NCBI RefSeq assembly: GCF_016919245.1
Contig: NZ_JAFEJA010000001.1
Span: 1,984,001-2,048,000 of the forward strand
From: Streptomyces zhihengii
Lineage (GTDB): Bacteria; Actinomycetota; Actinomycetes; Streptomycetales; Streptomycetaceae
DNA length: 64,000 nucleotides
Direction: 5' to 3'
Shown here: positions 1 through 64,000 of the stretch, piece after piece
How the letters are laid out: each line of letters opens with the position of its first letter
Numbering within the stretch: position 1 is the stretch's first letter
Position numbers and translations under genes: made by a program
Notes under the pieces: generated by a model
What the model saw: the letters and a program-made list of their open reading frames with translations, nothing else
Database searches by the model: none
What the model was told of the DNA's origin: nothing

Positions 1-762
1 GAGGCGGACGAGTTCGAGCCGCTCCATGGCCTGCCGGGTGAGTCCCCAGCGGCGGGAGAGGTAGCGGCTGGTGATCAGCTTCTGCTCGGGGTGGTCGGCG
101 AGCCAGCCCTCCCCGGCGCGCAGCAGCTTGTCGACCTCGTCGGTGGCCACCCAGTAGTGCTTGGCGTCGTCCATGACGGGCAGCAGGACGTAGAGCTGGC
201 GCAGGGCGTCGGCGAGGCGGAGCTCCCCCTCCAGCACGAGCCGCACGTAGCGGGAGTCGCCCCAGGCGGGGAACTGCTCGTCCAGGGCGATCGGTTCGGC
301 CTCCACGGACGTCCAGCCGAGCGGGGCGAACAGGGCGCGGACCAGCTCGACGCCGCCGCGGGCGGCGACGGCGGGCACCTCGACGCGCAGCGGCAGCGGT
401 TCACCGGCGCGGCCGGGCAGGGCGGCGCAGACACCGCGCAGGGCGCTCTTGAAGACCGTGCTCATGGCGACGGACAGCAGGGACGAGGCCGCGTACGGGC
501 GGTCGTTGACGTATTGCGCGAGGGCGGCGTCGGGCGCTCCGCCGCGGCCCTTGCCCTTGCCGCGGCGCACCAGCGCCACCGGATCGACCTCCAGCAGCAG
601 CGCGGCGGTGCACCGCTCGGCGGACGCCTCGGGGTAGAAGACGTGGGCCGTGCCGTGCGCGGTGGAGAACGCCTGCACCTTCTCGGGATGCTTGTGCAGC
701 AGGAAGCCGAGGTCGGTGGCGGGGCGCTCAGGGGTACCGGTGGTACTGATCGTCAGGAACAC
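1..762 (-). CDS. hen1: Hen1 RNA 3'-terminal 2'-O-methyltransferase (N-terminal part)
   Basis: Bacterial Hen1 methylates the 2'-OH of the terminal ribose at an RNA break before ligation, working with the repair enzyme Pnkp. Only the first 254 codons are in the window; the gene runs off the left edge, so the catalytic methyltransferase domain is not visible. The reading frame opens at a GTG (760-762) with FLTISTTGTPERPATDLGF, followed by LLHKHPEKVQ, HVFYPEA and YVNDRPYAASS, the style of the N-terminal Hen1_L domain. The GTG start explains why simple ATG-based ORF calling misses it. Pnkp would be expected just outside the window to the left; that is inference. Identification rests on recalled family sequence and is fairly firm. 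Confidence 0.85.
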   Translation of the reverse strand, partial: MFLTISTTGTPERPATDLGFLLHKHPEKVQAFSTAHGTAHVFYPEASAERCTAALLLEVDPVALVRRGKGKGRGGAPDAALAQYVNDRPYAASSLLSVAMSTVFKSALRGVCAALPGRAGEPLPLRVEVPAVAARGGVELVRALFAPLGWTSVEAEPIALDEQFPAWGDSRYVRLVLEGELRLADALRQLYVLLPVMDDAKHYWVATDEVDKLLRAGEGWLADHPEQKLITSRYLSRRWGLTRQAMERLELVRL

Positions 763-988
763 CCGTCCGAGTATCGTCGGGCCCGGCCGCCGCGAACAGC
801 GGTTTTCGCCGCGCCCCGGCAGCCGTGTCGCGCGTGTCGCCACCGCGCGCGGGCCCGGCACCGGGCCGCCGCCGCCTCACGGCCGGGTGCCTGTCCCGGT
901 CGCGGCCGCTTCACGTTCCTGCGTCCGCGCCAGGGGGCGCGGCCCCGGCACCGATCCCCCTCACGCCCCGGCACCGGCCCACGACGTG

Positions 989-1900
989 TCACGGCCGGGG
1001 GCTGCCGAGCGCGGCCGCCAGCGCCGCGATGTCCGCGGGGCCGACGCGGCAGCAGCCGCCCAGCAGGCGGGCACCCGCGGCCCGCCACTCCCGCGCGCCG
1101 TCCGGGGCGTACGTCACGGCTCCCGTCCACCGGTGCGCGGCCGGGTCCCACCGCTCGCCGCTGTTGGGGTACACGACGGCCGGTCTGCCGGTCGTGCGGA
1201 CGGCGAGCCGGGCCGCGGCCGCCGCCTCGCGCGGGTCGCAGCAGTTGACCCCGACGGCGACGACGTCGTCCCGGCCGGCGACGAGGGCGAAGGCCCGGGC
1301 CAGGTCCTGTCCGGCGCGGGTCCGGCCGCCCGCCACGGTGTACGAGAGCCAGAGCGGCACCCCGCAGCCCTCGGTCGCCGCGAGCAGCGCGCGGGCCTCG
1401 TCGGTGTCGGGCACGGTCTCCAGCGCCAGCACGTCGGGCCGGGCCGCGGCGAGCGCCTCGACGCGGGGGCGGTGGAAGCGCTCCAGCTCCCCCGCCGCCA
1501 GCCCGTAGGCGCCGCGGTACTCGCTGCCGTCGGCGAGGTGGGCGCCGTACGGCCCGACGGAGGCGGCGACCCACACCTCCCGGGGCGCCGCGTCGGCGGC
1601 GCGGCGCGCGAGCTCCACGCTGCGGGCGAGCAGTGCCGCCGCCTCGGCCGGTCCCGCGCCCCGGCGGGCGAAGCCCTCGAAGGTGGCCTGGTAGCTCGCC
1701 GTGATCAGGACCTCGGCCCCCGCCCGGGCGTAGGCGGTGTGGGCCGCCTCGATCTGCCCCGGGTCGTCGGCGAGCAGGCGGGCCGACCAGAGGTCGTCGG
1801 ACAGGTCCTGGCCCTGTGCCTCCAACTGGTTGGAGAGGCCGCCGTCGAGGACGAGGGCGCGCTCGGCCAGGGCGTCGGCGAGGGGACGGGACGGGCGCAC
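989..1900 (-). CDS. mmuM: homocysteine S-methyltransferase
   Basis: Cytosolic zinc-dependent enzyme of 303 aa that transfers a methyl group, typically from S-methylmethionine or SAM, to homocysteine to give methionine. The fold start is clear in LVLDGGLSNQLEAQG. The zinc ligands are visible as GVNCCDP (about residue 220) and the C-terminal GGCCRVGP pair. ALETVPDTDEA and YPNSGERWD are also typical of the family. The start chosen is the GTG at 1898-1900, which gives VRPSRPLADALAERALVLDGG; a longer open frame upstream overlaps the next gene and lacks family similarity. It lies 65 bp after the LLM oxidoreductase gene on the same strand and may be co-transcribed with it. Confidence 0.9.
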   Translation of the reverse strand: MRPSRPLADALAERALVLDGGLSNQLEAQGQDLSDDLWSARLLADDPGQIEAAHTAYARAGAEVLITASYQATFEGFARRGAGPAEAAALLARSVELARRAADAAPREVWVAASVGPYGAHLADGSEYRGAYGLAAGELERFHRPRVEALAAARPDVLALETVPDTDEARALLAATEGCGVPLWLSYTVAGGRTRAGQDLARAFALVAGRDDVVAVGVNCCDPREAAAAARLAVRTTGRPAVVYPNSGERWDPAAHRWTGAVTYAPDGAREWRAAGARLLGGCCRVGPADIAALAAALGSPRP

Positions 1901-1965
1901 GCCTGCCTCCGGGGGTCGGGGCCGCACGGGGCGCGGGCGGGTGTCCGCGCCCCGGCGGCGGGGGG

Positions 1966-2889
1966 TCAGGAGAGCTGGGACTGGACCTGGGAGGAGATCA
2001 GCTCCAGGTGGTCGAGGTCGTCGAGGTCGAGGACCTGGAGGTAGATCCGCGAGGCGCCCGTCGCCGCGTAGCGGCCGATCTTGTCCACGACCTCCGCGGG
2101 GGAGCCGGCGAGGCCGTTCGCCCGGAGCTCGTCGGCCTCGCGGCCGATCGCCGCGGCACGGCGGGCGACCTCGGCGTCGTCCTTGCCGACGCAGACCACC
2201 AGGGCGTTGGAGTAGACGAGGTCGCCCGGGTCGCGGCCGGCCTCGCGGGCGGCGTCCCGCACCCGTCCGAACTGCCGCTCGGTGTCCTCGACCGAGGCGA
2301 AGGGCAGGTTGAACTCGTCCGCGTAGCGCGCGGCCAGACGCGGGGTGCGGACGGCTCCGTGGCCGCCGATCAGCACGGGGATCCTCGGCTGCACGGGCTT
2401 CGGCAGCGCGGGTGAGTCGGTGAGCCGGTAGTGGGTGCCCTCGTAGGTGAACCTCTTGCCCGTCTCGGTGGACCACAGGCCGGTGACGATGGCCAGTTGC
2501 TCCTCCAGCCTGGCGAACTTCTCCTTGGGGAAGGGGATGCCGTAGGCGCGGTGCTCCTCCTCGAACCAGCCCGCTCCGAGGCCGAGTTCGATACGGCCGC
2601 CGGACATCTGGTCGACCTGGGCCACCTGGATGGCGAGGACGCCGGGCAGACGGAAGGTGCCGGCGGTCATCAGGGTGCCGAGGCGGATCCTGCTGGTCTC
2701 ACGGGCCAGTCCGGCCAGGGTGATCCAGGCGTCGGTGGGGCCGGGCAGCCCGTCGGCGGAGCCCATGCTCAGGTAGTGGTCGGAACGGAAGAAGGCGTCG
2801 AAGCCGAGGTCCTCGGTGGCCTTGGCGACGGTGAGAAGGGTGTCGTAGTCGGCCCCCTGCTGGGGCTCGGTGAAGATGCGAAGATCCAT
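1966..2889 (-). CDS. LLM class F420-dependent oxidoreductase
   Basis: Luciferase-like monooxygenase-fold protein (307 aa), most like the actinobacterial F420-dependent TIM-barrel reductases. Evidence is the N-terminus MDLRIFTEPQQGADYDTL, the segment DLGFDAFFRSDHY, the cofactor-side segment VDQMSGGRIELGLGAGWFEEEHRAYGIPFP and the IPVLIGGHGAVRTPRLAARYADEFN motif. Substrate cannot be told from sequence. The ATG at 2887-2889 was preferred to the in-frame GTG at 2902-2904 because MDLRIF is the usual N-terminus and an AGGA stretch precedes it. It is 37 bp downstream of the small conserved gene ending at 2927 on the same strand. Confidence 0.9.
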   Translation of the reverse strand: MDLRIFTEPQQGADYDTLLTVAKATEDLGFDAFFRSDHYLSMGSADGLPGPTDAWITLAGLARETSRIRLGTLMTAGTFRLPGVLAIQVAQVDQMSGGRIELGLGAGWFEEEHRAYGIPFPKEKFARLEEQLAIVTGLWSTETGKRFTYEGTHYRLTDSPALPKPVQPRIPVLIGGHGAVRTPRLAARYADEFNLPFASVEDTERQFGRVRDAAREAGRDPGDLVYSNALVVCVGKDDAEVARRAAAIGREADELRANGLAGSPAEVVDKIGRYAATGASRIYLQVLDLDDLDHLELISSQVQSQLS

Positions 2890-2926
2890 GCTTCCATCCT
2901 GCACCGTGGCCGGTGCGCCCGGCCGG

Positions 2927-3424
2927 TCACGCGGGGCCCGCGCGTCCCCGGACGGTCTCGGGAGGACGTTCGCGCTCCCGCTCGGCGAGACGGCGCAGCA
3001 TGGCGCGGACCCGGTCGCTGGCTTCGTCGGCCGCGTCGATCGTCTCGATGCACTGCCAGTAGAGACCTTCGTCGTCGGTCGCGCAGGCGACCTGCACCAG
3101 CGCGATGCCGACGTCCCCCAGCAGCCCGAGCAACGCGGTCAACACCGCTTCGGGGCGGGCCACTTCGGTGAGCTGCACGGCCCGGGGGCCGCCGCCGCGG
3201 ACGGCCGGGTGGTCGGGGAGCCCCGCTCCGCCGCCGCCCGTCTCGCTGAGCGCCGTGGCCTCGCCCCGCAGATCGGGAGGGCCGCCGAGGGCGATCCTGC
3301 CGCCGATGGCCTGCGCGAGCGCCTGGATCTGCCAGGCCTCCGCCACCACCCGCGCGACCTCTGTGCCCTCCTCGCTCTGCCGCAGTGCCTGCCCGCTGAT
3401 CTCGATGAGCCGTAACGCGTCCAT
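2927..3424 (-). CDS. conserved hypothetical protein (DUF6099-like)
   Basis: Protein of 165 aa that I associate, from memory and with modest confidence, with the Streptomyces DUF6099 family. It has an N-terminal helix-rich part (MDALRLIEISGQALRQSEEG, AEAWQIQALAQAIGG), a low-complexity middle rich in Gly and Pro, and a helical C-terminal half (VARPEAVLTALLGLLGDVG, LYWQCIETIDAADEASDR). No membrane segment, signal peptide or catalytic motif is visible. The ATG at 3422-3424 is preceded by a GGGGG stretch at good distance; an alternative ATG lies at 3464-3466 without a ribosome site. No function can be assigned. The upstream gap carries two DnaA-box-like sequences. Confidence 0.65.
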   Translation of the reverse strand: MDALRLIEISGQALRQSEEGTEVARVVAEAWQIQALAQAIGGRIALGGPPDLRGEATALSETGGGGAGLPDHPAVRGGGPRAVQLTEVARPEAVLTALLGLLGDVGIALVQVACATDDEGLYWQCIETIDAADEASDRVRAMLRRLAERERERPPETVRGRAGPA

Positions 3425-3516
3425 GCCGAGCCCCCGTTCGTACGATGTACTGCCCACACTGTTCATTACCCAGAGTGAAGGTCATCGACCAGAAAAGCCA
3501 GGGGAATTCGGAAATC

Positions 3517-3543
3517 TGTGGACACCAAGGCCGTTGTGGATAA
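3517..3543. promoter_or_regulatory. pair of DnaA-box-like sequences
   Basis: TGTGGATAA at 3535-3543 is the exact reverse complement of the classical DnaA box TTATCCACA, and TGTGGACAC at 3517-3525 is a near match in the same orientation, 18 bp away. They lie in the AT-richer gap between the MazG gene end and the small conserved gene. No dnaA or dnaN neighbours exist, so this is not oriC; a DnaA titration or regulatory site is a possibility only. Confidence 0.4.
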
Positions 3544-3589
3544 CTCGATGACTCCGAAGAGTGACAATCAGGTGTACGCAGTCCCGTGA

Positions 3590-3922
3590 TCAGGGTGCCG
3601 GGAACCGCTGTTCGTTGCGTTCGATCTTGTCCCTGAGCGCCGCCAGCACATCCACCCCCAGCACCTCGCAGAACTGGAGCAGATAGGCCAGGACGTCGGC
3701 CGCCTCGTCCCTGACCCGGTGGGCGGTGCCGGCGTCCGCCATCACCGCGGCCGACTCCTCGGGCGTCAGCCACTGGAAGATCTCGACCAGTTCGGCGGCC
3801 TCCACGCTGAGCGCCGCGGCCAGGTTCTTGGGCGTGTGGTACGGCTCCCAGCCGCGCACCGCCGCGAAGTCGGCCAGCCTGCGCTGGAGTGCCGCCACAT
3901 CGAGTCCGTCGTCTCTCGTCAC
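3590..3922 (-). CDS. MazG-like nucleotide pyrophosphohydrolase
   Basis: Small all-alpha NTP pyrophosphohydrolase (110 aa) that would hydrolyse (d)NTPs to monophosphate and pyrophosphate in house-cleaning of the nucleotide pool. The magnesium-binding EXXE...EXXD pattern is visible as EAAELVEIFQW (about residues 41-51) and RDEAADVLAYLLQF (about 71-84), together with YHTPKNLAAALSVEAAE. The GTG start at 3920-3922 overlaps the TGA of the upstream ATPase gene as GTGA, so translation is probably coupled. Length fits the short single-domain MazG-like family rather than full MazG. Confidence 0.88.
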   Translation of the reverse strand: MTRDDGLDVAALQRRLADFAAVRGWEPYHTPKNLAAALSVEAAELVEIFQWLTPEESAAVMADAGTAHRVRDEAADVLAYLLQFCEVLGVDVLAALRDKIERNEQRFPAP

Positions 3923-5109
3923 CGCACCAGGTCTACCACCGACACCCCCGCGACGGAGCGGGCCCAGGACGCGTCGGAGACCGCGCCGACCAGCCGGATG
4001 TGGCCGCGGGCGCACATCTCCACCGCCAGCAGGGCCAGTTCGCGGGTCTGGGCCGGGTGCAGGCAGCGGTCGAAGCCGTCCGCGACGACGGTGAGCGACT
4101 GGTACGCGTCGGGCACCTCGGCGACCTGGTCGACGGCCAGCACCCCGGGGCCGGTCAGCAGCACCAGCGCGAGCGCCAGATAGCGCAGCTCCCCCTCGCC
4201 GAGGCGGCCGACGGGGGTGGGGACGGCGGTGGCCCCGCGGCCGAGGAGCGCGCGGACCGCGCCGTCCGGGGCCTGCTCGACGCGGACGTCCGCGACGTCG
4301 CCCGCGCACCCGGCACGGGCCGCCGCCGTCAGCCGGGCGTGGCGCCGGGCGCACTCGCTGCGGGTCCGGTGGAGCACCTCGGCCAGGTTGTCGCAGCCGC
4401 GCCGGAGCCGGCCGCTGCCGGCGGGCACCGGCGCCCGCATCCGCTCGGGCCGGGGGTCGCAGGCGAACGCCGAACGCAGCGCCATCACCACCTGCTCGGC
4501 CGCCGCGAGGACGCGTAACTGCGCGGCGGTGCGGCCGGCGACGTGCAGCGGCAGCAGCGGGGTGCCGAGCCGGTCGTCCGGCAGCGCGGCCCGGGTGACC
4601 CGGTCGGCGCCGGAGGTGTGCCAGGCCGCCTCGACCGTGCGGCGGCGCGGTTCGCGCAGGGCGGTGGCGAGGACGACGTCGCCGTCGCAGGTCAGCCGCT
4701 CCCCGACGATCCGCAGGTCGGGCTCGGCCTGCACGGCGAGGTCGAGCCGGACCTCGCCGGCCGGGCCGCGCACCGTGCAGCCGATGCGGAAGCCGCGCCG
4801 CCCCTGCCGGTCGGGCTTCGCCCACTCCGGAACGCAGCCGCCGGGATCGGGGAAGGCGTGGACGAGGCCCCGGCCGGCGGCGAGCCGGGCCAGGGCCTCG
4901 TACGCCTGGAGGGCGCTCGACTTGCCGCTGCCGCTCGCCCCGGCGAACAGGGTGAGCGGGGCGATCGGGAGCACCGCCCCGCGGTGCGACTTGAAGGCGG
5001 ACAGGCGCAGTTCGGTGACCGCGGGGCGGACGGCCGGTGCGGTGTGGGCGGCGGCCGGCGGCACGACGGCCGGTGCGGCGGCTGGTGCGGCGGAGGCGTG
5101 GGGATCCAT
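3919..5109 (-). CDS. AAA/SMC-type ATP-binding protein
   Basis: ATPase of 396 aa related to the AAA_15/AAA_21 (SMC/RecF-like) group. After an Ala/Pro-rich N-terminal tail, the core begins VTELRLSAFKSHRGAVLPIAPLTLF, directly followed by a clean Walker A, GASGSGKSS. Near the C-terminus LALVLLTGPGVLAVDQVAEVP is a possible Walker B in which the usual DE pair is replaced by DQ, so hydrolysis may be altered. No partner domain such as TOPRIM or HNH is visible. It is coupled to the MazG-like gene by a GTGA overlap. Start is uncertain: the ATG at 5107-5109 was taken; an in-frame GTG lies at 5134-5136, and neither has a good ribosome site. Confidence 0.75.
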   Translation of the reverse strand: MDPHASAAPAAAPAVVPPAAAHTAPAVRPAVTELRLSAFKSHRGAVLPIAPLTLFAGASGSGKSSALQAYEALARLAAGRGLVHAFPDPGGCVPEWAKPDRQGRRGFRIGCTVRGPAGEVRLDLAVQAEPDLRIVGERLTCDGDVVLATALREPRRRTVEAAWHTSGADRVTRAALPDDRLGTPLLPLHVAGRTAAQLRVLAAAEQVVMALRSAFACDPRPERMRAPVPAGSGRLRRGCDNLAEVLHRTRSECARRHARLTAAARAGCAGDVADVRVEQAPDGAVRALLGRGATAVPTPVGRLGEGELRYLALALVLLTGPGVLAVDQVAEVPDAYQSLTVVADGFDRCLHPAQTRELALLAVEMCARGHIRLVGAVSDASWARSVAGVSVVDLVR

Positions 5110-5167
5110 GGCCGGACCGTACGCACCAAGATCCACGCGGAACCGTTACAGCCCGCGGGCCTTCCTA

Positions 5168-5344
5168 CGAACGGGGTACGGGCAGGGCCGGGCGGAGCGT
5201 GCGAGCCCGGCGCGGCGCGGCCTGCGGAACGGCTACGGCCCCGGCCGGGCGGAGCCCGCGCGCCGGGCGCGGCGCGGCGGGGCCGGCGGAACGGCTACGG
5301 CCTGGGCCGCCCGGCGCGGCGCGGCCTACGGACCGTGTACGGCC
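5168..5344. repeat. degenerate tandem repeats beyond sepF
   Basis: Four imperfect units begin near 5168, 5225, 5287 and 5329. The two central ones share the exact 16-mer CGGAACGGCTACGGCC, and the outer ones are diverged versions (ACGAACGGGGTACGGG and CGGACCGTGTACGGCC). Each is followed or preceded by GGCGCGGCGCGG. The last unit overlaps the stop codon of sepF, so the array looks like a duplicated 3' end. No ORF with convincing codon use spans it. Confidence 0.6.
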
Positions 5345-5724
5345 GCGTCCGCGGCGCCCTCGACCTCGGTGCCGGCCGGGGTCAGCAGGAAGACGTTGCG
5401 GTCCACCCGGTGCATCCCGCTGCCGAGGCCGAAGACGACACCGCTGCTGAAGTCGAGGATGCGCTTGGCCACATCGGTGTCCGCGCTGCTGAGGTCGAGC
5501 AGGACCGGGGTGCGGTCGACGAGGTGGTCGGCGACCTCGCGGGCGTCGGCGAAGACCTGTACCCGCAGCACCACGAAACGGCGGTTGTCGGCGGGCGCGT
5601 ACCGCTCGGGGACGGTGCGGTGGTCCACCCGCGACGGCCACGCGTCGCGGCCGCGCAGCGGCACCACCTGGGCCAGGCCCTCCCACTGCTCGTCGGTGAC
5701 GTCGTACCTCTCGTACCTGCTCAT
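5326..5724 (-). CDS. SepF-like cell division protein
   Basis: SepF-family protein of 132 aa. SepF helps tether FtsZ to the membrane, and Streptomyces carry several paralogues. The SepF core is visible as RRFVVLRVQVFADAREVADHLVDRTPVLLDLSSADTDVAKRILDFSSGVVFGL (written here by key segments: VLLDLSS, AKRILDF, SGVVFGL), ending HRVDRNVFLLTPAGTEVE. It lacks the long N-terminal linker and clear membrane helix of main-chromosome SepF next to ftsZ, and no division gene is nearby, so it is a secondary paralogue. Start ATG at 5722-5724 has a GAGG ribosome site 8-9 nt upstream; an in-frame GTG at 5767-5769 would read into the terminator hairpin. Confidence 0.82.
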   Translation of the reverse strand: MSRYERYDVTDEQWEGLAQVVPLRGRDAWPSRVDHRTVPERYAPADNRRFVVLRVQVFADAREVADHLVDRTPVLLDLSSADTDVAKRILDFSSGVVFGLGSGMHRVDRNVFLLTPAGTEVEGAADAAVHGP

Positions 5725-5730
5725 GGGTCC

Positions 5731-5788
5731 ATCCTCGCGCCTCTCACCCGTTCGGCCCAACAGCGACACGGGTGAGAGGCACGAGGAT
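5731..5788 (-). terminator. stem-loop terminator after the pullulanase gene
   Basis: A perfect 13-bp inverted repeat (GCCTCTCACCCGT at 5739-5751 against 5768-5780) extends to about 21 bp with one mismatch (5731-5751/5768-5788) around a 16-nt loop. It lies between the pullulanase stop at 5799 and the sepF start at 5724, on the strand of both genes, and its outer arm ends a few bases from the sepF ribosome site. Confidence 0.8.
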
Positions 5789-5798
5789 CAGGAAACGG

Positions 5799-8700
5799 TC
5801 AGCCCCGCTCGAAGACGGCGACCGTACGGGCCGGAACGGTGAAGGTTCCGGAGTCCTTCGCGTAGGACGAGGACTTCACCACCGCGTCGGCGCCCGAACG
5901 CTGCGCCGGGTGGAGGGCGTAGCCCGTGCCGGCCAGCGCCGGCACCTTCTGGACCTGCTGCCCGGGGGTGGCGTTGAAGACCACGACGAGGTCGCCGAGG
6001 CGCATGGTGATCACGCCCGGGGTCTCCCCGGTGCCCGAGAGCGGGAAGGACAGCGCCTTCTGCACGTCCGCCGCGGTGAGCTGGGAGAACGCCTTCTCGG
6101 TGGTGCGGATGCGCAGCAGGTCGCGGTAGGAGGCCGAGGCCCCGTCGATCTGCGCGCAGCCCACGGTGAGCGACGGCGCCGTCAGCAGCGGCTTGGCGAA
6201 GCCCCACTTGGGCTCGTTGTCCGCGGCCGGCGGGAGGCCGCGGCCGAAGCCGTTGCCGCTGCGGCAGTCCCAGTGGATGGCGTTGTACCAGTCGCCGCTG
6301 TCGTACGAGTTACGGTCCAGCGACTTGGACCGCAGCAGGTCGGTGCCCGCCTGGGAGAGCGCGGGCCCCTGCGACAGCGCCGAGGTGGCCATGGCGAGCA
6401 CCTGCATCCTCGCCCGGTCCGCCGCGGAGGTGCCGGCGGGGAGCTTGAAGGCGAGCGCGTCGAACAGCGTCTCGTTGTCGTGGGCGTCCGCGTAGGCGAG
6501 CGCGTCACCGGGTGCCGCGGCGTATCCGGCCGGGGCGCCGTTGTAGTCGACCTCGGAGCCCTTGACCGTGCGGCCCGCGGTGTCCGTGAACGAGTAGGAC
6601 GCGAGGTTGCCGGAGAGGCCCACCTTGATCAGGTCCTGGTAGTGGAGGAGGCGGGCCCGCTGCTCGGCCTCGGTGCCGTTGTCCTTCGAGGTGTTGGGGT
6701 CGGTGAAGAGTCCGGAGGCGAAGCCCTGCACACCCGGGTCCTCGTCGAACGGGCCGCCGCCGCGCACCGCGTCACGGGCCCGGTCGGAGAAGGTCGCGAT
6801 GCCGGTGCCGGCCATGTTCTTCTGGGTGGCCTGGACGAAGCGGGCGTCGTCGGCGATCTCGCCGAAGTTCCAGCCCTCGCCGTAGAGCACGATCTTCTTC
6901 CCGTCGACGCCGTCGCGGGCGAGGGTGAGCCCGTCGAGCGCCTTGCGGACGGCGAGGATGTTCTCCTTGGGGTGGTGCCCCATCAGGTCGAAGCGGAAGC
7001 CGTCGACCTTGTAGTCGCGGGCCCAGGTGACGACCGAGTCCACGACGAGCTTGCCCATCATGGCGTTCTCGGGCGCGGTGTTGGCGCAGCAGGTGGAGGT
7101 GGCCACGGAGCCGTCGGCGAGGAGCCGCTGGTAGTAGCCGGGGACGATGCGGTCGAGGACCGACTTGTCCGACTGCCCGGCGGCCACGGTGTGGTTGTAG
7201 ACCACGTCCATGACGGTGCGCAGGCCGTCCTCGTTGAGCGCCTGCACCATCCGGCGGAACTCGACGGTGCGCCTGGTGCCGTCCGGGTCGGTGGCGTAGG
7301 AGCCCTCGGGCACGGTGTAGTGCAGCGGGTCGTAGCCCCAGTTGTACGCGTCCTTCGCGGCGGCCTTCGCGACGCACGCCTGCTGCTCCGCGGAGTCCGG
7401 GGCGTAGACGAGCAGGTCGCAGGCGGGCTGCTGCTGGTCGGCCTTCTTCTCGGGGATGGTGCCGATGTCGAAGGCGGGCAGCAGGTGCACGTAGGAGGTG
7501 CCGGCGCGGGCCAGTTCGCGCAGGTGCCGCGAGCCCTTGCTGTCCTTGTCCGCGAAGGCGAGGTAGGTGCCCTTGTCCTCGGCGGTGGGGTCGGCGATCG
7601 AGAAGTCGCGGATGTGCAGTTCCTGGATCTGCGCGTCCCGCAGCGGTACGGCGGCGGGCTTCTTCAGGCCCGACCAGCCCTTCGGGGCCAGCGACTTGTC
7701 CGTGAGGTCGACGACGACGCTCTTCTCGGAGTCGGCCGTCAGGGCGAGCGAGTAGGGGTCGGTGACCTTGTTGGTGACGATCTTCTGGACGCTCGGGGCC
7801 CAGACCGTGACGTGGTAGCGGTAGGTGTCGCCCTTCCAGCCCTTGGAGCCGCGGACGGACCAGACGCCGCTCGCGTCGTCGCGGCGCATCGCGACGTTCC
7901 GGCCGTCGATCTCCAGGGAGACCCGCTGGGCGGTGGGGGCCCAGACGCGCAGCGTGGGCACGCCCTTGCCGTCGAAGACGGCGCCGAGGTCGGCACGGGT
8001 CGCCTGCGCCGCGTACAGGTCGTCGAGGACGCCGGCGAGCTGGACGCCGGTGGCGGTGAGCGCCGCCCCGTTGGCCGCGTACTGGGCGGCGACGACCTGG
8101 CCCCGCAGCGCCTCCCGGACGCGGTCGCGGTCGCGGGCGTCGACGGACCAGGCCGTGTAGCCGGCCAGGTGCGGGAACTCCGCCTTCTGCGCGGCGGTCA
8201 GCTCGGTGGCGTTCAGGCGCAGCACCCGGTGGTCGCCGGTGAGGGCGCCGCCGTCGACCGCGACCGAACCGTCACGGGAGTAGAGGAGCGCGCTGGAGGC
8301 CGCGGCGGCGCTGCCGTTCCAGGCCACGGTGTTCCGGTCGATCCACACCGCCTGCGCCTTGGTCAGGTCGAGGGCGGCACTGCTGCCCTTGGGCTGCGGC
8401 AGCAGGTACTTCTGCTGTCCGCCGAGGAGCCACACCTCGTGGCCGTTCGCCTTGAGGTCGAGCGACTGGTCGGAGGGGAGGTCCTTCTCGTCGCCCTTGT
8501 GGAGGATGTAGCTGAGCGAGGTCGCTCCGGCGGCCAGCGGCACCTCGTAGACCGCGCCGTAGGCGTCCGTGCGGACGGGCTCCAGCGGCTTGCTCCAGTC
8601 GGTGGGCTCGGCCGCGCCGGTCCAGGTGTGCAGGCCCCAGCCCGTGTGGTCGCCGTCGGCGCGCTGGTAGTGCAGCACCGCCTTCGAGGTGTCCTGGGGC

Positions 8701-11186
8701 GGGTAGGCGCCCTCGGGCGCCGTGGTGGAGAGCTCCGGCCTGCCCTCCTCGATCCAGACCTCGCCGGTCTTGGACAGGTCGATGGCGCGGTCGGCGTCGG
8801 TGTCCTTGACGCCGTCCTTGTTCACGGCGATGAAGCCGACCGAGGAGGCGCCGGGCTTCAGCTTGACGTGGGCGAAGGCGCCGTAGGCGTCGCGGCCGGT
8901 GAACGGCTTGCCGGCGGGCCAGGTCGTGCCCTCGCCGTCGGCGATGTCGCCCCAGGTGTAGAGGCCCCAGTCGTCGTAGTCGCCGTCGGCGCGCTTGTAG
9001 TGGACGATCGCGTAGTCGCGCTGGGTGGCGGTCGGCGGCTGCTCGACGGCCGGGGCGCCGCTGGTGGAGGCGGCGGTGGCGCTCGCGGTGCGGCCGGCGC
9101 TGTCGACGACGACGGCCTTGTACCGCAGGGCCGTGCCCGCGGGCGCGGTGACCTTCTGGGTCACCTTGTAGGGGGCGTGGTCGGCGGAGCCGAGGACCTG
9201 CCACTTCCCGTTGCCCGTCTGGGCGGCGAAGACGACGCGGTTGAGCTGTCCGCCGTCGACGTCCGCGGAGATCTCGACGGTGCCGGTGGCGCCGTCCGCG
9301 GGGGCCTTCAGCGTGAGCGAGGGCTTGGCGGCCGGGGCGCCGAGCGGCTTCGCCGCCTTGAGCACCAGGGAGCCGAGCGCGGGGACGGTCACCTTCACCG
9401 TGGTGTCGGCGCCGCTGGTGACCCGGGCGTCACCGCCGTGGACGGCGGAGAAGGCCATGCCGGCCGAGCCGGTCGGGATCTCGGCCGTCTTCGCCTCGGT
9501 GGAGCTGTTCACCGCGACGAGGTACTCGGTCTTCGTGCGGGCGTCGGTGCGGGAGAAGCCGTAGACCGGGCCTTCGGCGTACCGCTGCTGCTGGACGCCG
9601 TCCCGCAGTGCCGGGTGTTCGCGGGTGAGCTTCGCGAGTGCGGCGATCTGCCGGTACAGCGGGTGCGAGGGGTCGTAGGCGTCCTTCGCGTGGGTGCGGT
9701 CGGTGCCGATCTGGTCGTCGTCCAGGTAGTCGGCCGTCCGCGAGGCGAAGAGCGTCTGCCGGGAGTCCTTGTCGCCGCCGGGGCCGGTGAAGCCCTGCTC
9801 GTCGCCGTAGTAGACGACGGGGTTGCCGCGGGTGAGGAACATCAGCTCGTTGGCGAGCCCCGCGCGCCGCAGCAGTTCGGCGTCGTCCGCCTTCGGGTTG
9901 TCCTGCTTCAGGAACATGCCGAAGCGGCCCATGTCGTGGTTGCCGAGGAAGGGCACCGACTCGTAGGCGTTGGCCTTGTCCGTCGTGTAGCGGTAGTCCT
10001 GGCCGAAGAGGTTCGCCAGCTTGTCCGCGCCGGCGCCCTGCGAGGCGAAGGCGCGGGCGGCGTCCTGGAAGGGGAAGTCGAGGGTGGCGTCGAGCCGGCC
10101 CTCGGTGACGTACGGGGCGGTGATCGCGGGGTCGGCCGAGTAGACCTCGCCGAACATGAAGAAGTCGTCCCGGCCGCGCTTGGCCGCGTACTCGTCGAGC
10201 GAGGTGGCCCACTGGGTCCAGAACTCGGTGTTGACGTGCTTGACCGTGTCGATGCGGAAGCCGTCGATGTCGAAGTCGCGCACCCAGCGCTGGTAGATCT
10301 TCTCCATCCCCTCGACGACCTCGGGACGCTCGGTCCACAGGTCGTCCAGGCCGACGAAGTCGCCGTACCCGGAGGACTCGCCGGCGAAGGTGGAGTCGCC
10401 CCGGTTGTGGTACATCGTCGGGTCGTTGAGCCAGGCCGGGACCTTCACGTTCTTCTTGTCCGCGGCGACGACGGGGGTGCGCGGGAAGGAGTCCCGGTCG
10501 ACGGCCGGGAAGCGGCGCTCGCCGTCGGCGTAGTCGGCGTCGTCGAAGGGGACGCCGTCCTTGGTCAGGTACGGGAAGGCGCCCTTGGAGAGGTAGCCGT
10601 AGGACTTCTCCTCGTAGTCGACGACGTCCGCGGTGTGGTTGGTGATGACGTCGAAGAAGACCTTCATGCCCTTGGCGTGGGCCTTGTCGATCAGCCGCTC
10701 CAGGTCGGCGTTGGTGCCGAAGTGGGGGTCGACCTGGGTGAAGTCGGTGATCCAGTAGCCGTGGTAGCCGGCCGACGCGTCCTTGCCCTCGCCCTGCACG
10801 GGCTGGTTCTTGAAGATCGGCGCCATCCAGATGGCGGTGGTGCCGAGCCCCTTGATGTAGTCCAGCTTCTCGGTGAGGCCCTTGAGGTCGCCGCCCTGGT
10901 AGAAGCCCTTGTCCGCCGGGTCGTAGCCGGTGGCGAGCCGGGAACCGGTCAGGCCGCCGCGGTCGTTGCGTGCGTCGCCGTTGGCGAAACGGTCCGGCAG
11001 GACGAAGTAGAACTGCTCACGGGTCAGGTCGTGGCGGGCCGGCTCGGCGGCCAGCGATCTGTCCGACGGGGGCGCGGGCGGCGGGGGCGCGGCCGCCGCC
11101 GGCACGGCGGAGACCAGCGCCGCGACCGTCGCCGTCGCCAGTGCGGCGGCGGCTGCGGTGCGCAGCGGGATACGGGGGCGTGTCAA
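5799..11186 (-). CDS. pulA: secreted bifunctional alpha-amylase/pullulanase
   Basis: Very large secreted glycosidase (1795 aa) with two GH13 catalytic units, acting on alpha-1,4 and alpha-1,6 bonds of starch and pullulan. A signal peptide ([19 protein letters not shown]...AAAAPP) is followed by an amylase-type domain from [13 protein letters not shown], with catalytic GFRIDTVKH (near 310), FMFGEV (near 344) and FLGNHD (near 418). Two pullulanase-associated (CBM41-like) modules start [19 protein letters not shown] (near 725) and [19 protein letters not shown] (near 835). A CBM48-like segment [17 protein letters not shown] (near 1080) precedes the pullulanase unit: [10 protein letters not shown] (near 1398), YGEGWNFGE (near 1438) and DAHDNETLF (near 1572). 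The start is a TTG (11184-11186) with AGGAGAG at proper spacing; the open frame upstream lies antisense-like inside the amylase gene. Confidence 0.93.
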
Positions 11187-11219
11187 GGCGGTTCTCTCCT
11201 GAGGGTGTGTGCGGTGCGT

Positions 11220-11257
11220 GCGCCGTCCCGCGCCCGGGGAGGGGCGCGGGACGGCGC
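11220..11257 (-). terminator. hairpin between amylase and pullulanase genes
   Basis: Perfect 16-bp inverted repeat (11220-11235 against 11242-11257) with a 6-nt loop GGGGAG. It follows the amylase stop codon by about 40 bp and ends only about 33 bp before the TTG start of the pullulanase gene, so it can end amylase transcripts or reduce read-through. Confidence 0.8.
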
Positions 11258-11299
11258 GGGGGAGGTGCACCGGGGCGCCCGGGGGGGGCGCCGCCGGTC

Positions 11300-13009
11300 C
11301 TAGTTGCGCCAGGTGTCGTTCAGCGCGATGCGGCTGGTGCCGACGGTGGCGGTGCGGTTGGCGCCGCTCTCCCAGGTGACGTTGCCGGCGGCGTCCTTGC
11401 GGATGTACTTGTACTCGAAGGCCGTGCCGGCGGGCAGGTCCACGTCCAGCTTCCACACGGGGTAGGACGCGGGGTCGAGCTTGCGGGCGCTGCCCGGGTT
11501 CCAGTTGCCGAGTTCGGCACGGTTGCCCGTCACGTAGATGTTCTGGCCCATGACGGTGGTGGCGTTGACCGCGAACGACGCCCCGGAGGTCACCGGGTCG
11601 GGGTCGGGGTCCGTGCCGCCGCCGCTGCACGTCCGGGCGTTCACGTGCAGCGCCACGGCCGTGCCCGCGCCGAGCGTGGCGGTGAACTGGCCGGATCCGT
11701 TCACCGTGACCGCGTTGCCGCTCTGGACGTCGCAGTAGGTGCCGGAGGGCAGGGACGTCTGGAAGGTGCGGGACAGCGACGAGCCCTCGTGGTTGATCGC
11801 CACGTACGCCTTGTCGCCGCGGCCGAAGGCGATCTGGTCGCCCCCGTTGTCCCACCAGTTCGTCACGGCCTGGCCGCGCGCCGTGTTGCGGAAGGCGACC
11901 ATGGACGAGACCTCGCGCCAGGCGTGCTGGCACTTCCAGCCGTCGCTGTAGCAGGCGTTCACCTGGCCGCCGTTCGGCGGGCCGGCGTCGTGGTCGGAGA
12001 ACTCGTAGCCGGAGTGGACGTCCGGGTTGCCGTACGGCCAGGCCAGCATGAAGACGTGCGCGAGCGTGTAGGCCGAGCCGTTCTTGTAGGTCATCGTGTC
12101 GCCGCCGCGCTCGGTGTCGTGGTTGGCGACGAACACGTTGGACTGGCCCGAGGGCATGAAGCCCCAGCCCTCGCCGAAGTTCTTCAGGTGGGCGAGGTTC
12201 TCGTTCTGGAAGACCTGCTTGAGGCTCCGTCCGTAGCGGAACTCCTGGACGTCGCCGCTGCCGAGGTACTCGGAGGGGGAGACCGCCTCGCCGGCGCCGT
12301 AGATGGCTTCGTGCTTCCAGTAGACGTTCGGGTTGGTCAGCCGGGACTTGATGTTCGACAGGTCGGCGGCCGCCATGTGCTTGGCGGCGTCGATGCGGAA
12401 GCCGTCGACGCCCAGCGAGAGCAGGTCGTTGAGGTATCCGGCGATCTTGCCGCGGACGTAGTCCTCACCGGTGTCCAGGTCCGCGAGCCCGACGAGCTCG
12501 CAGTTCTGCACGTTGCCGCGGTCGCCGTAGTTGTTGCCGATCTGCGTGGTGCAGTTGTCGAAGTCGGGCGCCGAATAGATGCCGGGGTAGTTGTACTTGG
12601 TGTACGACGAGCCGCCGGTGCCGGTGCCGCTGCCCGCGGACATGTGGTTGATGACCGAGTCGGCCACCACCTTCACGCCCGCCGCGTGACAGGTGTCGAC
12701 CATGTTCTTGAACTGCGTCCGGTCGCCGAGGCGTCCGGCGATCCGGTAGGACACCGGCTGGTACGAGGTCCACCACTGGGCGCCCTGGATGTGCTCCTGG
12801 GGCGGGGAGACCTGGACGAAGCCGTAACCGGCCGGGCCCAGGCTGTCGGTGCACGCCTTGGCGACCGAGTCGAATTTCCACTCGAACATCACCGCGGTGA
12901 CGTCCTTGTCGCCGGGCGGCGCGGCCTGTGCGACGGTGGTGGGGGCCGTGACGGCGACAGCGGCTCCTGCCACAACGGCGAGTGCCGCGGCCACGGTTCT
13001 TCTGGCCAT
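11300..13009 (-). CDS. secreted alpha-amylase with C-terminal CBM20
   Basis: Secreted GH13 endo-amylase (569 aa) that cuts internal alpha-1,4 bonds of starch. A Sec signal peptide ([20 protein letters not shown]...AQAAPPGD) leads to the Streptomyces-type amylase core starting [19 protein letters not shown]. Catalytic residues sit in GFRIDAAKH (nucleophile Asp), YGAGEAVSP (acid/base Glu) and [10 protein letters not shown] (stabilising Asp). After about residue 465 a linker [17 protein letters not shown] leads to a starch-binding CBM20 ([25 protein letters not shown]...[19 protein letters not shown]). The start ATG at 13007-13009 has AGGAGG upstream. MalR-like sites lie in its promoter region, matching induction by maltodextrins. 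Confidence 0.95.
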
Positions 13010-13479
13010 TCTGTCCTCCTGCCGAGAGGGAGGTGGGGATGGGAGGGGGAGCCTCGAACGGCAACGCGCCATGCCCGCAAGGCCTTTTGAGAGTTCTTAC
13101 GCAAGAAGTCTGAAACTTGTTGCGGTCGAGACCGTACGGCCCGGCTGCCACCCGGTCAACCCTTCGCACAGACCTTCGTCAGTACCTGTATGACGGCCGG
13201 GAAACGTATCCGTTCCGTGTCCGCAAACTCTTTCGCAAGGTGTTGCAGCGGTGTTACTTTCAACGACGACTCCGGTCCGGCCGGCCGGGGGTTCCGGTCC
13301 GTACCGGCACCTCACGCGCCCGGCCGGCCGGGCCGGTCACCCGGGTTCGCACACGGCGCTCCGCACCACCCCGCAGGAGCCCCGCCCCGGTGCGCCGAAG
13401 GGCCGGCACCGGCCGCGACACACGCGAACCGGCCCGGCCCCGGGCTCCTCCCCCACACCGCACTCCCGTGCGGGCCATC
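13010..13479. other. regulatory gap upstream of the amylase gene
   Basis: This 470-bp gap holds the promoter region of the minus-strand amylase and the 3' end of the LacI gene. Visible elements are a TTCTT/AAGAA inverted repeat at 13094-13107, TTGTTGC near 13115-13123 and the MalR-like site at 13235-13246. A 16-bp GC palindrome lies at 13318-13333. No plausible gene is seen in it; the short open frames have no ribosome site or family similarity. Confidence 0.6.
13235..13246. promoter_or_regulatory. MalR-like operator upstream of amylase
   Basis: GCAAGGTGTTGC, embedded in CGCAAGGTGTTGCAGCG (13234-13250). The malE-malR gap carries CGCAAGGCTTTGCAGCG, which differs at only two positions. Streptomyces MalR is known to act on TTGCAG/CTTGCAG-type elements of amylase and malE promoters. 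Confidence 0.65.
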
Positions 13480-14538
13480 TCAGAGCGCCCGCACCCCCGG
13501 GGCGCCCGTCGAGCCGCGCACGACCAGCTCCGGCTGGAAGACGAACTCCGTGCGCTGCACCGGGTTTCCGCCGATCTCCTCGATCAGCGCGTCGACGGCG
13601 GCCGTGGCCATCGCCTGCACCGGCTGACGCACCGTCGTCAGCGGTGGGTCGGTGAACGCGATCAGCGGCGAGTCGTCGAAGCCGACCACCGAGATGTCGC
13701 CCGGCACGTCGAGCCCCCTGCTGCGCACCGCGCGGATCGCGCCGAGCGCCATCAGGTCGCTGGCGCACACGATGCCGGTGCAGCCCGCGTCCAGCAGCGC
13801 CCCGGCGGCCACCTGCCCGCCCTCCACGGTGAACAGCGTGGAGGTGACGAGCTCCTCCGCCTGCTCCTGGCTCAGCCCCAGCAGTGCCTGCGCGGCGGCG
13901 GTGAACCCCTCCGCCTTGCGGCGCGAGGGGACGTACCGGGTCGGGCCGACGGCCAGCCCGACGCGCTCGTGGCCGAGGTCCACGAGATGACGGACCGCCA
14001 TCCGGGCGGCGCTGCGGTCGTCCGGTGACACGAAGTGCGCGTCGATCCGCTCGTTGAAGCCGTTGATCAGCACGAACGGGACCCCGCGCGCGGCCAGTTG
14101 GGCGTAGCGCGCCGGGTCCTCGGCGGTGTCCGCGTGCAGCCCCGACATGAAGATGATGCCGGTGACACCGCGCTGTTCGAGCTGCTCGACGAGCTCGTCC
14201 TCGGTGGCGCCGCCGGGCATCTGGGTGCACAGCACCGGGGTGTAGCCGTGACCGGCCAGCACCTGCTCGATGACCTGGGCGAACGCGGGGAAGATCGGGT
14301 TCGTCAGCTCCGGGATGACCAGTCCGACCAGCCCGGCGCTGCGCCGGCGCAGCCGCACGGGACGCTCGTAGCCGAGGACGTCCAGCGCCGCCAGCACCCG
14401 GTGCCGCGTCGGTGCCGCCACACCGGCCTTGCCGTTGAGCACCCGGCTGACCGTGGCCTCGCTGACCCCGGCCTGGAGGGCGAGGTCGGCCAGCCTCGGG
14501 ACGGCGGCAGCGCCGTCCCGAGGCAGGGGGAGCGTCAC
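13480..14538 (-). CDS. LacI family regulator, MalR paralogue
   Basis: LacI/GalR repressor of 352 aa. The N-terminal helix-turn-helix is VPRLADLALQAGVSEATVSRVLNGK, followed by the hinge region and a periplasmic-binding-like effector domain (FVSPDDRSAARMAVRHLVDLGH, GDISVVGFDDSPLIAFTDPPLTTVRQP). It is closely similar to the MalR encoded at 19800-20834: the recognition stretch GVSEATVSRVLNGK is identical and long blocks of the effector domain match. It begins with a GTG (14536-14538) overlapping the TGA of the alpha-glucosidase gene as GTGA, so it is the last gene of the malEFG-glucosidase operon. A second maltose-responsive repressor forming a feedback loop is a reasonable inference. Confidence 0.92.
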   Translation of the reverse strand: MTLPLPRDGAAAVPRLADLALQAGVSEATVSRVLNGKAGVAAPTRHRVLAALDVLGYERPVRLRRRSAGLVGLVIPELTNPIFPAFAQVIEQVLAGHGYTPVLCTQMPGGATEDELVEQLEQRGVTGIIFMSGLHADTAEDPARYAQLAARGVPFVLINGFNERIDAHFVSPDDRSAARMAVRHLVDLGHERVGLAVGPTRYVPSRRKAEGFTAAAQALLGLSQEQAEELVTSTLFTVEGGQVAAGALLDAGCTGIVCASDLMALGAIRAVRSRGLDVPGDISVVGFDDSPLIAFTDPPLTTVRQPVQAMATAAVDALIEEIGGNPVQRTEFVFQPELVVRGSTGAPGVRAL

Positions 14539-16184
14539 ACCGCCCACCAGACGGTGGTGTCCGCGGGCAGCTCGGCCTCGCCGCCGGTGACGGTGACGGT
14601 GTCGCTGGCGAGCAGCACCCGGCCGTGGGCGGGCACCCGCACCGGCTCGCCGGTGGTGTTGGCGGTGCACACGAAGCCGTCGCGGGCGAACGACAGCACG
14701 CCCTCGGGGGTGTCGAGCCACTCGACACCGTCCCCGGCGCCCATGCCCTGCTGGACCCGGCGCACGGCGAGCGCGCTGCGGTACAGCTCCAGCGTGGAGC
14801 CGGGGTCGCCGGTCTGGGTCTCGACGCTCAGCGAACCCCACTCGGCGGGCTGCGGCAGCCAGCTCCCGCCGTCGCCGAAGCCGTACGAGGAGCCCTCGGC
14901 CGTCCACGGGATCGGCACCCGGCAGCCGTCGCGGAAGCCGTCCTGGCCGGTGGCCCGCCAGAACGACGGGTCCTGGCGCACCTCGTCGGGCAGGTCGGTG
15001 ACGTCGGGCAGGCCGAGCTCCTCGCCCTGGTAGATGTAGGCCGAGCCGGGCAGCGCCAGCATCAGCAGGGTGGCCGCGCGGGCGCGGCGCAGGCCGAGCT
15101 CGCGGTCGCCGGCCTCGCGGAGCTGGGTGCCGAGCCCCGCGGGGTTGGCGAAGCGGGTGGCGTGGCGGGTCACGTCGTGGTTGGAGAGCACCCAGGTGGT
15201 GGGCGCGCCGACCGGGCGCATCGCGGCGAGCGAGGCGTCGATGACCTTGCGCAGCTCGGCCGCGTCCCAGTGGGTGCCGAGGTACTGGAAGTTGAAGGCC
15301 TGGTGCATCTCGTCGGGGCGCACGTAGTTGGCGGTGCGCTCGACGGTGGGGGTCCACGCCTCGGCGACGAGCACCCGGTTGTCGCCGTACTCGGCGAGGA
15401 CCTGGCGCCAGCTCCGGTACACCTCGTGCACGCCGTCCTGGTCGAAGAAGGGCATGACATCGTTTCCGAGCAGCTTGAGCTGGTCGTGTCCGCCGATGTC
15501 CGGCAGGCCCTCGGCCTTGATCAGGCCGTGGGCGACGTCCACCCGGAAGCCGTCGACGCCCATGTCCAGCCAGAAGCGCAGGATGGAGCGGAACTCGTCG
15601 CGGACGGCCGGGTGCTCCCAGTTGAAGTCGGGCTGCTCGGGCGCGAAGAGGTGGAGGTACCACTCGCCGTCGTCGGTGCGGGTCCAGGCCGGGCCGCCGA
15701 AGATGGACTCCCAGTCGTTGGGGGGCAGCTCGCCGTTCTTCCCCTTGCCGGGACGGAAGTGGTAGCGCTCGCGCAGCGGGGAGCCGGGGCCCTCGGCCAG
15801 CGCGCGCTGGAACCACTCGTGCCGGTCGGACGAGTGGTTGGGCACCAGGTCGACGATGATCCGCAGGCCCAGGCCGTGGGCCTCGCGGATGAGGGCGTCG
15901 GCGTCCAGCAGGCTGCCGAACATCGGGTCGATGGCACGGTAGTCGGCGACGTCGTATCCGGCGTCGGCCTGCGGGGACGCGTAGAAGGGGCTGAGCCAGA
16001 CGGCGTCGACACCGAGGTCGCGCAGGTACGGCAGCCGGCTGCGGATGCCCTCCAGATCGCCCATGCCGTCGCCGTTTCCGTCGGCGAAGCTGCGCGGGTA
16101 GACCTGGTAGATCACCGCGTCGCGCCACCAGCCCGTGTCCGTGCCGGAGGTGGGGGCGGCGGGGGCAGCAAGGTGCTGGGTCAT
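14535..16184 (-). CDS. aglA: intracellular GH13 alpha-glucosidase
   Basis: Oligo-1,6-/alpha-glucosidase type GH13 enzyme (549 aa) without signal peptide, so it should hydrolyse imported maltodextrins in the cytosol. It opens WWRDAVIYQVYPRSFADGNGDG, typical of the trehalose synthase/oligoglucosidase branch. Catalytic segments are GFRVDVAHGLIK (Asp), VLVAEAWTP (Glu) and VLSNHDVTRHATRF (Asp). The ATG at 16182-16184 was chosen because AGGGA precedes it by about 7 nt; an in-frame ATG at 16200-16202 is possible. It follows malG across a perfect hairpin and overlaps the LacI gene by GTGA. Confidence 0.92.
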   Translation of the reverse strand: MTQHLAAPAAPTSGTDTGWWRDAVIYQVYPRSFADGNGDGMGDLEGIRSRLPYLRDLGVDAVWLSPFYASPQADAGYDVADYRAIDPMFGSLLDADALIREAHGLGLRIIVDLVPNHSSDRHEWFQRALAEGPGSPLRERYHFRPGKGKNGELPPNDWESIFGGPAWTRTDDGEWYLHLFAPEQPDFNWEHPAVRDEFRSILRFWLDMGVDGFRVDVAHGLIKAEGLPDIGGHDQLKLLGNDVMPFFDQDGVHEVYRSWRQVLAEYGDNRVLVAEAWTPTVERTANYVRPDEMHQAFNFQYLGTHWDAAELRKVIDASLAAMRPVGAPTTWVLSNHDVTRHATRFANPAGLGTQLREAGDRELGLRRARAATLLMLALPGSAYIYQGEELGLPDVTDLPDEVRQDPSFWRATGQDGFRDGCRVPIPWTAEGSSYGFGDGGSWLPQPAEWGSLSVETQTGDPGSTLELYRSALAVRRVQQGMGAGDGVEWLDTPEGVLSFARDGFVCTANTTGEPVRVPAHGRVLLASDTVTVTGGEAELPADTTVWWAV

Positions 16185-16213
16185 GTCATCCCTGGAAGTC
16201 ATAGGGGTCGGGT

Positions 16214-16252
16214 GCGGCGCCGGTCCGGGGTACAGGCACGGACCGGCGCCGC
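16214..16252 (-). terminator. hairpin between malG and the alpha-glucosidase gene
   Basis: Perfect 14-bp inverted repeat (16214-16227 against 16239-16252) with an 11-nt loop. It lies between malG (stop at 16273) and the downstream gene start at 16184, so it could partly terminate the operon or protect the malEFG part of the mRNA. Confidence 0.72.
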
Positions 16253-16272
16253 GGCTTCATGCGCGCGGGTGC

Positions 16273-17136
16273 TCAGCCCTTGACGGCGCCGGCCGACATG
16301 CCGGTCACCAGGTGGCGCTGGGCGAAGAGGAAGACGATCGCCGCGGGGATGGCGATGAGCACCGAGGCGGCGGTCATCGGGCCCCACTGGGCGCCGTACT
16401 GGTTGACGAACTTCTGGAGACCGCCGGCCAGCGTCATGTTCTCGTCACCGACCATGAACGCGGACGCGTAGGCGACCTCGCCCCAGGCGGTGATGAAGGA
16501 GTAGAACGCGGTCACCGCGATGCCGGGCTTGGCGAGCGGCAGGATCAGCCTCCGGAAGGTGCCGAACGGCGTGAGCCCGTCGACCTGTCCCGACTCGTCG
16601 ATCTCCATCGGGATGGTGTCGAAGAAGCCCTTCATCATCCAGGCGCAGAACGGCACGGCGATGGTCAGGTAGGTGATGACCAGGCCGGCGGGCTCGTTGA
16701 GCAGGCCCATCGCCGCCATGATGTTGTAGATCGGCACGATCAGGACGGCGACCGGGAACATCTGCGTGATCAGCAGCGTCCACATCAGGCCGCGCTTGCC
16801 GGGGAACCGGAAGCGGCTGACGGCGTAGCCGGTCGTGGAGGCGACGAACACCCCGAGCACGGTGGTCAGTCCGGCGACGAGCAGCGAGTTGCCGAACCAG
16901 GTGAGGAACGGGGTGTCCTCCAGCAGTCCGGTGTAGTTCTCGAGCGTCGTCTCCTTGACGAAGTCCGTGGTGGTCGCGTACTTCGCCGGCTTGAGCGAGG
17001 TCAGCAGGACCCACAGCACGGGGAAGACGGCGATCACGGACGCCACCAGCAGCGTGGCGTGCAGACCGAAGGAGGCCAGGGGCGAACGGTGGTTCCGGCC
17101 GCGGCTGCGGCGCGGGGACTCGACTGCGGTGGTCAC
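16273..17136 (-). CDS. malG: maltodextrin ABC transporter permease MalG
   Basis: Inner-membrane permease (287 aa) of the carbohydrate uptake CUT1 family with six predicted helices, starting near LHATLLVASVIAVFPVLWVLL. The cytoplasmic EAA loop that contacts the ATPase is visible as EIDESGQVDGLTPFGTF...ILPLAKPG. The GTG start (17134-17136) overlaps the malF stop as GTGA. No ATPase gene is in the operon, as usual in Streptomyces, where the shared ATPase MsiK serves several importers. The C-terminus HLVTGMSAGAVKG is typical of MalG-type permeases. Confidence 0.95.
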   Translation of the reverse strand: MTTAVESPRRSRGRNHRSPLASFGLHATLLVASVIAVFPVLWVLLTSLKPAKYATTTDFVKETTLENYTGLLEDTPFLTWFGNSLLVAGLTTVLGVFVASTTGYAVSRFRFPGKRGLMWTLLITQMFPVAVLIVPIYNIMAAMGLLNEPAGLVITYLTIAVPFCAWMMKGFFDTIPMEIDESGQVDGLTPFGTFRRLILPLAKPGIAVTAFYSFITAWGEVAYASAFMVGDENMTLAGGLQKFVNQYGAQWGPMTAASVLIAIPAAIVFLFAQRHLVTGMSAGAVKG

Positions 17137-18143
17137 CAGACTTCTCCCTGCTTGCGGAGGACTCGCCGGTAGACCGCGGCGAAGAGCATCAGGAGGACCA
17201 GGATCAGCACACCCCACGTGGAGGACTGCGCGAAGTCGCGCGGGCTGATCTCGAACGAGAACTTGTAGGCCTGGGTGACGAGGATCTGTGTGGCCTCGCC
17301 GGGCCCGCCCCTGGTGAGCAGGAAGATCACCGGGAACATGTTGAAGGTCCAGATGGTGCTGAGCAGGATCACCGTGGTGCTCACCGAGCGCAGCCCGGGC
17401 ATGGTGATGTTGCGGAACCGCTGCCAGGGACCGGCGCCGTCCATCTCGGCGGCCTCGTAGAGCTCACCGGGGATGGACTGCAGACCGCCGAGCAGGGCGA
17501 CCATCATGAACGGGATGCCGAGCCAGACGTTGACGGCGATGACCGAGAACTTGGCCCAGGTGGGGTCGTTGAGCCAGGGCACCGCGTCGATGCCGACGCC
17601 GCCGAGCATCTGGTTGAGCAGACCGTTGTTCTCGTTGTAGAGGAACCGCCAGGCGAAGACGGACACGAAGCCCGGCACGGCCCACGGCAGGATGAGGAAC
17701 ATCCGGTAGAAGGAGCGGCCGGCTATCCGGCGGTTGAGCATGTTGGCCAGGGCGAGGCCCAGCACGAAGGTGACGGCGACGCAGGAGACCGTCCACACCA
17801 GCGTCCAGCCCAGCGTCTCGAAGAACTGCGAGCCGCTGAGCGCTTCCTTGTAGTTGTCGAGGCCCACGAACTCGTACGTCGCGGGGATCTCGTTGACGCC
17901 GATGGACCGCGCGACATTGCGCTCGTTGGCGTCGGTGAGCGACAGGTAGATACCGCGCACGAGCGGGTATCCGATGATCACGGCGATCACGATCGTCACC
18001 GGAGCGACCATCGCCCACGCGTACCAGTGCGTGGAGAGGGAACGGCGGACCTTTCCCGCGGGCTTGCCAGGACGGCGGCTCCGGCCGCGGGCGTCGTCGC
18101 CCGCGGCCTTCGCCACCGACTGGCTGCTGGTGTCCACAGCCAT
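17133..18143 (-). CDS. malF: maltodextrin ABC transporter permease MalF
   Basis: CUT1 permease subunit (336 aa) with a basic N-terminal tail and six predicted membrane helices, the first being WAMVAPVTIVIAVIIGYPLV. The EAA loop reads ELYEAAEMDGAGPWQRFRNITMPGL. FLLTRGGPGEATQILVTQAY is the usual MalF-type periplasmic/TM segment. It lies 21 bp after malE, with AAGGAAGG as ribosome site, and overlaps malG by 4 bp. Confidence 0.95.
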   Translation of the reverse strand: MAVDTSSQSVAKAAGDDARGRSRRPGKPAGKVRRSLSTHWYAWAMVAPVTIVIAVIIGYPLVRGIYLSLTDANERNVARSIGVNEIPATYEFVGLDNYKEALSGSQFFETLGWTLVWTVSCVAVTFVLGLALANMLNRRIAGRSFYRMFLILPWAVPGFVSVFAWRFLYNENNGLLNQMLGGVGIDAVPWLNDPTWAKFSVIAVNVWLGIPFMMVALLGGLQSIPGELYEAAEMDGAGPWQRFRNITMPGLRSVSTTVILLSTIWTFNMFPVIFLLTRGGPGEATQILVTQAYKFSFEISPRDFAQSSTWGVLILVLLMLFAAVYRRVLRKQGEVW

Positions 18144-18164
18144 CAGCCGGTCAACCTTCCTTGG

Positions 18165-19439
18165 TTACTTCCAGTCCTTGAGGAGCTTGCGGTACTCCTC
18201 GGCGGTGGCCTTGACGCCCTTCTCCGGGGTGGTCTGGCCGGTGAGGACCTTGGTGTACTCGGTCACCAGCGGCGCGAAGAGGCTGCCGGTCTCCGGGATC
18301 CAGGGGCGCTCGACCGCCTTGTCGACGACCGGGCGGAAGAAGCCGACGATCTCGTTGCTCGCGACACCCGGCTGCGAGTAGACGGAGTTGCGGGTCGGGA
18401 GCAGGCTGAGCTCCTGGGCGACCTTGGCCTGGTTGTCGGCGTTGGTCATGTAGTCCACGAACGCGTAGGAGGCGTCGAGGTTCTTGGAACCGGCGTAGAC
18501 GGCGAGGTTGTGACCGCCCTGCGGGGCGCCCTGGCCGGCGGAGCCCGCGGGGACCGGGGCGATGCCCAGGTTGGCCTTGTCGGTGAACTGCGCGCCCGCG
18601 TAGGTGTCGGCGACGGCCCACGGGCCGTTGATCATCATCGCGACCTCGCCTTCCTTGAAGGCGGTCTGCATGTTGTTCCAGCCGTCGGTCGCGTCGGTCC
18701 TGGCGGCGCCCGAGTCGACGAGGTCCTTGACGACCGTCATGGCCTTGGTGCCGGCGGGGCTGTCGATGGTGACCGACTTCGCCTTGGCGTCGACGAGGTC
18801 GCCGCCCTCGCCGTAGAGGAAGGAGAGGAACCAGTAGGCGTCGTCACCGCGGAGGTAGAGGCCGGTCTTGCCGGTCTTGTCCTTGATGGCGGCGGAGACG
18901 GTCTTCAGCTCGTCGATGGTCTTGGGGACCTCGACACCGGCGTCCTTGAAGATCTTCTTGTTGTAGAAGATGCCCATGGAGTCGATGACCTGCGGCACGG
19001 CGTAGGTCTTGCCGTCGTACTTGGTGGAGGCGGCGGCCTGCTTGAGGAAGTCGTCCTCCTCCTTCAGGGCGGCGGTGCCCTCCAGCGGCGCGAGGTAGCC
19101 GAGGTCGGCGAACTCGGGGGTCCAGGCGACCTCGGAGCGGATGACGTCGGGGGCGCCCGAGCCGGACTGCGCGGCGTTCTTGAACTTGTTCTGCGCCTCG
19201 CCGAAGGGGACGTTGACGTACTTCACCTTCACCTTGGGGTGCAGCTTGGTGAAGTCCTCGGCGATCTTCTTGAAGACCTTGTCCTCGCTGCCGACCGTCG
19301 AGGTGTCCCACCAGGTGACGGTGCCGCTGAGCTCGCCCGAGCTCTTGCTGCCGCTGTCGCCGCCGTCGTCCCCACCGCACGCCGTCGCCGACACGGCCAG
19401 TGCCGCGACCAGAGCGGTGGCCGCTATGCCACGCCGCAT
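18165..19439 (-). CDS. malE: maltodextrin-binding lipoprotein MalE
   Basis: Extracellular solute-binding lipoprotein (424 aa). The signal peptide MRRGIAATALVAALAVSATACGG ends in a lipobox with the lipidated Cys at about residue 21. The mature part has SGTVTWWDTSTVGSEDKVF, APDVIRSEVAWTPEFADLGYL and MMINGPWAVADTYAGA, all typical of MalE/CUT1 binding proteins. The ATG at 19437-19439 has GAAGGAG ahead of it; the longer open frame upstream lies in the operator region. It heads malEFG and is divergent from malR with several MalR-like sites between. Confidence 0.95.
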   Translation of the reverse strand: MRRGIAATALVAALAVSATACGGDDGGDSGSKSSGELSGTVTWWDTSTVGSEDKVFKKIAEDFTKLHPKVKVKYVNVPFGEAQNKFKNAAQSGSGAPDVIRSEVAWTPEFADLGYLAPLEGTAALKEEDDFLKQAAASTKYDGKTYAVPQVIDSMGIFYNKKIFKDAGVEVPKTIDELKTVSAAIKDKTGKTGLYLRGDDAYWFLSFLYGEGGDLVDAKAKSVTIDSPAGTKAMTVVKDLVDSGAARTDATDGWNNMQTAFKEGEVAMMINGPWAVADTYAGAQFTDKANLGIAPVPAGSAGQGAPQGGHNLAVYAGSKNLDASYAFVDYMTNADNQAKVAQELSLLPTRNSVYSQPGVASNEIVGFFRPVVDKAVERPWIPETGSLFAPLVTEYTKVLTGQTTPEKGVKATAEEYRKLLKDWK

Positions 19440-19555
19440 GTGAACTCCTTCGATGTGCCCGACAGGGGCGGAGGCGCAGACCTGCCTCCCGCCGTCCGCT
19501 CCCTCGCGGTGCCGGGTTGCCAGGAACGTAACAGGGCTGAAAACCATCGGAAAGA

Positions 19556-19578
19556 CCTTGCGGCAAATTTCTGCAAGG
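19556..19578. promoter_or_regulatory. MalR-like operator near malE
   Basis: Inverted arms CCTTGC (19556-19561) and GCAAGG (19573-19578), with CTGCAAGG as the right half. It lies about 117-139 bp upstream of the malE start codon. Confidence 0.55.
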
Positions 19579-19681
19579 ACAGGGGATCGTTACATTCACG
19601 TGTCCTGAGAGTTGCCGACACATCCCTTGACACGGCCGGGAACCAGAGTGCCGCCTGCTGCAAGGCCCCGGCAAGAGCCTC

Positions 19682-19693
19682 GCAAGGCTTTGC
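19682..19693. promoter_or_regulatory. MalR-like operator, malE-malR gap
   Basis: GCAAGGCTTTGC inside CGCAAGGCTTTGCAGCG (19681-19697). It is nearly identical to the site upstream of the amylase gene (13234-13250), and a further CTGCAAGG half-site lies 17 bp away. Confidence 0.65.
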
Positions 19694-19799
19694 AGCGATG
19701 TGACACGACTCTCCTGCTCCAAGGCCCCGCGGAGGCCCGAAACCGCTGAATCCCGCATCTGGTGGGCAATCGTGCGCCCGACCGGTACAGTCCACTTCC

Positions 19800-20834
19800 A
19801 TGACCGCGCGGCTCGCCGACATCGCAGCCCAGGCGGGGGTCAGTGAAGCCACAGTCAGCCGCGTGCTCAACGGCAAGCCCGGCGTGGCCGCGGCCACCCG
19901 CGAATCCGTTCTCGCCGCACTCGACGTGCTCGGCTACGAACGTCCGGTCCGCCTGCGGCAGCGCAGCGCCGGCCTCGTCGGACTGATAACCCCCGAGCTG
20001 GACAACCCGATCTTCCCCGCCCTCGCCCAGGTGATCGGCCAGGCGCTGACCCGCCAGGGATACACGCCCGTGCTCGCCACCCAGACCCCGGGCGGCTCCA
20101 CCGAGGACGAACTGACCGAGATGCTGGTGGACCGGGGCGTCTCCGGGATCATCTTCGTCTCCGGACTGCACGCGGACACCACGGCCGACATGCAGCGCTA
20201 CGACCGGCTGCGCGCCCAGGGCGTGCCCTACGTCCTGGTCAACGGCTTCTCCCCCAAGGTGCAGGCCCCCTTCGTGTCGCCCGACGACCGGGCCGCGATG
20301 CACCTGGCGGTGACCCACCTCGCCGCGCTCGGCCACACCCGCATCGGCCTGGCCCTCGGGCCCCGCCGCTTCGTGCCGGTGCTGCGCAAGATCGAGGGCT
20401 TCCAGCACGCCATGGCCGAACGGCTCGGCGTCGCGCCCGAGGAGTCCGAGGAGCTGATCCAGCACTCGCTCTACACCCTGGAGGGCGGGCAGGCCGCCGC
20501 CGCCGGCCTGATCGGCCGCGGCTGCACCGCGGTCGTCTGCGCCAGCGACATGATGGCGCTCGGCGCGATCCGCGCCGCCCGGCAGCAGGGGCTGCACGTC
20601 CCGAAGGACATCTCCGTGGTGGGCTTCGACGACTCGCCGCTCATAGCGTTCACCGACCCGCCGCTGACCACCATCCGCCAGCCCGTCCAGGCGATGGGCC
20701 AGGCGTCCGTGCGCGCGCTGCTGGAGGAGATAGGGGGCACCCCCGCCCCGCACAGCGAGTTCGTCTTCATGCCGGAACTCGTCGTCCGCGGCTCGACCGC
20801 CTCCTCCCCCACCCGCCCCGCGGCCGACGCCTGA
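19800..20834 (+). CDS. malR: LacI family maltose repressor MalR
   Basis: LacI/GalR transcriptional repressor of 344 aa, placed divergently from malE as known for MalR in Streptomyces. The helix-turn-helix is ARLADIAAQAGVSEATVSRVLNGK (residues about 3-26), then GYERPVRLRQRSAGLVGLI hinge and a sugar-binding core (GVPYVLVNGFSPKVQAPFVS, KDISVVGFDDSPLIAFTD). The effector would be a maltodextrin or derivative. No clear ribosome site precedes the ATG; a TACAGT at 19786-19791 suggests the mRNA may start at or next to the ATG (leaderless). Its stop codon lies inside the terminator hairpin. Confidence 0.95.
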   Translation: MTARLADIAAQAGVSEATVSRVLNGKPGVAAATRESVLAALDVLGYERPVRLRQRSAGLVGLITPELDNPIFPALAQVIGQALTRQGYTPVLATQTPGGSTEDELTEMLVDRGVSGIIFVSGLHADTTADMQRYDRLRAQGVPYVLVNGFSPKVQAPFVSPDDRAAMHLAVTHLAALGHTRIGLALGPRRFVPVLRKIEGFQHAMAERLGVAPEESEELIQHSLYTLEGGQAAAAGLIGRGCTAVVCASDMMALGAIRAARQQGLHVPKDISVVGFDDSPLIAFTDPPLTTIRQPVQAMGQASVRALLEEIGGTPAPHSEFVFMPELVVRGSTASSPTRPAADA

Positions 20835-20859
20835 CCCGCCGCGAGGCGGGGCGGGTCAG
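20831..20859 (+). terminator. malR terminator hairpin
   Basis: Perfect 10-bp inverted repeat CTGACCCGCC (20831-20840) and its complement (20850-20859), loop of 9 nt. The malR stop TGA is part of the left arm. Confidence 0.65.
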
Positions 20860-20910
20860 GTCCTGGACGCGCCTCCCGGCGGCAGACGCGTCCCCCGGGG
20901 GCCCCGCCCC

Positions 20911-23751
20911 TCACGCCCCCGTCAGCAGCGCCTCCAGGGCGTCCGCCGTGGCCGGGTGGCGGCTGAGAAGGGCCGCGCCCGGCGGGGCGGCGGCCGCCGG
21001 CTCCCAGGAGCCCTCCCACCCCAGCAGTTCCGCCACCGCGTCACCGGTCGCCCGGTGGGCGCGGAGCAGGGCGGCGCCGTGGGGAGCCCGGGCCGCGCCC
21101 GGGGCCGCTGCGGGCGCGGCGTGCTGCTCGCGCCACGGCGGGACCCAGGCGTCCAGCGCCGCGAGCCGCGCGGGGAAGACCCGCCCCGCCTCGCGGATCA
21201 GCAGCGGCGCCAGCTCCGATGCCGTCGAGCGCAGCGTCGTGATCAGGCTGGGCAGCCACGGCAGCAGGACCGGGTCCGGGAGGCGGGCGAACGCGTTGGA
21301 GACCGCCTCGACCACCACGTCCGCCAGGCCCGGCACCGGCTCCAGCGCATGGACGAATCCACTGAGGTAGCGCGGATAGGCGGGCACCACCATGGGGTTG
21401 GCGAGCAGGTCGTCGCAGCGCTCGCGCAGCTCCTGCCGGGACAGGGTGCCGAGCTGCACCTGCGCCGCCCACAGCAGCGCCGTCTTCGCCGGGTCGCGCG
21501 GATGGCACTGGGCCACCGCGAGCTCCAGCTGCGCCCGGTCGCAGCCCAGCGACAGGGCGAGGCCCTCCATGCTGAAGAGGAACCCGAGCATGGCCGCGAC
21601 CTGGCCCACGGTCGCCTCCTCGTCGGCGAACGCCGTCGGGAGCTGTGTGCAGTAGTGGGCGTAGCCGGTCCTGACGAAGGACTCGATCCACGGCGGCAGC
21701 ACGGGCTCGGCGGTGCGGTAGTAGGCGAGGAGCCCGCGCACCCGGCGCAGCACCTCCGGGGCGCCGTCGACGCTGCGCTCGCCGGCGAGCACCTCCAGCG
21801 CCCGGGTGCCCAGTTCCCCGGCGAGGCGGCGGCTGCGCAGATGGAGCGTGGCGTCCTCGACGGCGGCCAGCACCGTCGCCGTGCGGGCCTGCGCGTCCCA
21901 GGCGGCCCGGCGCAGCCGCTGTTCCAGGACCTGCTCGATGCTGACGCCCTCGTAGCCGAGCTCGATGAGCGCCCGCTGGTGGGTGCCGAGCGCCAGGTCC
22001 CAGGACTCCTGGATCGAGGTCGTGCCGAGCCGCCGCTCCCCCATGATCGGGCGGGCCGCGCCGTGCGGCATCAGCCTGCGCAGCATCCACAGCACGTCGG
22101 AACAGGCCGCGAGCTCCGGCCGGGAGGCCAGGTCGAGCAGCGCCCGCTGCACACCGCGCTTCTCCAGCGCCAGCCCGAGCGGCGCGAGCCGGTCGTGCAC
22201 GTCCCGGGCGAGCGGGGGCAGCGCGTCGTAGCCGACCTGCCCGATCCGGTCGCCGCCCATCATGATCTCGACGAGCCGGCGCACGTCACGGCGTCCGGGC
22301 ACCGAGTCCTTCTCGATGCAGGTGATCGCCGCGTCCTGGAAGTCGTACGGCGTGGGCCGGGCCCGGTCGCGCATGCCGGCGAGCAGGATCGACGTCTCGA
22401 AGACGGCGATGGCGTCGGCGGTGGAGGCGAGGTAGCCGTTGCGGCGGGCCGCGCGCACGATGTCGACGGACCAGCCGAGCAGTTCGGCCTCGTCGAGGTG
22501 GTCGGGCACGGGCGGCTGCCGCAGGTATCCGGAGAGGCGGTCCCCGGCGGGCGGCGCCCCGGCCGCCGGGGACGGCGGAGTGGAGGTCTTGCGGGCACGG
22601 GGCTTCGCCGCGCCCGCCTGCCCGGCCAGCCGGAACGGCTCGACCCGGGTGCGCCGGAGGTTCTTGGCCCAGGTGGTGGCGGCGATCGACACCGATCCCG
22701 CGGCCAGCCCGAACTGCGCCTCGATGGCCGCGTGGCTGGACGGGATGAGACCGTGCTGCCAGGTGGTGGCCGACCGCGGGGTGATCTCGAAGGTGTCCGT
22801 GCCCGCGACCCCGAACTCGGCGACCCGGCTGGCCGCGTGGAAGGCGCCGCAGACGTAGAGGCAGTCCGCGGGGTCGGTGCCGGTGGCGGACAGGTGTGCG
22901 CGCATCCGGGTCCACATGTGGCGTTCCCGGTCCTCGTCCACCCGCATCCGGCCCGGGTCGCCCGGGGCGAGACGGCGGAACAGGCTGCCGATGAGCAGCA
23001 TGACCTGACGGTAGGTGTCGTGGTCGCTGTCGCCGAGCGGCAGCTCCACGTACTGGTGCCACCACTCCGACCAGTGCCGCACCCGGCCGTGGCGGAGCAG
23101 GTGTTCCTCCAGCTCGGCGAAGCGCGGCCGGAGGTCGCCCATCTCCACGCCGACGGCCTCGCCGTGCAGTGCGGCCTCCTCCTCGGCGGGCCGGGCGGAC
23201 GCGCTCTCGGGGCCGGCGGCGGGCCCGTCGGGGTCCTCGGCGCGCCGGTCCCACTGGAAGACGTGGTCCGAGGAGCGGTCCACGAGGACCAGTTCGACGC
23301 CCGGGGTGTCCAGGGCGTAGGCGATGGCCTGGTACTCGGCCGACGCCTCGGTGATCGGGGCGACCACCGACAGCGGCGACCACTCGGGCGGGAAGTCGCG
23401 GACCTCGCCGGCGAACGCCTGCACCGCCACCGGCAGCCGGCAGTTGCGCAGCTCGGTGAGGATCGGCGCCATGTCCTCGCACAGCTCCAGGTAGACGACC
23501 CTGGGCCGCTTCTCGCGCAGCCGCCGGGCCATGGCGGTCGCCGAGGCGGGCGAGTGGTGGCAGACCGGGAAGATCTCCAGCGGCTCGCCGAGGGCCCGGT
23601 CGACGTCGTCGACCATGCCGAGGAGGATGCCCTCCAGGGCGCCGGGGCCGTCGGCGAACGCGGCCGCGGCCTCGTGCAGTTGGCCGCGCAGCGCCTCGAA
23701 GGTGTCTTCGGCGGCGGTGGCCGGCGGGGTGCCGGCGGGTGCTCCGCTCAT
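20911..23751 (-). CDS. DUF5682-like large protein of the SWIM/VWA/MoxR operon
   Basis: Soluble protein of 946 aa, last gene of the five-gene operon, coupled to the AAA+ gene by an ATGA overlap. The N-terminal region contains IFPVCHHSPASATAMARRL (HH near residue 65), VVYLELCEDMAPILTEL (near 87) and LYVCGAFHAASR (GAFH near 302). A His/Glu/GxxH layout of this kind recalls the TraB/ChaN/EreA-like hydrolase group, but that link is inference. Roughly residues 390-950 are helical, Leu/Arg-rich and repeat-like. No signal peptide or membrane helix is visible. I recognise the DUF5682 family type, which co-occurs with SWIM, VWA and MoxR genes, but no biochemical function is known to me. Confidence 0.8.
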   Translation of the reverse strand: MSGAPAGTPPATAAEDTFEALRGQLHEAAAAFADGPGALEGILLGMVDDVDRALGEPLEIFPVCHHSPASATAMARRLREKRPRVVYLELCEDMAPILTELRNCRLPVAVQAFAGEVRDFPPEWSPLSVVAPITEASAEYQAIAYALDTPGVELVLVDRSSDHVFQWDRRAEDPDGPAAGPESASARPAEEEAALHGEAVGVEMGDLRPRFAELEEHLLRHGRVRHWSEWWHQYVELPLGDSDHDTYRQVMLLIGSLFRRLAPGDPGRMRVDEDRERHMWTRMRAHLSATGTDPADCLYVCGAFHAASRVAEFGVAGTDTFEITPRSATTWQHGLIPSSHAAIEAQFGLAAGSVSIAATTWAKNLRRTRVEPFRLAGQAGAAKPRARKTSTPPSPAAGAPPAGDRLSGYLRQPPVPDHLDEAELLGWSVDIVRAARRNGYLASTADAIAVFETSILLAGMRDRARPTPYDFQDAAITCIEKDSVPGRRDVRRLVEIMMGGDRIGQVGYDALPPLARDVHDRLAPLGLALEKRGVQRALLDLASRPELAACSDVLWMLRRLMPHGAARPIMGERRLGTTSIQESWDLALGTHQRALIELGYEGVSIEQVLEQRLRRAAWDAQARTATVLAAVEDATLHLRSRRLAGELGTRALEVLAGERSVDGAPEVLRRVRGLLAYYRTAEPVLPPWIESFVRTGYAHYCTQLPTAFADEEATVGQVAAMLGFLFSMEGLALSLGCDRAQLELAVAQCHPRDPAKTALLWAAQVQLGTLSRQELRERCDDLLANPMVVPAYPRYLSGFVHALEPVPGLADVVVEAVSNAFARLPDPVLLPWLPSLITTLRSTASELAPLLIREAGRVFPARLAALDAWVPPWREQHAAPAAAPGAARAPHGAALLRAHRATGDAVAELLGWEGSWEPAAAAPPGAALLSRHPATADALEALLTGA

Positions 23752-24869
23752 GACAGGGTGGCGATCGCGTCGCGGCCGCCCTCCAGGAACTCGGGCCAGG
23801 AGCCGCCCTCGGACTTGCTGCGCGGCTCGACGACACCGTGCAGGTACTTGTTGAGGATGGCCAGGTCCTCCGGTTCGCGGCGGGCCAGGGAGCCGACCAG
23901 CGAGGAGGCCAGCGTCCGTGCGGTGAGGGCCCGTTCGCCGAAGAAGTCGCTGTGCAGGACGGCGTCCTCCAGCACACCGATCTGCTCGGCGGTGGAGAGC
24001 GCGGACTCCAGCTTCTCGTCGTCGCTGCCGGCCGCCGCCGCGGAGGCCCGCAGGTCGGCGAAGCTCTGGAGCAGCACGTCCAGCAGGGTCGGCGGCACGT
24101 CCAGGTCGATGGCGTGCCGGCGGAGCAGCTCCTCGGTGCGGAAGCGGACGATCTCCGCCTCGCTCTTCTTGTTGGTCACCACCGGGATGCGGACGAAGTT
24201 GAAGCGGCGCTTCAGCGCGGAGGAGAGGTCGTTGACACCGCGGTCGCGGCTGTTGGCGGTCGCGATGACGGAGAAGCCGGGCTTGGCGAAGACGATGTTG
24301 TCGCCGCCGTCGCTGTCCAGCTCGGGGACCGAGATGTACTTCTCGGACAGGATGGAGATCAGGGCGTCCTGGACGTCGCTGGTGGAGCGGGTGAGCTCCT
24401 CGAAGCGGCCGATCGTGCCGGTCTCCATCGCGGTCATGATCGGCGAGGGGATCATCGAGGCGCGCGACTGCCCCTTGGCGATGACCATGGAGACGTTCCA
24501 GGAGTACTTGACGTGGTCCTCGGTGGTGCCGGCCGTGCCCTGCACCACCAGGGTGGAGTTGCGGCTGATCGCGGCGGACAGCAGCTCCGCGAGCCAGCTC
24601 TTGCCGGTGCCGGGGTCGCCGATGAGCAGCAGGCCGCGGTCGGAGGCCAGGGTCACGATGGACCGCTCGACGAAGCTCCGGTCGCCGAACCACTTCTGGG
24701 AGATCTCCCGGTCCAGGCCGTCGGAGCGCTCGGACCCGAGGACGAACAGACGGACCATCTTCGGGGAGAGCCGCCAGGAGAAGGGCTTGGGGCCGTCGTC
24801 CACCGACTCCAGCCAGTCCAGCTCCTCGGCGTACTTGATCTCGGCGGGGGCGCGCAGCAGGTCGGACAT
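23748..24869 (-). CDS. MoxR-type AAA+ ATPase
   Basis: AAA+ ATPase of 373 aa in the dynein-like/MoxR branch. The Walker A GDPGTGKS is near residue 88. The Walker B position reads TIGRFEELTRSTSDVQDALISILSE, where MoxR proteins usually have ADEINRAP...ALLEAM, so the acidic pair is EE rather than DE. Sensor 1 is VIATANSRDRGVNDLSSALKRRFN with the arginine-finger-like RRF. MoxR ATPases partner with VWA proteins to remodel targets; here the VWA gene is directly upstream (23 bp gap) and the DUF5682-like gene overlaps downstream (ATGA). Start ATG 24867-24869. Confidence 0.9.
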   Translation of the reverse strand: MSDLLRAPAEIKYAEELDWLESVDDGPKPFSWRLSPKMVRLFVLGSERSDGLDREISQKWFGDRSFVERSIVTLASDRGLLLIGDPGTGKSWLAELLSAAISRNSTLVVQGTAGTTEDHVKYSWNVSMVIAKGQSRASMIPSPIMTAMETGTIGRFEELTRSTSDVQDALISILSEKYISVPELDSDGGDNIVFAKPGFSVIATANSRDRGVNDLSSALKRRFNFVRIPVVTNKKSEAEIVRFRTEELLRRHAIDLDVPPTLLDVLLQSFADLRASAAAAGSDDEKLESALSTAEQIGVLEDAVLHSDFFGERALTARTLASSLVGSLARREPEDLAILNKYLHGVVEPRSKSEGGSWPEFLEGGRDAIATLS

Positions 24870-24892
24870 GTCAGGGGCCTTTCTGGGACGTC

Positions 24893-26362
24893 TCAGGTGA
24901 GGAAGGTCTTGAGCTCGTGGACGAGCCGGTCGATGTGTCCGGAGATCACCGGGGTGCCGAGCGCCTTGAACCGCTCCCGGAACCAGGGGTTGACCTCCTG
25001 CCGTCCGGAGCTGGTCACCGAGCCGACGGGGATGAACTTCACGCCGGAGCGGTGGACCGCCTCGATGCCCTCGTAGAGGGGCTGGGAGCGGCCGAACTCG
25101 TAGAAGTCGGAGATCCACACCATCGCGGTGGAGCGCGGCTCGGCGATCTTCGGGCGGGCCATGGCCATCGCCACCGGACCGTCGTTGCCGCCGCCGAGGT
25201 TGGTGCGCAGCAGCACGTCGAACGGGTCGTGCACCCAGGGGGTGAGGTCGACGGCGCGGGTGTCGAACGCGATCAGGTGCACGTCGACCTTGGGCAGTCC
25301 GGCGAAGATCGAGGCGAGGATGGTGCAGTTGACCATCGAGTCGACCATGGAGCCGGACTGGTCGACCACCACGATCAGCCGCTGGGGTGTCGTGCGGCGC
25401 ACGGTGTGGCGGTAGTAGAGGCGGTCGACGTAGAGCCGCTCCTCCTCCGGGCTCCAGTTGGTGAGGTTCTTCCAGACGGTGCGGTCGAGGTCGAGGTTGC
25501 GGAAGACCCGCTTCGGCGGGATCGAGCGGTCGAGGTCGCCTGCCGTGGCCTTCTCCACCTGGGTGCGCAGCACCTCGGCGACCTCGTCGACGTACCGGCG
25601 GATCAGCGATCTGGCGTTGGCGAGGGCGACACCGGAGAGGTTGTCCTTGTCGCGCAGCAGTTGCTCGATCAGGGACATGCTGGGCGTGAGCTGTGCGGCC
25701 AGCGTGGGATCGGCGAGCACCTCGCGCAGGCGCATCCGGGAGACGAGTCCGGCTTCGATTGCGCCCAGTTCGGGGCCGAGGCCCGTGGCGCCGCCGGCGT
25801 CGGAGCGGCCGCCCCGCAGGCCGCCGGGCGGGCAGCCGAGGGCGCGCTCCAGCCAGCCGGCGTCGGACTGCCAGCGGGCGAGCTGCCCCGCGGTGACCGT
25901 CCCGGAGCCGGTGGCGAAGACGTTGAGCAGCACCTTCGAGGCGAGTGCGGCGCGGCGCACCTCGGCGGCCCGGTCGCGCTGCCCGTCGGCGTCGGGCCCG
26001 GGGGTCATCAGCCCCTCCAGCTCGGCGGCGAGGCCGGGGTGGCGCTGGACGACGGAGTCGACGGACGCGCCCGGGTCGAGCAGCGCGGGCGGCAGGCCGA
26101 TGTCCTCGACGACGGCGAGGCTCGCCGATTCGAGCGCCGGCTGCTCCTCGTGGTCGAAGAGGCGGGCGAGCAGGCGCCAGTAGAGCACCTGCCGGCGGTT
26201 GTCGTGGGCGTCGGGCACCGGGGCGTCCGCAGGAGTGGCGTCCGGCCCGGGGGCGTCCCCGACAGTGGCGTCGGGCACCGGCAGGTCCGCAACAGCGGCG
26301 TCGGACCCGGGGGCGTCCGCACCGGTGGCGGCGGGCGCGGGTGCGGGGGTGGGGTCGCTCAT
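24893..26362 (-). CDS. VWA domain protein, MoxR partner
   Basis: Protein of 489 aa with a C-terminal von Willebrand A domain. The metal site is intact: LIVVVDQSGSMVDSMV (DxSxS near residue 332), FDTRAVDLTPWV and MVWISDFYEFG. The N-terminal 50 residues are a low-complexity repeat of the type DAPGPDATPADAPVPDA, encoded by a run of GGGGCGTC-like repeats at 26220-26330. The middle region (residues 60-310) is helical with no known motif. The ATG (26360-26362) overlaps the preceding gene stop as ATGA. It would act as the adaptor or co-chaperone of the neighbouring MoxR ATPase. Confidence 0.9.
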   Translation of the reverse strand: MSDPTPAPAPAATGADAPGSDAAVADLPVPDATVGDAPGPDATPADAPVPDAHDNRRQVLYWRLLARLFDHEEQPALESASLAVVEDIGLPPALLDPGASVDSVVQRHPGLAAELEGLMTPGPDADGQRDRAAEVRRAALASKVLLNVFATGSGTVTAGQLARWQSDAGWLERALGCPPGGLRGGRSDAGGATGLGPELGAIEAGLVSRMRLREVLADPTLAAQLTPSMSLIEQLLRDKDNLSGVALANARSLIRRYVDEVAEVLRTQVEKATAGDLDRSIPPKRVFRNLDLDRTVWKNLTNWSPEEERLYVDRLYYRHTVRRTTPQRLIVVVDQSGSMVDSMVNCTILASIFAGLPKVDVHLIAFDTRAVDLTPWVHDPFDVLLRTNLGGGNDGPVAMAMARPKIAEPRSTAMVWISDFYEFGRSQPLYEGIEAVHRSGVKFIPVGSVTSSGRQEVNPWFRERFKALGTPVISGHIDRLVHELKTFLT

Positions 26363-27747
26363 GCGCGCAGCAGCCTTCCCGCGCGTTCGCGCAGTACGGA
26401 GACGGCGTCGGTGGCGGCCTTCTCGGCCTTGGCACCGTTTTTGTCGGCGGTGCCCGCGGCCCACGCCCCGGCGTGGACCGCGACCGCCTTGCGGCGCACG
26501 GTGGTCTCCACGGCGAGGGGCTGCACACGGAACGCCCCCGCGTCCCAGCGGAGCAGCCCGATGCAGGCGCCGGAGGCCGCGACGGCCTCGGGGGTGAGCG
26601 GGCCCGCGACCGGGATGCGGTCGGTGTCGACGGCGAGGCGGTGGCCTGCCAGGTCGAACACGAGGGTGTCGCCGTCCCGGTCCGCGGTGTACCCCTCCAG
26701 CAGGACGGGCTCGGCGATGAGGGCCGGATGCCGGTCCAGGGGCGCGGTCGTCTGTCCGGCGGCGCCGGCCAGGGCCACCCGGGCGGTGGCGAAGGGATCG
26801 GCCGCCGCGCCCGGCTTCGCGTGCGCGTCGTCCCAGATCAGGTCGGAGCCCGCGGTGACCGGCATCGCGTCGAGCTCCATCGAGCGGCCCTCGCCGAAGG
26901 CGGCCAGGAGGGACGTGCGGGGGCGGAGCAACTGCCAGAGCCCGGCGCCCACGACGGTGTCGGGCTTGGGCGCCGACACCGAGGCGCGCACCAGGCGGGG
27001 CGCGGTGCCGTCCGCCGGCTCGAACACCGCGTGCACCTGGGCCTGGACGGCGGTCGGGTGCTCCTGGAGGTCGATGCCGAGCGGCAGCAGCCGGCCGGTG
27101 GCTGTGCCGGTGGCCGGGCGCCCGGCCGCGCCCCGGTGGGTGAGCAGCAGCGCACGCGCCCACAGGTCGGCCCAGCGGCGCACCGGGACCCGCTCCAGGC
27201 CCGCGCCCGGGCAGGAGGCGGCGAGTTCGGCGGCGAAGCCGTCGAGGAGCGCCGCGTGCCGGCGCAGCGCGGGGTCGGGGAGCATCGCGGCGACGACGGT
27301 GTCCGCCTGGGCGACGAGGTCGTGGTCGATGCCGTGCCAGCCGGCCCGGGCGAGGTCGCAGAGCCAGGCGCGGGCGGCGGCCCGCAGGTTGGCGCCGTGC
27401 CCGCCGGGCTCCGCGGCGAAGGACTCCTCGGCGCGGGTGCGTCCGGTGGCCTCGTCGGCGCGGGCGAGCAGGGCGTCGTGCGCCGCGCCGAGCAGGGCGG
27501 TGCGGGCGGCGGCGAGCGCGGTGAGGTGGTCCTCGCCGGCCGCTCCGGCCGCGGCCTTCCCGGCGGCCTCCTCGACCCGCGCGGCGAGCGGGGTCCCGGC
27601 GACGGCGCCGGCGAGCGCGGCCAGCCCCTCGGCCTGGGCCGGCTGCGGGCGCAGCAGCCCGTGGACGAGCGCCCGGTCGAAGGCGTCGACGGCGGCGAGG
27701 GCCTCGTCGAGGCCGTCGAGCGGCTCGGTCAGCGGATCGGCGCGCAT
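26359..27747 (-). CDS. unknown protein of the SWIM/VWA/MoxR operon
   Basis: Protein of 462 aa whose family I do not recognise. The first half is helical and Ala/Leu-rich (EALAAVDAFDRALVHGLLRPQ, AARAWLCDLARAGWHGIDHDL). The second half has alternating strands (GRLLPLGIDLQEHPTAVQAQVHAVF, LVFDLAGHRLAVDTDRIPVAG) and ends VRRKAVAVHAGAWAAGTADKN. No signal peptide, membrane helix or known catalytic motif is seen. It sits between the SWIM-like gene (stop and start share one base, TGATG) and the VWA gene (ATGA overlap), so it is certainly translated with them and is probably a core system component. Confidence 0.75.
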   Translation of the reverse strand: MRADPLTEPLDGLDEALAAVDAFDRALVHGLLRPQPAQAEGLAALAGAVAGTPLAARVEEAAGKAAAGAAGEDHLTALAAARTALLGAAHDALLARADEATGRTRAEESFAAEPGGHGANLRAAARAWLCDLARAGWHGIDHDLVAQADTVVAAMLPDPALRRHAALLDGFAAELAASCPGAGLERVPVRRWADLWARALLLTHRGAAGRPATGTATGRLLPLGIDLQEHPTAVQAQVHAVFEPADGTAPRLVRASVSAPKPDTVVGAGLWQLLRPRTSLLAAFGEGRSMELDAMPVTAGSDLIWDDAHAKPGAAADPFATARVALAGAAGQTTAPLDRHPALIAEPVLLEGYTADRDGDTLVFDLAGHRLAVDTDRIPVAGPLTPEAVAASGACIGLLRWDAGAFRVQPLAVETTVRRKAVAVHAGAWAAGTADKNGAKAEKAATDAVSVLRERAGRLLRA

Positions 27748-28250
27748 CAGGCCACCGCCCTCGTCGGCGGGAACCACTGCATCTCGGGCAGCGGCGCGGT
27801 GGAGCCGGGCAGTTCGAGGTAGGCGAGGTGCCGCAGGAACCGGCTGAAGACGGGCGCGGCGGCCGAGGTGTCGCCCTGGGCGGGGCGGGTGGCGGTCATC
27901 GCGGCGACGATGCCGGCGGTGTCCGGGGCCGCGTCCCCGGTGTCGGCCTTCAGATGGCGGGCGACCCGCTCGGCGCCGTACTGGAGCACGGCCTCCCCGA
28001 GCAGGGCGCGGATGTGGTTGCAGAAGGAGCCCCGCGCGCCGCCGCAGGGCCGGTTGTTGTTGGTGCTGCACGCGAAGGCGTACGTACCGGCCGCGACGGA
28101 CGACACGTAGACGCGGCCGATGTCCGACCCGCTGGACACCACTCCCTGCACCCGCCCGTCGGCCAGTTCGACGAACGGCACCTTGGCGAGCTTGCGTGGC
28201 CGCGCGGGCGCCGTCACCCGGACCGTGCTCGACTTCTCCCCATCCGACAA
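27747..28250 (-). CDS. SWIM zinc-finger-like protein
   Basis: Small protein of 167 aa, first gene of the operon. The motif TYAFACSTNNNRPCGGARGSFCNHIRALL resembles a SWIM finger (CxC...CxH) with the final CNH intact but the first CxC pair altered to a single C followed by a second C nine residues on. It opens SDGEKSSTVRVTAPARPRKLAKVPFVELADGRVQG. The start is judged to be the TTG at 28248-28250, with GGAG about 8 nt upstream; a GTG further upstream lacks a ribosome site. SWIM fingers bind nucleic acid or protein, so it may be the recognition part of the system. Function is not established. Confidence 0.7.
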   Translation of the reverse strand: MSDGEKSSTVRVTAPARPRKLAKVPFVELADGRVQGVVSSGSDIGRVYVSSVAAGTYAFACSTNNNRPCGGARGSFCNHIRALLGEAVLQYGAERVARHLKADTGDAAPDTAGIVAAMTATRPAQGDTSAAAPVFSRFLRHLAYLELPGSTAPLPEMQWFPPTRAVA

Positions 28251-28400
28251 CGGACCATCTCCAATGCACACGGGAGGCGTTCGCACCACTGCGGCGGAAC
28301 GAGACGAACCTATCCGTGTGCACTGACAACGGCGCCGGGACCGCCCCGCGGCCCTCCCCGGCACGGCGCCAAGATCCCCCGCGGCCCGGCACGGCACAAC

Positions 28401-28443
28401 GCCGGGGCCCGGCACGCGCCCCACGCGCGTCCCGGGCCCCGGC
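28401..28443 (-). terminator. cebG terminator hairpin
   Basis: Perfect 12-bp inverted repeat GCCGGGGCCCGG (28401-28412) against 28432-28443, 19-nt GC-rich spacer. It follows the cebG stop codon (28455) on the minus strand and separates ceb transcripts from the SWIM-led operon. Confidence 0.75.
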
Positions 28444-28454
28444 TCCCCTGCGTG

Positions 28455-29360
28455 TCAGCTCTTGACCGCTCCGGAGGTGATGCCGCCCACGATGTGCTTG
28501 CCGAGCACCGCGAACACGGCCAGCAGCGGCAGGGTCGCGATCAGCGCGCCGGTGAGCACGATGGCGTGGTTGATGCTGTGGTTGCCCGAGCCCAGGCCGG
28601 CGAGGGCCACCTGGAGGGTGGGTGATCCGTCCGGTGTCAGCGCGATGAACGGCCAGAAGAAGTCGTTCCACGCCTGGACGAAGATGAGCATCCCGAGCAC
28701 CGCCATGGCGGGACGGGCGACCGGGAAGACCACGTGCCAGATGATGCGCAGGCTGTGCGCGCCGTCGACCCGGGCGGCCTCGATCAGTTCGACGGGCAGC
28801 GCCTCCAGCAGGTACTGCCGCATGAAGAACACACCGAACGCGGCGACCAGGCTGGGGAGGATGACCGACTGGAGCTGGTTGACCCAGCCGAACTCGGTGA
28901 TGAGCTGGTACAGCGGGATCACACTGAGCTGCGGCGGGACGGTCATGGTCGCGACCACGATCGTCAGCAGCACGTTGCGGCCCTTGAACTCCAGCTTGGC
29001 GAAGGCGAATCCGGCGAGGGTGGCGAACAGCACGGTGCTGCACGCCACGGCTCCGGCGACGATCGTCGTGTTGATCAGCGCCTCGCCCATGTCGACCTGG
29101 TTCCAGGCGATGGAGAGGTTGTTGAACAGCTCCTTGCCCGGCAGCAGCGGGCTCGGCGCCTGCACGACGCGCTCGCCGGTGTGCGAGGCCGCCACCAGGT
29201 TCCAGTACAGCGGGAAGAGCGAGATCAGCGCCGCGAAGCCGAGCAGGACGTAGGTGAACGGCCCTGCGTGGTGCTGGCGTCCGGCCTTGGTCCCGAACCG
29301 CTTGCGCGGTGCCGGCGGCCGCCCGTGGGCCGGAGCGGGCCTGTTGAGGGCGTGCGTCAT
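28455..29360 (-). CDS. cebG: cellobiose/cellotriose ABC transporter permease CebG
   Basis: CUT1 permease of 301 aa with six predicted helices. The EAA loop reads ELIEAARVDGAHSLRIIWHVVFPVARP, and GKHIVGGITSGAVKS is the typical C-terminus. The ATG (29358-29360) overlaps the cebF stop as ATGA. Assignment to cellobiose rather than another sugar comes from the neighbouring cebE and cebR genes and the CebR boxes. The ATPase is not encoded here; MsiK is expected to power it. Confidence 0.93.
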   Translation of the reverse strand: MTHALNRPAPAHGRPPAPRKRFGTKAGRQHHAGPFTYVLLGFAALISLFPLYWNLVAASHTGERVVQAPSPLLPGKELFNNLSIAWNQVDMGEALINTTIVAGAVACSTVLFATLAGFAFAKLEFKGRNVLLTIVVATMTVPPQLSVIPLYQLITEFGWVNQLQSVILPSLVAAFGVFFMRQYLLEALPVELIEAARVDGAHSLRIIWHVVFPVARPAMAVLGMLIFVQAWNDFFWPFIALTPDGSPTLQVALAGLGSGNHSINHAIVLTGALIATLPLLAVFAVLGKHIVGGITSGAVKS

Positions 29361-30373
29361 GAGCGGGCCGCTCCGTCCTTCTTCTTCCCCCGGCCGGACC
29401 GGCCGAGCAGGTGCTGAACGAGTCCGATGAGCAGCAGCAGGAGCAGCATCACCCAGGCGATGGCGGACGCCTGGCCGAGGGCGCCGGTGATCCAGCCCTT
29501 CTCGTACATCAGCAGGCTGAGGGTCTGGTACTGGTTGCCGCTGCCGCCGCCGATGCCGAGACTGCCGCCGAAGATCAGCGGCTCGCCGAAGAGCTGGGTG
29601 GCGCCGATCGTGGAGACGACGATGGTGAAGAGGATCGTCGGCTTGATCGAGGGGATCGTGATGCTGATGAACTGGCGGAACCGCGAGGCTCCGTCGAGCG
29701 CGGCGGCCTCGTAGAGGTCGTTCGGCACGGCCTGCATGGCGGCCAGGTAGATCAGCGCGTTGTAGCCGGTCCAGCGCCAGGTGACGATCGTGGAGATCGC
29801 GATCTGGGCGGGCCACTTCTCCGTCTCCCAGTTGACCGCGTCGATGCCGACGTAGCCGAGGAGCTGGTTGATCAGGCCGTAGTCGGTGTTGAAGAGCTGC
29901 GCGAAGACGAGCGCGGCGGCCGCGATGGAGGTGGCGTACGGGGCGAGGACGGCGACGCGGTAGAAACCGCGGCCGCGGATGCGGTAGTTGAGCAGGTGGG
30001 CCAGGCCCAGCGCCATCAGGAGCTGCGGCACGGTGGAGATGAGGCCGATGGTGAAGGTGTTGGCCAGCGCGTTCCAGAAGAAGTCGCTGTCCCAGAGCCG
30101 GAGGTAGTTGTCGAAGCCGCGCCACTCGGCCTCACCGCCGAGCTCGACCTTCTGGAGCGACAGCCAGCCGGTGTACACCAGCGGGAAGAGGCCGAAGGCG
30201 GCGAAGACGAGGAAGAACGGGGCGACGTAGACGTACGGCGTCGCCTTGAGGTCGAGCCGGTACAGGCGGCTGCGCCAGCCGTCCGGGTCGCGGTGCTTCT
30301 TCGGTTCCGTGGGGCTGCCCGACAGGACGACGGGGGGCGAGGCGTCCTGGTCGGGCTGGAGGGAGGTGGCCAT
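29357..30373 (-). CDS. cebF: cellobiose/cellotriose ABC transporter permease CebF
   Basis: CUT1 permease of 338 aa. An N-terminal polar tail of about 55 residues precedes YVAPFFLVFAAFGLFPLVYTGWL. The EAA loop is DLYEAAALDGASRFRQFISITIPSIKP. The glycine-rich loop FGGSLGIGGGSGNQYQT is typical of CebF-like permeases. The ATG at 30371-30373 follows an AAAGGG ribosome site; an ATG at 30416-30418 in the same frame is poorly placed. A strong hairpin separates it from cebE. Confidence 0.93.
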   Translation of the reverse strand: MATSLQPDQDASPPVVLSGSPTEPKKHRDPDGWRSRLYRLDLKATPYVYVAPFFLVFAAFGLFPLVYTGWLSLQKVELGGEAEWRGFDNYLRLWDSDFFWNALANTFTIGLISTVPQLLMALGLAHLLNYRIRGRGFYRVAVLAPYATSIAAAALVFAQLFNTDYGLINQLLGYVGIDAVNWETEKWPAQIAISTIVTWRWTGYNALIYLAAMQAVPNDLYEAAALDGASRFRQFISITIPSIKPTILFTIVVSTIGATQLFGEPLIFGGSLGIGGGSGNQYQTLSLLMYEKGWITGALGQASAIAWVMLLLLLLIGLVQHLLGRSGRGKKKDGAARS

Positions 30374-30423
30374 CAGGCGCCCTTTCCCTGGTGAGTCATG
30401 AAGTTCATGGATGGACACGGAGC

Positions 30424-30458
30424 GCGCCGGCCGCCCGTGCGAGACGGGCGGCCGGCGC
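30424..30458 (-). terminator. intercistronic hairpin cebE-cebF
   Basis: Perfect 15-bp inverted repeat (30424-30438 against 30444-30458) with a 5-nt loop, directly after the cebE stop codon. Such hairpins behind binding-protein genes often stabilise the upstream mRNA or cut read-through so the binding protein outnumbers the permeases. Confidence 0.75.
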
Positions 30459-30466
30459 CGGGAGGA

Positions 30467-31819
30467 CTACTGGTCGATCTTGTCCTCGATCAGCTTCTTG
30501 ACGTTGTTCCACGCCTTGTCGGGCGCGGTGCCGCGGGTCTCGATGTCGAGGATCCCGTTGTCGGTCAGGAACGTCTTGACCTGGCCGTCGTAGCGGCCGA
30601 TGGGCGCCGGGGTGATCTTCTGCGCGGCGGCGGAGTAGATCTTGCCGACGGGAACGCCGGGGTAGTACTCGGGCTGGGCGTTCTGCACGGCCTCGGAGCT
30701 GAGGCCGGCGGTGGTGGAGGGGATGTTGCCGTTGACGGCGAAGACCTTGGCCTGCTGCTCGGGCGCGGTCAGCCAGGCGGCCAGCTTGGCGGCCTCGGCG
30801 GTGTTCTTGCCGGCCTTCGGCACGGCGAGGAAGGAGCCGCCCCAGTTCGCCGGGACGGGCGCCTGCGCGATGTCCCACTTGCCCTTGTTCGCGGGACCGG
30901 CCTGGTCCTTGATGATGCCGGTCATCCAGCTCGGGCAGGCGACGGTGGCGAACTTGGAGTTCTTGAAGGCGGCGTTCCAGGTGCCCTTCTCGTCGAACTG
31001 GCGCAGCTTGCCGGTCAGCCCGCCCTGGGCGGCCTTCACGGCGACGTCCCAGGCCTTGGCGACACCCGGGCTGCCCTCCCAGTGGAGCTTGCCCGACTCG
31101 TCGGAGTACTGGTCGGGCTCACTGGAGATCACGGCGTTGAACAGACCGCTCGCCGAGTCGTGGAAGGCCGTGCCGTCGGGCGCCTTGGCCTTGTACTTCT
31201 CGCCCTGCTCCAGGAACTTGTTCCAGTCGCCGGCCCAGAGCTGCCCGACCTGCTCGCGGTCGGTCGGCAGACCGGCCTTCTCGAAGAGGTCCTTGCGGTA
31301 ACAGATGCCCATCGGGCCGATGTCCGTGCCGAGCGCGATCACCTGGTCGTTGCGGGTGGTCGCCTGCTTGACCTTCCAGTCCAGGAAGGCGGAGGTGTCG
31401 GCGCCGTCCGCCTTGCCCAGGTCGACCCACTTGCTCGCCATGGCGTCACCGGTGGCCTCGGCGATGTAGCCGACCTCGATGGCCTGGATGTCGGCGAGGC
31501 CGCTGCCCTGGGAGAGGCGCAGCTTCAGCGCGTCCCAGTACTTCTGACCGTCGGCGACATTCGTCTCCTCGATCTTGATGTTGGGGTTCAGCTTCTCGTA
31601 CTCGGCGTAGAGCTTGGCGCCCGTCTTGTTGTCGAAGCCGAACGAGCCGAACGTGCCGACGCGCAGAGTGATCTGCTTGTCGCCGCCCGCGGCGTCGTCG
31701 GTACCGCTGTCGCCGTCCGAACCGCAGCCGGTGAGGACGAGTCCGAGGGCGAGCAGGCCCGAGGTGGAGAGGGTGACCGCACGGCTTCTGCGCCTGGCGA
31801 CACCGGTGGATATGCGCAT
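30467..31819 (-). CDS. cebE: cello-oligosaccharide-binding lipoprotein CebE
   Basis: Extracellular solute-binding lipoprotein of 450 aa. The signal peptide ends in LGLVLTGCGSDGD with the lipobox Cys at about residue 32. Mature features include LRVGTFGSFGFDNKTGAKLY, ALGTDIGPMGICYRKDLF and ATVACPSWMTGIIKDQ, as in the CebE family that binds cellobiose/cellotriose. ATG 31817-31819 has AGGAG seven bases ahead. It heads cebEFG, is divergent from cebR, and has a perfect CebR box in its promoter region. Confidence 0.93.
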   Translation of the reverse strand: MRISTGVARRRSRAVTLSTSGLLALGLVLTGCGSDGDSGTDDAAGGDKQITLRVGTFGSFGFDNKTGAKLYAEYEKLNPNIKIEETNVADGQKYWDALKLRLSQGSGLADIQAIEVGYIAEATGDAMASKWVDLGKADGADTSAFLDWKVKQATTRNDQVIALGTDIGPMGICYRKDLFEKAGLPTDREQVGQLWAGDWNKFLEQGEKYKAKAPDGTAFHDSASGLFNAVISSEPDQYSDESGKLHWEGSPGVAKAWDVAVKAAQGGLTGKLRQFDEKGTWNAAFKNSKFATVACPSWMTGIIKDQAGPANKGKWDIAQAPVPANWGGSFLAVPKAGKNTAEAAKLAAWLTAPEQQAKVFAVNGNIPSTTAGLSSEAVQNAQPEYYPGVPVGKIYSAAAQKITPAPIGRYDGQVKTFLTDNGILDIETRGTAPDKAWNNVKKLIEDKIDQ

Positions 31820-31928
31820 TCGAGGCTCCTACGACTGTGGTGGCTGGTGGCGGGCCCAGGGCGACAGGGTGGGGCTGACGGCGAGCAGGACCGGTCACGA
31901 CTAAGGAAGTGAGGAAGCGATGGACAGC

Positions 31929-31942
31929 GGATCCGCGGATCC
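31929..31942. promoter_or_regulatory. 14-bp palindrome abutting the CebR box
   Basis: GGATCCGCGGATCC is a perfect palindrome that directly touches the 18-bp CebR palindrome starting at 31943. It is on the cebE-proximal side, within the untranslated leader, and may be an additional operator. Confidence 0.4.
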
Positions 31943-31960
31943 AGTGGGAGCGCTCCCACT
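31943..31960. promoter_or_regulatory. CebR box 1 (cebE promoter)
   Basis: AGTGGGAGCGCTCCCACT, a perfect 18-bp palindrome containing the full consensus TGGGAGCGCTCCCA (31945-31958). It lies just downstream of the predicted cebE promoter, where repressor binding would block transcription. Confidence 0.92.
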
Positions 31961-31998
31961 TCTGCTTGGATCGAAAGCTTCCCGGCGGCGACACCCGC

Positions 31999-32004
31999 TG
32001 TCAA
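31999..32004 (-). promoter_or_regulatory. predicted cebE -35 element
   Basis: TTGACA on the minus strand (TGTCAA on plus). A weak -10 (AAGCTT-like) lies 18-19 bp downstream, and the CebR box 1 begins about 40 bp downstream, covering the expected start region. Confidence 0.5.
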
Positions 32005-32190
32005 GGTCGCGCAACAGAGCTTTATTGCTCCGAGATGTCACCGGCGTGAGAATCTCCCTTTTCCCCGAGCTTTCCTTCAGGACGTAACGGAAGGAAACGG
32101 GCGTCCCGCACCCTTCGGGCCGTTTTCCCGTCACTGGTCGAACGGACTCGGGAGGCCCTCCTCGACAAGGATTCCGACCACGATCAATAA

Positions 32191-32204
32191 TGGGAGCGCT
32201 CCCG
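32191..32204. promoter_or_regulatory. CebR box 2 (cebR promoter)
   Basis: TGGGAGCGCTCCCG, 13 of 14 consensus bases, 71 bp upstream of the cebR ATG. It suggests autoregulation. Confidence 0.85.
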
Positions 32205-32274
32205 AACTCTCCGTCACCACGGTCTCCAGGGAGAATCGGCAGCACAGCACCATCCCGCACCGGAGGTCACGCAC

Positions 32275-33300
32275 ATGGCAGTACGGGGCCGACACGGCCA
32301 GCCCACACTCGAGCAGGTCGCCGAGCTGGCGGGCGTGGGGCGGGGCACGGTGTCGCGGGTGATCAACAAGTCGCCCGGCGTCCGGGACTCCACCCGGCTC
32401 GCGGTCGAGGAGGCCATCGCCCAGCTCGGCTACATCCCGAACCACGCGGCACGCGCGCTCGCCGGCAGCCGCACCGACGCGGTGGCGCTCGTGGTGCCCG
32501 AGACGGAGAAGCGATTCTTCACGGAGCCGTACTTCTCCGAGATCATCCACGGCGTGGGCATCGGCCTCGCCGACACCGAGCTCCAGCTCCTGCTCACCCT
32601 CGTCCGCACCGAGCGTGAGCGCGCGCGCTTCCTGCAGTACGCGAAGGCCCGGCGGATCGACGGGGTGTTCCTGGTCTCCGTGCACCGCAGCGACCCGCTC
32701 CCGGACCTGCTCTCCGAGATGGACATGCCCACCGTGCTCGGCGGCCGCCGCACGGCCGACGAGACGGTCTCCTACGTCGACTCGGACAACGCGGGCGGCG
32801 CGCGCCTCGCCGTGCGCCATCTCGCCGCCACCGGCCGCCGGAAGATCGTCACCATCACGGGCCCGTCCGACATGTACGTGGCCCAGTGCCGTCTGCGCGG
32901 CTACGAGGAGGCCGTGCGCGGCGCCTGCGAGGGGTACGAGCCCTCATGGGCGGCCGACGGCGACTTCACCGAGGAGAGCGGCCGCCACGCCATGACGGAG
33001 CTGCTGCGCCGCCACCCGGACCTCGACGCGGTGTTCGCCGCGTCCGACGTGATGGCGGCGGGCGCGCTGCACGCCCTGCGCGCGGCCGGACGGCGGGTGC
33101 CCGACGACGTGGCGGTCATCGGCTTCGACGACTCCCCGCTGGCCCAGCACACCGACCCGCAGCTCACCACGGTCCGCCAGCCGGTCGAGGAGATGGGCCG
33201 CACCATGGCCGGCGTCCTCATCGACCAGATGTCCGACCCGGGCGCCGCCTGGCGCAACGTCGTCCTCCGCACCGAACTCATCCGCCGCGGCACCGCCTGA
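32275..33300 (+). CDS. cebR: LacI family cellobiose repressor CebR
   Basis: LacI/GalR repressor of 341 aa. DNA-binding region PTLEQVAELAGVGRGTVSRVINKS (about residues 10-33), hinge IPNHAARALAGSRTDAVALV, and effector domain with VSYVDSDNAGGARLAVRHL and DVAVIGFDDSPLAQHTDPQLTTVRQP. It is divergent from cebE, as in other Streptomyces, and the operators TGGGAGCGCTCCCA in the gap are the known CebR target. The ATG has GGAGG about 9 nt upstream. Cellobiose binding would release the operators in front of cebEFG, the cellulase genes and bglC. Confidence 0.95.
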   Translation: MAVRGRHGQPTLEQVAELAGVGRGTVSRVINKSPGVRDSTRLAVEEAIAQLGYIPNHAARALAGSRTDAVALVVPETEKRFFTEPYFSEIIHGVGIGLADTELQLLLTLVRTERERARFLQYAKARRIDGVFLVSVHRSDPLPDLLSEMDMPTVLGGRRTADETVSYVDSDNAGGARLAVRHLAATGRRKIVTITGPSDMYVAQCRLRGYEEAVRGACEGYEPSWAADGDFTEESGRHAMTELLRRHPDLDAVFAASDVMAAGALHALRAAGRRVPDDVAVIGFDDSPLAQHTDPQLTTVRQPVEEMGRTMAGVLIDQMSDPGAAWRNVVLRTELIRRGTA

Positions 33301-33330
33301 CCCCGCGCCCCCGCAGCCCGTCCAAGCCCA

Positions 33331-33398
33331 CCCAGCCCGTCCGGCGCTTGAGGACACCCGCGCGCAGCGTGGGTGCGCAACCCACCGGCCCGCACGGG
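33331..33398 (+). repeat. 68-bp dispersed repeat, copy 1
   Basis: Starts CCCAGCCCGTCCGGCGCTTG and is identical over 68 bp to 33663-33730. The core CAGCCCGTCCGGCGCTTGAG matches a short interspersed sequence that I recall as common between genes in Streptomyces. It contains a GTGGGT/ACCCAC mini-hairpin. No coding potential. Confidence 0.8.
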
Positions 33399-33419
33399 CA
33401 CCCGCCCCCGCCCGTGCAC

Positions 33420-33446
33420 CCCAGCCCGTCCGGCGCTTGAGGACAC
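33420..33446 (+). repeat. partial copy of the dispersed repeat
   Basis: Shares the first 27 bp (CCCAGCCCGTCCGGCGCTTG followed by AGGACAC) of the two 68-bp copies, then diverges. Confidence 0.75.
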
Positions 33447-33539
33447 GGCCGCAGGCCGTTCCCACCCACCGCCCGACGCGGGGCCGACACCCCCGGCGAC
33501 GGCGCACCTCCCGGGCCCGGTCCGGGCGAGGGGCGCGCA

Positions 33540-33615
33540 GGGGGTGCGGGCGGGGGATCGTTGTCACGGCTGGAGCGGGGCAGGCTCGTGCGAGCTCTCC
33601 CCCGCCCGCACCCCC
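33540..33615. terminator. long inverted repeat, likely bidirectional terminator
   Basis: Perfect 18-bp arms (GGGGGTGCGGGCGGGGGA at 33540-33557 and its complement at 33598-33615) enclose a 40-nt loop. It lies between the convergent cebR and GH9 genes. Confidence 0.65.
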
Positions 33616-33662
33616 GGAGCGACCCGGACGCCACCCTCACGACCCGCCCCCGCCCGCGCCGC

Positions 33663-33730
33663 CCCAGCCCGTCCGGCGCTTGAGGACACCCGCGCGCAGC
33701 GTGGGTGCGCAACCCACCGGCCCGCACGGG
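33663..33730 (+). repeat. 68-bp dispersed repeat, copy 2
   Basis: Identical to 33331-33398 over 68 bp in direct orientation, 264 bp between the copies. No transposase or target duplication was seen. Confidence 0.8.
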
Positions 33731-33930
33731 GCCGACCACCCCCGCCCCGCGGAACACCCCGCGGAACGCCGCGCGGCGCCTGCGAGGGGGCGAATCCCGC
33801 AGGCGCCGCGGGCCGGGCGAGGCCCGGCCGTGTGGGCGTCCACCACGCCCACGCCCCCTGCCGGCCCGGGGCCCCGGGCCGGCGGGGAGTGTGCACGGCC
33901 GGTCCCACCGTGGACCGGCCGCGTGCCGCG

Positions 33931-33968
33931 CCGGGCCGGTGCCGCCCCCACGGGCGGCACCGGCCCGG
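33931..33968 (-). terminator. GH9 gene terminator
   Basis: Perfect 17-bp stem (CCGGGCCGGTGCCGCCC at 33931-33947 against 33952-33968) with a 4-nt loop CCAC, immediately after the GH9 stop codon at 33975-33977. Confidence 0.85.
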
Positions 33969-33974
33969 GCGGGG

Positions 33975-35825
33975 TCAGCGGGCGCCCGGGGCGCCCCGGG
34001 CGCCCAGCAGCGGCGCCGTCCGGTCCAGATACGTCGCCACCCACACCAGCGGCGCGTTCCAGTTCACGGTGTTCTCCTTGGAGCACCACGCCTCGGGAGC
34101 CGTCCCCGGCCCCGCGTAGGACTTCGCGGCCGGGCGCCCCTTCGGCGTCGCCGGGTCGTTGATGTCCTGGTTGTTGGGCCCGCCGGAGAGCCATCCCCGG
34201 GGGTAGGGCGTCCCGGGGAAGCGCCCCCACGCCAGCCGGTCGTGCAGATCGGACTCGGCGTACTCCCCGTAGCCGGTCACGTAGGACAGGCGCATGGCGT
34301 TGGTGCCCATCAGGTAGTCCATGCCCCGGTGGGCCGCCCTGAGGTAGCGCAGGTCGCCGGTGGCCTGGTGCGCGGTGCCGAGCAGCAGCATCCGGTTGGC
34401 GATGAAGGAGTTCGACCCCCACGGGTACGGGGAGCCCCCGGGGATGAGCGCCGGGTACCCCTCGGCGGCCAGCCCGGCGACGACGGAGTCGGCGAACGTC
34501 GTCAGGGCGCCGCGCATCCGCGCGAGGTCCGCGGCCGGCAGGTCGGAGGCGACGGCGAGCAGCGAGAGGGTGCCCGTCGCGGCGACCTCCTGCCAGTCGA
34601 ACTGGCCGACCTCCCCGTAGTGCGGCGAGGAGGTGACCGCCTGGCGGTAGGCGGCCGCCGCGGTGTCCCCGCGTGCGCCGGCCGTGAGGAAGAGCTCGAC
34701 GGCGGCGGCGTAGCGGTCGTCGCTGTTCTTCGTGTCGGGGTAGTCCCCGCCGCCCTCGGCGTCGTTCGCGGTCGCGTAGTCGACGTCGGGCTGTGCCTCG
34801 GCCCGCTGCCACGCCGTGCGGGCGCTCCGCCACAACTCGTCGGCGCGGGCCGGGTCGTGGGGCCGCAGCACCCGGGAGAGCTGGGCGGTGGTGCGGGCGA
34901 CGGCGTAGGTGGCGTTGGTGGAGGGCGGCATCGCCGAGCGGGCCATCGCGTTCTCGGCGCCGACGTCGCGCACGGGGAACGCGCTCCACGCGTGGTTGTG
35001 CACCTTGTGGGAGGCCAGGCCGGTGGGCGGCAGCATGCCGGCCATGAAGCGGGAGCCGTAGGCGACCTCGTCGACGATGTCGGGCCGCCCGTTGCCGCGT
35101 TCGGGCACCGCCAGGCTGCCGTCGCCGTAGGCGGCCGGGTCGCGTTCGAAGAGGTTGAGCAGCGTCCACGCGGAGACGGCGTGGTTGACGGGGTAGATCC
35201 CGAAGTCGCCCGCGTCCGCCCAGGATCCTGCGACGTCCAGGCGGGCGCCGCCGCACCAGTTGTTCCAGCAGGGGACGGAGCTGTCGCCGGGGTGGAGGGC
35301 GGCGTGGGCATGGGCGCCGTTCTGGAGGTACTGCGCCTCCACGGGGGTGCCCATGCGGTGGAAGTAGAAGTACTGCATGCCCTCCTGGCCGAGCCGGGGG
35401 TAGAGCGGCGCCGAGCCGACGGTGAAGGGCACGCTGGTGCCGGCCGACGCCACGGTGAGCCGGTACTCCCCGGCGCGGGTGACCGCGCTGAAGTCGGCCT
35501 GGTGCACCTGGTCGCCCGAGGCGCGGTCCCAGCCGTGGACCCGGGTCGTGCCGGAGGCGACGAGGGCGTTGTCCGCGGTGGCGCGCAGTTCCCAGGCGAG
35601 CGGGGCCGACGCCCCGGTGACCACGGTGGCGATCTTGTCGGCACCGGTCAGATAGCCGATCTGGTTGACCCTGACGGCGCTCGGGTCGGCGGCGGCCGTC
35701 GCGGGGGACGCGCCGGCGACGGGGCTGAGCAGGGCGGCGCTCAGCGCGCCGGCGAGCAGCGCGGCCGTGCGGCGCGCGGACCGCCTGCGCGCCGGGGGCG
35801 GGCCGCCGGTGGGGGTGCGGGGCAT
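33975..35825 (-). CDS. secreted GH9 cellulase
   Basis: Secreted glycoside hydrolase family 9 protein (616 aa). A twin-arginine-like or Sec signal (RRSARRTAALLAGALSAALL...ATAAADP) is followed by an Ig-like cellulase N-domain (VRVNQIGYLTGADKIATVV) and the (alpha/alpha)6 catalytic barrel. Catalytic features are SWADAGDFGIYPVNHA (Asp pair) and the C-terminal SKENTVNWNAPLVW with the proton donor Glu; SYVTGYGE is the usual preceding motif. No cellulose-binding module is visible. It follows the GH5 gene by 48 bp with GGAGG as ribosome site, and shares its CebR-box promoter region. Confidence 0.92.
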   Translation of the reverse strand: MPRTPTGGPPPARRRSARRTAALLAGALSAALLSPVAGASPATAAADPSAVRVNQIGYLTGADKIATVVTGASAPLAWELRATADNALVASGTTRVHGWDRASGDQVHQADFSAVTRAGEYRLTVASAGTSVPFTVGSAPLYPRLGQEGMQYFYFHRMGTPVEAQYLQNGAHAHAALHPGDSSVPCWNNWCGGARLDVAGSWADAGDFGIYPVNHAVSAWTLLNLFERDPAAYGDGSLAVPERGNGRPDIVDEVAYGSRFMAGMLPPTGLASHKVHNHAWSAFPVRDVGAENAMARSAMPPSTNATYAVARTTAQLSRVLRPHDPARADELWRSARTAWQRAEAQPDVDYATANDAEGGGDYPDTKNSDDRYAAAVELFLTAGARGDTAAAAYRQAVTSSPHYGEVGQFDWQEVAATGTLSLLAVASDLPAADLARMRGALTTFADSVVAGLAAEGYPALIPGGSPYPWGSNSFIANRMLLLGTAHQATGDLRYLRAAHRGMDYLMGTNAMRLSYVTGYGEYAESDLHDRLAWGRFPGTPYPRGWLSGGPNNQDINDPATPKGRPAAKSYAGPGTAPEAWCSKENTVNWNAPLVWVATYLDRTAPLLGARGAPGAR

Positions 35826-35873
35826 GGTCGGGCCTCCGGGGTGGGGGGAGAGGGGGAAGCGTGGGCGGGCGGC

Positions 35874-37256
35874 TCAGCGGGCGGTGGGCGCGGCGCCGTA
35901 GTGCTCGCCGAGGCTGATCCCCGTCGTGCTGTTCACACCGCCGAGGGGCACCTCGTGGTCGAGGCCGACGAACTTGTTCCCGGCCTGCCACAACGCCGGC
36001 TTCAGCAGCGCGTACTTGGCCTCGTCCCAGGTCGTCCAGTCGTGGCCGAGGAGGCCGCCGGTGTCTCCGGAGTTGGGGTTGAGGCACCAGAACGTCTGGT
36101 GGATGCGGTTCTCGGCGATGAGGTCGCGCAGCGCCGTCATCCACTTCTGGTTGGGCCCGTTGTCGAGGTGGCCGCCCCATTCGCCGATGAGCAGCGGGGC
36201 GGTGTTCTCCTTGTGCAGGTAGAGCCAGTTGGGGTCCCAGACGTCGCGTTCGAGGGTGGTGCGGTTCCAGTCGCCCTGGAACCAGGGCTGCTGGTGCACG
36301 AGCGGCCCGTAGTCGTGCGGGGAGTAGACGAGCTGGTCCTGGTGCTCCCCGAGGTCGACGGGGTGGTCGCGGACGCCGCGGAGGTTCCCGCCCCACCAGG
36401 TGAAGTGATAGTCGGACGCGGCGGTGGAGTTCCAGCCGGTGCCGTTCCTGGGGTAGATCTCGGTGCCTTCGCAGAGCACCAGCACCTGCGGGTTGATCGC
36501 CAGGATGCGCTTGCCGGCGGTCTCGCAGACGTGCTTGAAGTTGTCCTGGTCGGCGGTGCCGTCCCATTTGGCGCGGGGGCTGGACGACTGGGTGCCGTGC
36601 GGCTCGTTCTTGACGTCCATCGCGACGAGGGTGTCGTTGTCCTTGTAGCGGGCCGTGACCCACTCCCAGGCGGCGTAGAAGTCCTCGGTGGTGACGGCGC
36701 CCTTCCACCACACGGGGTGGATGTGGCCGGAGTTGTCGGCCTCGGCGCTGTGGACGTCGAGCATGACCTTCATGCCGTACTTCTCGGCCAGGGCGAGGAA
36801 GGCGTCGAAGACCTGGAGGGTGTTCCTGTCCTTCAGCTCGGGGTTGGCCCAGGTGTTGACGGCACTGGGGACGGCGGCGCGGCCGTTCTTCCATTCGAGC
36901 AGCAGCTGGGTGGAGACGGGCACCCGGACGATGTTGATGCCGCGTTCGGCCATGGAGCGGGTGACGGTCTCCAGGTTGACCGACCACAGTCCGTGGAAGA
37001 CCCGTTCGCCGGCGTTGAAGCCGAACCAGTTGGCCCCGGTGAGCCACACCTCGTTGCCCTGGGCGTCCACGATCCGGTTGCCCTCGGTGTGCAGCCAGTC
37101 CGTGCCGGCCCGGGCGGGGGCGGCCTCGGGTGCCGCGGACGTCCCGGTCGCGGCGGACGGGGACGCCACCGACAGCGCGACGAGTGCGGCGGTCGCGGTC
37201 AGGGCCGCGGGCACGGCCCGTCCCGGGCCCCGTCCGCGGGTGCTGTGCCACCTCAT
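35874..37256 (-). CDS. secreted GH5 endoglucanase
   Basis: Secreted family 5 cellulase of 460 aa. Signal peptide GRAVPAALTATAALVALSVASPSAA. The catalytic barrel starts GTDWLHTEGNRIVDAQGNEV and contains VAMDVKNEPHG with the acid/base Glu and LLIGEWGGHLDNG with the nucleophile Glu; SPHDYGPLV carries the usual His. No cellulose-binding domain is seen. ATG at 37254-37256 with AAAGGAGAG. It is divergent from bglC, with four CebR-type boxes in the shared gap, two of them close to this gene. Confidence 0.93.
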   Translation of the reverse strand: MRWHSTRGRGPGRAVPAALTATAALVALSVASPSAATGTSAAPEAAPARAGTDWLHTEGNRIVDAQGNEVWLTGANWFGFNAGERVFHGLWSVNLETVTRSMAERGINIVRVPVSTQLLLEWKNGRAAVPSAVNTWANPELKDRNTLQVFDAFLALAEKYGMKVMLDVHSAEADNSGHIHPVWWKGAVTTEDFYAAWEWVTARYKDNDTLVAMDVKNEPHGTQSSSPRAKWDGTADQDNFKHVCETAGKRILAINPQVLVLCEGTEIYPRNGTGWNSTAASDYHFTWWGGNLRGVRDHPVDLGEHQDQLVYSPHDYGPLVHQQPWFQGDWNRTTLERDVWDPNWLYLHKENTAPLLIGEWGGHLDNGPNQKWMTALRDLIAENRIHQTFWCLNPNSGDTGGLLGHDWTTWDEAKYALLKPALWQAGNKFVGLDHEVPLGGVNSTTGISLGEHYGAAPTAR

Positions 37257-37287
37257 GGAACTCTCCTTTCCCCTTGCCTGCGGATTG

Positions 37288-37301
37288 CGGGAGCGCTCCC
37301 A
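37288..37301. promoter_or_regulatory. CebR box 3
   Basis: CGGGAGCGCTCCCA, one mismatch from consensus, 32 bp upstream of the GH5 start codon. Confidence 0.85.
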
Positions 37302-37360
37302 CTCGGCTCGGCCCTCCCACCCTGACGCCGGTCACGGTGCGGCGTCGGACAGGGACGGTG

Positions 37361-37374
37361 CGGGAGCGCTCCCA
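37361..37374. promoter_or_regulatory. CebR box 4
   Basis: CGGGAGCGCTCCCA, one mismatch from consensus, 73 bp centre to centre from box 3, roughly seven helical turns. Confidence 0.85.
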
Positions 37375-37496
37375 GTCAGCATGGCCCGAGCGATCGGGCC
37401 ACGGGTACCCGGACCTGCTGCGCATCCGGGGCGTCACGGAGGTTCTCGACGCCGCCGTTTCGGCGCCGCGACCAATGAAGCGGCTGCGGGGCCGCC

Positions 37497-37502
37497 TGTC
37501 AA
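37497..37502 (-). promoter_or_regulatory. predicted -35 of the GH5/GH9 promoter
   Basis: TTGACA on the minus strand with TTCATT 17 bp downstream as a poor -10. Boxes 3 and 4 lie 120-210 bp downstream, in the leader. Confidence 0.4.
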
Positions 37503-37527
37503 TGGGCGGGACAGAAGCCCATCGGCC

Positions 37528-37533
37528 TTGACA
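37528..37533 (+). promoter_or_regulatory. predicted -35 of the bglC promoter
   Basis: TTGACA with a weak GACGCT 18 bp downstream. The expected start point falls at the edge of CebR box 5 (37560-37573). Confidence 0.45.
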
Positions 37534-37559
37534 ACCGAGACCCTCTCCCGCGACGCTCT

Positions 37560-37573
37560 TGGGAGCGCTCCCA
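37560..37573. promoter_or_regulatory. CebR box 5 (bglC promoter)
   Basis: TGGGAGCGCTCCCA, perfect consensus, about 103 bp upstream of the bglC ATG and overlapping its predicted transcription start. Confidence 0.92.
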
Positions 37574-37634
37574 TTCTGGTTGACGCGTCTCTGGTATTCA
37601 GCCTGCCCCGCGCAGAGACGCCCGGTCGCCGGAG

Positions 37635-37648
37635 CGGGAGCGCTCTCA
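37635..37648. promoter_or_regulatory. CebR box 6 (bglC leader)
   Basis: CGGGAGCGCTCTCA, two mismatches, 27 bp upstream of the bglC start. It is close enough to the ribosome site to act as a roadblock if bound. Confidence 0.65.
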
Positions 37649-37675
37649 GTTTCGGAAAACAACCAGAGGATGACG

Positions 37676-39088
37676 ATGACCGCAGAGAACGGCCCGGCTC
37701 CCACAGCCCTCTCGCAGCCGCCGGACGCCTCGGCCTTCCCGCCCGGCTTCCTGTGGGGCGTCGCCACATCGGCGTACCAGATCGAGGGCGCCGCGGACCG
37801 GGACGGCCGGGGTACGTCGATCTGGGACACGTTCTCACGCACGCCCGGCAAGGTGGTGAACGGCCACACCGGTGACGTGGCCGCCGACCACTACGCGCGC
37901 TACGAGCAGGACGTCGCCCTCATGTCCGAGCTGGGGGTGGGCGGTTACCGCTTCTCCGTGGCCTGGCCGCGCATCCAGCCGGACGGACGCGGACCGGCCG
38001 ACCACCGGGGGCTCGACTTCTACCGGCGTCTCGTGGACAGCCTGATGGAGAACGGCATCGAGCCCGCGATCACCCTCTACCACTGGGACCTCCCCCAGGC
38101 GCTGGAGGACCAGGGCGGCTGGCTGAACCGGGAGACCTCCTACCGGTTCGCCGAGTACGCGCACCTGGTGGCCGACGCCCTCGGCGACCGGGTGAAGATC
38201 TGGGGCACGCTCAACGAGCCCTGGTGCGCGGCCTTCCTCGGCTACGGCAAGGGCATCCACGCCCCGGGCCGCACCGACGCGGCCGGCTCGCTGCGCGCCG
38301 CCCACCACCTGCTCCTCGGCCACGGCCTCTCGGTGCCGGCGATCCGCGCGGCGGCACCCGCCGCGGAGGTGGGCATCACGCTCAACTTCTATCCGGTGGA
38401 GCCGGATTCGGACAGCGCCGCCGACAAGGACGCGGCCCACCGCATCGACCTGCTGCAGAACCGCCTCTTCCTCGACCCGGTGACCGACGGCGCCTATCCG
38501 GCCGACATCCGGGCCCATGTGGAGGGCGTCAGCGGCACGGCGCACATCCACCCGGAGGACGAGAAGGCCATCGGCGCCCCCATCGACTTCCTGGGCGTCA
38601 ACTACTACTCCTCCTACCGGGTCGCCGGCGGCGGTGAGGCGTCCGGACCGAGCGAGTGGCCGGGTGCCGAGGACGTCCGCTTCATCGACCGCGGCCTGCC
38701 GCGCACCGGCATCGGCTGGGAGATCGACGCGGACGGGCTGCGCCGGCAGCTCGTGCGCATCGAGCGCGACCACCCCGGGCTGAAGATGTACATCACGGAG
38801 AACGGCGCGGCGTTCGACGACGCCCCGACCGCCGAGGGCGAGGTGCACGACGCGGACCGCACCGCGTACATCGAGGGGCACCTGCGGGCCACCCGCCAGG
38901 CGATCGAGGAGGGCGCCGACGTCGCCGGCTACTTCCTCTGGTCGCTGCTCGACAACTTCGAGTGGGCCGAGGGGTACGGCATGCGCTTCGGCATCGTGCG
39001 CGTCGACTTCGACACCCAGGTGCGCACACCGAAGCAGAGCGCCCTCTGGTACGGCAACGTGGCACTGAACAACCGCCTGCCGGACTGA
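37676..39088 (+). CDS. bglC: GH1 beta-glucosidase BglC
   Basis: Cytosolic family 1 beta-glucosidase of 470 aa that would split imported cellobiose/cellotriose to glucose. It contains FPPGFLWGVATSAYQIEGA, the acid/base motif TLNEPW (near residue 180) and the nucleophile motif YITENGAAFDD (near 375), plus SLLDNFEWAEGY. No signal peptide. The ATG at 37676-37678 was chosen since AGAGG lies 6 nt upstream; an in-frame ATG at 37670 has no spacing. In other Streptomyces bglC is the last gene after cebEFG; here it is separated from them by the cellulase genes but keeps CebR boxes. Confidence 0.95.
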   Translation: MTAENGPAPTALSQPPDASAFPPGFLWGVATSAYQIEGAADRDGRGTSIWDTFSRTPGKVVNGHTGDVAADHYARYEQDVALMSELGVGGYRFSVAWPRIQPDGRGPADHRGLDFYRRLVDSLMENGIEPAITLYHWDLPQALEDQGGWLNRETSYRFAEYAHLVADALGDRVKIWGTLNEPWCAAFLGYGKGIHAPGRTDAAGSLRAAHHLLLGHGLSVPAIRAAAPAAEVGITLNFYPVEPDSDSAADKDAAHRIDLLQNRLFLDPVTDGAYPADIRAHVEGVSGTAHIHPEDEKAIGAPIDFLGVNYYSSYRVAGGGEASGPSEWPGAEDVRFIDRGLPRTGIGWEIDADGLRRQLVRIERDHPGLKMYITENGAAFDDAPTAEGEVHDADRTAYIEGHLRATRQAIEEGADVAGYFLWSLLDNFEWAEGYGMRFGIVRVDFDTQVRTPKQSALWYGNVALNNRLPD

Positions 39089-39095
39089 TCCCGCA

Positions 39096-39130
39096 CCCGC
39101 GTGCCCCGGCCACGGGGCGGGGCACGCGGG
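39096..39130 (+). terminator. bglC terminator hairpin
   Basis: Perfect 13-bp inverted repeat CCCGCGTGCCCCG (39096-39108) against 39118-39130, 9-nt loop, starting 7 bp after the bglC stop codon. Confidence 0.85.
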
Positions 39131-39179
39131 ACCGCCCGGCCGGCGGCGCGGGCCGGCGGCGGGGCCGGTACATGGGACG

Positions 39180-40031
39180 ATGTCCCCCATGCGCACTTCG
39201 TCCCGGGGCGCCCGTGCGGCCCTGCTCGGCGTCCTCCTGCTCCTGACCGCGGCCTGCACGGCGGACCCCGGCGGCGGGCCGGACGGGCGGAGCGCCGCCG
39301 CCCACGACGAGGTGCGGCCCCCGGCCGCCGGCGCCGCCTTCGACTACCAGCTCGGGGGCGCCTACCCGCCGCCCGACGGCGTCCTGGCCGTGGCCCGCGA
39401 CCGCACGGACGGGCCCGCCGCCGGGCTCTACAACGTCTGCTACGTCAACGCCTTCCAGACCCAGCCCGACGAGGCGGTGGACTGGTGGCGCGAGAACCAC
39501 CCCGATCTGCTGCTCCGCGACGCCGACGGCGAGCCGGTGGTCGACGAGGACTGGGACGAACCGCTTCTCGACATCTCCTCGAAGGAGAAGCGCACCGCGC
39601 TGCTCGGCGTCGTCGGCCCCTGGATCGACGGCTGCGCCGAGGACGGGTACGACGCCGTCGAGCCGGACAACCTGGACTCCTTCACCCGCTCCGAGGGGCT
39701 CCTCACCGCGGACCACGCCATCGCCTTCGCCCGCCTGCTCAGCGACCGCGCCCATGCGAAGGGCCTGGCGATCGCCCAGAAGAACACCGCCGAACTGCTG
39801 CCGGCCCGCGCCCGGACCGGCTTCGACTTCGCCGTGGCCGAGGAGTGCGCGCGCTACGACGAGTGCGGGGACTTCGCGGCGGCGTACGACGGCCGGGTGT
39901 TCGACGTCGAGTACCGGGAGCCCGACTTCACGGCGGGCTGCCGCACCTGGGGCGCGCGGGTGTCCATGACCCTGCGCGACCTCGACGTCCTCCCGGCCGG
40001 CGAGCCGGGGTACGTCCACCGCGTCTGCTGA
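39180..40031 (+). CDS. GH114-like secreted lipoprotein
   Basis: Lipoprotein of 283 aa with lipobox LLLLTAACTAD (Cys near residue 26). The mature part is a TIM-barrel of the endo-alpha-1,4-polygalactosaminidase (GH114/TM1410) type: FDYQLGGAYPPPDGV, LYNVCYVNAFQTQPDEAVDWW, GYDAVEPDNLDSFTRSEGL and LAIAQKNTAEL, where the VEPDN segment would hold a catalytic acid. The family cleaves galactosamine-containing polysaccharides; the true substrate here is unknown. The start is uncertain between ATG 39180 and ATG 39189. It sits between cellulase and amylase genes but has no CebR or MalR box in front. Confidence 0.82.
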   Translation: MSPMRTSSRGARAALLGVLLLLTAACTADPGGGPDGRSAAAHDEVRPPAAGAAFDYQLGGAYPPPDGVLAVARDRTDGPAAGLYNVCYVNAFQTQPDEAVDWWRENHPDLLLRDADGEPVVDEDWDEPLLDISSKEKRTALLGVVGPWIDGCAEDGYDAVEPDNLDSFTRSEGLLTADHAIAFARLLSDRAHAKGLAIAQKNTAELLPARARTGFDFAVAEECARYDECGDFAAAYDGRVFDVEYREPDFTAGCRTWGARVSMTLRDLDVLPAGEPGYVHRVC

Positions 40032-40064
40032 TCCGGTCCGCCCCGGAGGCCGTCCCCCCTCCCC

Positions 40065-40649
40065 TCAGCCCTCCCCTCCGCCGTCGATCAGGTCGAGGAA
40101 CGCGGCCGCGGCCGGGCCGGGGTGCGGGGCCCGGACGAGGTGTTCGGCGCGGGTGGGCGCGTCGGTGCCGGCGACGGCGGCCAGGCTGCCGAGGCGGGCC
40201 GTGCAGGAGGGCGGGAGAAGGGCGACGCCGAGGCCCGTGCCGACGAGCCGGGCCAGGTAATCGGCGCCTGCGACCTCGAAGGCGACCCGGCGGGTGAGGC
40301 CGGCCGCCGCGAACGCGAGGCCGGACCGGGCGCGGCCGGCCGTCCTTGCGGGCAGGTCGATGAACGTCTCCCCGGCCAGGCGTCCGAGGGTGACGCTCTC
40401 CTCCCCGGCCGGCGGACGGTCCGGGGCAACGGCGACGGCGACGAGGCGCTCACGGGTCAGCTCGCGGGAGTTGGCGCCCTTGGGGCTCGCGGTCTCGGGG
40501 ATGCCGAGGAAGGCGATCCCCAGGTCTCCGGCGCGGACGTGGTCGACGAGTTCGCCGCCGGCGCCGATGTGGAGGCTGACGTGCGCCTTGGGGTGGCGCC
40601 GGTGGAAGCGGGCGAGGACGGCGGGGACGTCGACGCGGGTGACAAGCAT
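40065..40649 (-). pseudogene. LysR-type effector domain without DNA-binding part
   Basis: Reads as 194 aa covering only the substrate-binding half of a LysR regulator (VPAVLARFHRRHPKAHVSLHIGAGGELVDHVRAGDLGIAFLGIP ... ending GVALLPPSCTARLG). LysR proteins are near 300 aa with an N-terminal winged helix-turn-helix that would precede this point. The 360 bp upstream carries no such region in any frame that I can see, and the nearest upstream in-frame codons hit a stop. It is most simply a 5'-truncated remnant; a real shortened protein starting at ATG 40647-40649 cannot be excluded. Confidence 0.65.
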
Positions 40650-41012
40650 GTGCTGGACTCATCGATGCCGTCGGCCCGAGAGCGGGATCGTCCGCACCGC
40701 CCGCGCCGTCCCCCGAGGGGACGGGCCGGCGCCGGCCCCGCCGGCCCGCACGCCGACCGCCCCGGCGGGCGCCGCCCGGTGCGCACGGAACCTCCGCCCG
40801 TCCAAAGGCTTTACGCGCCCGCCGCGCGGCGGTAACTTCCTTCCCGCCGCAACGAATTGCTGCAACTTTCCGACCGGATTTTCCATCCGTTCGCTCGAGC
40901 CCCGAGGCGCGTCAGGGCTCCGGGCGGAGTCCGGGCGGGACGGTCCGCTGCCGTCCCGCTCCGCCGACATGCCGCGGCCCACCCAGCCGCGGCCCCTCCC
41001 CCTGGAGACACC
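40650..41012. other. gap upstream of the second amylase
   Basis: This 363-bp gap holds a GC-rich region next to the LysR remnant and then the amylase promoter region with the MalR-like site at 40849-40860. No gene is seen. Confidence 0.6.
40849..40860. promoter_or_regulatory. MalR-like operator upstream of the second amylase
   Basis: GCAACGAATTGC followed by TGCAAC, matching the GCAA-N4-TTGC pattern of the sites at 13235 and 19682. It lies about 153 bp upstream of the start codon. Confidence 0.55.
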
Positions 41013-43991
41013 ATGAAACGCAACGACCGACGGCTGCCGAGACGCCCCCTGGCGGCGGCCGTCGCGACCGCGGGCCTGGTCGGGCTGCTCACCGCCGTGC
41101 CGCACGGCGCCGCGCCCGCGGCCGCGGCCACCACGGCGGCCGCCGCGGACACCACCGCCACCGTCTTCTACTACACCAAGACGAAGAACTGGGCGAAGTA
41201 CAACCTCCATTACAGCCCGGACGGCGGTGCGTGGACGACCGTCCCGGGCACCGCGATGGAGGCCGCCTGCACCGACTGGGTGAAGAAGACCGTCGACCTG
41301 GGCTCGGCCGCGGGTCTGAAGGCGACGTTCAACAACGGCTCGGGCGTGTGGGACAACAACGGCGGCCAGAACTACGACCTGGGCACCGGCTCCATCACCG
41401 TCAAGGACGGTGTGGTCGCGCACTCGGACCCGTGCGCGGGCACCGAGGGCCCGGGCAACGAGGCCACCGTCTACTACTCGACGGCGACGGTCGGCTGGAC
41501 GACGACCAATCTGCACTACCAGCCGGCCGGCGGCGCCTGGACGGCGGTGCCCGGTGTCGGGATGACACCGGCCTGCACGGGCTGGGTCAAGAGGACGGTG
41601 TCGCTGGGCACCGCCGCCACGATGCGGGCCGCCTTCAACAACGGCAACGGCGTCTGGGACAACAACAACGGCCAGGACTACCTCCTCGCCAAGGGTGTGT
41701 CGACGGTCAAGGACCGCACGGTGAAGGCGAACGCGGCCGACCCCTGCGTCGCGGAGCCCCCGGACACCCAGGCGCCGACCGTGCCCCTGAAGGTCGCCGC
41801 GAGCGCGGACGGGGTCTCCGTGGTGCTGACGTGGGAGCCGTCGACCGACGACAAGGCGGTCACGTCCTACCAGGTCACCCGCACCGGCGGCACCGGCGGC
41901 ACGGTGGTGACCAACGTCGGCTCCACCGTCTTCACCGACACCGAGCTCGCCGAGAAGACCGCCTACAGCTACACGGTGAAGGCCGTCGACGCCGCCGGGA
42001 ACGTCTCCGCCGCCTCCGCGGCCGCGACGGCGACGACCGGCACCCGGCCGGCCACCCCCGCCGCCGGCAAGCCGCTCGGCACGGACCCGCGCAAGGACCC
42101 GATCTACTTCGTCCTCACGGCCCGCTTCAACGACGGCGACACGTCGAACAACCGGGGCGGCAACCAGCACGTGAAGTCGGGCAACGCCGCGAACGACGAC
42201 CCCATGTTCCGGGGCGACTTCAAGGGTCTCGTCCAGAAGCTCGACTACGTCAAGGCCCTCGGCTTCTCCGCCGTGTGGATCACACCGGTCGTGCTGAACC
42301 GGTCGGACTACGACTACCACGGCTACCACGGCTACGACTTCTACAAGGTGGACCGCCGGCTGGAGTCGGCGGGCGCCTCGTACCAGGACCTGATCAACGC
42401 CGCCCACGCCAAGGGCATGAAGATCTACCAGGACGTCGTCTACAACCACTCCTCGCGCTGGGGCGCCAAGGGCCTGTTCACCCCGAAGGTGTACGGCGTC
42501 CGCGACACCCAGTGGAGCTGGTACTACGACGAGCCGAACGCCTCCTTCGAGTACGACGGCCTCACCGTCGAGCCGAAGTCCGGGAAGTCGTACTACAACG
42601 GCGACCTGTGGTCGACGGCCGAGCCCACCGGCAACACCTGTGTCAACTGGGGCACTCCGACGCAGCACACCTCGCCGGAGGGCTACCGCATCTACAACTG
42701 CCAGTGGCCCAACCCCACCTCGGGCATGTTCCCGAAGGCGCTCTACCACAACTGCTGGATCGGCAACTGGGAGGGCGAGGACTCGCGTTCCTGCTGGCTG
42801 CACGACGACCTGGCCGACTTCAACACCGAGAACGCGACCGTGCAGAACTACCTGATCGGCGCGTACAACAAGTACATCGACATGGGGGTCGACGGCTTCC
42901 GCGTCGACACGGCCGTACACATCCCGCGGACCACCTGGAACCGCCGCTTCCTGCCCGCCATCGCCGAGCGCGTCACCCAGCAGCACGGCGCCGAGGCGGC
43001 GAAGAACTTCTTCGTCTTCGGTGAGGTCGCGGCCTTCGTCAACGACAAGTGGAACCGCGGCTCGGTCAACCACTCCGCGCAGTTCTTCACCTGGAAGGAA
43101 CGGGGGCAGTACAGCGCCGACGACGAGAAGGCCGCGCTGGAGATGTACGCCGACGAGCAGCAGCGGGGCACCGCCGACCAGCCGACGTCGGACAACGCCT
43201 TCCTGAGGGGCAACACCTACCACGCGCCGGACCACAGCAGGTTCTCCGGCATGAACGTCATCGACATGCGGATGCACATGAACTTCGGTGACGCCCCGAA
43301 CGCCTTCCACAACGGCAAGGACTCGGACGACAGCTACAACGACGCCACCTACAACGTCGTCTACGTCGACAGCCACGACTACGGCCCCAACAAGAGCAGC
43401 GAGCGCTACGCGGGCGGCACGGACGCGTGGGCCGAGAACATGTCGCTGATGTGGACCTTCCGCGGCATCCCCACCCTCTACTACGGCTCGGAGGTCGAGT
43501 TCCAGGCCGGCAAGAAGATCGACTGCGGGCCGACCTGCCCGCTGGCGAGCACCGGCCGGGCGTACTTCGGCGACAGGATCGCCGGGGACGTGAAGGCGTC
43601 CGGCTTCTCCACGGTCGAGTCCGCCAGCGGGGCCGTCGCGACGACCCTCCAGCAGCCGCTGGTCAAGCACCTCCAGCGGCTGAACCAGATCCGCCGGGCG
43701 GTCCCGGCCCTCCAGACGGGCCAGTACTCGACCGAGGGCATCACCGGCCAGATGGCCTTCAAGCGCCGCTGGACCAGCGGCTCGACGGACAGCTTCGCGC
43801 TGGTCACCGTCAGCGGCTCGGCGACGTACACCGGGATCCCGAACGGCACCTACCGGGACGCCGTCACCGGTGACACGAAGACGGTCACCGGGGGCACCCT
43901 GAGCGTGGCCGCCCCCGGCAAGGGCAACCTGCGCGTCTACGTGCTGAACGGCACCGGGAAGATCGGCGCCGACGGCCCCTACCTGAAGTAG
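41013..43991 (+). CDS. large secreted alpha-amylase with two starch-binding modules
   Basis: Secreted multi-domain GH13 enzyme of 992 aa. Signal peptide about residues 1-38. Two tandem CBM25-like starch-binding modules follow, about residues 44-139 (TATVFYYTKTKNWAKYNLHY) and 149-245 (ATVYYSTATVGWTTTNLHY), both with AFNNGNGVWDNN-type cores. A fibronectin III domain spans about 253-343 (LTWEPSTDDKAVTSYQVTR). The catalytic barrel runs from about 363 (IYFVLTARFNDGDTSNN), with GFRVDTAVH near 630, FVFGEV near 668 and VDSHDYG near 785. ATG 41013-41015 has GGAG upstream. Product specificity is not decidable from sequence. A MalR-like site upstream suggests maltodextrin control. Confidence 0.93.
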   Translation: MKRNDRRLPRRPLAAAVATAGLVGLLTAVPHGAAPAAAATTAAAADTTATVFYYTKTKNWAKYNLHYSPDGGAWTTVPGTAMEAACTDWVKKTVDLGSAAGLKATFNNGSGVWDNNGGQNYDLGTGSITVKDGVVAHSDPCAGTEGPGNEATVYYSTATVGWTTTNLHYQPAGGAWTAVPGVGMTPACTGWVKRTVSLGTAATMRAAFNNGNGVWDNNNGQDYLLAKGVSTVKDRTVKANAADPCVAEPPDTQAPTVPLKVAASADGVSVVLTWEPSTDDKAVTSYQVTRTGGTGGTVVTNVGSTVFTDTELAEKTAYSYTVKAVDAAGNVSAASAAATATTGTRPATPAAGKPLGTDPRKDPIYFVLTARFNDGDTSNNRGGNQHVKSGNAANDDPMFRGDFKGLVQKLDYVKALGFSAVWITPVVLNRSDYDYHGYHGYDFYKVDRRLESAGASYQDLINAAHAKGMKIYQDVVYNHSSRWGAKGLFTPKVYGVRDTQWSWYYDEPNASFEYDGLTVEPKSGKSYYNGDLWSTAEPTGNTCVNWGTPTQHTSPEGYRIYNCQWPNPTSGMFPKALYHNCWIGNWEGEDSRSCWLHDDLADFNTENATVQNYLIGAYNKYIDMGVDGFRVDTAVHIPRTTWNRRFLPAIAERVTQQHGAEAAKNFFVFGEVAAFVNDKWNRGSVNHSAQFFTWKERGQYSADDEKAALEMYADEQQRGTADQPTSDNAFLRGNTYHAPDHSRFSGMNVIDMRMHMNFGDAPNAFHNGKDSDDSYNDATYNVVYVDSHDYGPNKSSERYAGGTDAWAENMSLMWTFRGIPTLYYGSEVEFQAGKKIDCGPTCPLASTGRAYFGDRIAGDVKASGFSTVESASGAVATTLQQPLVKHLQRLNQIRRAVPALQTGQYSTEGITGQMAFKRRWTSGSTDSFALVTVSGSATYTGIPNGTYRDAVTGDTKTVTGGTLSVAAPGKGNLRVYVLNGTGKIGADGPYLK

Positions 43992-44009
43992 CGGGGCCCC
44001 GGACACGAC

Positions 44010-44041
44010 GGGCCCGCCGCCCCCGAGGGGGCGGCGGGCCC
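44010..44041. terminator. bidirectional terminator, amylase/gdhA
   Basis: Perfect 15-bp inverted repeat GGGCCCGCCGCCCCC (44010-44024) against 44027-44041, between the convergent amylase (ends 43991) and gdhA (ends 44062). Confidence 0.85.
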
Positions 44042-44061
44042 TGTGCCGTGCGGGCGGGACG

Positions 44062-45516
<1,455 letters not shown>

Positions 45517-45530
45517 TCACGGCACCAGAG

Positions 45531-45561
45531 AGGGAGGCGGCCGTCGCGCGGCCGCCTCCCT
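45531..45561 (-). terminator. terminator of the pigment hydroxylase gene
   Basis: Perfect 13-bp stem AGGGAGGCGGCCG (45531-45543) against 45549-45561, 5-nt loop, 27 bp after the hydroxylase stop codon on the minus strand. Confidence 0.8.
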
Positions 45562-45587
45562 GGCGACGCTATCAGCCGGATCGCGGC

Positions 45588-47246
45588 TCAGCCGTTGGCG
45601 TCCACACCCCGGTACAGCAGGCCCCGGAGCACCCCGGTGAGGGTCTCCTCGGGGGCGTCCGCGGCGCCCGCCGAGCGCCAGGCTACGAAGCCGTCGGGCC
45701 GCACCAGCACGGCTCCGTCGCTGGTCGTGCCGTGCGCGGCGGCCCAGTCGGCACCGGCTTCGGGCTGGAGCTCCGCGTCCGCACCGGCACCGAGCGCGTA
45801 CACGGTGAGCGGCACGTCCAGCGCCGCGGCGGCGCGGCCGGCCGCCGTGCGCCAGGCTTCCGCGGCCGGTCCGGTGCCGGTGAGCAGGACGAGGTCGCGC
45901 TCGTAGAGGTCGAGGGTGGAGAGCGACGGCCGGCCGCCGGCGCGGCGCAGCCACAGGTGCGGGGCCCTGCTGCCCGGCTCACCGGTCAGCTCCAGCTCCT
46001 GGGGCACGGGCGGCGCGGAGGCGTCCGCGCCGATGACGGCTCCCTCGCCGTAGCGGTAGCCGACGGCGACCGCGAGCATCGCGCTCTGCTTGCCGCCGCC
46101 GCCCGGCCCCGGGCGGTAGCCGGGGTGGCTGTGCTCGCGGGAGCGGGACGAGGCGCGGGCGCTGGTGGCCACGGCGACGGGGCGCCGTTCCTGCTCGTAG
46201 GTGCCGAGCAGCCCCTCGCCGGCGGTGCCGCGCAGCACGGCGGCGAGCTTCCAGGCGAGGTTGTGGGCGTCCTGGATACCGGTGTTGGAGCCGAAGGCGC
46301 CGGTCGGCGACATCTCGTGCGCCGAGTCGCCGGCGAGGAAGACCCGGCCGTCGGCGTAGCGGTCGGCGACGCGTTCCGCCGCGTGCCAGGGCGACTTGCC
46401 GGTGATCTCGACGTCGAGGCCGGGCACGCCGGCGGCGCGGCGGATGTGCTCCACGAGGCGTTCGTCGGTGAAGTCGTCGAGCGTCTCGCCCTGTTCGGGC
46501 TGCCAGGGGGCGTGGAAGACCCACTGCTCGTCGTTGTCCACCGGCAGCAGGGCGCCGTCCGCGCCGGGTTCCGTCAGGTAGCAGACGATGAACCGGCGGT
46601 CCCCGACGACGGCGGGCAGCCCGCGGGAGCGGAAGGTGACGCTGACGTTGTGGAAGAGGTCGCCGGGCCCGGAGTGCCCGATGCCGAGGGCTTCGCGGAC
46701 CGGGCTGCGCGGGCCGTCCGCGGCGACGAGGTAGTCGGCGCGCACGGTCTGGAGCCGGCCGGTCTCGCGGTCCTCGACGACGGCGGTGACGCCCGTCGCG
46801 TCCTGCTCGAAGGAGCGCAGTTCGGTGGAGAAGCGGATGTCGCCGCCGTGCTTGCGCGCGTGCTCCAGCAGGACGGGTTCGAGGTCGTTCTGGCTGCACA
46901 CGCACCAGGCGGCGGGGCTGTAGGCGGCCGCGGTGCTGCCGGGCTGCACCTCCTTGACGAGCCACTCGCCCTCGCTGTCGGTGAGGGTGCGGATCTGGAG
47001 GATGCCCTGGTTGCCCGCGAGGACCCGGGCGGCGTCGCGGATGCCGTCGCCGACACCCGCCGTCCGGAAGACCTCCATGGTACGGACGTTGTTGCCCCGG
47101 CCCCGGGGGTGGTGCGAGGTGCCCGCGTGACGTTCGACGAGCATGTGCTCGATTCCGAGCCGTCCGAGGAAGAGGGACATGGACAGGCCCACCAGGGAGC
47201 CGCCCACGACGAGGACCGGGACGCGTACTTCGGGTCGGTGTTGCAT
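45588..47246 (-). CDS. FAD-dependent polyketide hydroxylase (WhiE ORFVIII type)
   Basis: Class A flavoprotein monooxygenase of 552 aa that would hydroxylate the aromatic polyketide. N-terminal Rossmann motif VPVLVVGGSLVGLSMSLFLGRLG, the middle DYLVAADGPRSPVREAL (DG motif) and the FAD-binding RVFLAGDSAHEMSPTGAFGSNTGIQDAHNLAWKL (GD motif); a thioredoxin-like C-terminal domain follows. It is divergent from the pigment PKS genes, the same position as ORFVIII in the S. coelicolor whiE cluster. ATG 47244-47246 with AGGAG 8 nt ahead. The 243-bp divergent gap should hold both promoters; I could not recognise a convincing sigma-F element. Confidence 0.92.
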   Translation of the reverse strand: MQHRPEVRVPVLVVGGSLVGLSMSLFLGRLGIEHMLVERHAGTSHHPRGRGNNVRTMEVFRTAGVGDGIRDAARVLAGNQGILQIRTLTDSEGEWLVKEVQPGSTAAAYSPAAWCVCSQNDLEPVLLEHARKHGGDIRFSTELRSFEQDATGVTAVVEDRETGRLQTVRADYLVAADGPRSPVREALGIGHSGPGDLFHNVSVTFRSRGLPAVVGDRRFIVCYLTEPGADGALLPVDNDEQWVFHAPWQPEQGETLDDFTDERLVEHIRRAAGVPGLDVEITGKSPWHAAERVADRYADGRVFLAGDSAHEMSPTGAFGSNTGIQDAHNLAWKLAAVLRGTAGEGLLGTYEQERRPVAVATSARASSRSREHSHPGYRPGPGGGGKQSAMLAVAVGYRYGEGAVIGADASAPPVPQELELTGEPGSRAPHLWLRRAGGRPSLSTLDLYERDLVLLTGTGPAAEAWRTAAGRAAAALDVPLTVYALGAGADAELQPEAGADWAAAHGTTSDGAVLVRPDGFVAWRSAGAADAPEETLTGVLRGLLYRGVDANG

Positions 47247-47489
47247 CGGTGGCTCCTGCTGCGGCATCGCGGGGGAAGGGACGCCCTGTTCCATGCCCCC
47301 GGCCGGTCGGTTCCCTCGCGTCTTCACCCGGGTGGTTCACACATCTCGCGCCACCCGTGGTAGCGGCACAGGATCAAGAACGGACCGCCACACCGCGTAC
47401 CGGCGACCCATTCCCGCGCGGCCGAGTCAGGGCCCGTGGTCCCCGGGGAACCGGCGTGGCGACATCACTGTCCGAGGAGAGGCGTGACC

Positions 47490-48608
47490 ATGACGACGCT
47501 GTCCGAACGTATATCCCAGTCGGCCTTCGACGGCTCCCGGCTGCGCGTGGTACTGCTGCTGGACCTGCACGACGGCGCTCAGCAGCAGTTCCTGACCGCC
47601 TATGAGCACATGCGCCACCAGGTGGCCTCGGTGCCCGGTCACATCAGCGACCAGCTCTGCCAGTCGATCGAGAACCCCTCGCAGTGGCTGATCACCAGTG
47701 AGTGGGAGAGCGCACCGCCCTTCCTCGCCTGGGTGAACAGCGAGGACCACCTCGACACGGTCAAGCCTCTGCACGACTGCGTGCGCGACACCCGTTCGTT
47801 CCGCTACAGCGTCCTGCGGGAGACCGGCGGGGCGCACGCCGAGACCGGCGGACGCAGGACCCCGCTCCAGGCGGCGCCCCGCGTCGGCGACGGTGTCGTG
47901 CGGCACGCCCTCACCTTCACGGTCCGGCCGGGTACGGAGGAGAAGGTCGCCGCGATCCTCGCGGAGTACGCCTCCCCGTCGGCCCGGGTCGACGACACGA
48001 CGCGGCTGCGCCGGACGTCGCTCTTCATGCACGGCAACCGTGTGGTGCGGGCCATCGAGGTCGAGGGCGATCTGATGGCGGCGCTGCGGCACGTGGCCCG
48101 GCAGCCCGAGGTCAGGGCCGTCGAGGAGGCCATCAACCCGTATCTGGAGCAGGACCGCGATCTGGACGACCCCCAGTCGGCCAGGACGTTCTTCACCCGT
48201 GCCGCGCTGCCCGCGGTCCACCACCTGGCCACCGCCGGCGGCGGGAGCGCGGACGTGGAGCGGCACGCGCTGTACTACCCGGCGAAGCAGGGCTGCGGCA
48301 TGGCCCTGGCCAGGCTGCTGTCCGAGCAGGACGAGGCGGCCGCGGGCGAGCCCGCGGGGCTCGTGGACTCCAGCACCGTCTTCCAGCGCGACGACATCGT
48401 CGTGCGTCTCGTGGACACCCGTGGTCCGCTCGACGCCGACCCGCTGCTCGCCCTCGGCGTGCGCGGGCCCCGGAAGCCGGACGTGCTGGCCCGCCTGCTC
48501 GACCTGGAAGCCCTCGGCCTGGGCGGCTCGCCCACCGGCGCCGAGCTCGCGGCGCGGCTGCTGCGCGGCGCCGACATGCGCCTGATCACGGACCGCCGCG
48601 CCGGCTGA
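47490..48608 (+). CDS. SchA/CurD-like spore-pigment protein (WhiE ORFI type)
   Basis: Protein of 372 aa, first gene of the pigment operon. Residues 1-115 form an ABM-type ferredoxin-like domain ([40 protein letters not shown]). The remaining part is the SchA/CurD-like region, with repeated segments [19 protein letters not shown] and [19 protein letters not shown]. The family is known from whiE, sch and cur clusters and is thought to act with the PKS, but the step is unresolved. ATG 47490-47492 with GAGAGG upstream; a GTG at 47484 is too near the ribosome site. Confidence 0.9.
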
Positions 48609-48702
48609 CGCCGCGCGCCCGTCCCCGGCGCCGCGCTCCGGCGCACCGCACGGCCGGCCGCCGCCTGCCCGTGGCCCTACCGCCTCAGTGGAGGAATCAG
48701 TC

Positions 48703-49128
48703 ATGACCACAACGCATCGCATCGTCGACCTCGGCGAGACCCAGCCCAACCGCCGGCGCGGAGGCGACCTGCGCGCCATGCTCACCCCCACCGAGGTGGG
48801 CGCCACGAGCGGTTTCATGGGCCTGGCGATCGTGGAGCCCGGCGACCGGATCGGGGAGCACTACCACCCGTACTCCGAGGAGTTCGTCTACGTCGTCGGC
48901 GGCGAGCTGGAGGTCGACCTGGACGGCGAGACCTTCCCGATCCGCACGGACCAGGGGCTCATGATCCCCCCGTACGTCCGCCACCGGTTCCGCAACGTGG
49001 GCAGCACCCAGGCTCGGATGGTGTTCCATCTCGGCCCGCTGGCGCCGCGTCCGGAGCTCGGGCACGTCGACACGGAGGAGACGCCGCAGGCGCACGGCGC
49101 CGCCCAGCCCACGGGGGCGGTTTCGTGA
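48703..49128 (+). CDS. cupin protein (WhiE ORFII type)
   Basis: Small cupin of 141 aa. The metal-binding pattern is visible: [23 protein letters not shown] (two His and a Glu) and [18 protein letters not shown] (a later His). Homologues sit second in whiE/cur clusters and may assist cyclisation or oxidation. ATG 48703-48705 has GGAGGAATC upstream. Its stop overlaps the KS-alpha start as GTGA. Confidence 0.92.
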
Positions 49129-50393
49129 ACCGACGTGTGGCGGTGACCGGCGTCGGCATCGTCGCACCCGGTGGCGTGGGTGCCCCGGCGTTCTGGGACC
49201 TGCTCGCGGACGGCCGGACGGCGACGCGGGGCATCACCCTCTTCGATCCGGCCGGCTTCCGGTCACGGATCGCGGCCGAGGTCGACTTCGACCCCGCGGT
49301 CCACGGACTCGACGCCCAGCAGGTCCGGCGGGCCGACCGGTACGTGCAGTTCGCCATGGTGGCGGCCCGTGAGGCGCTCGCCGACGCCGGTCTGGACATG
49401 GAGAAGGAGGACCCGTGGCGGGTCGGGGTGTCGATGGGCACCGCGGTCGGCGGGACCACCCGGCTGGAACGCGACTACGTGGCGGTGAGCAGTTCGGGCC
49501 GCCGCTGGGACGTGGACCACAGCGAGGCCGCGCCTCATCTGCACCGGGCCTTCTCGCCCAGTGCGCTGGCCTCCGAGGTGGCCGAGCAGACCGGTGCCCA
49601 CGGGCCGGTGCAGACCGTCTCCACGGGCTGCACCTCGGGCCTGGACGCCATCGGCTACGCCTTCCAGGCCATCGAGGAGGGCCGCGTCGACGTCTGTGTC
49701 GCCGGCGCGTCCGACTCGCCGATCTCCCCGATCACGGTGGCCTGCTTCGACGCGATCCGGGCCACCTCGGCCAACAACGACGACCCGGAGCACGCCTCGC
49801 GTCCCTTCGACGCGCACCGCGACGGGTTCGTGATGGGCGAGGGCGGCGCGGTGCTGGTCCTGGAGGAGCTGGAGCACGCCAGGGCCCGCGGCGCGACGGT
49901 GTACTGCGAGGTCGGCGGGTACGCGACGTTCGGCAACGCCCACCACATGACCGGGCTGACCCGCGAGGGTCTGGAGATGGCCCGGGCGATCGACCACGCG
50001 CTGGACCACGCCCGTCTCGACGGGTCGGACGTCGACTACGTCAACGCCCACGGTTCGGGCACCCAGCAGAACGACCGGCACGAGACGGCCGCGGTGAAAC
50101 GCTCCCTCGGGACGCACGCGTACGACGTGCCGATGAGTTCCATCAAGTCGATGGTGGGTCACTCGCTGGGCGCGATCGGCGCCATCGAGGTCGTCGCGTG
50201 CGTGCTGGCGATGGACCGGCAGGTGGTCCCGCCGACGGCGAACTACGAGACGCCCGACCCCGAGTGCGATCTCGACTACGTGCCGCGCACCGCCCGTGAG
50301 GCGAAGCTGCGGACCGTGCTGTCCGTGGGCAGCGGGTTCGGCGGGTTCCAGTCCGCGGTGGTGCTGACGCGGCCAGGTGGGAGGACACGATGA
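49125..50393 (+). CDS. ketosynthase KS-alpha (WhiE ORFIII type)
   Basis: Type II PKS ketosynthase of 422 aa that elongates the polyketide chain with malonyl-ACP. Active-site Cys169 in [11 protein letters not shown], His309 in VNAHGSGTQ and His346 in [11 protein letters not shown] are all present. [15 protein letters not shown] and [18 protein letters not shown] segments are standard. The GTG start overlaps the cupin stop, and its own stop overlaps the CLF start as ATGA, giving the usual coupled KS-CLF pair. Gene context and closest remembered relatives are spore-pigment rather than antibiotic KSs. Confidence 0.95.
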
Positions 50394-51631
50394 GTCCCGA
50401 TGAACGCCGCCGTCCCGTCGTGACGGGCATGGGTGTCGTCGCCCCCAACGGAGTGGGCACGGACGCCTTCTGGAAGGCCACCCTGGAGGGCGTCAGCGCC
50501 CTCGACCAGGTCACCCGCGAGGGCTGCGGTCATCTGCCGCTGCGGATCGCGGGCGAGGTCCGGGGCTTCGACGCCGAGTCGCTGGTCGAGGAACGGTTCC
50601 TGGTCCAGACGGACCGGTTCAGCCACTTCGGCATGGCCGCCGCCGACCTGGCGCTGGCCGACGCCCGGATCACCGCGGGCGCGCACGAGGAGGAGCCGTT
50701 CTCCGTGGGCGTCGTCACGGCGGCGGGTTCCGGAGGCGGCGAGTTCGGCCAGCGCGAGCTCCAGCGGCTGTGGGGCCAGGGCTCCACCTATGTGGGGCCG
50801 TACCAGTCGATCGCCTGGTTCTACGCGGCGAGCACCGGCCAGATATCCATCCGGGGCGGCTTCAAGGGCCCCTGCGGTGTGGTGTGCAGCGACGAGGCCG
50901 GCGGTCTCGACGCGATCGCGCACGCCGCGGCGGCGGTGCGGCGCGGCACGGACACCGTGGTGACCGGCTCCGCCGAGGCGCCGCTCGCGCCGTACTCGAT
51001 CGTCTGCCAGCTCGGCTACCGCGAGCTCAGCACCGCCCAGGAGCCGGAGCGGGCCTACCGGCCGTTCACGGCGAACGCCTGCGGCTTCGTGCCGGCCGAG
51101 GGCGGCGCCATGGTCGTCGTCGAGGACGAGGACGCCGCCCGGCGCCGCGGGGCGCCGGTCCGCGCGGTGGTCGCCGGGCACGCGGCGACGTTCACCGGGG
51201 CGTCCCGGTGGGAGGAGTCGCGCGAGGGACTGGCGCACGCGATCCGCGGGGCGCTCCGCCAGGCGCGGTGCGCGCCCGACGAGATCGACGTGGTGTTCGC
51301 CGACGCGCTCGGTCTGGTGGAGGCCGACCGGGCGGAGGCGCTGGCGCTGGCCGACGCCCTCGGCCCGCACGGCACCCGGGTGCCGGTGACGGCCCCCAAG
51401 ACCGGCATCGGCCGCGCCTACTGCGGGGCGCCGGTGCTGGACGTGGCGGCCGCGGTGCTGGCGATGGAGCACGGGCTCGTCCCGCCGACGCCGCACGTGC
51501 ACGACGACGTGTGCCACGACATCGCGCTGGTGACCGGCACGGCGCGGCCGGCGGAGCTGCGCACGGCGCTGGTGCTGAGCCGTGGGCTGATGGGCTCCAA
51601 CGCGGCCCTGGTGCTGCGGCGCGCCGACTGA
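50390..51631 (+). CDS. chain length factor KS-beta (WhiE ORFIV type)
   Basis: Ketosynthase-like partner of 413 aa that forms a heterodimer with KS-alpha and sets chain length. The catalytic Cys is absent: the aligned position is Glu169 in [11 protein letters not shown], whereas most CLFs have Gln there. Other segments are [19 protein letters not shown] and [20 protein letters not shown] 50390 has GGGAGG upstream and overlaps the KS stop. Spore-pigment systems usually make long (C24) chains; that length is family knowledge, not visible here. Confidence 0.95.
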
Positions 51632-51640
51632 GGAGAACAG

Positions 51641-51661
51641 CCCGGGACCGTCGGTCCCGGG
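51641..51661 (+). promoter_or_regulatory. intercistronic hairpin between CLF and ACP genes
   Basis: Perfect 9-bp stem CCCGGGACC (51641-51649) against 51653-51661 with a 3-nt loop, in the only sizeable gap (50 bp) of the pigment operon. It could stabilise or separate the ACP mRNA, since ACP is needed in excess. Confidence 0.65.
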
Positions 51662-51681
51662 CACGAGCAAAGGAAGCATCC

Positions 51682-52429
<748 letters not shown>

Positions 52430-52468
52430 CGCCCCCGACCCACGACGGCATCCGAAGGGACGCCCCTG

Positions 52469-52801
52469 ATGCACCACGCACTGATCGTCGCCCGTATGGC
52501 GCCCGGATCGGCTCCGGACATCGCGGAGGTGTTCGCGGCCTCCGACGGCGGTGAGCTGCCGCACCTCGTCGGCGTCAACCGCCGCAGCCTGTTCCAGTTC
52601 GGCGACGTGTACCTGCACCTGATCGAGTCGGAGCGCCCGCCGGGGCCCGCCATCGCGAAGGTGACCGAGCACGTCGCGTTCCGTGACGTCAGCGAACGCC
52701 TGGCGGCCTTCGTCAGTCCGTACGACCCGCAGACCTGGCGGGGCCCGAAGGACGCGATGGCCACCCAGTTCTACAGCTGGCAGCGCGAGCCGCGCTCCTG
52801 A
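52469..52801 (+). CDS. TcmI family polyketide cyclase (WhiE ORFVII type)
   Basis: Small dimeric ferredoxin-like cyclase of 110 aa (SnoaL-unrelated TcmI family). Recognised by [41 protein letters not shown] and QFYSWQRE. It would close later rings of the pigment polyketide. ATG 52469 with AAGGGA upstream, 39 bp after the aromatase stop. It is the last gene of the operon and is followed by a long terminator. Confidence 0.93.
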
Positions 52802-52811
52802 GCGCGGACAC

Positions 52812-52855
52812 ACAGCAGCCGGCCCCGCGGGGGACACCGCGGGGCCGGCTGCTGT
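52812..52855. terminator. bidirectional terminator, end of the pigment operon
   Basis: Perfect 19-bp inverted repeat (52812-52830 against 52837-52855) with a 6-nt loop GGGACA. It lies between the convergent cyclase and O-methyltransferase genes. Confidence 0.9.
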
Positions 52856-52874
52856 CCGTGGTGCGGACGGGCCG

Positions 52875-53906
52875 TCAGCCGGGGACCACGCTCTCGAACG
52901 CGTGGAGGTAGGCGTTGACGGGGCGGACCTCGCCGACCACGAGGCCGGCTTCCCGCATCCGGCTCTCCATGCTCGCCCGGGTGTGCTTGGCGCCTCCGAC
53001 GTTGAGGAGCAGCATCAGGTCCATGGCGGTGGTGAACCGCATGGAGGGCGAGTCGTCGACGAGGTTCTCGATGACGACCACCCGCGCCCCGGGACGGGCC
53101 GCGGCGATCACGTTCCGCAGGGTGCGGCGGGTGCTCTCGTCGTCCCATTCGAGGATGTTCTTGATGATGTAGACGTCGGCCTCGACGGGGACGGCCTCGC
53201 GGCAGTCGCCCGGGACGACGTCCACCCGCGCGGCGAGCGCGCCGCCGTCGCGCAGCCGGGGGTCGGCGCGCTCGACGACGCCCGGCAGGTCGAGCAGCGT
53301 GCCGCGCATCCCGGGGTACTTCTCCAGCAGGCTGGCGAGCACATGGCCCTGGCCGCCGCCGATGTCGGCGACGCCGGCGGCCCCGGTGAGGTCGAGGAGC
53401 TCGGCGACGTCCCGGGCGGACTGGACACTGGAGGTGGTCATGGCCCGGTTGAAGACGTGGGCCGACTCCTCGGCGTCCTCGTGGAGGTACGGGAAGAACT
53501 CCTTGCCGAACAGGTCCTCGAAGACGCTGTCGCCGGTGCGCACCGCCTCGTCGAGCCGGGGCCAGGCGGCCCAGGTCCACGGTTCGGTGCACCACAGGGC
53601 GATCCAGCGCAGGCTCTGGGGGTCGTCCTCGCGGAGCTGGCGGGACATGTCGGTGTGCGCGAAGCGCCCGTCCGGCTCCTCGCTGAAGACGCCGTAGCAG
53701 GTCAGCGCCCGCAGCAGGCGCCGCAGCGCCCGGGCGTCGGTCTTGACGGCCGCGGCCAGGTCCTCGGCGGACAGCGGCGTGTCGTCGAGGGCGTCGGCGA
53801 CGCCGAGGCGGGCCGTGGCGCGCACGGCGGCGGCGCAGGCCGCTCCGAAGACGAGCTCCCGCAGACGCATGGCGTCACGGGGCTTGGTGGTGGGTGCGGT
53901 GGTCAT
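52875..53906 (-). CDS. SAM-dependent O-methyltransferase
   Basis: Methyltransferase of 343 aa of the plant-type/antibiotic O-methyltransferase family (DnrK/TcmN-like). N-terminal dimerisation helices ([43 protein letters not shown]) precede the SAM site [20 protein letters not shown] and the later [14 protein letters not shown] and [11 protein letters not shown] segments. It lies convergent to the pigment operon and is not part of the classical whiE set, so a methylated pigment is possible. ATG 53904-53906 has only a weak ribosome site. Confidence 0.9.
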
Positions 53907-53947
53907 GCCGTCTCGTTTCTCGTGAGATGCCTGTCCCGTGGGCCGGG

Positions 53948-55018
53948 TCAGCACATTCCGGCGGGCTCGGAGACGCCGCACACGTTGGCGTCGAAGCGGT
54001 TGCCGGTGCCGGTGGTGTCGCGGTTGGCGAGGTCGGCGGCTCCGTTGCGCAGCACCAGGTTGTCGCGGACGACGTTGTTGGTGCCCGGCACGCCGACGAC
54101 GCTCTTGAACAGCACGACCCCGCCGGAGAACGGGGAGTCGCCCACGTTGTCGGAGATCCTGTTCCGCTCCACGAGGACGTCCTCGGTGCCGGTGAGCACG
54201 ATGCCGGCGCCCTGGATGCGGGGCAGCCGGGCCGTCGCGGGGCAGGACTTGTTGTTGGCGACGACCCAGTTGCGGCGGACCGTCAGGGCGCCCGCACGGG
54301 GCTTGGACTCGTCGCCGACGAGGAACAGGCCGGCGCAGTTGCCGGTGGCCGCGTTGTTCTCGACGACGAGGTTGCGCACCCGGCGCACGGTGGCGCCGAT
54401 CCGGTTGCCCGACATGTCGTTGCCGCTGATCCGGGTGCCGCGGGTGTCGGTGGCGCCGGCCTCCTCGGAGACCGTGTTGGCGACGAAGATGCCCGCGTCG
54501 CCGTTGCCGCGCACGGTGTTGCGGACCAGCAGGGAGCGGGTCGAGCGCTCCTGGGCGATGCCCCAGGTGCCGTTGTCGACGGAGGTCACCCGGCGGACCG
54601 TCAGACGGTCGGTCCAGGCGGCCCAGACGCCGCTCCTGGTGAAGCCCTCCAGACGGAGGGACTGCACGCGCACGCCCTCGACGGGGGCGCCGCGCTCGCC
54701 CTGCACGCAGATGCCGTTGCCGGCGGCGGCGCAGGAGTCCTCGGCCGGGGTGCCGGCGGCGGGCCTGATCACGGTCCGCGTCCCGGCGCCGCGCAGGGTC
54801 ACGTCCGGGGTGGTGATCCGTACGCTCTGGCGGTACGTGCCGGGGGCGAGGTGGACGGTGTCGCCCGGGCGGGCCGCGTCGACGGCCCGCTGGATCGACT
54901 GGCCGGGGGCGACGTGCAGGACGGCGTCGTGGTGGGACGAGGCGGGGGCGGCTGCGCCGATGCCGGAGGCGGCGAGGACGACCGCGCAGCCGGCGAGGGC
55001 GAATTGTCGTTTTGTCAT
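53948..55018 (-). CDS. secreted right-handed beta-helix protein
   Basis: Secreted protein of 356 aa. Signal peptide [26 protein letters not shown]. The remainder is a parallel beta-helix with repeated coils ending in N-rich turns, for example [38 protein letters not shown] and [17 protein letters not shown], of the NosD/pectate-lyase-like group. It begins [30 protein letters not shown], common in such proteins. No catalytic residues of a known lyase are recognisable. Four Cys near the end and middle may form disulfides. Gap to the methyltransferase is 41 bp, same strand. Confidence 0.87.
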
Positions 55019-55190
55019 AGTCCGAAGCTATGCGGCGTACCGCGCGAATCCGGATGAACCAGGCCGAACGCCGTCGTGTCGCGGCGTGGCGCGTCCCCGG
55101 GCAGCGCAATGGCCGGCCGGTGCCCGCGCGATTGCCCCGGCTGTGCGCAGCGGGTTCTGGGGAGGCGCCCCGACGCCCTATCGTGTGCGC

Positions 55191-56126
55191 ATGACTGTGC
55201 CCGAGCTGATCCGCATCGTCTCCCGTTCCTCCCCCATGGCCCTGGCCCAGGTGGAACGCGTCCGCGCCGCGCTGACGGCGCTTCACCCGGGTCTGCGCAC
55301 CGAGGTCGTGCCGGTGGTGACCACCGGGGACCGCTGGATGGGTGATCTCGCGCAGGTCGAGGGCAAGGGGGCGTTCACCAAGGAGGTGGACGCCGCGCTC
55401 CTCGCCGGCGAGGCCGATCTCGCCGTGCACTGCGTCAAGGACATCCCGGCCGACCGTCCGCTGCCGGCCGGGACGACGTTCGCCGCCTTCCTGGAGCGCG
55501 ACGACATCCGCGACGCCCTGGTCCACCCGGGCGGGCTGACGCTCGACGAACTGCCCGCGGGCACCCGGATCGGCACCTCCTCCGTGCGGCGCACCGCCCA
55601 GCTCGCCGCCTCCCACCCGCACCTGGAGTGCGTGGCGATGCGCGGCAACGCGAACCGGCGGCTGGAGAAGCTGCACGCGGGCGAGGCAGACGCGCTGCTG
55701 CTCGCCGTCTCCGGGCTCGAACGCATCGGGCGCCCCGACGTGATCACCCAGGTGCTGTCGCCGGAGATCATGTGCCCGCCGATCGGCGCCGGTGTCCTCG
55801 CCCTCCAGTGCCGCGAGCACGACACCGAGGTCGTCGACGCGGTGAGCGGCCTCGGCGACCCCGACGCCCATCGCGAGACCACGGCCGAACGGATGCTGCT
55901 GCACGTCCTCCAGGGCCACTGCAACAGCCCGATCGCCGGTTACGCCCGGGCGGAGCGCAACGGGGACCTGTCGCTGCGGGCGAAGGTCTTCACCCCCGAC
56001 GGCAAGACGGTCCTCAACGCCCACGAATGGGCCGGTCCGCTGGACCCGGCGACGCTCGGCACCTCGGTCGCCGTGGCCCTGCTCCGCCAGGGCGCGCGGG
56101 ACCTGATCGACTCCATCGCGCACTGA
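55191..56126 (+). CDS. hemC: hydroxymethylbilane synthase (porphobilinogen deaminase)
   Basis: Enzyme of 311 aa that joins four porphobilinogens into hydroxymethylbilane in haem and corrin synthesis. It contains [17 protein letters not shown], the segment [32 protein letters not shown] and [16 protein letters not shown]. The dipyrromethane cofactor Cys is present as Cys244 in [13 protein letters not shown]. It is alone, without hemA, hemD or hemB, so it is probably a second copy. No Shine-Dalgarno is obvious before ATG 55191; TATCGT lies 6 nt upstream. Confidence 0.93.
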
Positions 56127-56139
56127 CCCGGCCGGCGGC

Positions 56140-57903
56140 CTACGCGCCGCCGTGCCAGGAGCGCCACAGGGCGGCGTACCGGCCGCCGGAGGCGACCAGT
56201 TCGTCATGGGTGCCGAGCTCGACGACGCGTCCGCCGTCGACGACGGCGACCCGGTCGGCGTCGTGCGCGGTCTGGAGCCGGTGGGCGATGGCGACGACCG
56301 TGCGGTCGGCCCGTACGGCGGCCATCGCGCGCTCCGCCTCGCGGGCCGTGGCCGGGTCGAGCAGCGCGGTCGCCTCGTCGAGGATCAGCGTGTGCGGGTC
56401 GGCCAGCACCACCCGCGCGAGGGAGAGCTGCTGGGCCTGCGCCGGGTCGAGACGGGTGCCGCCGGGGCCGAGCGGGGTGCCGAGCCCCTCGGGGAGATCC
56501 GCGGCCCAGCCGGCGCCGACCAGGGCCAGCGCGGCGCGCAGCTCGTCGTCGCCGGCCCGTGGCGCGGCGATCGTCAGATTGTCGCGCAGCGTCCCCAGGA
56601 ACACATGGTGTTCCTGCGTCACCAGCACCACCCGGCCGCCGAGTTCGCCCGCGGCCGCCAGGTCGGCGACCGGGACGCCGCCGAGGCGGACGCCGCCGGC
56701 CCGCGGCCGGTCCACCCCGGCGAGCAGCCTGCCGATCGTGGTCTTGCCCGCGCCCGAGGGGCCGACGATCGCCAGCCGCTCCCCCGGGTGCACCCGCAGG
56801 TGCACATCGGTCAGGACGTCCCGGCCCCCGGCGTAGGCGAAGTGGACGCCGCTCATCTCGATCCGGTCGTCCGCGGGCTGCGCCACCCCGGGCACCGGTT
56901 CCGCGGCGGCGAGGGCGACGCCCTCGATCCTCGCCAGGGCCGCCCCGCTGCGCTGGAACTGCTCGGCCCACATCAGCAGCCGGTCGAACGGGTCGGTGAG
57001 CTGCCACATGTAGAGGCTGCCCGTGACCACCGTGCCGAGGGCCGTCCGCCCGTCGAGGTGGGCCCAGCCGCCCGCCAGCAGGGTCGTGGCCACCGGCAGC
57101 ACATGGGCGAACTCGTTGACCGGGAAGAGGACGGACCGCAGGAACAGGGTGCGGCGGACGGCTCCGTAGGAGGCGCCGATGGCACGGTCGGCCTCCGCCA
57201 CGCGCCGTGCCGCGAGGCCGAACACCTCGACCGTGCGGGCGCCTTCGGCGGTGGCGGAGACGCTTCCGGCGGCGTCGGACGAGGCCTCGCCCTCGGCCAG
57301 GTACGCCGCCCGCGCACGGGCGAGGTACCAGCGGACCGACCCCCACACCAGCGGCAGCGCGGTGAGCGCCCACAGCCCGAGCAGCGGGTCCAGCAGGAGG
57401 ACGGCGGCGTAGACGAACAGGATCTGCGCGACGGCGACGGCGACTTCGGGGACCGCGACGCACAGGGTGGTGGCCACGGTGGTGACGTCCATGGCCGCGC
57501 GGATCGTCAGGTCGCCCGTACCGGTGCGGGCGACGACGGAGGGCGGCAGCGCGAGCGCCCGGTCGACGGTGTCCTCCCGCAGCCGGGCGAGGGCGCGCTC
57601 GCCGAACCGGTGGGAGCCGCGCAGCGAGAACCGGGTCAGCACGAGCTGGACGAGGGCGCAGACCACGGCGGCCAGCGCGAGCCGGTCGACCGACCCGGTG
57701 GTGGCCTCGCCCGCCTCCAGGAGGGTGACGATCCTGCCCAGCAGCCAGGGGCCCGCGAGCCCGGCGACGGCGGCGAGGGAGGTCAGCAGGACGATGCCGG
57801 CCATCGCCCACCGGTCGGCCATGACCAGGCGCACCACCGCGCGGCGCACGGTCGCCCGGTCGGCGACCGGGAGCCGCGGCTGCCCCGCTGCGTCCGCGGT
57901 CAC
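56140..57903 (-). CDS. ABC exporter half-transporter B (active Walker A)
   Basis: Half-transporter of 587 aa with six predicted membrane helices (residues about 30-310) and a C-terminal ATPase. Walker A GPSGAGKTTIG, Walker B TLILDEATALLD and the H-loop AIAHRLQT are intact, but the signature motif is degenerate (RLDPAQAQQLSLARV instead of LSGGQ). It complements the upstream subunit, whose signature is good and Walker A bad, so the pair forms a heterodimer with one catalytic site. Start is the GTG at 57901-57903 with GGAGGGGGAG ahead. In the expected frame the partner's TGA overlaps this GTG as GTGA; in the given sequence the two frames are fused by a 2-bp change in the repeats upstream. Confidence 0.88.
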   Translation of the reverse strand: MTADAAGQPRLPVADRATVRRAVVRLVMADRWAMAGIVLLTSLAAVAGLAGPWLLGRIVTLLEAGEATTGSVDRLALAAVVCALVQLVLTRFSLRGSHRFGERALARLREDTVDRALALPPSVVARTGTGDLTIRAAMDVTTVATTLCVAVPEVAVAVAQILFVYAAVLLLDPLLGLWALTALPLVWGSVRWYLARARAAYLAEGEASSDAAGSVSATAEGARTVEVFGLAARRVAEADRAIGASYGAVRRTLFLRSVLFPVNEFAHVLPVATTLLAGGWAHLDGRTALGTVVTGSLYMWQLTDPFDRLLMWAEQFQRSGAALARIEGVALAAAEPVPGVAQPADDRIEMSGVHFAYAGGRDVLTDVHLRVHPGERLAIVGPSGAGKTTIGRLLAGVDRPRAGGVRLGGVPVADLAAAGELGGRVVLVTQEHHVFLGTLRDNLTIAAPRAGDDELRAALALVGAGWAADLPEGLGTPLGPGGTRLDPAQAQQLSLARVVLADPHTLILDEATALLDPATAREAERAMAAVRADRTVVAIAHRLQTAHDADRVAVVDGGRVVELGTHDELVASGGRYAALWRSWHGGA

Positions 57904-60245
57904 CGCTCCCCCTCCGTCCGCGCCGCCCCGGGGCCCTTCCGGCCGGGCGCGGGAGCTGCGGCACCCCCGGGAGGACCGGGCACGGGGGCATCCGGGGCCT
58001 CGGCGGCCCGGCGGGGGCCGGGCACGGGGGTGTCCGGGGCGGGCGGGGGCGGGGCTTCGTCGTCCCGGCGCGGGGGCGGGGCCTCGGTGGCCCCGCGGGG
58101 GTCCGGGGCAGGGCCGTCCGGGGCGGGCGGGGGCGAGGGGGCGGCGGCCCGGCGCGAAAGCGGGGCTTCGGTGGCGGCCCGGCCCGAGGGCGGGGCGGCG
58201 GCGGCCCCGCAGGGGTCCGGCGCAGGGCCGTCCGCGGCCGGCGAGGGAGAGGGGGCGGCGGCCCGGCGCGAAAGCGGGGCCTCGGTGGTGGCGCGGCCCG
58301 AGGGCGGGGCGGCGGCGGCCCCGCAGGGGTCCGGCGCAGGGCCGTCCGCGGCCGCGAGGGAGAGGGGCGGCGGCCCGGCGCGAAAGCGGGGCCTCGGTGG
58401 TGGCGCGGCCCGAGGGCGGGGCGGCGGCGGCCCCGCAGGGGTCCGGCGCAGGGCCGTCCGCGGCCGGCGAGGGAGAGGGGGCGGCGGCCCGGCGCGAAAG
58501 CGGGGCCTCGGTGGTGGCGCGGAGGACCAGGGCGCGGTAGTCCGGGTGGGTGCGCAGCAGTTCCGGGTGGGTGCCGGAGGCGGTGATCTGGCCGTCGACG
58601 AGGAGGTGCACCTCGTCGCACCGGTCGAGCAGCAGCGGTGAGGTGCCGGCGATCAGGGTCGTGCGGCCGGCCCGGGCCGCGCGGACCCGGTCGGCGACCT
58701 CCGCCTCGGTGTGGGCGTCCAGCGCCGACGTCGGCTCGACGAGCAGCAGCACCTCGGGGTCGGCGAGCAGGGCCCGCACCAGGCGCAGGCGCTGGCGCTG
58801 GCCGCCGGAGACGTTGCCCGCCCGGGGGTCGAGCCGTGCGGCGGTGCCGCCGGGCAGGGCCTGCGCCACGTCCTCGGCGACCGCCGCCCGCAGGGCCTCC
58901 GCGAGGGCCCGCGGCGGGGCGGGCACACCGGGCTGCACGGCCTCGCGCAGGGGCCCGGCGAAGAGATGGGCGTCGTTGTCCGCGACCAGGATCCGGCGGC
59001 GGACGTCGGCGAGGGGGATCGCGGCCAGCCGCGCCCCGCCCCAGGTCGCGCCGGAGTCGGTGAAGCGGGCCAGCCGGTCGGTGACGGCGCGTGCCTCGTC
59101 GAGCCGTGCGCTCACCAGTCCGGCCGTGCGACCGGGCCGCAGCGTGAGCCCGGAGACGGGGTCGTGCAGGGCCGCCGGGCCGCCGGGCGCGGGCACGGCG
59201 CCGGGGGTGCCCGCCGGGTCGGCGACACCGGGTTCCAGGGCGAGGATGCCGACGACCCTGCGGGCGGCGACCAGGCCCCGGGGGACGTCGTCCGCGCCCT
59301 CCACGAAGAACCAGACCGGGACGAGGAGGGAGGCGACGTACCCGTAGACCGCGACCGTCTCCCCCACCGTGATGTCGCCCGCGGCCGCCATCCGCGCCGC
59401 GATCCAGGTGACGAGGGCCAGGAACAGCACGGGAAGACACGCGCCGACGGCCTGCACCCAGCTCGTGAACGCGGCCACCCGGTATCCGTCCGCGAGGAGC
59501 GCCCGTGAACGCTCGCGGTAGCGGTGCCCGTGGGCCGCCTTGCCGCCGAGGCCGCCGAGCACGCCCAGTCCGGACACGATGTCCTCCGCCCGGGCGGTGA
59601 GGCGCCCCTGCTTCTCCCGGTAGGCGCTCTCGGCGCCGTGCAGCCGCCCCAGCAGCGGACCGACGGCGAGGGCCAGCAGCGGCACGCCGAGGAGCACGAC
59701 CGCGGCCAGGGTGCCGGAGACGCCGAGGAGCAGTGCCGCGGTCGCGCCGTACGCCACGACGGCGCCGATGCCCGGCCCGGTGACGGTCAGCGCGCGGGCG
59801 ATCCGGCCCGTGTCGCCCGCCTGAAGCTGTGTCAGCTCCCCCGCCGACACCTTGGCGGGCAGCGTGGCGCCGAGGGCCGCGACATGGCGGACGACGACCT
59901 GGAGCGTGCGGTAGGCAGCGTCCGTCCTGACCATCGTCATGGTGCGGTGGCGCAGCATGCCGAGGACGGCGACGACGACGCCGGTCGCGACGATCGCGGC
60001 GGACCAGCCCAGCAGGGCGCCCCCGTCCCGCGCCCGCAGCCCGTCGTCGACGGCGCGGGACAGCAGGTACGGGGGCACGATCAGCGCGCACATCCACAGG
60101 GTGCCCCAGAGCGTGCCCAGCAGGACGCGGTGGAGCTGTGCGACCGTCAGCCACCACAGGAACCGCAGCGGGCCGCGGATGTCCGGTGTGCCGGGGTCGG
60201 CGTGCGGGACGTGGGAGAGACGGCGGCCGGTGCGCCCGGCCGGCA

Positions 60246-60246
<1 letters not shown>
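57900..60246 (-). CDS. ABC exporter half-transporter A (degenerate ATP site), frame-shifted in the linker repeats
   Basis: Half-transporter with six predicted helices and a C-terminal ATPase domain. No Walker A GKS/T is present (the position reads GLVSARLDEARAV), the signature NVSGGQRQRLRLVRALL is intact, Walker B is LLLVEPTSALD (Asp replaced by Val) and the H-loop His is Ser (TSPLLL). A Pro/Ala-rich tail of 38-aa repeats follows. One repeat copy is 112 instead of 114 bp, which shifts the frame and fuses the ORF in frame to the downstream gene (1368 aa from GTG 60246). Adding 2 bp gives 783 codons ending with TGA at 57900-57902, exactly overlapping the next GTG. GTG 60244-60246 shares one base with the preceding stop. 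Confidence 0.8.
58147..58520 (-). repeat. 114-bp tandem repeats encoding the ABC linker
   Basis: Copies start at 58147 (114 bp), 58261 (112 bp), 58373 (114 bp) and a partial at 58487; a more diverged unit lies at about 58060-58146. Each intact copy encodes 38 residues beginning [19 protein letters not shown] on the minus strand. The 112-bp copy lacks one G in a G-run and one G in GCCGGCGAG, breaking the frame. Confidence 0.9.
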
Positions 60247-60881
<635 letters not shown>

Positions 60882-61152
60882 GGCGGGCAGTATGGACGAC
60901 GAACCTGTCAGAGGCCAATGCGTGCCGCCCGGTACGGGGCACATCCGGCGGGCAGTTGCCGGTCCCGCACCCCCGGGACCGGGTGCCGCCGGCCCCCGCG
61001 TCCACCCCTGCCGACCCCTGACATCCGCCGCCCGCACCGCCCCGGATCAGGGGTGTCCCCGTACCCGGCACCCGACTACGGTGACGGGGAGGTGTGCCGG
61101 GCCTGTGTGCCCGGCCCGCGACCGGTACACGAAGCGATACGGGGGTGGCACC

Positions 61153-62025
61153 GTGCACGGCGGTGACGGGGGCGGCGACGGGACGGGCCGGCTGCTCGCG
61201 GTCAGCGACCTCCACTCGGCGATCGGCGACAACCGGCAGCACGTCGACGCGGTGCGGCCGATGTCGGACGGCGACTGGCTCGTGGTCGCCGGGGACGTGG
61301 CCGAGACGAGTACGGACATCGAGGCGACCCTGCGCACCCTGGCGGGCCGCTTCGCGAAGGTCGTCTGGGCCCCCGGCAACCACGAGCTGTGGACCGTCCC
61401 CTCCGATCCGCTGCAACTGCGCGGCGAGAAGCGCTACCGCCATCTCGTGGAGATGTGCCGGGAGTTGGGCGTGGTGACCCCGGAGGACCCCTATCCGGTC
61501 TGGCGGGGGCCCGGCGGACCGCTCACCGTGGCACCGCTGTTCGTGCTGTACGACTACACCTTCCGCACGCCCACGGCGTCGTCCAAGGAGGAGTCGCTGG
61601 CGCAGGCCGAGAAGGCGGGCATCGTCTGCACCGACGAGTACCTGCTCGACCCCGCGCCGTACGCCGGACGCGACGCCTGGTGCCGGGCCCGGGTGATGGA
61701 GACCGAGGAGCGGCTCGCGGCCGTGGACCCGTCGGCCCCGCTGGTCCTGGTGAACCACTTCCCGCTGGTCCGCGAGCCCACCAGGGTGCTGCGCTACCCG
61801 GAGTTCGCCCAGTGGTGCGGCACCGAGCTGACCGCCGACTGGCATGTGCGGTTCCCGACGGCGGCCGTCGTCTACGGGCACCTCCACATCCCCCGCACCA
61901 CCTGGCACGACGGCGTCCGCTTCGAGGAGGTGTCGCTCGGCTATCCGCGCGAGTGGCGCGCCCGCGGCCTGCCCCTGGGGACGAACCCGTGCCGTCAGAT
62001 CTTTCCCGAGCTGGAGAAGGCGTGA
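61153..62025 (+). CDS. metallophosphoesterase
   Basis: Calcineurin-like phosphoesterase of 290 aa. All metal motifs are visible: LLAVSDLHSA (DxH), VVAGDVAE (GD), WAPGNHELW (GNHE), VLVNHFP and VVYGHLHIPRTTW (GHxH). The substrate is unknown. It is coupled to the phosphopantetheinyl transferase gene by a GTGA overlap, a pairing I recall from other Streptomyces. GTG 61153-61155 follows a GGGGGTGG stretch. Confidence 0.9.
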   Translation: MHGGDGGGDGTGRLLAVSDLHSAIGDNRQHVDAVRPMSDGDWLVVAGDVAETSTDIEATLRTLAGRFAKVVWAPGNHELWTVPSDPLQLRGEKRYRHLVEMCRELGVVTPEDPYPVWRGPGGPLTVAPLFVLYDYTFRTPTASSKEESLAQAEKAGIVCTDEYLLDPAPYAGRDAWCRARVMETEERLAAVDPSAPLVLVNHFPLVREPTRVLRYPEFAQWCGTELTADWHVRFPTAAVVYGHLHIPRTTWHDGVRFEEVSLGYPREWRARGLPLGTNPCRQIFPELEKA

Positions 62026-62762
62026 TCGAGGACATCCTGCCCGCGGGCATACGGTTCGCCGAGGCGTTCGACGACAGCGAGGCACCCGACTGGTTCCCGG
62101 AGGAGGAGGCGCTGGTCGCGCGGGCCGTGGAGAAGCGTCGCCGCGAGTTCGCGACCGTCCGCCGCCTCGCCCGCACCGCGCTGGGCTCGCTCGGCGTGCC
62201 GAAGGTGCCGCTGCTGCCGGGCAAGCGCGGGGCGCCGCAGTGGCCGGACGGGATCGTCGGCAGCATGACCCACTGCGCCGGGTACCGGGGGGCGGTGGCG
62301 ACGCGGGGTTGCGACTTCGCCTCCGTCGGCATCGACGCCGAGCCCCACGAGCGGCTGCCCCAGGGCGTGATGGACGCGGTGTCCCTCCCCGAGGAGCGGG
62401 AGCGGCTGGCCGCGTGGCCGGCGCTCGCCGCCGGGGTCTTCGCGGACCGGCTGCTGTTCAGCGCGAAGGAGTCGGTCTTCAAGACGTGGTACCCGCTGAC
62501 CGGGCGGGAGCTGGGCTTCGACGAGGCGTCGATCACCTTCACCTGCGAGACGGCGGTCTCGGGCAGCTTCGGCGCCCGGCTGCTGGTGCCGGGCCCCGAG
62601 GTGGACGGGCAGCGGGTGGACCGCTTCACCGGCCGCTGGACGGCGCGGCGGGGGCTGGTGCTGACGGCGATCACCCTGCCCGCCGTCCGGATCCCCGCCC
62701 GGGCGGCGCACGAGGACACCGCCCGCCGGACGGCCCAGGACCTCGCCCGGCGGGAGCCGTAG
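62022..62762 (+). CDS. 4'-phosphopantetheinyl transferase (Sfp/EntD type)
   Basis: Transferase of 246 aa that moves phosphopantetheine from CoA to carrier-protein serines. It has IVGSMTHCAGYRGAVAT, the magnesium motif SVGIDAEPHERLP and the C-terminal FSAKESVFKTWYPLTGRELGFDEASI (KExxxK). It is of the EntD/SePptII-like subgroup common in Streptomyces secondary metabolism. The GTG overlaps the phosphoesterase stop. A plausible client is the spore-pigment ACP at 51682. Confidence 0.93.
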   Translation: MIEDILPAGIRFAEAFDDSEAPDWFPEEEALVARAVEKRRREFATVRRLARTALGSLGVPKVPLLPGKRGAPQWPDGIVGSMTHCAGYRGAVATRGCDFASVGIDAEPHERLPQGVMDAVSLPEERERLAAWPALAAGVFADRLLFSAKESVFKTWYPLTGRELGFDEASITFTCETAVSGSFGARLLVPGPEVDGQRVDRFTGRWTARRGLVLTAITLPAVRIPARAAHEDTARRTAQDLARREP

Positions 62763-62788
62763 CGGCCTCCGCGAGCCGCGCATCCGCT

Positions 62789-62831
62789 CCGCTGCGGGCC
62801 CCGGGGGGTGCGACCCCGGGGCCCGCAGCGG
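62789..62831 (+). terminator. terminator after the phosphopantetheinyl transferase
   Basis: Perfect 18-bp inverted repeat (62789-62806 against 62814-62831) with a 7-nt loop, 27 bp after the stop codon. Confidence 0.88.
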
Positions 62832-62932
62832 CCTGACCGGGGTCCGACCCCCGGCCCTGCACCTGCCCCGCATTGGCACACGCGCCCCGAGCGCCTCACC
62901 CGCCGCACCCGTCACGGGCCGCGAAGATCGAC

Positions 62933-62979
62933 TTTACTAAACCATTACCTTAACTAAACGGTTTACTAGACAACGTTGT
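62933..62979. promoter_or_regulatory. AT-rich operator region of the ROK gene
   Basis: A strikingly AT-rich stretch in this GC-rich DNA. TTTACTA occurs at 62933 and 62962, ACTAAAC at 62936 and 62953 (17 bp apart), TAAACGGTTTA is palindromic at 62955-62965, and ACAACGTTGT is a perfect 10-bp palindrome at 62970-62979. It lies 67 bp upstream of the ROK start and is a likely repressor/promoter site. Confidence 0.6.
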
Positions 62980-63045
62980 CAGATGCGGCCAGAGTGTGCC
63001 CCACGGGGCGAGGGACCGCTTCCCTCCAGGAAAGAGGTGGACGAC

Positions 63046-64000
63046 GTGACGGTGTACGGAGCACTGGACATCGGAGGCACGAAGATCGCGGGCGCGCTCG
63101 TCGACGGCTCGGGCTCGGTACTGGTGCGGGCCCAGCGGCCGACGCCCGCCGCCGAGCCGGCCGGGACGCTGATGGCGGCGGTGGCGGCGGTCCTCGACGA
63201 ACTCGCCACCGACCCCCGGTGGGACGCGATGTCCTGCCTCGGCATCGCCAGCGCGGGCCCGGTGGACACCTCGGCCGGCACGGTCAGCCCCGTCAACATC
63301 CCCGGCTGGCGCCGCTTCCCGCTCGTCGACCGGGTGGCCGCGCACCCGCGCCTGCCGCGCGGGCTGCGGCCGGTGCTCAGCGGCGACGCCGTCGCCATGA
63401 CGGCCGCGGAGCACTGGCGCGGCGCCGCGCGGGGTGTCGCGGACGCCCTGTGCATGGTGGTGTCCACCGGCGTCGGCGGCGGACTGGTCATCGGCGGGGC
63501 CGTCCACACCGGCCGGACGGGGAACGCCGGGCACATCGGCCACATCACGGTGGACCTCGACGGGGCCGTGTGCCCGTGCGGCGCGCCCGGCTGCCTGGAG
63601 GGGCTGGCCAGCGGTACGGCGATCCTCGCCCATGCGCGGGCCGCCGGATGGACGCCGCCCCCGGGCGCCACGGCCGACGCGGCGGCGGTCGCGGCGTCCG
63701 CCCGGGCGGGGGACCTCCGCGCGGCGGCGGCCTACGAGCGGGCGGCGCAGGCCCTGGCGGCGGCGATCGCGGCGACGGCCGCGCTCGTCGAGCTGGACCT
63801 GGTGGTGATCGGCGGCGGGGTGGCCCAGGCCGGCGAGACCCTGTTCGCGCCGCTGCGCCGGCATCTGGCGGCGTACGCGGTCCTCGACTTCACCCGGGGC
63901 CTGCCGGTGGTGCCCGCCCGGCTCGCCCTGGACGCCGGGCTGGTCGGCGCGGCGGCCATCGCCGCGGCGGCCCGCGGCGGGCAGGTGCCGCCGCCCGCGC
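63046..64000 (+). CDS. ROK family sugar kinase (3' end outside window)
   Basis: ROK kinase lacking the N-terminal helix-turn-helix of ROK repressors, so an enzyme such as glucokinase or N-acetylmannosamine/N-acetylglucosamine kinase. It begins VTVYGALDIGGTKIAGALVDG with the phosphate loop DIGGTK. The ROK signature and zinc site are GNAGHIGHITVDLDGAVCPCG...GCLE; VSTGVGGGLVIGG is the second ATP segment. No stop is reached by 64000 (318 codons), about full length for the family. The GTG at 63046-63048 has GAGGTGG 7 nt upstream; a second GTG lies at 63052. Substrate cannot be settled from sequence. Confidence 0.9.
   Translation, partial: MTVYGALDIGGTKIAGALVDGSGSVLVRAQRPTPAAEPAGTLMAAVAAVLDELATDPRWDAMSCLGIASAGPVDTSAGTVSPVNIPGWRRFPLVDRVAAHPRLPRGLRPVLSGDAVAMTAAEHWRGAARGVADALCMVVSTGVGGGLVIGGAVHTGRTGNAGHIGHITVDLDGAVCPCGAPGCLEGLASGTAILAHARAAGWTPPPGATADAAAVAASARAGDLRAAAAYERAAQALAAAIAATAALVELDLVVIGGGVAQAGETLFAPLRRHLAAYAVLDFTRGLPVVPARLALDAGLVGAAAIAAAARGGQVPPPA

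Follow-up and report, generated by a model that had tools for sequence, protein, structure and literature searches.

A five-gene MoxR, VWA, SWIM and DUF5682 operon of Streptomyces zhihengii: very probably a divergent branch of the Escherichia coli yehLMPQ cluster

Introduction

Five adjoining minus-strand genes in Streptomyces zhihengii combine a MoxR ATPase and a VWA protein with a SWIM finger, a DUF5682 protein and a protein of no known family. Do they constitute a new kind of molecular machine, or a distant form of one already on record? The window analysed here is a stretch of 64,000 nucleotides (NZ_JAFEJA010000001.1, positions 1,984,001 to 2,048,000), and coordinates are given within it. 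The genes, named A to E in the direction of transcription, were compared with related loci, with canonical DUF5682 clusters and with the E. coli yehL-yehM-yehP-yehQ genes.

Architecture and distribution of the operon

Gene A (27747-28217, minus strand; GTG start, 156 aa) encodes a variant SWIM zinc finger protein and gene B (26359-27747, minus; 462 aa) the protein of no known family. They are followed by gene C (24893-26362, minus; 489 aa), a VWA protein of the YehP/CoxE type, gene D (23748-24869, minus; 373 aa), a MoxR AAA+ ATPase of the YehL class, and gene E (20911-23751, minus; 946 aa), a divergent YehM-like DUF5682 protein. As the initial annotation stated, the genes are joined: the junctions read from the sequence are TGATG (A/B), ATGA (B/C), a gap of 23 bp (C/D) and ATGA (D/E). 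The order A-B-C-D-E is kept in 88 of 94 loci of the window type, and five of the six exceptions begin at a contig edge. An overlap of 4 nt at B/C recurs in 93/93 loci, the D/E overlap in 93/94, and an A/B overlap of 1 or 4 nt in 71/88, where loci with fused A and B are unable to show one; these counts are biased towards overlaps because the junction script chooses the start closest to the expected offset. L043 and L112 share one contig; L043 was excluded from the motif, flank and E-tree counts and kept among the 94 loci for order and overlaps.

Operon A-E is a real unit. That its genes might be a chance run of unrelated neighbours is next to inconceivable, being already refuted by an order that is kept while the surroundings vary and by overlapping junctions that are conserved across loci. 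The commonest flank family was found in just 9 of 93 loci and none is conserved beyond A-E (flank genes were taken with a custom GC3-based picker in place of a gene finder), which upholds the earlier statement that no metabolic gene is linked to the operon. Between A and an upstream ABC-permease-like gene lies a GC-rich hairpin (28390..28455, minus; -54.8 kcal/mol, z -5.5). The initial annotation had placed a bordering terminator here (28401-28443); the hairpin is real, but it has no T-run and a scan of 20700-28700 returned no classical terminator. The neighbour at 19800-20834 reads, from its translation, as a LacI-type regulator.

The distribution of the window type is patchy, with 14 of 197 genomes of the class positive, a count that may be low given that at most four candidates were scored per genome; the same applies to the loci collection, where at most ten were scored. 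In a FastTree phylogeny of E, other genera are interleaved with Streptomyces, with five label changes among 80 named rows. The operon is also carried on two Streptomyces plasmids of 0.93-0.97 Mb, and in one plasmid locus an N-6 DNA methylase is encoded two genes upstream of it.

Relation to yehLMPQ

Gene C belongs to VWA_CoxE (PF05762, 2.4e-29) and aligns with E. coli YehP at 33% over 257 aa (E 2e-45). Its VDQSGSM motif is present in 93/93 loci; at the third MIDAS position 55 of these loci have Thr and the other 38, the window among them, have Asn. Gene D belongs to AAA_5 (PF07728, 1.5e-36), aligns with YehL at 40% over 342 aa (E 1e-84) and has its Walker A motif in 93/93 loci. In the MoxR tree, which carries a long-branch warning, the window type forms one clade of its own (SH-aLRT 100) inside the YehL-class half, and the window and YehL-class rows stand apart from 13 other MoxR rows with a split support of 85. 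When searched against PDB sequences, D found Midasin (3.3e-10) and C a single row (0.019).

In the rows examined, RefSeq names MoxR, DUF5682, VWA and SWIM proteins for the E. coli cluster. The canonical loci, fetched through their MoxR (n=24), hold MoxR, VWA, DUF5682 and a SWIM-motif gene in 24/24. Two arrangements are distinguished among canonical clusters by names coined here: type I, with a SWIM-motif gene near MoxR-DUF5682-VWA, and type II, with DUF5682 and VWA in one frame. The four components thus do occur together elsewhere, as the initial annotation had supposed: in 88 of 94 window-type loci, in all 24 canonical loci and in E. coli. A fifth partner, YehI (DUF4132), was detected by phmmer (1e-4) in two of 120 loci with any Yeh match (L044 and L045, E. 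coli-like) and in none of the window type.

Operon A-E is very probably a divergent and apparently mobile YehL-YehM-YehP-YehQ branch, in which the SWIM subunit would be split and the DUF5682 protein is large and diverged. The proposal of an uncharacterised new system gives way to this reading, since D, C and E are homologous to YehL, YehP and YehM. A wholly new kind of system was ruled out by the pairwise and profile homology with E. coli yehLMPQ. The finding therefore adds to a known unexplained machine and reveals no new one. Through it, an actinobacterial operon of unexplained function is connected with a cluster that is chromosomal and near-core in E. coli, 5162 of 5426 complete genomes holding at least 80% of it. 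No functional paper on yehLMPQ was found in the open-licence literature, where a stray mention may exist. Testable entry points are offered by the natural A-B frames, by the paralogous types that coexist in a single genome and by the invariant DUF5682 residues.

The DUF5682 protein

The window's own E matched no Pfam family at E <= 1. Its profile aligns with canonical DUF5682 in hhalign (probability 99.7, E 3.9e-27, 508 columns) and PF18934 was found in 9 of 24 E relatives (best 6.9e-35), so that the DUF5682 label first given to it is correct. An alpha/beta domain occupies residues 55-345 (22717..23589, minus). Seven positions in it (H65, H66, E89, D158, R275, E276 and H305) are invariant among 33 aligned proteins, and the motifs CHHSPxSA, YLELCED and CGAFHA are all present in 92 of 93 loci. 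The alignment used (A8) holds 20 window-type and 13 canonical rows; a further alignment (A4) holds 16 of 19 non-fused canonical rows including E. coli, three rows with doubtful starts being left out. In the AF2 model, the invariant His, Glu and Asp residues are placed at strand ends, which fits a clustered site. Residues 549-872 (21136..22107, minus) form a helical-repeat region whose ARM/HEAT-like resemblance is under the background of the tool. A PDB sequence search returned nothing at E <= 10 for E alone, which does not prove that its fold is new, and two chance-level rows only (0.77 and 1.6) for the canonical DUF5682 profile.

The motif layout of E recalls the Tiki/TraB/ChaN superfamily, with a His after strand 1, a Glu in strand 2, an Arg helix and then GAxH, and its motifs are spaced similarly to those of E. 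coli YbaP (23 versus 26, 30 versus 24). Unlike a member of that superfamily, E gave no significant sequence match to it. The Pfam families PF01963 (0.066) and PF04187 (0.12) each appeared in one canonical DUF5682 member, and hhalign of E with YbaP gave 0.1, a value that the unrelated control A5 also reached (0.099); for this test, the 14 of 20 PF05139 loci with the expected motif were put into the profile. Foldseek with the whole E model gave no significant Tiki/TraB match, a TraB-named viral protein standing at row 25 (E 0.75). No Tiki/TraB profile could be built from relatives because PF01963 was found in 0/41 relatives and PF04187 in 0/60 genomes of the phylum. A Tiki/TraB link for E was thus not significant by hhalign, Pfam or Foldseek, and what is shared is the motif layout.

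A presumably split SWIM subunit

The finger of A, C-x7-C-x7/8-C-x-H, occupies residues 50-68 (28014..28070, minus). C50, C58, C66 and H68 are invariant among 24 aligned homologues, which begin at about the same position as the annotated GTG start; alignments A1-A3 each draw on 24 of the 94 window-type loci. The pattern is present in 86 of 87 loci, and the exception (L164) still has the Cys and His residues. Sister clusters carry CxC..CxH in their SWIM-motif genes, whereas A has Cx7C in place of CxC, which bears out the altered SWIM finger described at the outset. A falls below the Pfam SWIM family (PF04434), with no Pfam match at E <= 1. In one locus (L082), B to E are full length and A is reduced to its 3' end, so A may be dispensable.

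For gene B, searches of Pfam, NCBIfam and PADLOC at E <= 1 and of PHROGs at 0.01 returned no family. Its AF2 model (pLDDT 85.4) contains a beta-rich region at residues 208-419 (26491..27126, minus) with a paired-OB-fold-like resemblance that is under the background of the tool. Neither B alone nor its profile matched a PDB sequence at E <= 10, from which a new fold does not follow either. A and B share one reading frame in 15 of 87 loci, and these joint frames (taken from stop to stop) are YehQ-like in size; A and B therefore resemble a SWIM subunit cut in two, with the layout of YehQ. B, initially listed as an independent unknown, is probably the partner half of this subunit and may correspond to the C-terminal part of YehQ. 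Profile comparison detected no sequence homology between B and either YehQ or the type I and II SWIM proteins, and BLASTP with YehQ matched neither A nor B; A has a finger-like Cys/His pattern, and no sequence homology of A to YehQ was detected. By the same method, type II SWIM proteins score 5.6e-6 against the YehQ set and type I proteins align with it in the finger only (0.0022, probability 12.8); the failed match between B and YehQ is thus weak evidence.

Proposed mechanism and alternatives

The best overall explanation, and one that we consider reasonably likely, is a yehLMPQ branch working as a MoxR/VWA machine on its own DUF5682 subunit. A more specific mechanism, offered tentatively, is that MoxR/VWA remodels its own client E with A and B as adaptor. 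D would form the MoxR ATPase ring, and C would dock on it through the VWA domain and grip the client through its MIDAS site; a MIDAS-held client and VWA docking on a MoxR ring have been described for NorQ/NorD (PMC9976466). A and B would serve target recognition, possibly of nucleic acid or nucleoprotein given the SWIM finger and OB-like region. E would be the operon's own client or working subunit, with its alpha/beta domain, a putative metal-type His/Glu/Asp site and a helical-repeat scaffold. Binding by A and B could then lead to ATP-driven remodelling by D and C, by which E would be switched or matured. We infer all of these contacts, the identity of the client and any catalysis; E as a dedicated client of the D-C pair is possible. 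Several results count against the best overall explanation: B shows no detectable sequence link to YehQ or other SWIM proteins, A and the window's own E match no Pfam family, the OB-fold and helical-repeat resemblances are sub-background, Asn replaces the MIDAS Thr in 38 of 93 loci, and L082 does without a complete A. It is doubtful, and would go considerably further, that A and B sense nucleic acid or nucleoprotein and that MoxR-VWA loads a metal site in E or exposes it, E being a Tiki-like hydrolase with a helical scaffold. If that were true, DUF5682 would be a metalloenzyme with its activator encoded alongside, and the near-core E. coli yehLMPQ would gain a function.

Two other explanations deserve weight. 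The D-C pair might be a maturation chaperone for metal insertion into, or remodelling of, a client encoded elsewhere (as with NorQD, CoxDE and RavA-ViaA), with E as a scaffold and no enzyme. The CoxE type of the VWA domain in C and the large helical-repeat region of E would suit this, as does the fact that comparable MoxR-VWA pairs on record have metalloenzymes as their clients (PMC9976466, PMC7159879); E, however, bears its own invariant His/Glu/Asp set. The surroundings of the operon also argue against it. In nor and cox operons a client gene is conserved beside the MoxR-VWA pair, whereas none is conserved next to operon A-E, and such a chaperone is on balance rather unlikely. Unlikely too is an anti-phage or conflict system, conceived by analogy with the vWA-MoxR ternary systems, in which A and B would sense an invader, MoxR-VWA would set a threshold and E would be a toxic effector; the initial annotation had likewise cast the DUF5682-like subunit as effector. 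The patchy distribution, the interleaved genera and a self-contained operon with changing neighbours and two plasmid locations are compatible with it, as are the methylase upstream in one plasmid locus and the few restriction-modification-like models near the loci (at most two genes per model among 120 genes). Against it, A, B and E have no PADLOC 2.0.0 family at E <= 1, and the matches of C (TerY, 3e-4) and D (mad8, 3e-6, the best of seven) are weak or partial. Furthermore, the third component of vWA-MoxR conflict systems was not recognised among Pfam matches at E <= 1, and the E. coli cluster is near-core and sits on the chromosome. A search of 50,697 phage records gave no match to E, and IMG/VR yielded no confirmed relative of it.

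The gene neighbourhood also bears on defence. Genes near the loci (160 eligible, 140 picked, the 120 nearest used) were compared with distant ones (143 eligible, 137 picked, 120 used) after rows of the window itself had been taken out of both sets. At 1e-15, PADLOC gave 11 families near and 35 far, with many overlapping kinase models among the 25 far families listed; near genes are therefore not richer, in a test that is rough because counts are per family and not per gene. A type I methyltransferase (at most two genes per model), a type II methyltransferase and a type II nicking endonuclease occur in the near set and are absent among the 25 far families listed, and Pfam adds N6_Mtase (2) and a Schlafen helicase (1). 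On this rough test, there is no clear signal of a defence neighbourhood. Among phage-derived families, C matches phrog_31592 (8.2e-39), E weakly matches phrog_30700 (0.002) and D matches several ATPase phrogs; YehM and YehP each have a match in a single unannotated 'phage' record of faecal origin.

Comparison with known systems

NorQ/NorD and CoxD/CoxE share with the window operon a MoxR ATPase and a VWA partner with a MIDAS-type motif; they differ in that the operon has extra SWIM, B and DUF5682 subunits and no conserved linked metalloenzyme client. The vWA-MoxR ternary conflict systems (VMAP, iSTAND etc.) likewise share a MoxR-VWA core with further subunits, but no variable effector module was recognised in the window operon. 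Pfam matches at E <= 1, informative only for components modelled in Pfam, include neither VMAP nor iSTAND, and D scores 13.5 bits against the bpMoxR model (cut-off 27). By term counts, the main text of PMC7159879 on these systems has no word starting with Yeh and no SWIM.

The canonical actinobacterial DUF5682 clusters have the same four domains as the window operon, and types I and II are both also present in this genome. They differ from it in a distinct MoxR clade and in genes that are fused or otherwise ordered, and B was not found in them. Compared with E. coli yehLMPQ, the order SWIM-B-VWA-MoxR-DUF5682 replaces L-M-P-Q, and cluster gene order is not strict, since the type I order also differs from that of E. 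coli. The SWIM subunit of the window operon is apparently in two pieces with altered finger spacing, its DUF5682 protein is highly diverged, and the operon is accessory where the E. coli cluster is near-core. The two nevertheless share homologous MoxR (40%), VWA (33%) and DUF5682 proteins and a SWIM-finger protein in one cluster.

Organisation and identity of the operon

The five genes A-E run end to end on the minus strand at 20911-28217 of the window, which has a GC content of 73%. They encode a variant SWIM finger protein (A, 156 aa), a protein of no family (B, 462 aa), a VWA protein (C, 24893-26362, 489 aa), a MoxR ATPase (D, 373 aa) and a DUF5682-like protein (E, 946 aa). The gene overlaps reported in the initial annotation proved exact when read in the sequence. 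An Rfam scan of the window returned no family at gathering score. Sugar-type ABC transporter gene sets, by our reading of the translations, flank the operon (18165-19547 and 28455-31819), a neighbourhood not conserved in relatives.

The operon is genuine and conserved, and represents a new variety of yehLMPQ, a known yet unexplained cluster. In Escherichia coli K-12, yehL, yehM, yehP and yehQ adjoin one another. Of the operon's products, D aligns with YehL (40%, E 1e-84), C with YehP (33%, E 2e-45) and E, through its N-terminus, with YehM (26%, E 1e-6). YehL is described as one of seven named MoxR subfamilies (PMC3893208), and Pfam places YehM in DUF5682 and a SWIM finger in YehQ. The DUF5682 label given earlier to E is upheld by comparison of its family with the canonical DUF5682 profile (probability 99.7, E 3.9e-27, 508 columns) and by Pfam DUF5682 matches in 9 of 24 family members. 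Furthermore, NCBI annotates one plasmid-borne relative of E as a "DUF5682 family protein", adjoining an "AAA family ATPase" and a "VWA domain-containing protein". The literature searched yielded no paper on DUF5682; two papers name at least two of the four yeh genes, neither being, by title, about them. The initial proposal of an uncharacterised system is partly supported: the unit is conserved, but it is not a new system, C, D and E being homologous to YehP, YehL and YehM.

Conservation, distribution and apparent mobility

Scanning genome contigs found 334 relatives of E, of which 80 were kept, mostly from Streptomyces but also from Amycolatopsis, Saccharopolyspora, Streptoalloteichus, Actinophytocola and others. 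Together with additional loci from genomes and the window itself, this gave 94 loci for examination, one contig being counted twice. Co-occurrence in other genomes, the check set by the initial annotation, was confirmed: C, D and E are present in 94/94 loci, B in 93/94 and A in 88/94, invariably in the order A-B-C-D-E. Five of the six loci without A start at a contig edge. The sixth is L082 from Streptomyces sp. t39, which of all relatives is nearest to the window (90% in E); it has lost A apart from its 3' end (6038-6070) while B-E are full length, providing a natural test of the need for A. VDQSGSM is kept in 93/93 C proteins, Walker A in 93/93 D proteins and all three E motifs in 92/93 loci; the A finger pattern occurs in 86/87, with Cys/His retained in the remaining one.

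Flanking genes are not conserved, the top neighbour family occurring in 9/93 loci. Of the 197 class genomes, 14 yielded a copy of E, as did 5 of 16 same-genus genomes among those listed and five plasmid-collection records (two Streptomyces plasmids of 0.93-0.97 Mb and three chromosome-sized records of 3.1-11.9 Mb); phage records and viral contigs gave no match. In the E tree, other genera (8 of 80 named rows) are interleaved with Streptomyces, with five changes. Because of these changing neighbours, patchy spread, plasmid copies and interleaving, A-E is apparently a self-contained unit moving between actinobacteria, vertical loss being the alternative. Such mobility and patchiness suit a conflict (defence) role, as do a few restriction-modification-like genes near some copies, and vWA-MoxR conflict systems (PMC7159879) and CRISPR-linked vWA-MoxR systems (PMC10910872) have been described. 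However, defence-library and neighbourhood scans gave no clear support, and the E. coli version is near-core. Of the 5426 E. coli genomes, 5162 contain a place that matches at least 80% of the cluster, and chromosomes account for 5320 of the 5322 matching places. By term counts, the main text of PMC7159879 holds no Yeh-initial word and no SWIM.

Canonical clusters

MoxR genes of the YehL class numbered 27 in a phylum sample, spread over 17 of its 198 genomes (E no higher than 1.7e-73, the next matches being at 1.3e-15). Three are of the window type; the remaining 24 are located in canonical clusters, every one of which has MoxR, DUF5682, VWA and, within the 20 kb fetched, a SWIM-motif gene. 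Besides the system in the window, its genome carries a type I and a type II cluster, three systems in all. In the MoxR tree, the window type is a single clade (SH-aLRT 100); support is 100 for type II and 69 for type I, and no single clade unites the E. coli-like rows.

In type II clusters, that of the window's genome included, DUF5682 and VWA share one frame; the long frame seen in L032, L034, L036, L047, L049 and L051 hints that the two subunits touch directly. A YehI (DUF4132) homologue adjoins MoxR in two actinobacterial E. coli-like clusters (L044:18388-19899 and L045:5975-9637), which suggests a possible fifth gene in the canonical cluster. In another locus (L050:5541-9134), the SWIM motif lies within an unusually long frame of 1198 aa ending at the MoxR gene, possibly with an extra domain. 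YehP- and YehM-like proteins also occur on an unannotated 14 kb faecal 'Bacteriophage sp.' record (MT835988.1, 9365-12770), possibly a bacterial contig.

Proposed mechanism and comparison with known systems

The structure model of E (pLDDT 77) predicts an N-terminal alpha/beta domain and helical repeats at about 550 to 870. H65, H66, E89, D158, R275, E276, G302 and H305 are invariant in 33 window-type and canonical proteins. In the model, H65/H66 follow strand 1, E89 lies within strand 2, D158 at a strand end and H305 after another strand, positions where the active sites of such folds usually sit. This placement would fit the clustered His/Glu site that the initial annotation set as its second check. 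The layout resembles Tiki/TraB proteins (e.g., YbaP) in the superfamily motif; comparisons of E with Tiki/TraB gave no significant result, and an unrelated control scored equally well.

Since no client gene is conserved beside the operon, the simplest candidate client of a C-D machine would be E itself, and A and B may supply target recognition. Published work on NorQ/NorD models the VWA domain on the MoxR ring and proposes that its MIDAS motif (DxSxS-T-D) binds the client (PMC9976466). C and D retain NorD/NorQ-like features, although 38 of the 93 window-type VWA proteins, the window's among them, have Asn in place of Thr as the third MIDAS residue.
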